Source of the DNA: a virus
Strand: one strand, 5' to 3'
Length of the DNA: 30,664 bases
Virus record (IMG/VR): IMGVR_UViG_3300028600_000372
Span: 1 to 30,664 of that record
Shown piece after piece: positions 1-30,664 of the stretch. How positions within the stretch are numbered: position 1 is the stretch's first letter; every line of letters starts with the position of its first letter. The notes below the pieces were generated by a model that was not told the origin of the DNA, ran no database searches, and saw nothing but the letters and a program-made list of their open reading frames with translations. The position numbers and the translations under genes are program-made.

Positions 1-981
1 AAAGTTATCCATGATTTTGTTAATCTGTGAGTAGTCTTTTCCTGGAACTGTATGCTTAAAGATGTATGGTGTATGGTACGTGTTGATAGCAACATTAAGA
101 TAATCTCTACTGTATAACACCAGTCCTACTTTTCCAATATCTACAAGGGAACGAATGTCACTCTTTCCGTAAAAGTCACTGAACAGATCATGGTTCTTTC
201 CCTTTTGGATGTAGATCATTCTGTTGGCATCAAACCGTGAGCCATTGGATGTAAGGCCAGTTACCTCAACTGCAATAAGTTCTGATGTTCCAAAATCCAC
301 AATGGGTCTTCTTAGTAGTTCTGGTCTGATCAATCGCAAAGCTTGTGGCATCTGATATTTTCCATCTTCGCCTCTCTGCTCTGGAAACATGCCAATTGCC
401 GTTCTTCCCTGCTCTCGTGCAAACAGGTATGCATCAAAAATTAAATCTTTAAGATCAAGTGTCTTGAAAAGATGGTCTACCCATTTCTTGATTTGTGTGG
501 GTGTCACAGGATCATCAAAGAAAGGAACCTCTATTGCAGTCTCCTGCCATTTCTGTAATTTTTCTGGATCCATATTCTCAGCATCTCGTGGAACAACTTC
601 TGTTGTGAATTTTCTTACAACAAGCTTTTGAATGATTATCTGGGATTTTTCTATCCAGGGGTTTTCCTCGTTTAGTATTCTTAGTAACTGGCGAAGCTCT
701 GCAGGATAAGGGTCAACTGATGGGAATATCTGAAAGTTTGCAAACGGGTCTAGTTTTTTGAGCCACTTTGTATTATTACTGGTTGGAAGACCTCTTGCAC
801 TTGATGGTCTTATCTGGCCGTCTTGCGCCCATGCAGGTGCTTGTGCAAACTTTACGGGTCCTGCCTTCCAAATTGAGTCATCAATGTCTAATTTGTACTC
901 AACATCTCTTACTTTGACTATGGAAATGCCTTCTATCTGATTGATGTTTTCATCGCTAGGTGTGGATTCTTTCTTGCTCAC
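1..981 (-). CDS. Portal protein, N-terminal 327 residues (cut by left edge)
   Basis: Open from a GTG at 981 to the window edge with no stop, so the C-terminal part lies outside. An in-frame TAA lies five codons upstream of the GTG, which makes GTG the first usable start. The N-terminal 60 residues look flexible. After them come a helical region and a stretch with DLFSDFYGKSDIRSLVDIGK (about residues 273-292), which I recognise as typical of portal proteins of archaeal and bacterial head-tailed viruses; the following TPYIFKHTVPGKDY fits too. The portal forms the dodecameric DNA channel at one capsid vertex and docks the terminase. The gene has its own promoter region at 982-1040. The assignment rests on motif memory, not on a search. 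Confidence 0.75.
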   Translation of the reverse strand, partial: MSKKESTPSDENINQIEGISIVKVRDVEYKLDIDDSIWKAGPVKFAQAPAWAQDGQIRPSSARGLPTSNNTKWLKKLDPFANFQIFPSVDPYPAELRQLLRILNEENPWIEKSQIIIQKLVVRKFTTEVVPRDAENMDPEKLQKWQETAIEVPFFDDPVTPTQIKKWVDHLFKTLDLKDLIFDAYLFAREQGRTAIGMFPEQRGEDGKYQMPQALRLIRPELLRRPIVDFGTSELIAVEVTGLTSNGSRFDANRMIYIQKGKNHDLFSDFYGKSDIRSLVDIGKVGLVLYSRDYLNVAINTYHTPYIFKHTVPGKDYSQINKIMDNF

Positions 982-1018
982 GCAGGTATTGTTTTATGAA
1001 TTGAAATAAACAGTATTA

Positions 1019-1030
1019 TTTTCTTATTAA
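1019..1030 (-). promoter_or_regulatory. TTTTCTTATTAA element upstream of portal gene
   Basis: Half of the palindrome TTTCTTAWTAAGAAA found before several other operons. It lies about 40 bases upstream of the portal GTG, in an AT-rich gap between the portal gene and 1041..1472. It could be the TATA/BRE region itself or an operator next to it. Confidence 0.5.
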
Positions 1031-1040
1031 TTTTTCATTA

Positions 1041-1472
1041 TTACTTAAGATCGGGAATTCTGTATTCTAATTTAGGTACTGGTATCATGCCACAAGCTGC
1101 ATTATTCATATCCTGCCCGTGTATGATTCCCAATTCTGTCTCTTCTCTGTCTGCACGAATAATATCAGTTTGTAGTTTTACCTGTTCTTTTGTAGGCTGT
1201 GGTTTTCTTGGCAATTTCTCATATTCTGGCTGTGTAATAATTTCAGTATAACTATCATCCCCATATCCTTCTTCCTTAGTGTAAACCGCACTTTTGCATC
1301 CACAGTTACAATAAGATCCATCAACTAGCTCAAAGTCTTCTTTGTAATCTATGGAATTATTGTATGTGAAAGTGTCTGGATTTCTATTTCTTTTTGAATA
1401 TCTCATATAACAAGTATTGTCAAGACCAAAAACTGTGGACATGACATTTAATACTTGAAATCCAGGTTCCAT
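1041..1472 (-). CDS. Unknown protein with CNCGC motif, 143 aa
   Basis: Unrecognised acidic protein. A CNCGC cluster near residue 56 could hold a metal, though no second Cys pair follows, so a complete zinc site is not evident. I place the start at the ATG at 1472, directly after the TAA of the upstream gene (1474-1476), with AAAGGTG about ten bases upstream as ribosome-binding site. The longer reading from 1496 would need a TTG and a 23-base overlap. It is the last gene of the 2470-1041 operon, next to the portal gene. The C-terminal half is rich in Glu, Pro and Lys. Confidence 0.75.
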   Translation of the reverse strand: MEPGFQVLNVMSTVFGLDNTCYMRYSKRNRNPDTFTYNNSIDYKEDFELVDGSYCNCGCKSAVYTKEEGYGDDSYTEIITQPEYEKLPRKPQPTKEQVKLQTDIIRADREETELGIIHGQDMNNAACGMIPVPKLEYRIPDLK

Positions 1473-1473
1473 C

Positions 1474-1722
1474 TTAATCAAACACCTTTGATCCAACTGC
1501 AGCTAAATGAAGGCTCTCAAATTGATAAGGACTATCACGACATGGGGAAATACACACATGTATGGGCCTCTTTTGTTTTACTTCATACTCATGGTTTTTG
1601 CATAATTTAACAACAATGTAAGGAGAATCAATTTCTACAATAATGCACCCACAATCTATGTAACCACAATTCGAGATATTTCTATTGAATATTTTAACAT
1701 AGAATGAATCAGGGTCCATCAT
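1474..1722 (-). CDS. Small Cys-rich protein, 82 aa
   Basis: Unrecognised. Cysteines occur as C..DCGC near residues 19-26 and again as CKNH and CISPC in the second half, so a folded metal-binding mini-domain is possible. The ATG overlaps the upstream TGA as ATGA; a second Met follows at once, so either codon may be used. Hydrophobic beta-like segments (CIIVEIDSPYIVVKLC) alternate with Cys, as expected for a zinc ribbon. Confidence 0.75.
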   Translation of the reverse strand: MMDPDSFYVKIFNRNISNCGYIDCGCIIVEIDSPYIVVKLCKNHEYEVKQKRPIHVCISPCRDSPYQFESLHLAAVGSKVFD

Positions 1723-1937
1723 TGTTGATTGTCCTTAACATCATGACCATAATAACTTGGAGAAACAAATTCATTTGATTTACAGATTAGGTGTATTCTG
1801 TCATTAGGAATTATTGTAATACGTTTAGGAACAATCGAATGAAACCCACATTTGTAAATACCATTGCAGGGACAGTTCAGTGAGTCTTCTGTTCTAATCA
1901 TGGATACATCCTCAGATAACAATCCGTATGAAAGCAT
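1719..1937 (-). CDS. Small Cys-containing protein, 72 aa
   Basis: Unrecognised. A CPC...C..H group (residues 22-33) plus a later Cys could bind one zinc ion. Its start (ATG at 1937) lies inside the 3' end of the preceding 47-residue gene (40-base overlap), and its TGA overlaps the next ATG. Residue 13 is another Met, which would remove the long overlap, so the true start could be 1901. Confidence 0.65.
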   Translation of the reverse strand: MLSYGLLSEDVSMIRTEDSLNCPCNGIYKCGFHSIVPKRITIIPNDRIHLICKSNEFVSPSYYGHDVKDNQQ

Positions 1938-2041
1938 TTACCAGCATCAATATTTGGAAAATCAATATCTATTGAATACTGAGCTTCTGCAACAATCATT
2001 AATTTTTTACAGTACATACATCGTTTCAATAAAGGCATCAT
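1898..2041 (-). CDS. Zinc-finger microprotein, 47 aa
   Basis: Starts with MM at 2041, five bases after the TGA of the upstream gene, with GTGAT just before it. The sequence holds CMYC (residues 8-11) and then CFHTDC (36-41), a two-knuckle arrangement typical of treble-clef or C2HC fingers. Function unknown. Support comes from the coupling and the Cys spacing. Confidence 0.7.
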   Translation of the reverse strand: MMPLLKRCMYCKKLMIVAEAQYSIDIDFPNIDAGKCFHTDCYLRMYP

Positions 2042-2046
2042 GATTA

Positions 2047-2241
2047 TCACGTATCGGGATTGGTTTTGAGCATGTATTTTTTACACATGTGATTGTACAT
2101 GAATGTCAGTCCCATCAATGCCCAGTCAATCCTTTCGGATCTTATGTGATTGTCAAGATCACCATTGGTTTTGGTTGCTATTTGATTTTGATTTACTTTA
2201 ATGAATAGCTGCCATACACTGTTTAGTTCCTCGTTATTCAT
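2047..2241 (-). CDS. Unknown protein, 64 aa
   Basis: Unrecognised, mainly helical, no motif seen (one Cys near the C-terminus). ATG at 2241 overlaps the previous gene by eight bases. It sits second in the 2470-1041 operon. Confidence 0.75.
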   Translation of the reverse strand: MNNEELNSVWQLFIKVNQNQIATKTNGDLDNHIRSERIDWALMGLTFMYNHMCKKYMLKTNPDT

Positions 2242-2470
2242 TCTTTATTACTTTCCCTACAGTCACATACAAGTTTAATCCTCCGTTCTCAATATCGGTC
2301 AACCATTCCATATCCAAAATAATGAATCCGTTTCTATACGCTTTCATAGCTTGCCTTTCTTCTATTATTGGTTTTATATCGTGGATATTGTGAAACAATG
2401 CTTCTTCAGATATGTGATCAGCATTATACCTCTTTACAGATTTTATCTTAAATTCTATTGTTAATGACAT
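2234..2470 (-). CDS. Unknown protein, 78 aa; first gene of its operon
   Basis: Unrecognised alpha/beta protein with strands at both ends (SLTIEFKIKSV; GLNLYVTVGKVI). The ATG at 2470 is directly preceded by an ATTCTTAATAATT element, so the transcript is probably short-leadered. It overlaps the next gene by eight bases. Confidence 0.75.
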   Translation of the reverse strand: MSLTIEFKIKSVKRYNADHISEEALFHNIHDIKPIIEERQAMKAYRNGFIILDMEWLTDIENGGLNLYVTVGKVIKNE

Positions 2471-2471
2471 G

Positions 2472-2484
2472 ATTCTTAATAATT
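2472..2484 (-). promoter_or_regulatory. Partial TTCTTAATAA element before 2470 operon
   Basis: ATTCTTAATAATT, a degenerate copy of the TTTCTTAWTAAGAAA palindrome, in the 22-base gap between the terminase-nuclease paralogue and the ATG at 2470. Degenerate enough that chance in AT-rich DNA cannot be excluded. Confidence 0.35.
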
Positions 2485-2492
2485 TATAAGCA

Positions 2493-3236
2493 TTAAAATA
2501 TTTTCCTAGGCTGAAACAATCTGTTGCGAGTGCGTGGATTATTCAAGCTAGCTGCAGTCAGACCACCATAAGTCTCTGTTCCCAATATCTTTTCTATTAC
2601 GTCATCAAAGGACTGATCTGCAGTTTGTGGCTGCGTGGCTCCGTTAATTATTACTACAGGTGAATCTCCATGCTGCAAAGACATCCTACCAACAAAGCAA
2701 CAAATCATCAGTGCCTTTGTCAGACCATCTAACTCTTCGCCTGGTGCATAGTATGATACAGTTCCCTGCTCTGTGACGTGCTCTGTGAACATCTCCATCT
2801 GTTTGACTAAATCCTGCATGTCCTTTGTGCGTACCTTCTTTTCATCAATTGGAGGAAACTGTATTGAGTGATTTTGTTTTAGAGATAATGTAAGCTGCGT
2901 CATTTCTGTCATATCCATTACTTTGATTAGCTCAATATCTTCAGGGTCTTTGAGATTCTTTTGTGTGGTTATTGTCTGCACTTCAAACTTTAGTGCGTTT
3001 TCCACTGAGCGAATCAGATGCTGCCCAATTAACTGATCTGCAAATGTCATGTGCCATTTTACCTTATCAAAAATTTGCTTGACGTCATCAGGGATTTGGT
3101 TCATCTGTTCTCTTTTCCATTGCTTGGCTAGCCTGACATATGCCAGCTTCTTGTATGGATCAATTTCTATTCCAACCATACCAAACACTGTTCTTTGTTT
3201 TGTGTAGGATAGTGCAACGATTAGTTGGTTCTTCAT
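2493..3236 (-). CDS. Degenerate paralogue of the terminase nuclease, 247 aa
   Basis: Its first 70 residues align without gaps to the terminase nuclease at 3506..4057: FGMVGI matches FGVVGM, YVR..KQWKRE matches YVR..IEFKRE. The catalytic Asp10 of that protein is Ser10 here, Glu67 is Asp67, and the late Asp (HDD) corresponds to Asp170 in EELDGLTKAL. The RNase H-like fold is therefore probably kept while two-metal cleavage is lost or altered. About 65 extra C-terminal residues, rich in Gln, Thr and Asn, have no counterpart. The ATG overlaps the upstream stop as ATGA, so it is co-translated with the packaging genes. Possible roles are a regulatory terminase subunit, a DNA clamp or a head-completion protein; all are inference. 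Confidence 0.7.
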   Translation of the reverse strand: MKNQLIVALSYTKQRTVFGMVGIEIDPYKKLAYVRLAKQWKREQMNQIPDDVKQIFDKVKWHMTFADQLIGQHLIRSVENALKFEVQTITTQKNLKDPEDIELIKVMDMTEMTQLTLSLKQNHSIQFPPIDEKKVRTKDMQDLVKQMEMFTEHVTEQGTVSYYAPGEELDGLTKALMICCFVGRMSLQHGDSPVVIINGATQPQTADQSFDDVIEKILGTETYGGLTAASLNNPRTRNRLFQPRKIF

Positions 3237-3394
3237 TGTTTGGAAACCTTCACCAGTGCATCAGCCAATAATTCTAACCATCTATCGTAAGATTGTTTTG
3301 CCTCTAATAGATTCTTTTCAGCTTCTATAACATTATTTTTTGAAGTGTTAACACCTTCCTTTATTTGGTCTAGCAATGTGGCATTTTTACTCAT
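3233..3394 (-). CDS. Coiled-coil microprotein, 53 aa
   Basis: One long amphipathic helix (DQIKEGVNTSKNNVIEAEKN and on), so probably a small coiled-coil oligomer. I choose the ATG at 3394 because it overlaps the TGA of the preceding gene as ATGA; a longer version from an ATG at 3427 would overlap that gene by 37 bases. It lies between nuclease and nuclease paralogue, so a small terminase-like role is conceivable but unsupported. Confidence 0.7.
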   Translation of the reverse strand: MSKNATLLDQIKEGVNTSKNNVIEAEKNLLEAKQSYDRWLELLADALVKVSKQ

Positions 3395-3540
3395 GTTTTT
3401 TCCACTTCTGTCTTTTCGCAATGCCATTTGTTGTAGTATGGTTGACTGGTAACAACCATGTCTCCTGCAGGTAACTTGCCAATTTCATAAGCCATACGAT
3501 CAAGTTCATCTTTGCTGATCCCACCAAATTCTAATTGCAT
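3391..3540 (-). CDS. Unknown microprotein, 49 aa
   Basis: Reads MQLEFGGISKDELDRMAYEI and on. No known motif. The start at 3540 lies inside the 3' end of the nuclease gene (35-base overlap) and its TGA overlaps the next ATG. Support is the uninterrupted frame and the ATGA coupling. Confidence 0.6.
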   Translation of the reverse strand: MQLEFGGISKDELDRMAYEIGKLPAGDMVVTSQPYYNKWHCEKTEVEKT

Positions 3541-4057
3541 TACATCCTATTAGCTCGCACATAAATAAATCATCATGCCTTCCTCTCTGCCTCTTGTAAG
3601 ATACGTGGCCTGATGGTGAAGTTATCCCGACTATCTGATTTCTTTGGTTGATCAGCTCTGCGATGCCATCAGATTTCTTATCATGGTATTGTACAGTGTG
3701 TTTCTTGTATTCTGTCTTTAACCATTTTATCATGAATGGCTTGTCAACTACCCAGCCATCAGCGTTTGTCTCTTCGGTCAGTCCTGCAGATGTTGAGACG
3801 TATTTAATTGGAAGGTGTGAAAATGCCTTTGAAACATCCTCATAGTCAAAGTTCTTTTCTAGCATCATCAGGTGAAAGTTAATCTTTTTGTTCATTGATT
3901 CAAAATGATTTGCAACAGTAGAGTATTTTTCCCTCTTAAACTCAATTGCATGTCTGACGTATATTTTTCTTTCAGGCCAAGTTCCTTGCATTCCAACCAC
4001 ACCAAATGAATCTCCTGCCTTTGCAGGATCACCTATTAGCAGATTAAGACTTTTCAT
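3506..4057 (-). CDS. Terminase large subunit, nuclease part (split gene), 183 aa
   Basis: RNase H-like nuclease of a large terminase, encoded apart from its ATPase. The first strand carries LLIGDPA with catalytic Asp10, followed by the typical FGVVGM turn; MMLEKN supplies Glu67; RHDDLFMCELI supplies Asp162/163 at the start of the last helix. It would cut concatemeric DNA at the start and end of packaging. In most head-tailed viruses this domain is the C-terminal half of one protein with the ATPase; here the ATPase (4507..5571) ends in an acidic tail and two small genes lie between. The ATG at 4057 overlaps the preceding gene by 14 bases. Confidence 0.8.
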   Translation of the reverse strand: MKSLNLLIGDPAKAGDSFGVVGMQGTWPERKIYVRHAIEFKREKYSTVANHFESMNKKINFHLMMLEKNFDYEDVSKAFSHLPIKYVSTSAGLTEETNADGWVVDKPFMIKWLKTEYKKHTVQYHDKKSDGIAELINQRNQIVGITSPSGHVSYKRQRGRHDDLFMCELIGCNAIRIWWDQQR

Positions 4058-4187
4058 ATAATTTGATTGGTTCTAAATTGTGTGCATGGTTTAGATATTT
4101 GGTTAACAGTGCTTTCATTTCAGATTCGTTCATTGTTTGTATCACGGTCCGAAATTGGTTTATCGTCAGGTTTATTCCAGGGATCAT
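4044..4187 (-). CDS. Unknown microprotein, 47 aa
   Basis: Begins MIPGINLTINQFRTVIQTMN, mainly helical. ATG at 4187 overlaps the upstream TGA as ATGA and its TAA lies 14 bases inside the nuclease gene, so it is translationally coupled on both sides. No function visible; placed between the two terminase parts. Confidence 0.7.
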   Translation of the reverse strand: MIPGINLTINQFRTVIQTMNESEMKALLTKYLNHAHNLEPIKLYEKS

Positions 4188-4414
4188 GATTTTTCGATAT
4201 CCTCCATACTCATAGGTAATGCTGAGAGGATTCTGTTTGTATTTTTTGTGGTTATGATTATCTGTATCTCATCACCTGTATCTTTTACAATTTTTTCTAT
4301 TTCCTGCAGTCTATGATAGGTCATCCTTCTTTGCATATCAGAAAGTTTGTAATTGATACATTCCATGAGACAGTGAAGATACTCGGATTTTTGTGCAGCT
4401 AGGATTGTTTTCAT
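4184..4414 (-). CDS. Unknown helical protein, 76 aa, first gene of nuclease operon
   Basis: Mostly helical with a central strand (EIQIIITTK). No motif recognised. It opens the 4414-2493 operon, preceded by two TTTCTTATTAA elements. Size and position between terminase ATPase and nuclease would suit a small terminase subunit, but no DNA-binding motif is seen and this remains a guess. Confidence 0.75.
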   Translation of the reverse strand: MKTILAAQKSEYLHCLMECINYKLSDMQRRMTYHRLQEIEKIVKDTGDEIQIIITTKNTNRILSALPMSMEDIEKS

Positions 4415-4432
4415 GAAAATGATTAGAGTGTA

Positions 4433-4446
4433 TTTTCTTATTAAGA
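4433..4446 (-). promoter_or_regulatory. TTTTCTTATTAAGA element (proximal copy)
   Basis: First of two copies, separated by six bases, in the gap between the terminase ATPase and the 4414 operon. It starts 19 bases upstream of the ATG at 4414. TTAATAAG, read toward the gene, could itself serve as TATA box. Confidence 0.55.
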
Positions 4447-4452
4447 CTAATA

Positions 4453-4468
4453 TTTTCTTATTAATTTA
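4453..4468 (-). promoter_or_regulatory. TTTTCTTATTAATTTA element (distal copy)
   Basis: Second copy, 39 bases upstream of the ATG at 4414. The tandem arrangement with a 20-base period puts both copies on nearly the same helix face, which would suit cooperative binding by a dimeric regulator. Confidence 0.5.
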
Positions 4469-4486
4469 TCCTAGTCTTTTTGTTAT

Positions 4487-4513
4487 AACTTTGTGGAGAA
4501 TCTCCACTATGTT
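4487..4513. repeat. 27-base repeat with palindromic core, copy 1
   Basis: An exact 27-base match to 19805-19831. The core GTGGAGAATCTCCAC (4493-4507) is an inverted repeat with seven-base arms around one base; it is flanked by AACTTT and TATGTT in both copies. This copy spans the terminase ATPase stop codon (TAG, 4507-4509). A protein-binding site (ParB-like or packaging) is possible; as a terminator it would be unusual because no T-run follows on the gene strand. Confidence 0.75.
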
Positions 4514-5571
4514 TCTGTTTTTTTCTCATGCCAAAATATTCCATCTGGATCTTTTTCCTCATCATAATCGTCATTATCGTCATTATCGTCATCTGTTAAC
4601 CATTCAGGTCTTCCTTGCTGGTCTTCTACAGATACGGTTCCAAAGATTGAATCTCTTCCTGCCTTGTATTGGCATAGATATTCTTGTTCTGGATCTTCTG
4701 CAGACGAAGCAATCATTTCATTTATCTCATCTGTAGTGTAGAGATTTCCCTCAGCTTCCCAGATGTCATAGACAAAGAATACAAAGTCACTTTCGTTATG
4801 ATCCATGTCTATCTTGTAAAACATCTTGAGTGGTCCCTTTGGTGTGGATACCAAAAACAGGTCCGCACCGTTTGTTCTTACAATTGGGAGAATTGAATTG
4901 AATACTGGCGTATCATCAACTGTTCTCCATTTGGCTGCCTCATCCATGAATATGCACTTGTATTTTGTGTCACCAGTCAGTGCCTCTTCTGATGCAGAGT
5001 ATGCCCAGACTACAGTGTTATTGACAAGCTTGATGCATATGCCTTCCTTGGTGGACTTCATCCATTGTTCTACTACTGCAGGAATTGACTTGAGCAGTAC
5101 TGCAAATCTTCTAAGATCCTTTCTGGCAAGCGTTCCAGTTGTAGCTGCAATGATTGCAACGTTTGCCCCTGCATATCTTGAGAAACAAAGATGTAAAATT
5201 ATGCGCAATACTATTTCAGTAAATCCCATCTGTCTACCTTTCTTGATGTGCATCTTCAGGGCCTTTCTCATCTGGGCTATTGCATCACCAAATGATTTTC
5301 TGCCATTGAAGACTTTGTTTGCAAGATCCACCTGGTATGGTGTGAGTGGCATCTCTTCGTTTGTAGCTGGATGCCTTGGCAATCCTACGATGTGCGTTGT
5401 GCAGCATGTCGCAGTATGTTTGTAATCAGGATTCCTCTCATGTAGTGTATCGTCATCACACCAGAAAGGCAACGTTGCTAACCATTCACATAATTGAAGA
5501 GGGGTGGCCTGTTGATGATCTGTTTGGTCTTTTTGTTCTAGCTCCTCTAGACGAGAATCAAGTGATATCAT
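4507..5571 (-). CDS. Terminase large subunit, ATPase part (split gene), 354 aa
   Basis: Packaging motor ATPase. The Walker A variant of large terminases is KKGRQMGFTE (residues 110-119), Walker B KCIFMDEAAKW (D210, E211), coupling motif VSTPKG (241-246), and QEYLCQYKAG (296-305) is the usual end of the ATPase domain. The protein then stops after an acidic low-complexity tail (DDDNDDNDDYDEE), where a normal large terminase of 500-600 residues would continue into the nuclease. The tail could contact the separate nuclease subunit or the portal. It follows the helicase gene by 13 bases in one operon. ATG at 5571. The Cys pair at 56-57 has no obvious partner. Confidence 0.9.
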   Translation of the reverse strand: MISLDSRLEELEQKDQTDHQQATPLQLCEWLATLPFWCDDDTLHERNPDYKHTATCCTTHIVGLPRHPATNEEMPLTPYQVDLANKVFNGRKSFGDAIAQMRKALKMHIKKGRQMGFTEIVLRIILHLCFSRYAGANVAIIAATTGTLARKDLRRFAVLLKSIPAVVEQWMKSTKEGICIKLVNNTVVWAYSASEEALTGDTKYKCIFMDEAAKWRTVDDTPVFNSILPIVRTNGADLFLVSTPKGPLKMFYKIDMDHNESDFVFFVYDIWEAEGNLYTTDEINEMIASSAEDPEQEYLCQYKAGRDSIFGTVSVEDQQGRPEWLTDDDNDDNDDYDEEKDPDGIFWHEKKTET

Positions 5572-5584
5572 TGTAATTCAGGTA

Positions 5585-7498
5585 TTACTTGGATAGTCCA
5601 ATCAATGACAGATCTGCTTTCCACTTTCCTTTACTGACAGTGATTAGTTTCATGTCTCGTAATTTTTTAAAACCAACACTTGTCATTGATGCAGCTTGAG
5701 AATATCCTAGCAAGATGGCAAGACCTTCCTTTGTAAATTCCTGGCCCTCTCTTTGATATAGCAGTCTAACCAGTTCTCTTTCCTTGTCCCTTAGAGTTAT
5801 CACTTTTTTCTGAATCCCTGGAAGTGATAGAATTGGATGTGATTTCTCAAAGTCATTTAGCTGGATATTCTGTTTTGGTTCTGTATTTGATGCAGATGCA
5901 ACCTTTCTTTTTACAGTCTTAATTTTTGCTGGTTTGTCCTTCATCTGTTGGATCACTTTCTCTGAGATTCCTTCCCTGTGCAATACAATCTTGAATCCCT
6001 TATCCATGATTCCAAAGAGTCTCTTGTGATCCTTTTGATATTCCAAGACGGTCATGACAATATGCCCTTCACCGTCAGTTCCTTGACCATGTAACAATCT
6101 TGTAAATCTCTGAAGCTCTTGTCTTCTGGAACCATGCAGCCAGGAAATCTCTATTACTCTCTTGATGTCAGGCAATGAAACTCCCTCATCTCCAACCCTT
6201 GATACTATTGTAACTAAATTCTCGTGAATCTTATCCAACCTTTGTTTTGTATCACCGTAAACATGAGGTATGTTAAATTTCTTAGAGTATTGTTTTCCCA
6301 TCTCGATTGAATCTGCAAAGACAATTGTCTTCATTGGTTCCTGTAATAGCTCACCTACCTGTTTTAGTCTGTCAGAATCATTCTTTACAATCCATACGTG
6401 CAACGGAGGATTTGCAATTATTTTCATCTGTTTGAAATATTCCCAGTTCATTCCTGTTGGTCTACCAGTAAGTGCAAAGATGAATTCCTCTCGGTTATCC
6501 TCTCTTTGTGGAGTGGCTGACAGTCCTATGGTATAATCAGTGGGAACCATTGCAAGTTTTGAGAATTCATTTGATGGTAAATGGTGTACCTCATCAATTA
6601 TCTTTCCCTTGTATTTTTTGTCCTTCTTGACTCCTGCATAATATGTCATCACGTCATATTCATGAGGCTCCAAATCAGTGTAAAGCTCGATTCGTTCCTT
6701 CCACTGTTCTATCAGTAACCTTGATGGTACCACAACTAACCAGGGTCCACGTACATGCGTCATTGCCCACAGTCCAAGGAATGTCTTTCCCGTTGATGGT
6801 GGCAAAAATGCGCCAATGTTTGAATACTTTAGAAACTCATCGTAGCAATCTTTCTGGTAATCCCTTTGATCAAAGTCGCATCTCCTGTTAACCAGGTCTT
6901 CCTTTGCCACAGGTTTTGGAACAAATGGGAGTATTCCGTCCTTGATTAATGCAGCTAGTAATTCAAAATGTCTTTGCTTGTCTACTAATAGCCTACCGTC
7001 CTTTTCTTTTCGTTTAATGAAATTTCCATATTTCTCCCTGGCCTTTTTCAAATCATTACCAACCAAGTGATCGCCTTCAAGATAGATGTCAAGTGGATCA
7101 GGGAATTTCAGCTCGTCCTTTAATGCCTGTGGAATTCCACCAAGCCAGTCCACGTATTTGTTTACAAGAAAGATGTTGTAAGATGGAGTGACCTTTTCGA
7201 GCCACCCAAACTGGACATCTACAAATTTAGGAATAGAAAGATAGTATTCTCCCTCGTGTTTTCCAGGTAATATTACGTATGGATATTTGAAGAAATTGTC
7301 CAGTTCATCCTTGTCAATCTTTGCAGTCTTGATTGACATTGCATATTTTGTTACCTCATTTTGTGCCCAATCTCTGACCTCTTCTGAGCCTTCAGCTAGT
7401 TTTGTGAATTCCTGTAATGAATGGGTTGCAGTGTCTAGTGTACGGTTTAACTGCTCAATTTTTAGAGAAATGGATAGATCTTTAACTTCCTGAGTCAA
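5585..7498 (-). CDS. SF2 DNA helicase of XPB/UvsW type, 637 aa
   Basis: ATP-dependent DNA helicase. The Q-like entry FDQRDYQKDCYDEF (209-222) leads to Walker A PPSTGKT (233-239), motif Ia VVVPSRLLIEQW (256-267), motif II DEVHH (302-306), motif III IGLSATPQRED (324-334), motif V IVSRVGDEGVSLPD (431-444) and motif VI RRQELQRFTRLLHGQG (458-473). The N-terminal 200 residues are unassigned; a winged-helix-like C-terminus (about 570-637) could bind DNA. XPB/Rad25-like helicases of phages remodel replication forks and recombination intermediates. Translation appears to start at TTG 7498, which overlaps the upstream TGA as TTGA; no ATG occurs before residue 53. It shares an operon with the terminase ATPase, so it may serve late replication or packaging. 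Confidence 0.88.
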   Translation of the reverse strand: MTQEVKDLSISLKIEQLNRTLDTATHSLQEFTKLAEGSEEVRDWAQNEVTKYAMSIKTAKIDKDELDNFFKYPYVILPGKHEGEYYLSIPKFVDVQFGWLEKVTPSYNIFLVNKYVDWLGGIPQALKDELKFPDPLDIYLEGDHLVGNDLKKAREKYGNFIKRKEKDGRLLVDKQRHFELLAALIKDGILPFVPKPVAKEDLVNRRCDFDQRDYQKDCYDEFLKYSNIGAFLPPSTGKTFLGLWAMTHVRGPWLVVVPSRLLIEQWKERIELYTDLEPHEYDVMTYYAGVKKDKKYKGKIIDEVHHLPSNEFSKLAMVPTDYTIGLSATPQREDNREEFIFALTGRPTGMNWEYFKQMKIIANPPLHVWIVKNDSDRLKQVGELLQEPMKTIVFADSIEMGKQYSKKFNIPHVYGDTKQRLDKIHENLVTIVSRVGDEGVSLPDIKRVIEISWLHGSRRQELQRFTRLLHGQGTDGEGHIVMTVLEYQKDHKRLFGIMDKGFKIVLHREGISEKVIQQMKDKPAKIKTVKRKVASASNTEPKQNIQLNDFEKSHPILSLPGIQKKVITLRDKERELVRLLYQREGQEFTKEGLAILLGYSQAASMTSVGFKKLRDMKLITVSKGKWKADLSLIGLSK

Positions 7499-7824
7499 TT
7501 CAACAGCTTTCCGTTGTGATCCCTGATTACTGTAAGCATAATATCTGGATTGAATATGTATTCCTTTTTGACATTATCAGGTATTGGATCACCTTTTTTC
7601 TTTTCAAGTTCCATTATTCTCTCTTCATAGTTCCACGTCTTGGTAGCTCCAACGGATATGTTTACAAGGTATCCTAATTTGCCTGCCAACATAGATAGAT
7701 GCTCGTCTTTCTCTGTGTAACTTCCTTCTTCTTTTTTGTGCTTATGAAATATGGTGGCCATTTCGTTTATGATGCCATCGATCAATCTCAGGTTGTGCTC
7801 TACATTGGACTGGCCTTTATTCAT
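7495..7824 (-). CDS. Unknown helical protein, 109 aa, first gene of helicase-terminase operon
   Basis: Helical N-terminal two thirds (LRLIDGIINEMATIFHKHKK; LSMLAGKLGYLVNIS), strand-rich end. Not recognised. Preceded by its own promoter with a TCTTATTAAGAA element and coupled by TTGA overlap to the helicase, so it may be a helicase partner. Confidence 0.75.
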   Translation of the reverse strand: MNKGQSNVEHNLRLIDGIINEMATIFHKHKKEEGSYTEKDEHLSMLAGKLGYLVNISVGATKTWNYEERIMELEKKKGDPIPDNVKKEYIFNPDIMLTVIRDHNGKLLN

Positions 7825-7854
7825 GCAATATATGGTACCCCCTAATCTATTAAA

Positions 7855-7866
7855 TCTTATTAAGAA
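7855..7866 (-). promoter_or_regulatory. TCTTATTAAGAA palindrome before helicase-terminase operon
   Basis: Perfect 12-base core of the TTTCTTAWTAAGAAA element, 31 bases upstream of the ATG at 7824. Read on the gene strand it abuts TTTAATAGATTA, a plausible TATA box 21-29 bases from the start codon, so the element sits in the BRE/activator position. Confidence 0.6.
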
Positions 7867-7885
7867 TCAGACTGATTGTTAATAA

Positions 7886-8248
7886 TTAACGGAACAGCTG
7901 CCTTAGTGTCTGGTCATCTGCAAACTTGTTTGTAGTCCATGTACTGATGCGGTTTGGATTGTTTGTAGGCAGTACGTAATAGTTGTGCGTTACTGCATCT
8001 CCTTTTGGGAATCCGTCAGTTACTCTGATTCTACCATCATCAGTTACTCTTGTCAATGTAGGAGGATCTGTAATTCTTATGAGTCTCTGCTTGTCAAACT
8101 CATCTCTCATTATTCTAAAGTTCTCAAAAGTCAATGGTTGTGTTATCGAGTCACCTACCTTTGGTCTTAACTGCGGTGCTTGTTTGAACGAATAGAGAAA
8201 TTGTTCTGATGGAGTATCCAGAAATACTTTGTAGATTTGCGTATCCAT
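7886..8248 (-). CDS. Unknown protein downstream of tail fibre, 120 aa
   Basis: Strand-rich, no Cys, many Thr, Pro and Asp (RITDPPTLTRVTDDGRIRVT). It follows the long fibre gene by 26 bases and ends its operon. Small genes after phage tail fibres often encode assembly chaperones or minor tail subunits, but I do not recognise this one and the guess rests on position only. Confidence 0.75.
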   Translation of the reverse strand: MDTQIYKVFLDTPSEQFLYSFKQAPQLRPKVGDSITQPLTFENFRIMRDEFDKQRLIRITDPPTLTRVTDDGRIRVTDGFPKGDAVTHNYYVLPTNNPNRISTWTTNKFADDQTLRQLFR

Positions 8249-8274
8249 TGTGTTGTTTTATCCCCCTAGACTGA

Positions 8275-11200
8275 TCATGGTGCAGCCCATACACCATCAG
8301 CTCTTAAGAAATTGGTAGTTCCTCCACCAGATGCAGGCACTAATCCTTTGAGTGCGCTTGTAAAGAGATTAAGTAATGCCGTTGCTCTTGCCAATGTCAA
8401 TGATTCTGGAACTCCTGTTCCCGCTGTATCTCTTCCAATGAATGAATTAGTTCCAATGTTTGCCATTTTTGCTAATGTAACTTGTGCATCAGTTATGTTT
8501 GCAGTATTTACTGCATTATTGCCAAGTTCAGTTGTTGTAATTGCATTGGTAGCGATTTGTGCAGCTGTAATTGTATCATTTGATATGTTTGCAGCAGTAA
8601 TTGTAGTAGCTGCAATATCGCCACCTGTAACGGAACCAGCTACAATTTGAGATCCTCCGACTGAGTTTGTAGCCATTTGATTAATACCAATAGTTCCATT
8701 TGCAATGTTGGCGTTTGTTATTGTAAGGGCTGCAATTTTTGCACCTGTAACTGCAGCTGTTGCAATTTTCGTACCTGTAACTGCATTGGTTGCTAATACG
8801 TCTGCATCTACAATTCCATTTCCCAAGTTTGCATTTGTAATAGTTCCTGCAGCAATCTTTGCACCTGTAACTGCAGCTGTTGCTATCTTTGTACCTGTAA
8901 CTGCATTGGTTGCTAGTTTGTCTGCGGTTACAGCTTGAGTCCCAAGAATTGCAGACGTTACAGTCAAGAGTGCCATCTTTGAACCAGTAACTGTTGCGTT
9001 TGCTAATTTTACACCTGTAATTGTGTTACCTGCAATTTTGTCTGTGGTTACAGCATTGGTTGCAAGCTTTGCACCCGATACTGCCAAGTCTATAAGTTCG
9101 CCTGTACCAACAGCGTTGTTAGCGATTTGAGATGCTCCGACTGAGTTGGCAGCTAGTTGTGTAGCTGTGATAACTCCGTTTCCGATCTTTGCTGCGGTAA
9201 CTGCAAGATCTACTAATTCACCTGTACCAACAGCAGCGTTACCAATTTGAGATATCCCTACAGAGTTGGCAGCTAGTTGAGCAGATGTAATAGTTCCTGC
9301 AGCAATCTTTGCTGCGGTAACTGCCAAAGCTGCTATGTTTACGCCCTCAACTGCATTATTGGCTAGTTCAGATGTTGTAACTGCATTGGTAGCGATTTCA
9401 GTGGTTCCAACAGCTCCTGCATCAATATTCCAGACTGTGCCTCCTGATGAAACGGTTATGTCACCTTTATCTCCATCTGAGACTCCTGCAGCTGCTGCTC
9501 CGAAATCAACATTTGCACCGTTGGCTCTTCCAAAGAATTGATTTGTAGTTGAGTTATACCATATGGATCCATCTGTTAATACTGAAGGGGTTCCAGCTAC
9601 ATCTCCAAGTGAAATTCCTGGATTGGTTGCACTATGAGGAAATGTTTGTGTCAATCCTGCAGTGTAGGTATTGGTTTGATCTGTTTGCACTACAGTTGCA
9701 GGTAATGTCAAAGTGACAACACCTGCATTATCCATTGTAGCATCTCCAGACATTGTAACTGCAGTTGCAACACCAGATGCATTTCCTAACCAAAAGTTAG
9801 CTGATGCAATATTTGGCAGAGATGCATATCTTGAATTGATGAAAACATTCAAAACTCCGTTTGTTGGATTAGCCCTTCCAATTCTGCCAAGAACCTGAAT
9901 GCTTGCAGTTCCAGTTGGCCTAACATTTGTAAGTGTGTTGCCAGTTGTTCCAGATGTAGAAAGATAGATTGTTTGATTTGTAGAAAATGCACTTGTATCA
10001 AAATCTTCTAGATTTCCAGTCTCTACTATGAGACCAGTTTGACCATTTGAGATATCCTCTTCAACTATTCCTAGTGCTGGGGTTGGGTCATTGGCATCAG
10101 CTAATACTACATTTGCCCTGCCAAGACCAACATTCCATGTGTCTTCCCTTACAGCATCGCCTTTTGCCAGAACAGCCCCTGAAGTATTCTGAACTTGAAT
10201 GTGAACTTGGTTTGCGTCTATCTTATTTGTGATATCAGTCGCATTAAATCCAACTACATTACCTTGTATGAAATCATGTTCACCGTCACTACTCAGTTTG
10301 TATCTTATTGTAGGATTCACTGAACCAGTTGGTGTTAGGAAAATTGAATATCTTCCTGGAGTTGAAGTTGCAGAAAAATCGTCATCAGCTGCAATCTGTA
10401 CTGCCCCACCTCTACGCCATGCAGCAACAACATCTCCATCCCATCCATATCCTGTTAAATCAAATAATGTATCATCAAGAGCCGTTACAAGTGGAGAGGC
10501 AATTGTTCCGTTTGCACTTCTTCCTATGAAATTTGCACCATTTCCACCGCCATCATATGTCCTTACATCAACATCGGCAGTTAGTCCTTCAGCCACTACA
10601 GTTACAGTTTCTTGTAAAGTTGGGTTTCCTGCAAATACTAGAGGGCCACCGCCAGTTTCATCATCAATAATTCCTGCGAGTTGTGCAGAAGTTGTATTTG
10701 CAAAGAATGAAAGGTTATCCGTGTTTCTGGCAATTGATGCATCTAAAGTTACAACTCCTGTGCTTGACATGGTTGCATCACCGCTTACAGTTTGTGGCAA
10801 TCCATTGGTTCCAGCGTCACCGATTAGAATTTGTCCGTCTGGAATTTCAACTCCTAGCTGTACAGCTGTAGAACTTGCAAGTGTTATTTTTATTCCCTGA
10901 GTTACAGTCATAGTTTTGAATTGCATCAGTTTTGTAACTGCATCAACAGAATCATACCAATTGATTATTCCAGGACCAGATGCTATATTTTCTCCACCAG
11001 CTATTCCATAGGGTAAAAACACCAAGTCAGTTGTATCAATAACAATAGGAGCTGGTGTAGTTAGCTGCCATGATGTATCTTTATTCACTAAGCCTTGTGT
11101 GATGACAATGACTGCCCCAGCTAAGAAATCAACACTGGTTGCATTGAAATCTCCTGGTCTTGTCCAAGCTCCTGCACCTTGAGTAATCCAAACTCCGTTT

Positions 11201-12051
11201 TCTGATTGGTCTGTTTGGCCTACAAGAAGTATTCTATCAAAAGTTGTTAGTACTCCATCAATTGTTTGTTCACCTGACAACGTTGCAATGTTTGTAGTTG
11301 CAACAAGTTCTGCGGATCTTTTCCATGTATTTTCCGCATCAATAAAAACATCTGTTCTATTGTCAAAAGTATTATTGATGGCAAATACTCTGTTGCCAGT
11401 AAAGTTTAATCGAGGTTGTTCAGGAAGATCAACACCTTCGTTTTGTATAATGTGTCCACTTGAAGCGGGTGTTTGCCAATTAGCGTTTACACCATCACTT
11501 GTGAATACTGTGCCAGCTGGACCTATTAGTAATTGAGTCCATCTAATCCCACCAAAACCATCTGTTCCAACAACTACTCCCCCTTCAGTTACCGCAGAGG
11601 CAAGAGTATCTGGATGAGTTATAGAAAGCAAGTCATGAGGTCCTGATGGAGGAACAGCTAATGTTCCGTCATCTCTAAGGAATTGCGTTCCGTCAGGAGT
11701 TCCAGTACCGAGATTTGCAATTGGTACTAAGCTACTAGCATTTAATGGAGCATATCCATTAGCTACTCCCTTGTTTGCTGAATCTTCCTTTGCGTCTATC
11801 TGTGGTTGAATTGCTGAAGTTACTCCATTTACAAAACCTATTTCATCGGCAGTTGTTACTGATGAAACAATTATCCCTGATCCATCACTAACCATTGCAG
11901 CGTTTGGAGCTTGAAGTGAATTAGCTCTAACATATGCAAGTATTCTGGAAATAGAAGTATTGAAACTTCCTGTCCCTCCTTCTGAGATTTCAAGTATCTC
12001 GGTTCCGTCCAGTGTTACCTTTGGATTTAGAGAATTAATTGTTGCAGTCAT
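8275..12051 (-). CDS. Long tail fibre / receptor-binding protein, 1258 aa
   Basis: Largest gene of the window. The protein is almost free of Cys and rich in Thr, Ala, Asn, Ile and Val. Fibre-type motifs FLRDDGTLAVPP (about 123-134) and, at the very end, NFLRADGVWAAP are the FLRADGxW elements known from phage tail fibres. The middle holds beta-rich segments with repeated SGDATMSSTGVVTL and SGDATMDNAGVVTL units. Residues 877-1196 are 32 contiguous ten-residue repeats, best read as a trimeric beta-helical shaft. The short domain after the shaft (1197-1258) would be the tip or trimerisation end. Sits between a 108-residue gene and a 120-residue gene in one operon. Its role would be attachment to the archaeal surface layer. 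Confidence 0.85.
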   Translation of the reverse strand: MTATINSLNPKVTLDGTEILEISEGGTGSFNTSISRILAYVRANSLQAPNAAMVSDGSGIIVSSVTTADEIGFVNGVTSAIQPQIDAKEDSANKGVANGYAPLNASSLVPIANLGTGTPDGTQFLRDDGTLAVPPSGPHDLLSITHPDTLASAVTEGGVVVGTDGFGGIRWTQLLIGPAGTVFTSDGVNANWQTPASSGHIIQNEGVDLPEQPRLNFTGNRVFAINNTFDNRTDVFIDAENTWKRSAELVATTNIATLSGEQTIDGVLTTFDRILLVGQTDQSENGVWITQGAGAWTRPGDFNATSVDFLAGAVIVITQGLVNKDTSWQLTTPAPIVIDTTDLVFLPYGIAGGENIASGPGIINWYDSVDAVTKLMQFKTMTVTQGIKITLASSTAVQLGVEIPDGQILIGDAGTNGLPQTVSGDATMSSTGVVTLDASIARNTDNLSFFANTTSAQLAGIIDDETGGGPLVFAGNPTLQETVTVVAEGLTADVDVRTYDGGGNGANFIGRSANGTIASPLVTALDDTLFDLTGYGWDGDVVAAWRRGGAVQIAADDDFSATSTPGRYSIFLTPTGSVNPTIRYKLSSDGEHDFIQGNVVGFNATDITNKIDANQVHIQVQNTSGAVLAKGDAVREDTWNVGLGRANVVLADANDPTPALGIVEEDISNGQTGLIVETGNLEDFDTSAFSTNQTIYLSTSGTTGNTLTNVRPTGTASIQVLGRIGRANPTNGVLNVFINSRYASLPNIASANFWLGNASGVATAVTMSGDATMDNAGVVTLTLPATVVQTDQTNTYTAGLTQTFPHSATNPGISLGDVAGTPSVLTDGSIWYNSTTNQFFGRANGANVDFGAAAAGVSDGDKGDITVSSGGTVWNIDAGAVGTTEIATNAVTTSELANNAVEGVNIAALAVTAAKIAAGTITSAQLAANSVGISQIGNAAVGTGELVDLAVTAAKIGNGVITATQLAANSVGASQIANNAVGTGELIDLAVSGAKLATNAVTTDKIAGNTITGVKLANATVTGSKMALLTVTSAILGTQAVTADKLATNAVTGTKIATAAVTGAKIAAGTITNANLGNGIVDADVLATNAVTGTKIATAAVTGAKIAALTITNANIANGTIGINQMATNSVGGSQIVAGSVTGGDIAATTITAANISNDTITAAQIATNAITTTELGNNAVNTANITDAQVTLAKMANIGTNSFIGRDTAGTGVPESLTLARATALLNLFTSALKGLVPASGGGTTNFLRADGVWAAP
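8464..9423 (-). repeat. 32 decapeptide (30-base) repeats inside the fibre gene
   Basis: Uninterrupted ten-residue repeats with pattern x-x-x-[AT]-[VI]-[TG]-x-x-[KQEN]-[IL], for example ATNAVTGTKI and AAGTITNANL. Some units are nearly identical at DNA level: the pair ATNAVTGTKI-ATAAVTGAKI occurs twice, 120 bases apart (around 8740-8805 and 8860-8925), pointing to recent duplication by slippage or unequal recombination. The register is kept throughout, so repeat number could change without breaking the frame. Confidence 0.9.
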
Positions 12052-12053
12052 TG

Positions 12054-12380
12054 TTATGCCCTGCTCCCTACTGGTTGGAATCTTTGAATTAGAATCTCTT
12101 TGGCCTTTTGGTAAACCCCTTCAGCTTGCAGTTTAGCCTGGTCCGTCCCAGTGGATTTTTTCCAAAACAAGGCAGTGGCATATTCGGTAGTAATTGCCAC
12201 AAACCAGCTCTCTAAATTATCAGGATCAAAATTGTTTAAAAATAATGCTTCCATTGCCATGCTTGCATCTTCGTTTGCCCTCTTGATTTTCTCAAGGATT
12301 ATATCATCTACAGTACCCACTTCGGCAATGTCTTCTTCGATTCTTTCATCATCGGCATACAGTGGAATTACTACTGACAT
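12054..12380 (-). CDS. Unknown acidic helical protein, 108 aa, upstream of fibre
   Basis: Helical, acidic N-terminus (DDERIEEDIAEVGTVDDIIL), then a Trp/Phe-containing helical part (SWFVAITTEYATALFWKK). First gene of the fibre operon, two bases before the fibre ATG. Size and place suit a tail or connector component, but no family is recognised. Confidence 0.8.
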   Translation of the reverse strand: MSVVIPLYADDERIEEDIAEVGTVDDIILEKIKRANEDASMAMEALFLNNFDPDNLESWFVAITTEYATALFWKKSTGTDQAKLQAEGVYQKAKEILIQRFQPVGSRA

Positions 12381-12418
12381 GCATAATTTTTTGTATTAAT
12401 TAGATTTACATATATTTA

Positions 12419-12434
12419 ATTTCTTATTAAGAAT
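12419..12434 (-). promoter_or_regulatory. ATTTCTTATTAAGAAT palindrome before fibre operon
   Basis: Near-perfect copy of the shared palindrome, 39 bases upstream of the ATG at 12380. On the gene strand TTAAATATAT follows directly, a good TATA box 30-38 bases before the ATG. The stop codon of the 44-residue gene 12427..12561 lies inside it. Confidence 0.65.
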
Positions 12435-12561
12435 GACACAAGCATTGACATTTTTTCCAAGTGCATAGATCATGTTTATGCTGCGCACATTTGAAACTAA
12501 AATAATGCAATGGTGTCTGTATCCAGATGGATTCATCTGGTTTGTCTTGTCTATTTGACAT
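12427..12561 (-). CDS. Zinc-finger microprotein, 44 aa
   Basis: Begins MSNRQDKPDESIWIQTPLHY. Its second half holds C25, H28, H30, C33, C38, C40, C42 and H43, enough ligands for one or two metal ions. It overlaps the previous gene by 11 bases and ends inside the fibre promoter element. Last of a series of tiny genes behind the 13389 promoter. Function unknown. Confidence 0.65.
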   Translation of the reverse strand: MSNRQDKPDESIWIQTPLHYFSFKCAQHKHDLCTWKKCQCLCHS

Positions 12562-12706
12562 TGTTCTTGTCCTTTATCTTTTGGATAATTTTTTCAAGGT
12601 AGACAATCTTTGTTTTGTCATTTACGTTCATGTAGTTCATTATTTCATCTATCTTGGCATGGATGTTGGTTATCCTCATTTCATGAAGCTGCATGTTTGA
12701 GATCAT
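12551..12706 (-). CDS. Helical microprotein, 51 aa
   Basis: Two predicted helices (MRITNIHAKIDEIMNYM; DKTKIVYLEKIIQKIKDK) give a likely helical hairpin. ATG overlaps the upstream TGA (TGATG). No function visible. Confidence 0.65.
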   Translation of the reverse strand: MISNMQLHEMRITNIHAKIDEIMNYMNVNDKTKIVYLEKIIQKIKDKNNVK

Positions 12707-12834
12707 CAATTTCTAACCTTCTTTTTGTAAAACATTCTCCAAACATGATCACATTCAAGGCATTGCCAACGATCATAATTGGATTTATTATCTGTAAATG
12801 ACACATGCTCACTATCACATTTAGGACATTCCAT
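12706..12834 (-). CDS. Zinc-ribbon microprotein, 42 aa
   Basis: Classic zinc ribbon: CPKC at residues 3-6 and CLEC at 25-28, separated by 18 residues and followed by DHVW and a basic tail (YKKKVRN). It resembles the ribbons of transcription factors and RNA polymerase subunits in size. ATG overlaps the upstream TAA (TAATG). Nucleic-acid binding is plausible. Confidence 0.75.
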   Translation of the reverse strand: MECPKCDSEHVSFTDNKSNYDRWQCLECDHVWRMFYKKKVRN

Positions 12835-12971
12835 TATTTCTTACCATCCAATTGCTTACAAGCTGTTGCGGTTCTTTGATGAATGGGTACATTCTGAAAA
12901 TATCTTTTACATCGTGGGCATTGAGTTTTAGCATATTTGCCAGGTTTTACAAGTCCAGTTAATCTAGGCAT
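12834..12971 (-). CDS. C2HC zinc-finger microprotein, 45 aa
   Basis: Basic N-terminus (MPRLTGLVKPGKYAKTQ), then CPRC (18-21), H31 and C38: a CCHC spacing of a small DNA-binding finger. Coupled by TGATG to the upstream gene and by TAATG to the next. Confidence 0.75.
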   Translation of the reverse strand: MPRLTGLVKPGKYAKTQCPRCKRYFQNVPIHQRTATACKQLDGKK

Positions 12972-13087
12972 CAGGTTACATCCTCGAATTCTAAAATTAT
13001 TTCTCCAAGTCTGTCATATTCGTCCCATTCTCCAACAAAATTGGATTGTCTTTTTTTGAGACTGGCTATTTTGTCTTGGAGGTTCAT
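12971..13087 (-). CDS. Unknown microprotein, 38 aa
   Basis: MNLQDKIASLKKRQSNFVGE and on, an N-terminal basic helix and an acidic end. No motif. Its ATG overlaps the preceding TAA by one base; its TGA overlaps the next ATG. Confidence 0.6.
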   Translation of the reverse strand: MNLQDKIASLKKRQSNFVGEWDEYDRLGEIILEFEDVT

Positions 13088-13389
13088 TAGTTCACTCCCA
13101 TTTCTCTAACAATCATCTCAGATAGTCCGTCTGCATAGATGTCTTCATGTCTGTCTGAGCCATTGAAAATTACTGTGTATGTGTCAGATCCATTTTCATA
13201 TTGAATCAATACGTTTGAAATTTTCTTTGGATTTCTTGGGACTTTGAGATATAATGCGGTTTCACTGAAAATTTGTGGTTTTACTCCAGTGTATGCAAAG
13301 AATGGAAATCCATTTACACGAGAAGCTTTAAGTTGTCTAAAAATCTCTTCTGCTACTTCGTTGTTTTGTGTTGTAATTGTTTTATTCAT
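13087..13389 (-). CDS. Unknown alpha/beta protein, 100 aa
   Basis: Not recognised. Helix (NEVAEEIFRQLKASRV) followed by strands (ALYLKVPRNPKKISNVLIQY; TYTVIFNGSDR). I take the ATG at 13389, not the TTG five codons upstream, because a TATA-like TTAATATAT lies 22-31 bases before it and would give a leaderless transcript. First gene of a six-gene operon of tiny proteins, divergent from 13474..13596. Confidence 0.75.
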   Translation of the reverse strand: MNKTITTQNNEVAEEIFRQLKASRVNGFPFFAYTGVKPQIFSETALYLKVPRNPKKISNVLIQYENGSDTYTVIFNGSDRHEDIYADGLSEMIVREMGVN

Positions 13390-13473
13390 ACGTATACTGT
13401 ACAATACACCATATATTAATTATACGTATAATGTATAGTATGTCATTAAATACTTTATATTAGATACCATGTT
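13387..13473. promoter_or_regulatory. Divergent promoter with ATACGTAT palindromes
   Basis: Separates the minus-strand gene starting at 13389 from the plus-strand gene at 13474. ATTATACGTATAAT (13419-13432) is a perfect 14-base palindrome, and ATACGTAT recurs at 13388-13395 over the start codon. TATA-like boxes lie at about 13410-13420 (minus) and 13453-13462 (plus). A third ATACGTAT is at 14389-14396. A repressor acting on both directions is likely. Confidence 0.6.
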
Positions 13474-13596
13474 ATGAAATGTGTGAGTAAAAGAATAGTG
13501 ATAACGCCTTGCTGTGAGCATGAGCAGGCCACCCAGAAGAAAAAGAAAGAGATAATATATTGTACACGATGTCATAATCCGTTTGTTGAAAATTAA
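13474..13596 (+). CDS. Zinc-ribbon microprotein on the opposite strand, 40 aa
   Basis: Short plus-strand gene within a minus-strand region. CC..H near residues 13-16 and CTRCH at 30-34 give four Cys plus His for one zinc, with a run of Lys between (QKKKKEI). The tail-to-tail neighbour ends nine bases away. Position beside a palindromic divergent promoter would suit a regulator, which is inference. Confidence 0.6.
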   Translation: MKCVSKRIVITPCCEHEQATQKKKKEIIYCTRCHNPFVEN

Positions 13597-13604
13597 TTTT
13601 TACC

Positions 13605-13832
13605 TTATGTTTCCTTGCACAATATTTCTTCTATTTCGTCAAACAGTTCCCTGGCATGGAAATCGCTTCCATTATGGGTCTTGATTAGTTCTTTAATCGT
13701 GTGAATATCTTTGACACACCAAGGACAGATACATTCAATCACTGCTGCTTTTCCACGTGTAATTATGCCCTTCAGATACCAATCATCCAAACTGATTGCT
13801 TCAGTTTGACAGATTAAACATGAATCAGTCAC
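13605..13832 (-). CDS. Zinc-finger protein, 75 aa
   Basis: CLIC (residues 5-8) pairs with CPWC (36-39), about 27 residues apart, a treble-clef-like layout reminiscent of HNH-type folds, but the HNH catalytic His pattern is not evident. Starts with GTG at 13832, directly after the TAA of the preceding gene. C-terminal half is helical and acidic. Confidence 0.75.
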   Translation of the reverse strand: MTDSCLICQTEAISLDDWYLKGIITRGKAAVIECICPWCVKDIHTIKELIKTHNGSDFHARELFDEIEEILCKET

Positions 13833-13931
13833 TTACTTTCCTGATCTTTCATGAAAGTTATAACAACACTTGCATTCTCTTTCTCTGCACTCCGAATTAA
13901 GAATATGCTCACAGATTCCACAATCACACAT
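13833..13931 (-). CDS. Cys-rich microprotein, 32 aa
   Basis: Seven Cys in 32 residues: CDCGIC, C15, C20, then KCCYNFHER. Could hold two zinc ions, as in metallothionein-like or knuckle peptides. Its TAA is followed without gap by the GTG of the next gene. Confidence 0.6.
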   Translation of the reverse strand: MCDCGICEHILNSECRERECKCCYNFHERSGK

Positions 13932-13934
13932 TTT

Positions 13935-14099
13935 TTACGTGTCTCCAGTTTTGTTTAAGAGCTGAATTATTGTCTCTTGGTTGGAAATAATCTGTTGACT
14001 AGAATCCAGTAATACCCATTGATGTATTGTCAATACAAAAAACAATAGCCCAAACATTATTCCTGTCTGTATAATTATGAGTCCAGAGCTAGAAGTCAT
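13935..14099 (-). CDS. Single-pass membrane microprotein, 54 aa
   Basis: One hydrophobic helix (GLIIIQTGIMFGLLFFVLTI, residues 6-25) and a short polar C-terminus. It could be a spanin-, holin- or envelope-type peptide; topology is unknown. Two bases after the TAA of 14102..14356 and three before the next ATG. Confidence 0.7.
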   Translation of the reverse strand: MTSSSGLIIIQTGIMFGLLFFVLTIHQWVLLDSSQQIISNQETIIQLLNKTGDT

Positions 14100-14101
14100 G
14101 G

Positions 14102-14356
14102 TTAGTTTTTGAGTCCAAGATCTGGTAGATAATCACGTCTGAGGTATTCTTTACCTTGATCCAATCTAATGTCTACCTCAATCATACTGATCATTCTTTC
14201 TATTTTCCATAGTTTTTCCTCCATATATTCAGGAGAATAGAATTTGTCTTTGATCATAAATCCCTCTTTTGGGAGTCTGTTGTTTTCATTCATTGCCCCA
14301 GTGATATTACATCGCATGGTTCTCATCCAGCATTCCAGGTGTTCCTGTGTTATCAT
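14102..14356 (-). CDS. Unknown helical protein, 84 aa
   Basis: Two Cys only, helical C-terminus (YMEEKLWKIERMISMIEVDI). Not recognised. Its ATG is formed by the end of a perfect TTTCTTATTAAGAAA palindrome, and a TATA-like TTTATAATATA lies about 35-46 bases upstream. Confidence 0.75.
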   Translation of the reverse strand: MITQEHLECWMRTMRCNITGAMNENNRLPKEGFMIKDKFYSPEYMEEKLWKIERMISMIEVDIRLDQGKEYLRRDYLPDLGLKN

Positions 14357-14371
14357 TTCTTATTAAGAAAT
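14355..14371. promoter_or_regulatory. Perfect ATTTCTTATTAAGAAAT palindrome at a start codon
   Basis: Seventeen-base perfect palindrome. The terminal A of the core is the A of the start codon of 14102..14356, the same placement as at 29443-29457. With the TATA-like box upstream, the palindrome would cover the transcription start, so it looks like an operator. Confidence 0.65.
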
Positions 14372-14386
14372 ATTATCATATTAAAG

Positions 14387-14464
14387 TCATACGTATATTA
14401 TAAAGCAGCTCAGGGCTATTTCATTTTGTGTTTTCTCCATCGTGTTTCCTTGGACAGGGAACAT
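14387..14464 (-). CDS. Possible 25-aa peptide
   Basis: ATG at 14464, six bases after the preceding TGA, opens 25 codons ending in a hydrophobic SCFIIYV. The 3' end runs into the TATA-like region of the next operon. Weak support; it may be an untranslated leader. Confidence 0.25.
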   Translation of the reverse strand: MFPVQGNTMEKTQNEIALSCFIIYV

Positions 14465-14469
14465 TACAA

Positions 14470-14559
14470 TCAATTCAGGGAGATTTCATACTCGCCTGTT
14501 AAATTGTCAGACATTTCGAGACTGTGGATCCCATTGAAATGCTCTAGCTTTTTCATCAT
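14470..14559 (-). CDS. Possible 29-aa microprotein
   Basis: Starts MM at 14559, 15 bases after the 68-residue zinc gene. No motif. Listed because it continues the operon and fills a gap otherwise without a gene. Confidence 0.4.
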   Translation of the reverse strand: MMKKLEHFNGIHSLEMSDNLTGEYEISLN

Positions 14560-14574
14560 CGCTGCTGGAATAAT

Positions 14575-14781
14575 CTAATGTCTAAAAACTGTAATTCGTA
14601 GTTTAGATTTTCTGTCTACTGGTTTTGTTCTCATTCTTCCACCACAGCAAGGACACCAAAGCCCTTCCCATTTTACATGTCTTTCGCAGTTTCCACACCA
14701 TCTGTTCTCAGGATAATATGACCCATTTCTGGTTCGATGGGCTTTGTACATAGACCTGCATTTTGACACACACCAATTCAT
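14575..14781 (-). CDS. Zinc-finger protein, 68 aa
   Basis: Cys pairs: C4/C8, CGNC (29-32) and CPCC (43-46), followed by GGRMRTKP and a basic tail. The last two pairs make a zinc ribbon with a Trp-rich loop. I choose the ATG at 14781 because it overlaps the upstream TGA (ATGA); the longer reading from 14841 would overlap the nuclease-like gene by 64 bases. Confidence 0.75.
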   Translation of the reverse strand: MNWCVSKCRSMYKAHRTRNGSYYPENRWCGNCERHVKWEGLWCPCCGGRMRTKPVDRKSKLRITVFRH

Positions 14782-15173
14782 ATTCTTATCTTCGCCTTGT
14801 AAACTGGGTCCAGGACTTGATAAAAGGATTTGTAGTTCCATTGTTCAAAAAAGAGATTTGGCGCATCTCGTTCATCAATGTTGATTACTATTACACCGTT
14901 TTCTTCCATGTCTCTTTGCTGTTCTGCATCCTTTGTCGATGTCTTGTCCCCTGTATGATGCTTGTCCTGCACTCGGATTGCATGGAGTTTTTCCTTGTCA
15001 AACATTCCAATATCAATAGATGCCTTTTTGTAGATCTCGTTGTAGAGACTGTAACATTCTTCTGAGACAAAATCACTAATTGATTGCTGTGTCCAAAACA
15101 ATGCATTTGGAAATACTATCTTTAGAATTCTCAGTGTTGTTCTTTCCCCACGTCCTATGAATTGCGCACTCAT
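14778..15173 (-). CDS. Possible PD-(D/E)XK-type nuclease (QxK variant), 131 aa
   Basis: ASIDIGMFDKEKLHAIRVQD with K71 gives D54...Q69-D-K71, the arrangement of a restriction-type nuclease core in which Gln replaces Glu. A strand-turn-strand (VIVINID) follows at 94-100, as in small resolvase-like folds. If active it would cut or trim DNA, but the family is not certain. ATGA overlaps on both sides. Confidence 0.5.
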   Translation of the reverse strand: MSAQFIGRGERTTLRILKIVFPNALFWTQQSISDFVSEECYSLYNEIYKKASIDIGMFDKEKLHAIRVQDKHHTGDKTSTKDAEQQRDMEENGVIVINIDERDAPNLFFEQWNYKSFYQVLDPVYKAKIRI

Positions 15174-15508
15174 TGAAAGTATCCTTTTCCTTCAAACAGT
15201 TGCAGTCTGCTCTTGTCATAAATTTCGTAAATGTCATCGTAATCGGTAACTCCTTCTATTGTTTTTAACAGATCCAGGGCTTTTTTCCATGCAATGTTTC
15301 TTTCTGGAGCTGTGCATTTTGCAGAGCATTTCTCCACATGAGGATATTCAAAGCCAGGTGAGTTTAGCTTGAACAGTACCTCCTGAATTAGATCATAGTT
15401 AAACGGGATTGTTTCCAGGGCTTCATCCATTTTATGTAATATCTCCATGCATGCCTTGTCATCGGCATGATTTGGTTTGTAATTTGGATTAAGGATTGGT
15501 TTTCTCAT
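15170..15508 (-). CDS. Unknown helical protein, 112 aa
   Basis: Helical, with CSAKC in the middle. No family recognised. It overlaps the possible nuclease by four bases (ATGA), so a partner role is conceivable. Confidence 0.75.
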   Translation of the reverse strand: MRKPILNPNYKPNHADDKACMEILHKMDEALETIPFNYDLIQEVLFKLNSPGFEYPHVEKCSAKCTAPERNIAWKKALDLLKTIEGVTDYDDIYEIYDKSRLQLFEGKGYFQ

Positions 15509-15513
15509 TTTAG

Positions 15514-15768
15514 CTATTTTTTAGCTTTCTCAAAAATAACTTTATATTTTTCATTTCTCATGTTTAGTTGTTTGATGTGTTCCTGGCATCTCTTGAATTT
15601 TTGATTATTTACAGTAATTATGGTTGCTGATTTTCCACACATAGAACATTGCACTGTCTTGCACTGTGTTGGAAGTCTTATTTTCTTCATGTATTTTTTC
15701 TGGTTTTTTCTTTTCTCGGTTGGCCTGTCATCAGCATATGCCTTTTTTGGCATTGGATACCAACTCAT
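15514..15768 (-). CDS. Basic zinc-finger protein, 84 aa
   Basis: Strongly basic N-terminus (RPTEKRKNQKKYMKKIR), then C36, C41 and C44 with C61 and H64 about 17 residues later (QCSMCGK...FKRCQEH). Charge and fingers point to nucleic-acid binding. Confidence 0.75.
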   Translation of the reverse strand: MSWYPMPKKAYADDRPTEKRKNQKKYMKKIRLPTQCKTVQCSMCGKSATIITVNNQKFKRCQEHIKQLNMRNEKYKVIFEKAKK

Positions 15769-15938
15769 TGGTCAAAACACCATTTACAGTCAGGAGGATG
15801 ATTTTTGTACAGTTTGATTTGGTCCTTTACCTTTTCTTGATTTTTATGTAAAAATTTTATGATTCTTCTGAATCCAGTGTGTGTGATTATGGTAGTTTGA
15901 AATTTCAAACCATTGTAGGAAGTGTAAGTTTCAGGCAT
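15765..15938 (-). CDS. Small basic protein, 57 aa
   Basis: Basic helix (FRRIIKFLHKNQEKVKDQIK) and a C-terminal CKWC. The ATG at 15938 lies eight bases after the preceding stop; a TTG at 15968 would add ten residues inside the previous gene. One CxxC only, so zinc binding would need a dimer. Confidence 0.65.
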   Translation of the reverse strand: MPETYTSYNGLKFQTTIITHTGFRRIIKFLHKNQEKVKDQIKLYKNHPPDCKWCFDQ

Positions 15939-15946
15939 CGTGTAAG

Positions 15947-16183
15947 TCAAGGGATATATCCACCACAATTTTCATAATCCCTAACAAACCTATTGTATTG
16001 TTTCCATTCAAGAACTTGACTAAATGTAATTCCGTTAGGTTGTAGTTTTCTTTCCATTTGTAGAATCTTTTGATTTGTGTCGCTCCAATATTCTTCATCA
16101 TCTTCTTTTGTGGTGCTCCAAAATTGTTTATCTTGTTGTGGCATTTTAATTAAAATACATCCAGTTTTGTCTGGTCTCTGCAT
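15947..16183 (-). CDS. Unknown acidic protein, 78 aa
   Basis: Many Trp, Tyr, Gln and acidic residues, no motif. The ATG at 16183 overlaps the preceding zinc-finger gene by 34 bases; a second ATG at 16144 would start five bases after that gene's TAA and give 65 residues. Neither has a clear ribosome-binding site. Confidence 0.65.
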   Translation of the reverse strand: MQRPDKTGCILIKMPQQDKQFWSTTKEDDEEYWSDTNQKILQMERKLQPNGITFSQVLEWKQYNRFVRDYENCGGYIP

Positions 16184-16290
16184 TGCTTTGCATGCATTTC
16201 TTGCTGGTATGCATCTAGATTATTGAGATCCTTTCCGCAAAGATTGCACTTGGAATCTTTTAGAGTCCCAGGATATTGTGATTTTGACAC
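16150..16290 (-). CDS. C2HC zinc-finger microprotein, 46 aa
   Basis: CNLC at 15-18 followed by H33 and C37 (EMHAKQC), a single C2HC finger like the UBZ type in spacing. Starts with GTG at 16290, seven bases after the preceding TGA. Confidence 0.65.
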   Translation of the reverse strand: MSKSQYPGTLKDSKCNLCGKDLNNLDAYQQEMHAKQCRDQTKLDVF

Positions 16291-16297
16291 GGGTCTA

Positions 16298-16462
16298 TCA
16301 TTCTTTACTCTTGGTGATAAGAGCTAATTCGTGGATTGCATGCCAGGAATCACAATCAACACATTTTGTAAATATCCGACTGTCAGGACTAATAGTGTAA
16401 TTTTCAGGGTTTTTCATCATAGCTTCACCAATAATCTTTATTTCTTCATTGGAAAAACTCAT
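16298..16462 (-). CDS. Zinc-site microprotein, 54 aa
   Basis: Helical N-terminus, then CVDCDSWHAIH (34-44), which can hold one metal by two Cys and two His. TGATG overlap with the gene before. Confidence 0.65.
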   Translation of the reverse strand: MSFSNEEIKIIGEAMMKNPENYTISPDSRIFTKCVDCDSWHAIHELALITKSKE

Positions 16463-16632
16463 CAGTATTCAGAACTCCTTTTTCTGATCTGTTCATCCAT
16501 TAGTTTTTGATTAAAAACTTCAAGCTTCTTAATCTTATCGGTTATAATTTCAAATCTTTTTTCAAACGAGTTATTAGAGTCTACCAATTCGTTTACTACT
16601 TCAGGTTCGAGTACTCTTTTTTTAATTATCAT
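16462..16632 (-). CDS. Coiled-coil microprotein, 56 aa
   Basis: Basic start (MIIKKRVLEPEVV), then one long amphipathic helix with charged ends. ATGA overlap with the upstream gene, TGATG with the downstream one. Confidence 0.65.
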   Translation of the reverse strand: MIIKKRVLEPEVVNELVDSNNSFEKRFEIITDKIKKLEVFNQKLMDEQIRKRSSEY

Positions 16633-16883
16633 TTTTTCTTTGGTTCTCTAATTAACAAGATAGTGTTTTTGTTTGGAAACCACCAAGATATAATTTGATG
16701 AACCTCAAAGTTATGTTTTTTTAAAATTGGCAGTATTGGATTTAAACTCACGGACCCATCTTTATCATACTTGATATGAATTCTTTCCATGTCCGTATCA
16801 CATACTCCAAGCATTACAGATATTCCCAATTTACGATTTGTCATCTTTTTTGAAATTAACTGTTTAACTTGTCTAGATTTCAT
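16629..16883 (-). CDS. Unknown basic protein, 84 aa, first gene of its operon
   Basis: Basic alpha/beta protein (N-terminus MKSRQVKQLISKKMTNRK). Not recognised. Preceded by 65 bases of gene-free AT-rich DNA that probably holds its promoter. Confidence 0.75.
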   Translation of the reverse strand: MKSRQVKQLISKKMTNRKLGISVMLGVCDTDMERIHIKYDKDGSVSLNPILPILKKHNFEVHQIISWWFPNKNTILLIREPKKK

Positions 16884-16948
16884 TTTATTTTATTATTATT
16901 ATATTATTGTAATACATACAACATACATACATACATACAACATGCAGT
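16884..16948. promoter_or_regulatory. AT-rich promoter gap with CATA microsatellite
   Basis: Contains a run of ATT/ATTATT next to the start at 16883 and several CATA units in tandem at about 16913-16937. TATAATAATAATAAAA, read on the gene strand, could be the TATA box. Variable repeat number would change promoter spacing. Confidence 0.45.
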
Positions 16949-17290
16949 TTAGTTAAACTTCTTTTGTTCAAATCTTTTGTCTTTTTCCATCTTCAAGTGC
17001 ATCATAAATCCGTCAAGTTGGCCTGCAGTTAGTGCCTGCGACCACTGATCAATGTTTTCTGTTTGGATCATTTCTTGCATTTTCTCCCTGAACTCATTGG
17101 CTTTATCAGGGTCTTTCATCATTTCTTGATAATCCATTACCTTGTTTCCCACCTTAGCTAGTTCCCGTATGCACTCTGAAAGATTTGAAAATTGGCCTTC
17201 AGGGTTTTGGTGTGTTCGAACCTTTTTTTCGTATTCGTCAAGGTCCCTCATGTCAAGCCTCAAGCTGATACTAATGGATCTTTTTATCAT
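16949..17290 (-). CDS. RHH-type DNA-binding protein, 113 aa
   Basis: N-terminal strand KRSISISLRLD followed by helix LDEYEKKVRT and a second helix NLSECIRELAKVG: the ribbon-helix-helix layout of dimeric regulators. The C-terminal half is helical and Met/Gln/Lys-rich. ATGA overlap with the preceding gene. Probable transcriptional regulator; the operator is unknown. Confidence 0.65.
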   Translation of the reverse strand: MIKRSISISLRLDMRDLDEYEKKVRTHQNPEGQFSNLSECIRELAKVGNKVMDYQEMMKDPDKANEFREKMQEMIQTENIDQWSQALTAGQLDGFMMHLKMEKDKRFEQKKFN

Positions 17291-17658
17291 GATTGATTTC
17301 CCTGTATTTCACATACTTGAGGAATTGAGGCGCAGTATCCCACATGTCTACACTCTTTACTTTCACAGAACATACATTCCAATCTATTTTGGACAAATTT
17401 TATCTCAATGACTCGGTTCATTTTATTATCTTTTAATAATACACGATCTGGATCAATTGAAATTTGTTCAATTACTGGACTAAATTTTGCAAATGTTTCA
17501 TCTTTTTTCATCATTTCTTCCAACATATACGTGAGATATCCTGCAAAACTGTTGACTCCTTTACTGTACATATTTTCTTTATTTGCCTGATAGACATTGA
17601 AGAATTTATCATAAATTGTATCCTTGACGGTAATTGATTTGAATCCAGCTTTAGGCAT
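17287..17658 (-). CDS. RHH plus zinc-motif protein of Nitrososphaerota type, 123 aa
   Basis: Residues 4-48 (FKSITVKDTIYDKFFNVYQ ... SFAGYLTYMLEEMM) fit a ribbon-helix-helix. After a strand-rich link (DPDRVLLKDNKMNRVIEI) comes CMFCESKECRHVGYC (96-110), a Cys/His cluster. I know this architecture as frequent in Nitrososphaerota genomes, where its function is unassigned. The start is set by AAGGAG about nine bases before the ATG at 17658, which also overlaps the upstream TAA (TAATG). Confidence 0.75.
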   Translation of the reverse strand: MPKAGFKSITVKDTIYDKFFNVYQANKENMYSKGVNSFAGYLTYMLEEMMKKDETFAKFSPVIEQISIDPDRVLLKDNKMNRVIEIKFVQNRLECMFCESKECRHVGYCASIPQVCEIQGNQS

Positions 17659-17810
17659 TAACTTTTCTCCTTTTTTGTTAACCAAATCTTGTTTAGTTCC
17701 TCGGCTTTTCTAATTGCTTTCTCTTTGATTGTATCTGGCATGGAATTCAAGACAACATAGTATATTTTATCAGGAGTTTCTAGTACTGCAAACTCAACAA
17801 TCTTTGCCAT
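17658..17810 (-). CDS. Unknown microprotein, 50 aa
   Basis: Strand, turn, helix (AKIVEFAVLETPDKIYYVVL, then KEKAIRKAEELNKIW). TAATG overlaps on both sides. Carries the ribosome-binding site of the next gene in its last codons. Confidence 0.7.
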   Translation of the reverse strand: MAKIVEFAVLETPDKIYYVVLNSMPDTIKEKAIRKAEELNKIWLTKKEKS

Positions 17811-18118
17811 TAGTTTAATCTCTTCCAGACTTCAGGTTTGTAAGCTGCTTTCATTATCAGCCAGACCAGGATTCCTTCTTTCTTCTTTTCTTGTGCATAA
17901 TCATAGAGTAACTGAGATTCCTTTGGGCCGATGTATGGTTTCACGCTTGAGAATTTTAACTGTGCCTCGTGCTTGTATCCTTCCGCATCAGTCCATTCCA
18001 CATCAGTTTTACCGAGGGATAATGGATGACGAAGAATTTTTGTTGCACCTTGCTTTTTCATTCTTTTGAGGAATCGTGTCTCATAGGAATTCCCTTTCCT
18101 TTTGTTTGGATGTGTCAT
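17810..18118 (-). CDS. Holliday-junction-resolvase-like nuclease (QxK variant), 102 aa
   Basis: Archaeal Hjc-like layout: basic start with E13 in the first helix, RHPLSLGKTDVEW with D39, then HEAQLKFSS with Q53-L-K55 in place of the usual E-x-K, and a later strand VWLIMK. It would resolve branched DNA before packaging. Gln at the metal position is known in some PD-(D/E)XK families, but activity should not be assumed. First residues MTHPNK are shared with the upstream gene through a 20-base repeat. Confidence 0.65.
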   Translation of the reverse strand: MTHPNKRKGNSYETRFLKRMKKQGATKILRHPLSLGKTDVEWTDAEGYKHEAQLKFSSVKPYIGPKESQLLYDYAQEKKKEGILVWLIMKAAYKPEVWKRLN

Positions 18119-18120
18119 TT
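18101..18120. repeat. 20-base direct repeat at a start codon, copy 1
   Basis: TTTGTTTGGATGTGTCATTT, identical to 18220-18239. It covers the start region of 17810..18118 and encodes its MTHPNK N-terminus. Confidence 0.85.
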
Positions 18121-18237
18121 TATAATCACGTAAGGTTCGCCATCAATACTAATACCCACATAATTTTCAAACCAGCCTCCCATTCTGTGGTATTCAACTC
18201 TTTCAGTCATTTCCTTTTCTTTGTTTGGATGTGTCAT
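18115..18237 (-). CDS. Unknown microprotein, 40 aa
   Basis: MTHPNKEKEMTERVEYHRMG and on, then strand-rich GISIDGEPYVIIK. ATGA overlaps on both sides. Shares its first six residues with the following resolvase-like gene. Confidence 0.7.
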   Translation of the reverse strand: MTHPNKEKEMTERVEYHRMGGWFENYVGISIDGEPYVIIK

Positions 18238-18239
18238 TT
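18220..18239. repeat. 20-base direct repeat at a start codon, copy 2
   Basis: Second exact copy of TTTGTTTGGATGTGTCATTT, over the start of 18115..18237. The 119-base distance means recombination between copies would delete the small gene and leave the nuclease start intact. Confidence 0.85.
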
Positions 18240-18344
18240 CTCAGTATACCTCTTACCGCATAGACAGATGAAGATTTGGCATGAATCGCCTGAGCATGTA
18301 ATCTTTTGAAGATGCATTGAACAAGACAAACAGTGTGGAATCAT
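18234..18344 (-). CDS. Cys-rich zinc microprotein, 36 aa
   Basis: CLSC (5-8), C17, C22, C27 and C29: six Cys and a His, probably one or two zinc ions. ATGA overlaps on both sides. Confidence 0.65.
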   Translation of the reverse strand: MIPHCLSCSMHLQKITCSGDSCQIFICLCGKRYTEK

Positions 18345-18451
18345 TCAAGTTTGCCTGTCCATTTTTCACATAAAAATAGTTTGTGTGCGGTCAACTCGGC
18401 AAGTCCATTAAGAGTATCAATAAATCTTTTTCCACATTTGTCACATTCCAT
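18341..18451 (-). CDS. C2HC zinc-finger microprotein, 36 aa
   Basis: CDKC (3-6), H23 and C28 form one finger with a helix between (LNGLAELTAHK), similar to classical fingers. Starts at the ATG at 18451, six bases after the nuclease gene. Confidence 0.65.
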   Translation of the reverse strand: MECDKCGKRFIDTLNGLAELTAHKLFLCEKWTGKLE

Positions 18452-18457
18452 AAGTAA

Positions 18458-19006
18458 TCATTTTGCGGTCTCAGAAAATTCTCTAAGATATTCTTCATCC
18501 AATACCACGTATGGATCACCGCTTCCTTTGGTGTTGGGCATGGAAATGAAATTAACATTATCAATACAGGATCTTATCTCATCCTTGAAGAATTTATGAA
18601 AAGGATCATGATATTTTTCAGGTACATAGATTGTTTGTATTTGCATAATTTGTGCAGGAATGTTGAATTCTGGAAATGAGTAAATCACATTTACGCCCAT
18701 GCGACACAACTGTTGATTAAAAAACAATTGTACAGCTTCTGCAGTATTGGCTCTCTGTTTTGCCTCGATAAGATATGAGGATTTACCCTTAGTTATGAAA
18801 AAATCTGGCCTGGTCCTTACAAACAGTGAGGACGTGTTATAATATTTTTGCAAGTCAAGTATTTGATTTGCATTAAACTGCTTCTCATATCCGTAATCAA
18901 TTACCATGTCATTATCAGAGAGACCAAACCTTTCTCTGATCTCTTGCTCAGTTACTGTGAAACTTTCAGGTTTTATTGTTTGCAATTGCAAGCAGCCTCC
19001 GTGCAT
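18458..19006 (-). CDS. PD-(D/E)XK nuclease, about 182 aa
   Basis: RTRPDFFITKGKSSYLIEAK gives P67-D68 ... E81-A-K83, the canonical metal-binding core of restriction-type nucleases, followed by a helix (AEAVQLFFNQQL) and strand (VNVIYSF). Start uncertain: ATG at 19006 overlaps the methyltransferase gene by 41 bases; a TTG at 18985 has GGAGG ten bases upstream and would cut the overlap. Directly follows the ParB-methyltransferase, so the two could form a modification-restriction pair or a DNA-processing pair. Confidence 0.7.
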   Translation of the reverse strand: MHGGCLQLQTIKPESFTVTEQEIRERFGLSDNDMVIDYGYEKQFNANQILDLQKYYNTSSLFVRTRPDFFITKGKSSYLIEAKQRANTAEAVQLFFNQQLCRMGVNVIYSFPEFNIPAQIMQIQTIYVPEKYHDPFHKFFKDEIRSCIDNVNFISMPNTKGSGDPYVVLDEEYLREFSETAK

Positions 19007-20207
19007 TCTCAAAGTGATCTTTGTCTACTTCACAACCAATGAATTGTCTTTCCAGTTTGTTGGCAGAGATTCCAAATGTCCCAGATCCTAAGAATGGATC
19101 ATAGACAATTTCATTTTCTACTGTTGTATGTTTAATGTAATAGTCAGATTCTGCAGTCGATTGAGCCCATTCATGTTCGTCCTTGTCAGGTTTTGTGGAT
19201 TTGACAAGATCAGAAACATAGTCTCCCTCATACTTTCCTTTTGTAAACCATAGCATGGGTTTCCATGCAACCATTGTCTTTGACGCATGAACCGATGTGG
19301 ATGGTCCTGAATGAATTATTGCAAGAGGCCAATGAAAGTCCAATCCGTATTTTTTCATAAAATTACAAATTTCAGGTATGTTTTTCTGGCCTACAAAAGT
19401 GATTAGAGAGCCACCATCTTTTAGAACTCTTGCAGCTTGTTTTGCCAGGTCTTCAAACAGGGGAAGAAATTCATCATGGTATGGAGGGTCTGTAAAGATT
19501 AGAGATATTGAACCATCAGCAATTGGAGCTTTTTGAAATTCACAATTATGAAGGGTGATTGATTCGGGAAGAATAATTTGATCATGTTGAATCTGATCTT
19601 CACGTATACGTTTCTTTTTTAATTTTTTTAGTTTAATGTAGACTGAATTTGTAGTGGTTTTATTTTCATTGTTATCTATGGCCTCAAACAGCTTGGCAAA
19701 TTTGGGATTTGTTTCAGACTCTTCCTTAATTTCCTCTAATTTTTTGATTGTGTTTGAGGACAATCCAGTATATTCTGCAATCACATCTCTAGATTTCTTC
19801 TGTGAACTTTGTGGAGAATCTCCACTATGTTGATTTATATCATTTCTGTTTCCTTGACGTTTTTTAGCTTCTTTTTTAATCTCAGGCTCTAAGGCATTTT
19901 TTATTGATAAAACTTCTGACTTTGTAAAATTCTTGCGTACACTATTTTCATGAAATTCACCTAGCGTTAAATCTTCAAGATTTACAATATGAACAGGTAT
20001 TTCAGTCCAGCCAATCTTTTTACAAGCTTCAACCCTTCTTTGACCTGCAATCAGATTATAGTTTTCATCAACTACAATCGGATGAAGTAGGCCAATTTCC
20101 TTAATGCTTGAAACCATCATTTCAAGATCTCCAAACTCCTTTCGGAATCTAATACCAATTTGTATTTCAGATATTGGGAGTTTTGGAGTATCTAGTTTTT
20201 GTCTCAT
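18966..20207 (-). CDS. ParB-like domain fused to DNA methyltransferase, 413 aa
   Basis: Residues 8-95 are a ParB/Srx-type domain: IGIRFRKEF, IVVDENYNLIAGQRR (GxRR at 55-58) and GEFHENSVRKNF. A helical link (100-200) contains KLEEIKEESE and a basic stretch. The C-terminal methylase has DPPY (240-243), then DPFLGSGTFG (370-379) as SAM-binding motif I; this order, catalytic motif first, marks a class beta amino-methyltransferase (N6-adenine or N4-cytosine). ParB-methylase fusions are known from phages and mobile elements. ATG at 20207 overlaps the upstream TGA. The linker codons contain the second 27-base repeat, coding for HSGDSPQ. Function: DNA modification, perhaps guarding viral DNA or marking a site. 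Confidence 0.88.
   Translation of the reverse strand: MRQKLDTPKLPISEIQIGIRFRKEFGDLEMMVSSIKEIGLLHPIVVDENYNLIAGQRRVEACKKIGWTEIPVHIVNLEDLTLGEFHENSVRKNFTKSEVLSIKNALEPEIKKEAKKRQGNRNDINQHSGDSPQSSQKKSRDVIAEYTGLSSNTIKKLEEIKEESETNPKFAKLFEAIDNNENKTTTNSVYIKLKKLKKKRIREDQIQHDQIILPESITLHNCEFQKAPIADGSISLIFTDPPYHDEFLPLFEDLAKQAARVLKDGGSLITFVGQKNIPEICNFMKKYGLDFHWPLAIIHSGPSTSVHASKTMVAWKPMLWFTKGKYEGDYVSDLVKSTKPDKDEHEWAQSTAESDYYIKHTTVENEIVYDPFLGSGTFGISANKLERQFIGCEVDKDHFENARRLLAIANNKT
19805..19831. repeat. 27-base repeat with palindromic core, copy 2
   Basis: Exact copy of 4487-4513, with inverted repeat GTGGAGAATCTCCAC at 19811-19825, here inside the linker of the ParB-methyltransferase gene. Conservation of all 27 bases in one coding and one stop-codon/noncoding setting argues for a function of the DNA itself or a recent copy event. 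Confidence 0.75.
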
Positions 20208-21013
20208 GCTAGGTTCCTCACTACTGCAATTTTCTTGAATTGCTTTTCGTCTGTCTTTAACAGCATTATCTTTGAGAGTAAAGAGTCACCTGTAGGAAGT
20301 CCAATTTCTTTTGAGATGACACACATTGATCTTACATAGTTGCCATTTTTTACTTCCTGGACTGTTGCAATAGGATCTCTCTTTACGATGTAGATTGTTT
20401 CCAGGTCTTCCTTTGACTGGATTTCCATCTCACCCTTGCTTGTAAGTTCTGCGAATTCCTCAACTGTGAGCCAGTCCTTAACCAGCTCCCATGATTTCTT
20501 TTCTGCCTTTTCATGTTGAATCTCTTCTGCGGTTCTGTTAAGTTTCAAAAATTTGTTTATTTTGCTAAGATGATATCGTATCTTTCTGAATTGTCTTCTG
20601 TCATACCATTTTCTTGTTGATTGTAATCTGTCAAGGTCTGATGTAACCGTCCAGGTCCCATCAGCTCTTAGGAACATAGAAGCTGATCCAGCTGTAGCGG
20701 TGTAAGTTTGATTTCTCAGTGGATCATAAGTTGTGCCATCAGTACAACTGTTTTCCCAAATATCGTGTCGTTGATTCATCAATAATTGTTGATTGTGATA
20801 ATTAGAATCGGTCTCCAACCTGGTTCTCCATTGTTCGAATCGATCAGGTTCTGACTCTTGCATCTCATCCAATGGTGCAAAGTCCCAGGTTCCAGTATTG
20901 TCTTGATTGCTTCCAAACCATGCAAAAGAAAAAGTATTGGTGGCGGTACTATCCGCATTGAAATCAAGGTTGCCTGAGGTTCTCAACCTCCAACCGTCAA
21001 ACCGTGATCTCAA
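20204..21013 (-). CDS. Chimeric protein with tail-fibre motif and separate C-terminal domain, 269 aa
   Basis: The N-terminal half is strand-like (RTSGNLDFNADSTATNTFSF), then SASMFLRADGTWTV (residues 110-123), the fibre-type FLRADGxW motif also present twice in the long fibre. After this the character changes: a basic helix (RKWYDRRQFRKIRYHLSKIN) and a compact C-terminal domain (EIQSKEDLETIYIVKRDPIA to the end) that looks like a separate small protein. I place the start at TTG 21013, which overlaps the preceding TGA as TTGA; the frame is open further up, but there it overlaps a better zinc gene. Recombination between fibre DNA and another gene, or a real two-domain tail protein, would explain it. 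Confidence 0.6.
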   Translation of the reverse strand: MRSRFDGWRLRTSGNLDFNADSTATNTFSFAWFGSNQDNTGTWDFAPLDEMQESEPDRFEQWRTRLETDSNYHNQQLLMNQRHDIWENSCTDGTTYDPLRNQTYTATAGSASMFLRADGTWTVTSDLDRLQSTRKWYDRRQFRKIRYHLSKINKFLKLNRTAEEIQHEKAEKKSWELVKDWLTVEEFAELTSKGEMEIQSKEDLETIYIVKRDPIATVQEVKNGNYVRSMCVISKEIGLPTGDSLLSKIMLLKTDEKQFKKIAVVRNLA

Positions 21014-21162
21014 TCTGTTGCCTGAATCCAATGGTCTGAACACATGCCTAACGTACACATTTTTTTGGTTGCAAACTCTTCGCATCCTTTGATGCAGCAA
21101 GGTTTTGACTTGATGATCTCAATTACATCCTCACCAAGGTCAAGATTGATTAATCTCCCCAT
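21010..21162 (-). CDS. Cys-rich zinc microprotein, 50 aa
   Basis: Strand-helix start (MGRLINLDLGEDVIEIIKSK), then CCIKGC (22-27), C36, C41 and H44. Starts one base after the TGA of 21164..21430 and ends in TTGA overlap with the chimeric gene. This frame is preferred over the extended reading of the neighbour because of the Cys spacing and the tight coupling. Confidence 0.7.
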   Translation of the reverse strand: MGRLINLDLGEDVIEIIKSKPCCIKGCEEFATKKMCTLGMCSDHWIQATD

Positions 21163-21163
21163 C

Positions 21164-21430
21164 TCAACCACTCACCACTGGTTTTGCAATGAGACGTTTC
21201 TTGACATGCTTTGTCAGGATAAACTTGGTGAGTTTCTCATCAGTGACTTCCTTGGCATCGTGAAGTACCATAAACACACCTTCGGTTTCATGGTATCCAT
21301 ACAGATAGTACCCATCTTCGAGTTTTTCTGTTATCAATTTCTTGATGTCTCGAACATGTTTTTTGTTTGTAGGATCATAACGTTCTTCCTTATGTCCTTC
21401 TGTTTTTGTCATGATTTGTAATGTTTCCAT
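21164..21430 (-). CDS. Unknown alpha/beta protein, 88 aa
   Basis: Helix (KKHVRDIKKLITEKLEDGYY) then strands (YLYGYHETEGVFMVLHDAKE). No family assigned; the layout recalls small phage proteins of unknown role. ATG at 21430. Confidence 0.75.
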   Translation of the reverse strand: METLQIMTKTEGHKEERYDPTNKKHVRDIKKLITEKLEDGYYLYGYHETEGVFMVLHDAKEVTDEKLTKFILTKHVKKRLIAKPVVSG

Positions 21431-21439
21431 GATTGTAAT

Positions 21440-21565
21440 TTAGAAAATTGTTTTTAATTCGTTGCAGTGTTTATGCGTCCAAAAATAGACGGTATCATTC
21501 CCATAAATCAAATTGCTGTTTCTTATGGTCAGCCCATTGACGATAAAATGATAATTATAATTCAT
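21440..21565 (-). CDS. Unknown microprotein, 41 aa
   Basis: Beta-rich (FIVNGLTIRNSNLIYGNDTV) ending in WTHKHCNELKTIF. ATG at 21565 lies two bases after the upstream TAA. A plus-strand ORF covers the same bases, but strand and coupling favour this one. Confidence 0.6.
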   Translation of the reverse strand: MNYNYHFIVNGLTIRNSNLIYGNDTVYFWTHKHCNELKTIF

Positions 21566-21567
21566 GA

Positions 21568-21870
21568 TTAGTTCCAACCTCTTATTTTTTTTGCCTGCAT
21601 CATATGCTTGCACTGCAAGACATGTCCATGCTCATTCTTGAAATTTTGTGTACTTCTGTTTAGAAAATCACCACACCCACAATACTCTGCCTCGGATGGA
21701 TTTTTTGTTATTCTTCCAAGATATGCAATGTAATCCTCACGAAATAATTTTTCTGTCTTTATCACGTTGTAATAGCAAAACTTTTCAGTTTCGACAGTGA
21801 ATTGTATCCTTACGTCTTCTGACTTTTGTACTCTCTTTTTCTGGGAGAATATCTGTTGTGAGGTTTCCAT
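21568..21870 (-). CDS. SWIM zinc-finger protein, 100 aa
   Basis: CGCGDFLNRSTQ ... LQCKHMMQA gives the CxC-x(n)-CxH signature of SWIM domains (residues 64-89), here with an N-terminal strand region. SWIM domains bind DNA or proteins and are found in archaeal recombination proteins and transposases. ATG at 21870 overlaps the preceding TAA. Confidence 0.8.
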   Translation of the reverse strand: METSQQIFSQKKRVQKSEDVRIQFTVETEKFCYYNVIKTEKLFREDYIAYLGRITKNPSEAEYCGCGDFLNRSTQNFKNEHGHVLQCKHMMQAKKIRGWN

Positions 21871-22133
21871 TAGAATTTTCTCCTGTTGGTGTAATCGACT
21901 AATTCATTGACTTTTTCACGAAATTCTCCAAAAATGACTATTGCGTCTGTAAGACTATCTATTGTTTTTGCTTGTAATGGTTTTAGATTATAGATTTTTG
22001 AATTTTTTCTCTTTTCCTTTTCAGCTTGCTCAAGAAGTCCAGCTAATGCTGCAATTGCCTTTGGAATATTTCCTAGCTCCAGGAGCTTTATGACATCATC
22101 ACAAAATACTATGACTGCATCTGCGTGGACCAT
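21870..22133 (-). CDS. Unknown helical protein, 87 aa
   Basis: All-helical (AVIVFCDDVIKLLELGNIPK; KAIAALAGLLEQAEKEKRK), like a small helical bundle. TAATG overlaps on both sides. Confidence 0.75.
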   Translation of the reverse strand: MVHADAVIVFCDDVIKLLELGNIPKAIAALAGLLEQAEKEKRKNSKIYNLKPLQAKTIDSLTDAIVIFGEFREKVNELVDYTNRRKF

Positions 22134-22261
22134 TATTTTTTATCCGCCTTATGATGATGAGTTTTCTGGTGTTCGTCACGTTCTTGTTCTATGAGAAAAT
22201 GTCTGGTGCATCCACCGCAACCAAACTGAAATCCAATACCTGCCAATTTATCATTATTCAA
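22133..22261 (-). CDS. His-rich zinc microprotein with TTG start, 42 aa
   Basis: FGCGGCTRHF gives C15/C18 with H21, and the C-terminus has HQKTHHHK, so one metal site by Cys and His. No ATG is available; TTG at 22261 overlaps the upstream TGA as TTGA, and the TAA overlaps the next ATG. Confidence 0.6.
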   Translation of the reverse strand: MNNDKLAGIGFQFGCGGCTRHFLIEQERDEHQKTHHHKADKK

Positions 22262-22476
22262 GAGGCTATAAGCTCCTGCGCAAATTTTGTCACTTCGGAT
22301 TGAAATTTTTCTGGGTCTTCAATTGCCGAAACCTCTAGCACTGCAATCTTTTGCATGGTTTTGTATGTTTGATCTTCCTTGTGCTTCTGACATACGATGT
22401 AGGTCTTAATTCCGTGACTGAAATCAACCTTGATCAGAGATATGGCTGGATCCATACACACGAAGCATTGAGTCAT
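22258..22476 (-). CDS. Zinc-finger protein, 72 aa
   Basis: CFVC (4-7) and CQKH (29-32) form one zinc site, followed by a helical C-terminus (KFQSEVTKFAQELI). ATGA overlap with the first gene of the operon. Confidence 0.75.
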   Translation of the reverse strand: MTQCFVCMDPAISLIKVDFSHGIKTYIVCQKHKEDQTYKTMQKIAVLEVSAIEDPEKFQSEVTKFAQELIAS

Positions 22477-22784
22477 GTATCTTCAGCAACCTCCATTTCC
22501 ATTGTATCCTTGAGGCAATTGTACAAAAGATCAGAGTCACATGACTTTTCAAATAACACATTCATGATTGCGATTCCCTTTTGGTTTTTGGTCTGGAGGG
22601 TCTTTGTAAGAAGGCAGCTTGCCACTCGCAGAAATTTTGAAGCGTCTGGAGTATGACCTTTCTTGTATTGCTCGATGAAGAATGGATGATTTCTTAAAAG
22701 TTTGGTGAGCTCCTCAATGGTCTCAGGTACAACGGAAAATGAGATCTGAGGGTTCTGCTTGCGCAGTTCGGGTTTCTTGTGCAT
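22473..22784 (-). CDS. Unknown helical protein, 103 aa, first gene of the long operon
   Basis: Two helical parts (TIEELTKLLRNHPFFIEQYK; MNVLFEKSCDSDLLYNCLKD). N-terminal SFSVVPETIEELTKLL recalls RHH proteins but is not clear. Opens the 22784-16949 operon next to the gene-free stretch. Confidence 0.7.
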   Translation of the reverse strand: MHKKPELRKQNPQISFSVVPETIEELTKLLRNHPFFIEQYKKGHTPDASKFLRVASCLLTKTLQTKNQKGIAIMNVLFEKSCDSDLLYNCLKDTMEMEVAEDT

Positions 22785-23192
22785 GTGGTATCCTAATACA
22801 CAACAAGTTTCAATTTAAGTCTGTCTTATTATCTAGTCAGTCAAACAACATAAACAACAAATGCAACACAAGTAACTAAGGTAATGTTTTTATGATTAGA
22901 TGTTGTCAAACTATGATGTAGTAGAATGGGTTAAGTGCATGTGGTGTGTTTACTGATCTGTTTTACTACAACTGTTTTTTTGTTATAGATTGATCTGTTA
23001 GTGGATTGGCTATTTATCAATTTCCATAAATGGTAATGAATAGTTGAAATAATACAAAAAAAGAATTTTGTAAACGCTAAAATAGCTTATTGAATAATTG
23101 CATTTACAAATAATGTAATTTCAATTATTGGAAAATTGTAATGTAACTTTTCATTTTATGGAATTGTGTTTTACAAAAAATGAAAAATGGAG
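22785..23192. other. 408-base gene-free AT-rich region between integrase and long operon
   Basis: No convincing frame on either strand. It holds the promoter of the 22784 operon at its left end, a run of AACAA/ACAACA units (about 22840-22875), and near the integrase stop an inverted repeat TTTTCATTTT / AAAATGAAAA (23148-23157 and 23177-23186). Lying directly behind the integrase gene, it is the best candidate for attP; no tRNA fragment is recognisable. An origin of replication is an alternative. Confidence 0.5.
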
Positions 23193-24335
23193 TTATTTCT
23201 TATTCAATATCTCTTTTAGAAGAACTTCCATGTGCTGTATCTGTATTCCCTGGTGTATTGAATTCTCTTGTTGCAGTGATAATTTCTTTTGGAGGTCCTC
23301 AATTTCATCTGACTTTGTTTCTAACTCTATTTGCTTTTCGCGTAATTCGGTATTCTCTTGCTCTTTTTTCTCTATCTCTATCTTGTCTCTTTGCGTGTCA
23401 TCTATGGTAAGATCAAGAACAGCTTTTCTAAATTCCTCAAAACATTCCTCCATTGTGGGTTGCAGATAAGTTCCATCAAGACCTCTTTTGTGAGCCATTA
23501 ATTTTTCTGCAATGTTTGAATTTACCGAGTTGTTTAGTTTTAGGATGGTGTTGAATCTCTTTCTAAATCCGTATATGGGAGCTTTGTCAAATCTGCGACC
23601 TACTCTGGTTCTTTTAATTCCTGCCTTTGGTATTGTTCTTTCCATTATTTCCCGTGCAGAAAGTACAGACATTGGCCCTCCTTTTGTAGATCTGCTATTG
23701 CTAACAATGGCAAATAATGGTGATTCATCATCTATGATTTCACCGTTTATCTTTCTGGCATTGTGATATGATTTTAGTGCATCATAAGCTTCTGGTGTGA
23801 GAAATGCCCAATATCCTTCAATGGAGTTATCATAAATTCTAATGCCACAGCACCCGTCAGGCATCTCTACTATGTGCTTCATACGCAATACTGGGTCAGT
23901 AATTGAACCAGGTCTTGCACCCGTTGAGGCAAGAAAGTGAATGAGTGCCTTTGACCTGAGATTTGGAACCACACTAAGCATTTTGTTAATCTCATCAGTC
24001 GTAAATGGAACTGCCCCTGCCAGGATGGATCCGTCCTCTGGTAACTGTTTTAGTAGTATTTTCTTGTGAATTGGAATGCGGTTCATTTCCAGCATTAAAA
24101 ATACAGAGTTTAACATGCCCTTGATTGTGTGATTTTTTATCTTTCTTTTCTTGTGGTGATCGATATAATACATAATATGATCATGAATTGTGTCACTATT
24201 TTGAGCAAGGTATTTGTCCCAATCAGTAATCTCAAAGAGTCGTTCATACCTTCTGAGTGTTCTTTCATAGCCCTCTCTTGTTTTTTGACTGTTAATTGAG
24301 CTGCTAAATACGTCAATGGCAGACAGTTTTAACAT
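23193..24335 (-). CDS. Tyrosine recombinase / integrase, 380 aa
   Basis: Core-binding helices in residues 1-95, catalytic domain from about 105. STGARPGS supplies Arg141; YGFRKRF the second Arg (R258) with Tyr255 where His is usual; AHKRG gives His282 and GTYLQP the nucleophile Tyr290. The catalytic Lys is not evident. After residue 310 comes a long coiled coil (DKIEIEKKEQENTELREKQI and on), an unusual extension that could mediate multimers. It would insert viral DNA into the host chromosome. Preceded by a 70-residue gene with a four-base gap. ATG at 24335. Confidence 0.88.
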   Translation of the reverse strand: MLKLSAIDVFSSSINSQKTREGYERTLRRYERLFEITDWDKYLAQNSDTIHDHIMYYIDHHKKRKIKNHTIKGMLNSVFLMLEMNRIPIHKKILLKQLPEDGSILAGAVPFTTDEINKMLSVVPNLRSKALIHFLASTGARPGSITDPVLRMKHIVEMPDGCCGIRIYDNSIEGYWAFLTPEAYDALKSYHNARKINGEIIDDESPLFAIVSNSRSTKGGPMSVLSAREIMERTIPKAGIKRTRVGRRFDKAPIYGFRKRFNTILKLNNSVNSNIAEKLMAHKRGLDGTYLQPTMEECFEEFRKAVLDLTIDDTQRDKIEIEKKEQENTELREKQIELETKSDEIEDLQKKLSLQQENSIHQGIQIQHMEVLLKEILNKK

Positions 24336-24339
24336 GATT

Positions 24340-24552
24340 TCAAAAATCCTCTATAGTTAGTACAGTAGCACCTACTTGTTTACAATATGGAGTAACATCA
24401 TCAGGATTTCTAGCATAAAGCCATTTGACTGTCAAATCAGGCATCTCAATTTTAACTTTATATTTAATGTCTTGTTCTATCAATTTCTTTCTAAGTTTAG
24501 CAATATTGTCTTTTGACCATCCTTTAGTCGTAATATCTAACCCTCTTTTCAT
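24340..24552 (-). CDS. Unknown small protein before integrase, 70 aa
   Basis: Helix (KDNIAKLRKKLIEQDIKYKV), strand (KIEMPDLTVKWLYA), helix: compact alpha/beta. Position suggests a recombination directionality factor, but no HTH or other excisionase motif is seen. Preceded by TATA-like DNA at 24553-24590. Confidence 0.7.
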   Translation of the reverse strand: MKRGLDITTKGWSKDNIAKLRKKLIEQDIKYKVKIEMPDLTVKWLYARNPDDVTPYCKQVGATVLTIEDF

Positions 24553-24641
24553 ATATTATCTAATAAAATAAAGTATAAAAATACTCACTTTTCACTTTAA
24601 CACGTACAAATCTTACTGTAGTTTATGAGTAAAAAATGACT
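24553..24641 (-). promoter_or_regulatory. Promoter region of integrase operon
   Basis: AT-rich gap. On the gene strand TTTTTATACTTTATTTTATT lies 15-35 bases upstream of the ATG at 24552 and can serve as TATA box. The TTTCTTAWTAAGAAA palindrome is absent, in contrast to the structural operons. Confidence 0.5.
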
Positions 24642-24740
24642 TTATTCATGTTGGATCTTCCCACAATGCCTGCATTTCAACGTGCATTTGTCACATAGTT
24701 CCCAAGGGTCCCATCCATGAGGACACGCATCATTAGTCAA
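24642..24740 (-). CDS. Cys-rich zinc microprotein with TTG start, 32 aa
   Basis: C6, H8, CDKC (16-19), CRHC (23-26) and a final H: enough ligands for a compact two-knuckle fold. TTG at 24740 overlaps the upstream TGA as TTGA. Last gene of the 26470 operon. Confidence 0.6.
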   Translation of the reverse strand: MTNDACPHGWDPWELCDKCTLKCRHCGKIQHE

Positions 24741-24964
24741 AATGAGTCACTTTCATTCCTGGTTTTTATTGCTGGTAGACCTTCTTGAGATATGAATTTC
24801 TGACAACCACATTTTTGGCCACCATCACAATATTGTTTTGTATCATCATGTAAGTGTCCACATTGGCAGCAATGATTTGGATGATAAACAGAATAACATT
24901 CAGAGTATGGCCTCATTAAGAAACGTGCATATTGGCTACAAAGATCACATTCTTCTTCAGTCAA
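24737..24964 (-). CDS. Cys-rich zinc protein, 75 aa
   Basis: Ten Cys: CDLC (6-9), C23, CCQC (32-35), C46, CGC (52-54) plus several His, so probably two or three metal sites. TTG at 24964 overlaps the preceding gene by eight bases; no ATG gives the first Cys pair. Confidence 0.7.
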   Translation of the reverse strand: MTEEECDLCSQYARFLMRPYSECYSVYHPNHCCQCGHLHDDTKQYCDGGQKCGCQKFISQEGLPAIKTRNESDSF

Positions 24965-25079
24965 ATCTAGTTATTCTCCCACAATCATCACAGACCATGA
25001 TGAGTTTACCCCAGTTATTCATACTTGTTATATCATGCATGTTTACACTCTTACAGAACTTGCAGATTTTTTCAGCCAT
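24957..25079 (-). CDS. Zinc-ribbon microprotein, 40 aa
   Basis: CKFC (6-9) and CDDC (30-33) spaced as in a zinc ribbon. ATG at 25079 follows the TAG of the previous gene without gap. Confidence 0.7.
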   Translation of the reverse strand: MAEKICKFCKSVNMHDITSMNNWGKLIMVCDDCGRITRFD

Positions 25080-25229
25080 CTAACCATTTCTCCTTTCATA
25101 GTCTTCACAACTGCCTGCCTTTCCTGATTTGATATCCTTTGATGTGGCTCCGCAATATTCGCAGATACCTGTCCCATTAGTAGAATGCAATCTCATTTCT
25201 CCAGCACAATGTAAATCAAGAGGATCCAT
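25080..25229 (-). CDS. Zinc microprotein, 49 aa
   Basis: H7/C8, H15 and CEYC (23-26), possibly with C41, as one metal site. ATG at 25229 follows the preceding TAG directly (TAGATGG); its own TAG is followed directly by the next ATG. Confidence 0.65.
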   Translation of the reverse strand: MDPLDLHCAGEMRLHSTNGTGICEYCGATSKDIKSGKAGSCEDYERRNG

Positions 25230-25544
25230 CTAATCCCTTTCCTTCATTCCTTTTAGTGGGAAATAATTTCCACCATCTACGGTTACACCTGCTTGAATTA
25301 ATCCATATGAGACATAGTTACAATCTGGACTAAGACACTCCTGCTCGATACTTGGACCCAATTTGCGTAATTCGTCATAGCTTGGACTGCCATATCTTTT
25401 TGACTTGAATTTTCCTTCTATAGCTAGTTTCATTATTTCTTTGCGAGATTGGCAATAATGGCAAATAGGGCATTCAAATACGTAATCATTAGGATCATCT
25501 CCAAACTTTTCTTGTGCAATTTGTAAATATTCTTCTTTCTTCAT
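25230..25544 (-). CDS. Zinc-finger protein, 104 aa
   Basis: ECPICHYC (24-31) and ECLSPDC (69-75) form a zinc ribbon with about 40 residues between, containing a basic helix. The tail (YGLIQAGVTVDGGNYFPLKG) looks strand-like. ATGA overlap with the preceding gene. Confidence 0.75.
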   Translation of the reverse strand: MKKEEYLQIAQEKFGDDPNDYVFECPICHYCQSRKEIMKLAIEGKFKSKRYGSPSYDELRKLGPSIEQECLSPDCNYVSYGLIQAGVTVDGGNYFPLKGMKERD

Positions 25545-25750
25545 GGTATCACACTCATCTTTTGTCCTTTAAAATCTAAATTCACAATATTTTTTTCACA
25601 TCGTATACACCATACTTGAAATCCTTTTTTGGTCCAACCACATTCTGTTCTTGCCCAGTCACGAGGACTGATATCTGCAGGTCTTTCTGGCATGCAAGTG
25701 TTACAATGAAAGTACATGCCAATATCACTGTCTTCGTATTTACCTTTCAT
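25541..25750 (-). CDS. Zinc-ribbon protein of mobile-element type, 69 aa
   Basis: FHCNTC (14-19) and VWCIRCEKNI (46-55) with a conserved-looking ECGWTKKGFQVW in front. I recall small archaeal phage and plasmid proteins with this layout; function unknown. Start set by GGAGTG nine bases before the ATG at 25750, five bases after the upstream stop. An earlier MM at 25822 would overlap that gene by 68 bases. Confidence 0.75.
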   Translation of the reverse strand: MKGKYEDSDIGMYFHCNTCMPERPADISPRDWARTECGWTKKGFQVWCIRCEKNIVNLDFKGQKMSVIP

Positions 25751-25754
25751 ATTG

Positions 25755-25982
25755 CTAGACACTCCATCTTTGCCACCAAGGGAGTTTTGATTTCCATTCA
25801 AGATAAGCCAAGAAGGCATCATATCTTGGGATTTGTTTTGGTGGACCTCTCACATATGCAGGGGAATCTATTACTTTAGATGTCATCCTATATGATGCGC
25901 AAATGTATGTTGGTTTGGATTCTCTAAATGATTCAATCCTAACTGGTCCATCTGCAAGTTTGTCACTGTGTTCTTTTTTCAT
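25755..25982 (-). CDS. Unknown basic protein, 75 aa
   Basis: Pro- and Arg-rich centre (AYVRGPPKQIPRYDAFLAYL) and Trp-rich end (WKSKLPWWQRW). No motif. ATG directly follows the TAA of the preceding gene. Confidence 0.75.
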   Translation of the reverse strand: MKKEHSDKLADGPVRIESFRESKPTYICASYRMTSKVIDSPAYVRGPPKQIPRYDAFLAYLEWKSKLPWWQRWSV

Positions 25983-26201
25983 TTAATCATCATTTCCTTT
26001 TTCATCTTTCTCATAATATTCCGTAATTATATTAATAACAATATCAGTCATCTTTACGATTCCCTTTCCATTCTCATGCAGTCGAAGCTGATGCTTTAGA
26101 AGTGATACGCCAACAAACTCATTTAGAACTATTGTTAACCTGTCTGGCTTGTGTTTTTTGGTTGATGATTTACTTTTCATTTCCATTGGCAGCTCTTCCA
26201 T
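25983..26201 (-). CDS. Unknown basic protein, 72 aa
   Basis: Basic N-terminus (KSKSSTKKHKPDR), strand RLTIVLNEF, helix SLLKHQLRLHENG, helix MTDIVINIITEYYEK: RHH-like order, with the C-terminal helix longer than usual. Ribosome-binding site GGAG seven bases before the ATG at 26201 supports this start. Confidence 0.7.
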   Translation of the reverse strand: MEELPMEMKSKSSTKKHKPDRLTIVLNEFVGVSLLKHQLRLHENGKGIVKMTDIVINIITEYYEKDEKGNDD

Positions 26202-26221
26202 TCATTAGCTCCACAGACTCA

Positions 26222-26470
26222 TTATACAGTTTCAGGTTTTTGAACTTTTTGCTGAATCTTAAGCTCGACAGAAACCTCTGCGCAGTCTGTATCTGGATCT
26301 TCAAGCCATTCAACTTTTTTCTCCAATAGATGAAATGTTTCCATAACCTGGGTGGGGTCACTTGAATCAAATATTTCAACTATCTTTGCCTTTGATCTTA
26401 CGATAACTTCCTTTGGATGGTTGAAACTCCTTACTGTGTTTTGGTTTTGGTCAACAACTTTAATTTTCAT
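26222..26470 (-). CDS. Unknown beta-rich protein, 82 aa, first gene of its operon
   Basis: Strands at both ends (MKIKVVDQNQNTV; CAEVSVELKIQQKV) around a helix. Not recognised. Divergent from the plus-strand operon at 26576. Confidence 0.75.
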   Translation of the reverse strand: MKIKVVDQNQNTVRSFNHPKEVIVRSKAKIVEIFDSSDPTQVMETFHLLEKKVEWLEDPDTDCAEVSVELKIQQKVQKPETV

Positions 26471-26575
26471 AGTATCTAATCATATCAACACATGTTAATA
26501 AATATGTGTAAACATGTGGGCAATAATGCCCTAATAGACAAATATAAGTATCCATGCGCATATTTCTAGTAAGAT
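26471..26575. promoter_or_regulatory. Divergent promoter with nested inverted repeats
   Basis: ACACAT (26488-26493) pairs with ATGTGT (26504-26509), and CACATG (26489-26494) with CATGTG (26513-26518). On the minus side ATTTATTAAC, 25-35 bases before the ATG at 26470, is a TATA candidate inside the repeat. On the plus side AATATAAGTA (26541-26550), 26-35 bases before the ATG at 26576, would give a leaderless transcript. A regulator bound here would control both operons. Confidence 0.6.
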
Positions 26576-26773
26576 ATGGCTACTGATAGAAATAAAGGAA
26601 ATCGACAAACTGTGAGTTTATACGATGATACAATCAAGTGTTTAAAAAAAATTGGTAAAATTATGGTTCCAGAAGATGTAAAACCACCAAGTTATGATAG
26701 TATAATTTTAAAGATATCAAAGGACTGGATCAAGCATCATGATTCCGTCAATGATGAGAAACAAAATGGTTGA
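26576..26773 (+). CDS. RHH-like protein, 65 aa, first gene of plus operon
   Basis: NRQTVSLYDDTIKCLKKIGK followed by SYDSIILKISKDWI fits strand-helix-helix. Ribbon-helix-helix repressors are commonly autoregulated; its place beside the inverted repeats at 26488-26518 suits this. DNA binding is inference. Confidence 0.65.
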   Translation: MATDRNKGNRQTVSLYDDTIKCLKKIGKIMVPEDVKPPSYDSIILKISKDWIKHHDSVNDEKQNG

Positions 26774-26960
26774 TCGTACTGAAGACACTAATCAGGAATG
26801 CATAGATTCCCTAATTGAAATAATCAGAGTTGTGAAAGAAACCAAAGCTCAATTGAAACTATACGAACAGGTTTTGATAGAATCACAAAATGAATTTATC
26901 AGAAGATTTGCAAAAGAGTCACAAATTGAATTTCTCAAAAGGTTTGCAAAAGTGAAGTGA
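26766..26960 (+). CDS. Coiled-coil protein with internal tandem repeat, 64 aa
   Basis: Long helix, ending in two copies of the twelve-residue unit ESQxEFxxRFAK. Three in-frame ATGs precede (26739, 26751, 26754); I choose 26766 as it overlaps the previous gene by only eight bases. Function unknown. Confidence 0.7.
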   Translation: MVDRTEDTNQECIDSLIEIIRVVKETKAQLKLYEQVLIESQNEFIRRFAKESQIEFLKRFAKVK

Positions 26961-26964
26961 TTAG

Positions 26965-27225
26965 ATGAGTAACGAAACAGAAAATCAAATCACCACTAAA
27001 CAAATGCAGCAATATTTTGAGAACAATGATGTCACTACTGCGGATATTTCATTTCTAATGGGAATGTATTCTGCTAAACATCCTAAAGATAAGAATTGGA
27101 ATGATATCGTACAATACTATATTTTGAAACTTCAAGATGATTGGTATGGCACATATCTCAAAAAAGAACCAGAATATACCACTGACAAGAAAGAATGGAT
27201 AGGCGTAAAGAAAGATGGGAATTAA
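26965..27225 (+). CDS. Unknown protein, 86 aa
   Basis: Helical, with Trp/Tyr-rich second half (IVQYYILKLQDDWYGTYLKK). No family recognised. Begins four bases after the preceding gene and overlaps the next by 11. Confidence 0.75.
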   Translation: MSNETENQITTKQMQQYFENNDVTTADISFLMGMYSAKHPKDKNWNDIVQYYILKLQDDWYGTYLKKEPEYTTDKKEWIGVKKDGN

Positions 27226-27397
27226 AATTAGTGAACCAGTAATTGATGAAGAAGGAGGCTCCATTTCTGTCAGTATAGACTATGATGTAGGAAAGAAAGA
27301 CTGTGATCATGTGTGGTACAAATCACTATTACTTTTTGTAAAGACATGTGACAAATGTGGAAGAATAGAACCATTAGAGGATGAAGATTCCAAATGA
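27215..27397 (+). CDS. Small zinc-site protein, 60 aa
   Basis: Strand-rich start (EGGSISVSIDYDVG), then C30, H32 and CDKCG (45-49), which form one metal site. ATGA overlap with the next gene. Confidence 0.7.
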   Translation: MGIKISEPVIDEEGGSISVSIDYDVGKKDCDHVWYKSLLLFVKTCDKCGRIEPLEDEDSK

Positions 27398-27537
27398 AGA
27401 CACAAAAAGAAATAGAGGAAAAATATGAAGAGCTCAATGAACGAATGAGAAAACAATCACCTTGGAACTTCTTTGGAATTGCATCAACTGACGGTCAGAG
27501 ATACATACTGGAATGGGTGTTGAGTGATGAAGAATAA
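27394..27537 (+). CDS. Helical microprotein, 47 aa
   Basis: MKTQKEIEEKYEELNERMRK then a short hinge and ILEWVLSDEE. The layout (charged helix, turn, short helix with W-V-L near the end) recalls small archaeal proteins of unknown function. ATGA and TAATG overlaps. Confidence 0.7.
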   Translation: MKTQKEIEEKYEELNERMRKQSPWNFFGIASTDGQRYILEWVLSDEE

Positions 27538-27680
27538 TGCCTGAATACGCAGGAGATCACAGACAATGTGATTGTTGTGAAATGGCAAAGTACACAAGTC
27601 AAGATATTTCATGGAATCCAAAATGTGTACTGTGTGGAAAAGACCTGGTAAATGCAAAGAAGGGAGATTTTTTTAAATGA
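27537..27680 (+). CDS. Zinc-ribbon microprotein, 47 aa
   Basis: CDCC (11-14) and CVLC (30-33) in ribbon spacing. Ends with KKGDFFK. TAATG with the gene before, ATGA with the next. Confidence 0.7.
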   Translation: MPEYAGDHRQCDCCEMAKYTSQDISWNPKCVLCGKDLVNAKKGDFFK

Positions 27681-28189
27681 AGAGTGATTGGCAATGCTCC
27701 CATTGTTTTAAGACATATAATTTTGAAGAATGGAGAAATCTGAAAACAGTATGGATAGATGAGAATCAAAGGCAATATGGAAAGACTATGGCCTGCACGT
27801 GTGGAAAGTTATTTCATGTAGACAAGTGGAAATTGAGGACAAGGCACAAACTGGGATATATTGTATCAACTGTACATCTTGAGCTTGCACATCCTAGTAA
27901 CATGAATTTTTCAACACTAGATGAAGAAACAATGTGGTATGAGACCATGATATTTACAGCTGACAAGGCAGGGAAAACTCTTAATTTTCAAGTTCGATAT
28001 CCAGACCAGAAAAGTGCAATAGAGGGACACATACTGACATACAAGATGCTGCCAAGAATTGCTGAGAAACCAGAAGATTTCCCACAAGACATAATCAAAA
28101 TATTTCTTGATGTGTTAGATAGAGACGAATACCAGGAAGAAAAAGAAGAATTTCAGAATACTATATTTAGAAAAGAAAAGAAGGTTTAA
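27677..28189 (+). CDS. Zinc-ribbon protein with conserved C-terminal domain, 170 aa
   Basis: N-terminal CSHC (7-10) and CTCG (40-43) form a zinc ribbon. Residues 60-150 (YIVSTVHLELAHP ... WYETMIF ... AIEGHILTYKML) make a separate domain that I have the impression of having seen in phage and archaeal proteins of unknown role. Last gene of the plus-strand operon; tail-to-tail with the next gene (four-base overlap). Confidence 0.75.
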   Translation: MKSDWQCSHCFKTYNFEEWRNLKTVWIDENQRQYGKTMACTCGKLFHVDKWKLRTRHKLGYIVSTVHLELAHPSNMNFSTLDEETMWYETMIFTADKAGKTLNFQVRYPDQKSAIEGHILTYKMLPRIAEKPEDFPQDIIKIFLDVLDRDEYQEEKEEFQNTIFRKEKKV

Positions 28190-28512
28190 GCCTTTTTGGT
28201 GGCTTTTGTGATTCCGCTTAATGCTGCTTTGAATCCGTTCTTTGCAAGAATATCAAATCCTGCAACAGTTGCAACCAAAGCTGCTAGAATCATAAATAAT
28301 TCCACATCACCAATACCTTCAGCCAGGTTGTTTACGGTATTGCCCACAAATGCAATTCCAGTGAACACAGCAATCATAGCGGAAGCTGCAGCTTGTCTTA
28401 GATCAAATGACTCTATGCCATTTTTGAGAAATCCAAAGATGTTTTGCAGAAGTACCCCAGTTACAGTAATTATTACGATTACTCCAATTGGGTCTAATCC
28501 GAATATTTGCAT
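28186..28512 (-). CDS. Membrane protein with three predicted helices, holin-like, 108 aa
   Basis: Hydrophobic segments at about 8-28 (PIGVIVIITVTGVLLQNIF), 42-58 (AASAMIAVFTGIAFVG) and 70-90 (VELFMILAALVATVAGFDIL), with a basic C-terminus (TKATKKA). Size and topology suit a holin or another virion/host membrane protein. Divergent from another membrane-protein gene. Confidence 0.7.
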   Translation of the reverse strand: MQIFGLDPIGVIVIITVTGVLLQNIFGFLKNGIESFDLRQAAASAMIAVFTGIAFVGNTVNNLAEGIGDVELFMILAALVATVAGFDILAKNGFKAALSGITKATKKA

Positions 28513-28551
28513 TGATCAATTCCCAGAAAAAATGCATATAGAGATTGTTTT

Positions 28552-28562
28552 TTTCTTATTAA
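28552..28562. promoter_or_regulatory. TTTCTTATTAA element between divergent membrane-protein genes
   Basis: Half of the shared palindrome, 40-50 bases upstream of the ATG at 28512 and 52-62 upstream of the plus-strand ATG at 28614. Could serve both directions. Confidence 0.5.
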
Positions 28563-28613
28563 TTTTTCTCAGAGTAGACATTCACTTAACAGTCCAAGAT
28601 AACCCTATTGTTT

Positions 28614-28826
28614 ATGAACTGGAAGAAAAGATTTGCAAAGATAATGGGCTCGTACATCACGGGATACAGTGGAGGTCTTGCATTACTATTTCCGCTTACT
28701 GCACTTAATGACTGGAGACTTGACTGGCTATCGTTTGTAACCTATCCTGCAATTGCAGGCATATTGGTCGCAGGTCCGCAGTTAGGAAAAACTTTAATCG
28801 AATATGGAGTAACTGAAGAAGAATGA
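28614..28826 (+). CDS. Small membrane protein, 70 aa
   Basis: Basic start (MNWKKRFAKIMGS), one helix (YITGYSGGLALLFPLTAL) and a second (WLSFVTYPAIAGILVAGP). Two-pass and holin-like. I use the ATG at 28614, not the TTG two codons upstream. Confidence 0.7.
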   Translation: MNWKKRFAKIMGSYITGYSGGLALLFPLTALNDWRLDWLSFVTYPAIAGILVAGPQLGKTLIEYGVTEEE

Positions 28827-28933
28827 GCTTCATGAATTTCATAAGGAGGAATTTCTTCATCAGGAAAGCTGGTGAGTTAGAAATGACTGCATTTGCAATG
28901 TTTTGTGAAATGTTTGATCCACACGATGACTGA
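28823..28933 (+). CDS. Unknown microprotein, 36 aa
   Basis: MSFMNFIRRNFFIRKAGELE and on: basic amphipathic start, acidic end. ATGA overlap with the membrane-protein gene. No motif. Confidence 0.6.
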   Translation: MSFMNFIRRNFFIRKAGELEMTAFAMFCEMFDPHDD

Positions 28934-28939
28934 AAGATA

Positions 28940-29353
28940 TTAGTCAGCCGTTACCTTGATGAGCAAATCTTGTAGTTTGTTATACACCTGACCGTGAATG
29001 TTTACACTCAATGTTTCAGGCTTTGACTTTGTGAATATTTCCTGCAAGTCCAGTATCTCCTGTTTTTCTACTTGCCATTGTCCCTTGTCAGTTAGCATCT
29101 TGGTTCTGACTTTTCCCAAGAGTCGTGATAGCTTGCTCATTTCCTCAACGTTCTCTGGCTTTCTTGTGTTGATAAGGCCGATAAGTGCTGCGCCTACTGT
29201 AAAATCAGGATAAGGTGCAAGTACTTGTGCAGGAGTTAATTTTTTGAGATCTTCTGGGGATCTGTCTTCTTTACTGCCATCTTTAAGATTTGTTCCATCG
29301 GGATTTAGTATGACATCTTTGAGATTTAGGATTGCAGTTTTTTCTGTAGGCAT
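28940..29353 (-). CDS. Small helical phage-type protein, 137 aa
   Basis: Begins with KTAILNLKDVILNPDG, then helices, ending NIHGQVYNKLQDLLIKV. This order (short strand pair with an insert, helices, final xGQVxxLL helix) recalls a family of small phage proteins whose function I do not know. The A of its ATG is the end of a TTTCTTAATAGGAA element. Confidence 0.7.
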   Translation of the reverse strand: MPTEKTAILNLKDVILNPDGTNLKDGSKEDRSPEDLKKLTPAQVLAPYPDFTVGAALIGLINTRKPENVEEMSKLSRLLGKVRTKMLTDKGQWQVEKQEILDLQEIFTKSKPETLSVNIHGQVYNKLQDLLIKVTAD

Positions 29354-29366
29354 TTCTTAATAGGAA
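29353..29366 (-). promoter_or_regulatory. TTTCTTAATAGGAA element at start codon
   Basis: One mismatch from the palindrome; its first base (complement) is the A of the start codon of 28940..29353. Confidence 0.55.
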
Positions 29367-29396
29367 TATTTTGAAAAGTTATTAATAATTTACTTA

Positions 29397-29410
29397 TTTC
29401 TTAATAAGAA
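29397..29410. promoter_or_regulatory. TTTCTTAATAAGAA element, central copy
   Basis: Lies midway between two divergent genes, about 44 bases from the minus start (29353) and 47 from the plus start (29457), so it can act on both. Confidence 0.6.
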
Positions 29411-29442
29411 TTATTGGTTCTAAATATTTTAATACGATAATA

Positions 29443-29457
29443 TTTCTTAATAAGAAA
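29443..29457 (+). promoter_or_regulatory. Perfect TTTCTTAATAAGAAA palindrome at start codon
   Basis: The last A is the A of the ATG at 29457. A TATA-like TAAATATTTTAATA (about 29421-29434) lies 23-36 bases upstream, so transcription would begin in or next to this palindrome. Confidence 0.65.
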
Positions 29458-30035
29458 TGAGACTGATTCTTTCTTCTATAGTTGTTTTTACAGTGGCATT
29501 ATCAATATTATCGGCATCAGTATATGCACAACAAAATGAAGTAACAATTCCAGCATGGGTTAAGGGAGTCGCAAACTTTTGGGCTGAAGATAACATCAGT
29601 GATAGTGAATATGCAGAGTCACTTACATTTTTGATTCAACAGGGAATTATCAAAATTGATTCTGAAGCAATGCCTCAAGCATCACAAATTTCCCTAGCTG
29701 ATGAAGAAAAGAGGCTTTACGAATTAGAATTAGATCAAAAAGATGATAAAATCAATATATTGGAGAATGACCTTGAAGATACTGGATTGGACAACTCAAA
29801 ATTACTCCAGAACATAGTTGAAAAAGATCAGGAAATTGAACATTTACAAGATGCACTTACTGCGTCTGATGAAAAGTTTGAGAATTGGAAGAAAGACAAT
29901 CCTGTTAAAACTGGAAACATTGGTGGTAAAATGATCAATGCCGAGACAATAAAAGAAATGGAAGATGAAATTGATAAACTTAAGCAGACCAATGCAGAAC
30001 TTGAAGAAGAGATACGTGAATTAAAATCCAAATAG
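29457..30035 (+). CDS. Exported coiled-coil protein with Nitrososphaerota surface domain, 192 aa
   Basis: Signal peptide of about 24 residues (MRLILSSIVVFTVALSILSA, cleavage after VYA). Residues 28-67 (VTIPAWVKGVANFWAEDNIS ... ESLTFLIQQGIIKI) match a short domain that I know as repeated in many exported Nitrososphaerota proteins. The rest (80-192) is a long coiled coil rich in Glu, Lys and Asp. It would be secreted or anchored at the surface of the infected cell. Possible roles are superinfection exclusion, envelope alteration or a host-derived virion part; each is inference. Own promoter with two palindromes. Confidence 0.8.
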   Translation: MRLILSSIVVFTVALSILSASVYAQQNEVTIPAWVKGVANFWAEDNISDSEYAESLTFLIQQGIIKIDSEAMPQASQISLADEEKRLYELELDQKDDKINILENDLEDTGLDNSKLLQNIVEKDQEIEHLQDALTASDEKFENWKKDNPVKTGNIGGKMINAETIKEMEDEIDKLKQTNAELEEEIRELKSK

Positions 30036-30038
30036 AAT

Positions 30039-30664
30039 CTAGTTTCCTAGATTTAGATTTCTCAATGCAGTGACAACTTGTATCAATGATGCTCCCACTG
30101 GTATTGTCTGCCTTGCAACAGGTGTTCCACCAAAGAATCCAATCAATGCACCGTTTGCATCTGATGTGCCTCCCTCAATATCTATTCCTGAGACAAGGGT
30201 TCCATCAGAAACTACGCCAAGTTGCACCAGTCCATCTTCTGTTCCACTTGTTATGTCCTGAGAACTGACAGATATTCTACCATAAACCTCATCAGAGCTA
30301 GCGGAATTTTCTGCCATAAAGTCAATGTTTCCCAAGGTTCTGCCATCTGCAGGAGTGTTATTGTTTTGGATTATTTGCAAAACCATTGCAGCGGAATCTA
30401 TTGTCTCGGTTCTCCAAGTTGTCGTGGTGTCATTTACGTCAATGGTTGGGTTTGTTCTGCTTGCACCAGTCCATAATTCAACACTGTCACCTAGGTTTTC
30501 AGATACTATTTGGATGGATGTGGCTTGTGCATTAATCGCATGCTGTCTTCCAGACTGTAGGAATTCAATTACATCCTCGTCAATTCTAAAAAATGCATCT
30601 CCATTAATGTAAAAGTCATGAGTGTTTCCATTCTCAGTCAAATATTTCATGCCTCCTGCATCTG
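30039..30664 (-). CDS. Second tail-fibre protein, C-terminal part (cut by right edge)
   Basis: Open to the right edge: the codons before the ATG at 30650 continue as DAGGM, so the real start lies beyond the window. Beta-rich, with TIDVNDTTTTWRTETIDSAA and DGLVQLGVVSDGTLVSGIDI, ending IGFFGGTPVARQTIPVGASL and a short helix (VTALRNLN). IGFFGxTPVARQT endings are typical of phage tail fibres and related virion proteins. Lies tail to tail with the exported protein gene. Confidence 0.75.
   Translation of the reverse strand, partial: DAGGMKYLTENGNTHDFYINGDAFFRIDEDVIEFLQSGRQHAINAQATSIQIVSENLGDSVELWTGASRTNPTIDVNDTTTTWRTETIDSAAMVLQIIQNNNTPADGRTLGNIDFMAENSASSDEVYGRISVSSQDITSGTEDGLVQLGVVSDGTLVSGIDIEGGTSDANGALIGFFGGTPVARQTIPVGASLIQVVTALRNLNLGN

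Follow-up and report, generated by a model that had tools for sequence, protein, structure and literature searches.

A large terminase very probably divided over three genes, one of them a nuclease-fold paralogue without its first catalytic aspartate, in tailed viruses of Nitrososphaerota

The large terminase (TerL), which pumps DNA into the virus shell and cuts it, is described as a single chain, and its C-terminal nuclease domain is called universal across the Caudovirales in one account of these viruses (PMC7824862). In known terminases that domain cuts DNA; a second account also credits it with gripping DNA or docking to the portal, the models presented there disagreeing on its share in pumping as against cutting (PMC7617512). 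For phage phi29, the C-terminal domain of gp16 is described as a TerL nuclease in vestigial form, still able to bind DNA (PMC7672431). As for the element NitKor-E1 of Nitrosopumilus koreensis, the head genes it carries are TerS and TerL only, and its function is termed enigmatic (PMC6563490). We describe here a group of tailed viruses infecting ammonia-oxidising archaea, the Nitrososphaerota (Nitrosopumilaceae with their near relatives), in which the large terminase is, very probably, spread over three genes: an ATPase, a nuclease (Nuc1) and a paralogous protein of the same nuclease fold (Nuc2).

The stretch of DNA that was analysed, hereafter the window, corresponds to an IMG/VR record, linear and 30,664 bases long, which may be a fragment. 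A second assembly, L002, taken from a record of 46,091 bases, is 99.93% identical to it across 13,571 bases. All the genes of interest are on the minus strand and follow one another in the order helicase, ATPase, two small ORFs, Nuc1, an ORF of 64 residues, Nuc2, further small ORFs and, last, the beginning of a gene that probably encodes the portal. The helicase gene (5585-7498, on the same strand as the ATPase gene) precedes the gene of the ATPase subunit (4507-5571, 354 residues). Two small genes had been noted between ATPase and nuclease, and they are there: an ORF of 76 residues (4184-4414), without a match to any family, and one of 47 residues (4044-4187) which overlaps the former by 4 nt and the start of Nuc1 by 14 nt. 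Nuc1 itself occupies 3506-4057 (183 residues); the 64-residue ORF (3233-3427) then overlaps by 4 nt the start of Nuc2 (2493-3236, 247 residues). The gene whose start lies at 1-981, also on the minus strand, is read from its counterpart in L002, which encodes a probable portal protein of 552 residues (Pfam Phage_portal, E 3.6e-6, below the cut-off). A tRNA scan found no tRNA.

Scanning viral contigs with ATPase, Nuc1 and Nuc2 gave 13 contigs, one of them the near-identical L002; counting the latter with the window, this makes 13 distinct viruses. Separate ATPase, Nuc1 and Nuc2 genes occur in the same order in all 13, so that nowhere among them does a nuclease domain stand C-terminal to the ATPase in the same chain. 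The same three genes are found in a contig of a Nitrosopumilus metagenome-assembled genome (MAG; LFLC01000054.1, L034/L058). In another contig, 1.46 Mb long and from a genome of the same family, two copies of the ATPase occur with remnants of Nuc1. These two contigs tie the clade to Nitrosopumilaceae and near relatives. The split of the large terminase into separate ATPase and nuclease genes, which was the core of the original prediction, is therefore borne out by the 13 viruses and by the Nitrosopumilus MAG, homology and conservation placing it beyond chance. A second full-length terminase was also looked for, and none was found in the window and the 13 related records: in 14 linear records that may be fragments (the window, the 46-kb record of L002 and 12 related ones), a family-profile search retrieved one ATPase each, that of L006 in two pieces, and a PHROG_2 search at most one match each, with 12 of the 14 matching.

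The ATPase matches PHROG_2, the terminase large subunit, with E 4.4e-19, and Pfam Terminase_6N with E 2.1e-9 (37.8 bits for a cut-off of 22), and a profile of 12 of its relatives aligns to the ATPase domain of T4 gp17 (E 1.2e-7); through these three matches it is recognized as an ASCE ATPase domain with Walker A, Walker B and motif III. The residues of Walker B, D210-E211, do not vary among the 12 sequences, nor does T243, another motif residue, or K111, the lysine that opens the Walker A motif, K-G-R-Q-M-G-F-T. The latter is of a deviant form, the position of the usual P-loop lysine being held by a phenylalanine (F117) in all 12. A Walker A motif with its lysine at the start is the deviant type of phage lambda gpA. 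The Walker A, Walker B and coupling motifs that had been noticed in the window are thus present and conserved, the first in this unusual guise. The chain stops 48 residues past the start of the conserved DSIFG motif, before any nuclease domain. Its tail is acidic, as had also been seen: 9-14 of the last 30 residues are D or E in 14 of 14 lineages, and a tryptophan, read from the tails by eye, is close to the C-terminus in 13 of the 14, being absent from L031.

Nuc1 begins, as had been noted at the outset, at the first catalytic strand. None of its 12 sequences departs from the acids D10, E67, D162 and D163, which provide the catalytic carboxylates of an RNase H-type site. Direct recognition of the family is faint. 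Searched as a single sequence, Nuc1 matched no Pfam family and only weakly some PHROGs of unknown function; its 12 members gave weak and scattered matches without a convincing terminase family, although two match the terminase family PHROG_38 (best E 0.024) and one the terminase family PHROG_5713 (E 0.057). A sequence search of the PDB returned nothing beyond an irrelevant match (E 0.51), and tblastn with single Nuc1 and Nuc2 sequences against 50,697 phage records gave no match. The AlphaFold model of Nuc1 is poor (pLDDT 56.3); in structural comparison its ranks 1-19 are all terminases, with low Z scores (best 5.0, rmsd 5.2, 142 residues aligned). Homology of Nuc1 to TerL follows from its paralogy with Nuc2, from the model of Nuc2 and from the motifs. 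Judged by its residues, Nuc1 would be a catalytically complete nuclease of RNase H fold, a fold that is seen via its paralogue.

This paralogue had escaped the original prediction, which described a terminase in two parts. The separation holds, but the number of parts does not: the third is Nuc2. Aligned with hhalign, Nuc1 and Nuc2 are related with a probability of 98.3 (E 2.1e-14), and the profile of each retrieves the other family among the ORFs of 19 loci, with E values from 1.2e-16 to 8.2e-7. A single Nuc2 sequence matched no Pfam or PHROG family. Its AlphaFold model has a mean pLDDT of 73.1, with a core (residues 1-90) at 86-94. TerL accounts for 20 of its 23 Foldseek matches at E<=0.001, and in VIA-align ranks 1-37 of the best 50 are all TerL, the top one being D6E (Z 13.5, rmsd 3.4, 153 residues aligned). 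A TerL-type nuclease fold is therefore encoded at the locus, as established by the fold of Nuc2 and its homology with Nuc1. What Nuc2 lacks is the first catalytic aspartate. In a joint alignment this residue is missing from 15 of 15 Nuc2 sequences (the 13 aligned, with L058 and L100), where it is present in all 28 others, namely 15 Nuc1, four other split and nine fused nuclease domains; S, T or A takes its place in 13 of 13 Nuc2, while the second and third acids, D67 and D170, are retained in the same 13. The dN/dS ratio of Nuc2 is 0.043-0.096 in seven of eight pairs, the eighth being saturated, and it is below that of Nuc1 in six of seven comparisons, the exception being the window against L006, where dS is near saturation. 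With such low values, Nuc2 is not a decaying copy. It is a duplicated nuclease-fold subunit that lost its first catalytic aspartate and is under strong purifying selection.

A wider survey places these genes among their relatives. Matches to the ATPase profile occur in 13 of 250 genomes from the family and in 33 of 400 from the class. A tree was made from 40 ATPase sequences, 12 of the clade and 28 others that had a long enough frame and whose surroundings were read. The 28 comprise 11 fused forms (456-570 residues, among them those of Nvie-Pro1 and of the halovirus HF1), six split ones (L050, L055, L058, L090, L092 and L096), six that are ATPase-only so far as seen, and five ATPase-only at a fixed chromosomal place. 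The separate nuclease of L050 is above the cut-off for Pfam Terminase_6C (E 2.2e-8) and its gene overlaps that of the ATPase by 4 nt; in L096 the nuclease adjoins its ATPase. Two of the splits are less clean, the nuclease of L055 overlapping the ATPase ORF and that of L090 being frameshifted; the nuclease of L092 was spotted by eye, a Pfam search giving no terminase family for it. L099, with a Nuc1-like gene and no intact ATPase by profile, was kept out of these counts. Beside the six ATPase-only genes (L051, L052, L053, L056, L057 and L089), no adjoining intact nuclease was found with profiles that miss distant nucleases. Of 30 records found to be related to the L050 nuclease, four annotated phage ones were examined, and all four encode single chains of about 417-595 residues as judged from gene lengths. 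The survey of Nitrososphaerota that had been called for thus yields both forms, split terminases in other proviruses beside fused ones, and with such cases elsewhere in the class we can regard split terminases as recurrent in its viruses. The ATPase tree, which has no fixed root, is compatible with a single origin of the split and with several.

Within the clade, four ATPase groupings were submitted to topology tests with 13 lineages, L006 being omitted for its broken ATPase. The group of L014, L015 and L029, with support of 99/97 in the ATPase tree, is rejected by Nuc1 (p-AU 0.009) and by Nuc2 (p-AU 0.016). That of L003 and L025 is rejected by Nuc1 (p-AU 0.014) and recovered without support by Nuc2. 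The pair L004 and L005 is not rejected by Nuc1 (p-AU 0.19) and is recovered by Nuc2, and the group of the window with L003, L025 and L031 is rejected by neither (p-AU 0.082 for Nuc1, 0.346 for Nuc2). As these clades were picked after earlier trees had been viewed, the rejections are no more than suggestive of an exchange between motor and nuclease genes.

We may take this anatomy as a starting point to propose how such a terminase could work. ATPase, Nuc1 and Nuc2 would come together on the portal to form a single motor. Nuc2, no longer cutting, would fill the standing role of a C-terminal domain, either gripping DNA or attaching to the portal, to TerS or to the capsid. Nuc1, for its part, would be recruited or activated only for the cuts made at the start and at the end of packaging. 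The acidic tail of the ATPase would then likely be a docking peptide for Nuc1, Nuc2 or both. The division of labour considered by itself, with Nuc1 cutting and Nuc2 serving the motor, is put forward tentatively, at somewhat short of an even chance, and yet more tentatively the idea of a motor of different subunits, where dead Nuc2 would be the permanent part and live Nuc1 an exchangeable cutter. Anatomy and division of labour, taken together as a working account, appear to us reasonably probable. With two of its three acids left, Nuc2 might keep some residual or altered activity; it could also be, instead, a head-completion or TerS-like factor, outside the motor.

Other readings of the locus have to be weighed against this one. 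That an assembly error, a frameshift, an intein or a readthrough masks a single chain is hardly credible. Two blemishes could be invoked for it, the ATPase of L006, which is in two pieces, and the Nuc1 frame of L031, which is open but has no ATG, GTG or TTG start. Yet the ORFs are separate in every one of the 13 viruses, the junctions overlap by 4 nt in L004 and L014, other small ORFs separate the halves in 7 of 14 lineages, and the window is matched by its second assembly over the length given above. Separate ORFs throughout these viruses and in the Nitrosopumilus MAG exclude the frameshift, the intein and the assembly error, which the original prediction had itself listed as grounds for giving it up. 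It had further proposed two operons, with a promoter and two palindromes in between, so that the halves would be transcribed and controlled separately, timing translocation against cutting; this we find improbable. The distance between the genes speaks for it, since 449-1143 nt filled with small ORFs separate ATPase from Nuc1 in the window and six other lineages, as do the repeats that lie ahead of the small ORFs in the window: an inverted repeat over the ATPase stop codon (4487-4513, with arms of 13 nt, 85% complementary, and a spacer of 1 nt), a second one (4443-4449/4472-4478) and a direct repeat of 14 nt. The palindromes are thus real, but the promoter did not materialize, a scan of 2400-5700 finding 8 candidates against 10.5 expected from shuffles, with a sigma-70 model that does not represent archaeal promoters; a terminator scan, with a model unsuited to archaea, likewise gave no excess. 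Nor do the genes look like two operons: they are co-oriented, and in the other 7 of 14 lineages ATPase and Nuc1 overlap or are at most 46 nt apart (gaps being measured from homologous starts, five of which were set by homology in ORFs without a standard start codon). The ORFs that fill the long gaps are mostly lineage-specific, some being common to L012, L015 and L016 only, and the 76-residue ORF of the window is unlike the inserts of other lineages. Near contact in half of the lineages and unrelated inserts in the rest make the spacing in the window a local insertion state, with no sign of separate control.

It is also conceivable that the split is an ordinary one, without division of labour: a break in the linker of a normal TerL, caused perhaps by the insertion of a homing endonuclease gene, would have left two halves that re-associate and act as a fused TerL does, and Nuc2 would be a spare copy drifting towards another use. 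We consider this unlikely, while acknowledging that the break always falls in the linker, ahead of the first nuclease strand, and that endonuclease-like genes are seen nearby, an HNH-domain ORF separating Nuc1 from Nuc2 in L025 (Pfam HNH, E 2.8e-4, at the cut-off) and an HNH-like ORF, recognized by eye and without a Pfam match, standing between ATPase and Nuc1 in L013. Moreover, the split clade of L050 and L096 apparently manages with one nuclease, as far as seen, so that a split does not require Nuc2. Yet a spare copy would ill account for a gene kept in all 13 viruses and held, in six of seven pairs, under tighter constraint than Nuc1. A last reading reverses the roles: at every step the ATPase would work with Nuc2 as its C-terminal partner, Nuc2 being active through an altered metal site, while Nuc1 would be an accessory nuclease acting, for example, on branched DNA. 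The conserved D67 and D170 of Nuc2 and its clearer TerL fold would fit; the first-strand aspartate, found in 28 of 28 other nuclease domains and in none of 15 Nuc2, goes against it, and this reading too is improbable.

The preferred account, a three-gene terminase in which Nuc1 would cut and Nuc2 would serve the motor, is of some consequence. An intact cutter and its dead copy, present as separate proteins, constitute a natural separation-of-function set in which either protein can be purified, deleted or mutated without the other. If Nuc1 is truly exchangeable, viruses could swap the nuclease gene, or regulate it, independently of the motor, and the part that the C-terminal domain plays in translocation, disputed in single-chain systems, would become testable apart from cutting. 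Archaeal viruses like these will be misjudged by surveys that seek a full-length TerL. Taken singly, the parts of the system are familiar; their combination in three genes, one of them for a dead paralogue, did not turn up in the literature searched, where the accessible texts, most subscription papers not being among them, yielded no report of a split TerL accompanied by a nuclease-like paralogue.

We can finally set the locus beside the systems that resemble it. The TerS-TerL pair of NitKor-E1, which comes without other head genes (PMC6563490), resembles the loci L051-L053, where a TerS-like gene accompanies an ATPase-only gene. The best annotated match of our ATPase in the phage collection (E 2e-6) is the TerL of Nvie-Pro1, a provirus of Nitrososphaera viennensis (FR725450), which differs from that of the window in being a single chain of 456 residues with both ATPase and nuclease. 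With phi29 gp16 the likeness lies in the persistence of a TerL-nuclease-fold domain after loss of catalytic residues (PMC7672431). There the vestigial domain is fused to the ATPase, an active nuclease is not needed and a pRNA takes part (PMC7672431). In the window, a linear record that may be a fragment, a search for a pRNA gave no Rfam match at E<=1. Nuc2, unlike the fused vestigial domain of phi29, has a gene of its own, next to that of an intact nuclease. As for TerL of tailed viruses in general, the ATPase domain is homologous to that of T4 gp17, the fold of Nuc2 matches the nuclease domains of D6E, SPP1, T4 and P74-26, and Nuc1 has the acids; yet the TerL of T4 (gp17), HK97, P74-26/G20c and D6E are single chains, where the viruses described here have three separate genes.

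At five loci of Nitrososphaeria genomes, a terminase-like, ATPase-only gene of 268-289 aa (L093 4234-5049, L094 4174-4989, L095 4378-5184, L097 3957-4826 and L098 317-1186) stands at a fixed chromosomal place. In the tree of 40 ATPases these five are placed inside a clade of fused large terminases (TerL), and the gene looks like a terminase motor that has been captured and put to host use. An NADPH-FMN-reductase-like gene precedes it in 5/5 loci and a PP2C-phosphatase-like gene comes after it in 4/5, the fifth, L098, ending before that point; further virus genes were not seen beside it at any of these loci.

Of another kind is the 1.46-Mb contig L056, where the ATPase gene of the window clade is present in two copies (8532-9569 and 15368-16405), 6.8 kb apart, with fragments of the nuclease gene Nuc1 nearby: these are provirus remnants. 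HNH-type ORFs lie at the junction of the split terminase genes in two related viruses (L025 5595-5999, with a Pfam HNH match, and L013 5504-6004, lacking one), and it is possible that such ORFs caused the split.

Directly upstream of the ATPase gene the window has an XPB/RAD25-like helicase gene (5585-7498), a place held by other genes in the relatives inspected, the near-identical assembly L002 excepted. The window also has a gene (18966-20207) whose product joins a ParB-like domain to a DNA methyltransferase; in the related virus L003 the terminase genes have a similar-looking gene immediately upstream. Near those of the Nitrosopumilus MAG contig L034, a 1335-aa ORF (12913-16920) with a secretion-signal-like start and repeats matched no clear family in a Pfam search; on visual inspection it looks like an S-layer protein.

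Finally, a gene that is TerS-like by position and size is paired with an ATPase-only TerL gene at L051 (5699-7031), L052 (6429-7780), L053 (7739-9359) and L089 (3930-5190); a nuclease was not found at these loci with profiles that miss distant nucleases, and ordinary host genes adjoin some of the pairs. NitKor-E1 (PMC6563490) is brought to mind by these pairs.

Follow-up and report, generated by a model that had tools for sequence, protein, structure and literature searches.

The 27-bp repeat and its three copies

The DNA analysed here, referred to as the window, is a viral stretch of 30,664 nucleotides (IMG/VR record IMGVR_UViG_3300028600_000372, positions 1 to 30,664). Within it a sequence of 27 bp, AACATAGTGGAGATTCTCCACAAAGTT on the gene (minus) strand, occurs twice in identical form, once at the 3' end of the gene for the ATPase part of the terminase large subunit (copy B) and once inside a gene combining ParB_N, HTH and N6/N4 methyltransferase parts (copy C). 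The coordinates are compiled in Table 1. An earlier note on this DNA had pointed out the two exact copies some 15 kb apart, one across a stop codon and the other within a protein linker, and both the copies and their settings were confirmed, the stop codon being the TAG of the terminase ATPase gene. Its judgement that a 27-base match is very unlikely to arise by chance was likewise borne out, as about 2e-7 exact 27-mer pairs are expected in the window and the longest direct repeat in 60 Markov sequences of the window's length and composition was 18 bp.

Table 1. Position of the repeat copies and of the genes and segments surrounding them. L015 denotes the 46,091-bp contig described in the text.
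Feature	Position	Strand	Remarks
Terminase nuclease-domain gene	3506..4057	-	Adjoins the ATPase gene in relatives
Lineage-specific insert between terminase ATPase and nuclease genes	4044..4506	-	Comprises the site flank, promoter-like elements and two orphan ORFs (76 and 47 aa)
40-bp extended unit AGAAACATAGTGGAGATTCTCCACAAAGTTATAACAAAAA	4477..4516	-	Exact match in the copy A region (L015:8308-8347)
Copy B of the 27-bp repeat	4487..4513	-	Spans the terminase ATPase stop codon; two promoter-like elements, TTAATAAGAA, lie downstream
Terminase large subunit, ATPase part	4507..5571	-	TAG stop codon inside copy B
ParB_N-HTH-N6/N4 methyltransferase gene, 413 aa	18966..20207	-	Product proposed to bind the site
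Copy C, 27-bp palindromic site in the ParB-methyltransferase gene	19805..19831	-	Encodes (Q)HSGDSPQS(S), ParB_N-HTH linker
Copy A, third exact 27-bp copy	L015:8318-8344		Outside the window

The inner 15-mer of the repeat is a perfect palindrome with 7-bp arms and one central base. The whole 27-mer forms an imperfect palindrome around GTGGAGATTCTCCAC, whose outer arms are AAC/GTT, with 11 of 13 pairs matching about a central T, and the ends of the palindrome coincide with the ends of the repeat.

The earlier note had suggested a search of the fuller genome. A longer contig, IMGVR_UViG_3300028599_000007 (46,091 bp, 99.9% identical to the window), revealed a third exact copy (copy A), located among structural genes between a 71-aa ORF and a 39-aa orphan ORF and upstream of the latter. 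The three copies show one orientation relative to the genes, giving three identical sites in about 46 kb, and they match even at non-symmetric positions, which argues for recent copying more than for constraint. Neither the exact repeat nor a relaxed palindromic pattern was found in IMG/VR contigs beyond these two, and a 22-bp part of the repeat had no exact match among 84,980 prokaryote genomes (GTDB). As for the extent of the genome, the window contains a tail-fibre-like gene with 30-nt repeats (8275-12051), and similar repeat sequence is present at both ends of the 46-kb contig, so that the genome is probably nearly complete.

Copy B at the terminase genes

Four viruses encode a terminase ATPase protein 59-72% identical to that of the window; a scan of the prokaryote genome collection returned no further terminase relatives. 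The ATPase and nuclease genes of these four abut or have only a promoter-like element between them, whereas in the window a segment of about 460 bp is inserted between them, which carries the repeat along with both TTAATAAGAA elements and the orphan ORFs. In the DNA searched from the four relatives the repeat was found nowhere (0 of 4), the terminase included. Because of this absence copy B is considered a recent addition in the lineage, not a group-wide packaging signal; the packaging option of the earlier note was thus rejected, another copy being moreover situated in a non-packaging gene.

The combined alternative of a packaging signal or a core att site of the virus's own tyrosine integrase (23193-24335) is regarded as highly improbable. 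The 27 bp can be read as arms and spacer of 10+7+10, an integrase is encoded, and thaumarchaeal elements are known to use the 3' ends of protein genes (PMC6563490). However, recombination among three direct copies would lead to the loss of essential genes, the terminase of the relatives lacks the site, the absence of the 22-mer from prokaryote genomes leaves no host attB match at that length, and the in-gene palindrome described below characterises ParB genes rather than integrase genes. No positive evidence was obtained for the recombination site that the earlier note had listed, and no copy adjoins the integrase gene.

The terminase large subunit is itself split (2493-5571) into the ATPase gene, the nuclease-domain gene and then a second nuclease-like paralog, an arrangement kept in the four relatives. 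Its best named match is the Nitrososphaera provirus Pro-Nvie1 (25% identity), and the integrase matches the archaeal XerA model, below the cut-off. Judged from these two matches, the virus is likely to be an archaeal tailed virus.

Copies A and B share more than the 27-mer. The 40 bp common to them add a TATA-like TTATAAC, and both copies lie upstream of promoter-like sequence and of orphan ORFs lacking a counterpart in the relatives. Possibly these two copies were dispersed together with the promoter-like part, as one small regulatory element. T4-type promoter-early stem-loop cassettes, reportedly described by Arbiol et al. in 2010 as short dispersed stem-loops near promoters and orphan genes, are similar in this respect. 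The combination of stem-loop, promoter and orphan gene would fit copies A and B but not copy C, which is coding, lacks the promoter portion and is located in a linker of ordinary length. A mobile regulatory cassette of this kind, spread by recombination and bringing orphan genes with it, would furthermore leave the palindromes conserved inside homologous ParB genes unexplained, and we consider it quite unlikely as an account of the repeat as a whole, although it could be the route by which copies A and B were copied.

The ParB-methyltransferase gene and copy C

The statement of the earlier note that one copy lies within the ParB-domain gene itself proved correct. The 413-aa protein matches Pfam ParB_N (2.5e-10) and N6_N4_Mtase (5.2e-21) as well as the PHROG ParB-like and DNA methyltransferase families, and Foldseek gave matches to M1.HpyAVI, CcrM and M.BceJIV. 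An AlphaFold model based on 23 homologous sequences had a mean pLDDT of 82, as compared with 39 when two sequences were used. Sequence and model together predict the ParB_N fold with its GxRR CTP-binding motif, which reads AGQRRVEA in the window and GERRLRA in homologs, followed by HTH helices. The protein thus has the predicted make-up of a ParB, and a palindromic site is present within its gene, at a position that is the same in relatives.

Copy C begins inside codon 126 and encodes residues 127-135, just before the HTH. Disorder is predicted at residues 121-129 (pLDDT <50), between helices 96-119 and 132-147. The linker comprises 44 residues, an ordinary length in a family in which most have 40-49, and there is therefore no sign of a net insertion at copy C. 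Random hydrophilic peptides scored as well as the nine site-encoded residues against the family HMM, so the profile did not single these residues out as native linker sequence, and the encoded peptide is uninformative on polarity. A ParA partner was sought, and no match to PF13614 or PF01656 was found in the 46-kb contig, which is possibly slightly incomplete; for this reason the arrangement was not classified as ParABS but as a parS-like, gene-embedded cognate site.

Palindromes in the linkers of related genes

The comparison comprised 91 distinct genes including that of the window virus, 86 of them with an alignable linker. Many of the homologous ParB_N-HTH linkers hold long perfect palindromes whose sequences are unrelated between genes, such as ACCTTTCACAGAAATCTGTGAAAGGT, AAGGTTCGGAGAAATCTCCGAACCTT, TTTTGCTTGTGCCAAAATTGGCACAAGCAAAA and AAGAGCTTGTGTCAAATTTGACACAAGCTCTT, and from gene to gene the two arms of the palindrome change together. 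Perfect dyads with arms of at least 9 bp were present in 27 of the 86 genes as against a mean of 0.6 (maximum 2) in synonymous-codon shuffles, and 19 genes had arms of at least 12 bp as against 0.1; an equally long segment of the ParB core contained none with arms of at least 9 bp. When mismatches were allowed, the best dyad of the ParB segment fell in the linker for 80% of the genes, compared with 15% in shuffles and 10% expected from length. All dyads with arms of at least 9 bp in ParB-methyltransferase genes are in the linker, with one exception: a gene that lacks the usual linker has a palindrome with 15-bp arms directly behind its HTH (L069:8437-8468). The nearest ParB-methyltransferase relative (48%) likewise has a dyad of its own, an imperfect one, at the matching place, and several phages share the core GGAAAATTTTCC while their outer arms differ between them yet remain complementary. 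Phage ParB genes without a methyltransferase also carry such palindromes, namely those of Pseudomonas phage phiAH14a (GGTGGAAAATTTTCCACC), Vibrio phage eugene 12A10 (CAAGACGGAGAATTCTCCGTCTTG) and MT836385.

This comparison indicates covariation at the DNA level, the encoded peptides being different. A different yet equally perfect palindrome at the same spot in related genes is probably the landing site of the encoded protein. The earlier note had made its proposal depend on conservation in relatives; the position and the palindrome are kept, the exact sequence is not. We found no account, among open-licence papers, of palindromes that covary while keeping one place in the linker of phage ParB and ParB-methyltransferase genes.

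The free variation of the palindromes also bears on a reading of the repeat as a CRISPR-repeat mimic, in which a solitary repeat unit would give rise to an RNA anti-CRISPR. The length and the partial palindrome of the 27-mer are within the range of CRISPR repeats. Solitary repeat units acting as such mimics have been described in viruses (PMC10651486). With a coding copy C, relatives whose palindromes differ freely and no exact match to the 22-mer in the prokaryote genomes, this reading is scarcely credible here.

The complete genomes of phiAH14a and eugene 12A10 each hold their site once, with no second copy, and no second copies above shuffled controls were found in the other contigs, many of which are fragments. 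Extra copies are seen only in the window virus, that is in the window and the near-identical, non-independent contig, which argues against a multi-site system being general; to date, three identical sites are peculiar to this virus. From the sequence comparison copy C represents the conserved site, copies A and B the lineage-specific additions.

A DNA dyad and its likely binder

When loops of 0-10 nt were allowed, 30 of the 40 genes with arms of at least 8 bp had a dyad centre of only 0-2 nt. RNA hairpins do not need symmetry down to such a centre, so that a DNA dyad read by a dimer is favoured over an RNA hairpin. The 27-mer can fold as RNA (-8.2 kcal/mol, z -3.2), and a hairpin in the linker mRNA might tune translation or transcript stability and have been copied to two intergenic positions. 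Yet the symmetry exceeds what an RNA loop allows for, the window contains no Rfam match, and no U-tract follows the copies, and we judge an RNA element to be very unlikely. Transcription terminators were considered too and fit less well, given the missing U-tracts.

Half-site similarity between genes was related to the identity of their HTH, given ParB_N identity (partial r 0.41, 0 of 400 permutations, n=25), and remained so for pairs with less than 50% ParB_N identity (0.31, p = 0.003, n=25). The converse partial correlation, ParB_N given HTH, was near zero at n=25 and weaker, not absent, in a set of 38. A GTGG half-site is common to eight sites, that of the window and seven others including GTGGAAAATTTTCCAC of phiAH14a, whose ParB homolog is 43% identical over 70% of the N-terminal query. 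From these relations we infer binding of the protein to the site that its own gene carries, although linker and HTH are physically linked within a single gene, which could partly confound the association. The suggestion of the earlier note that the repeat is a site for the ParB-methyltransferase is thereby strongly supported by comparison, with covarying palindromes at the same linker position and a similarity that follows the HTH.

A different dimeric regulator, for instance a small viral RHH or HTH protein, might instead bind the palindrome and control the ParB gene together with two further genes. Copies A and B are placed upstream of promoter-like elements and small orphan genes, and several small RHH-like proteins seem, by eye, to be encoded by the virus. 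Such a regulator is considered unlikely, as it would leave unexplained both why the site is placed in ParB linkers of genomes as distinct as Pseudomonas, Vibrio and archaeal-type viruses and why it is associated with the HTH of the ParB protein itself.

Proposed function and comparison with known ParB-parS systems

We therefore favour, as the probable explanation of these sequence data, that the 27-bp palindrome is the cognate nucleation site, parS-like and gene-embedded, of the virus's own ParB-methyltransferase, copied to two more places. According to this model, the segment linking ParB_N and HTH would double as a dyad-symmetric site, so that the gene carries its own site and the site sequence diversifies together with the HTH. 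In the window virus two intergenic copies would have been added, one at the 3' end of the terminase ATPase gene and one upstream of the 39-aa orphan ORF. A ParB-methyltransferase dimer would load at the sites and, at the in-gene site, mark or repress its own gene, while from copies A and B it might act on neighbouring genes or spread along the DNA and position the methyltransferase. Binding to the site, loading of the dimer, its regulatory action or spreading, and methylation in the vicinity of the sites are all proposed steps of this model.

Known systems offer partial parallels. ParB1 of the Streptomyces plasmid SCP1 binds three identical inverted repeats, one of them in parB1, as shown by ChIP-seq and biochemistry (PMC13245405). 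The window virus resembles it in having three identical inverted repeats, one within the parB gene, and a divergent ParB with a distinct site. However, SCP1 has a ParA and an ordinary ParB, whereas in this tailed virus ParB_N-HTH is fused to a DNA methyltransferase, no ParA was found, and the sites are 11-15 kb apart, two being located among structural and packaging genes. Bacillus subtilis parS-359 sits within parB (spo0J) (PMC4442127) and is, like copy C, a palindromic site inside the gene of its binding protein; B. subtilis parS is canonical and shared across bacteria, while in the phage family the sequence varies by gene and the pre-HTH place in the linker is kept. The occurrence of parS within coding sequences has also been discussed for repABC replicons (PMC9040568).

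The window site GTGGAGATTCTCCAC does not resemble the canonical chromosomal parS, for which the consensus is TGTTTCACGTGAAACA (PMC7383237). In the divergence of ParB and Noc specificity, residues in the DNA-binding domain determine which palindromic site is recognised (PMC7383237). Noc with its NBS is comparable to the window protein as a ParB-fold protein with a diverged palindromic site; Noc sites, in contrast, are scattered on the chromosome, and the passages considered here describe no gene-embedded covarying site.

A broader and more doubtful proposal, put forward tentatively, is that phage ParB-methyltransferases are address-carrying DNA modifiers. The loading site would be located in the protein's own linker and diversify with the HTH, and a CTP-dependent clamp would slide from it, methylating or silencing the viral DNA on either side. 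Some viruses, the window virus among them, would widen the territory with extra sites at packaging and structural blocks.

A perfect, ever-changing palindrome at a fixed place in coding sequence is a clear sign of a hidden function at the DNA level. Should the palindrome be the site of the protein itself, then for hundreds of phage ParB-like and ParB-methyltransferase proteins that are still uncharacterised the binding site could be read directly from the gene, a large natural set of matched protein-site pairs would be at hand for learning HTH specificity, and the function of ParB-methyltransferase fusions would become directly testable.

Other sequence elements

Several further elements were observed. 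The phiAH14a record contains another palindrome, TCGGAGAAATCTCCGA (21316-21331), in the gene after the ParB gene, and its core resembles the linker sites. A second dyad element, TTATTAAGAAT-N7-ATTGTTAATAA, occurs at 7855-7885 of the window and at L015:10366-10395, with identical arms and differing spacers; both occurrences lie in promoter regions, some 35-60 bp ahead of a start codon. The promoter-like element TTA(A/T)TAAGAA is found upstream of genes at 999-1036, 4437-4464, 12424-12439, 14353-14385, 28531-28568, 29401-29460 and other positions of the window and also in a relative (G002); two of its copies, 33 bp long and 97% alike, are in inverted orientation. Finally, an exact 20-bp direct repeat (18101-18120 and 18220-18239), located at the 5' end of a 102-aa ORF and 119 bp upstream, looks like a partial duplication of the gene start.
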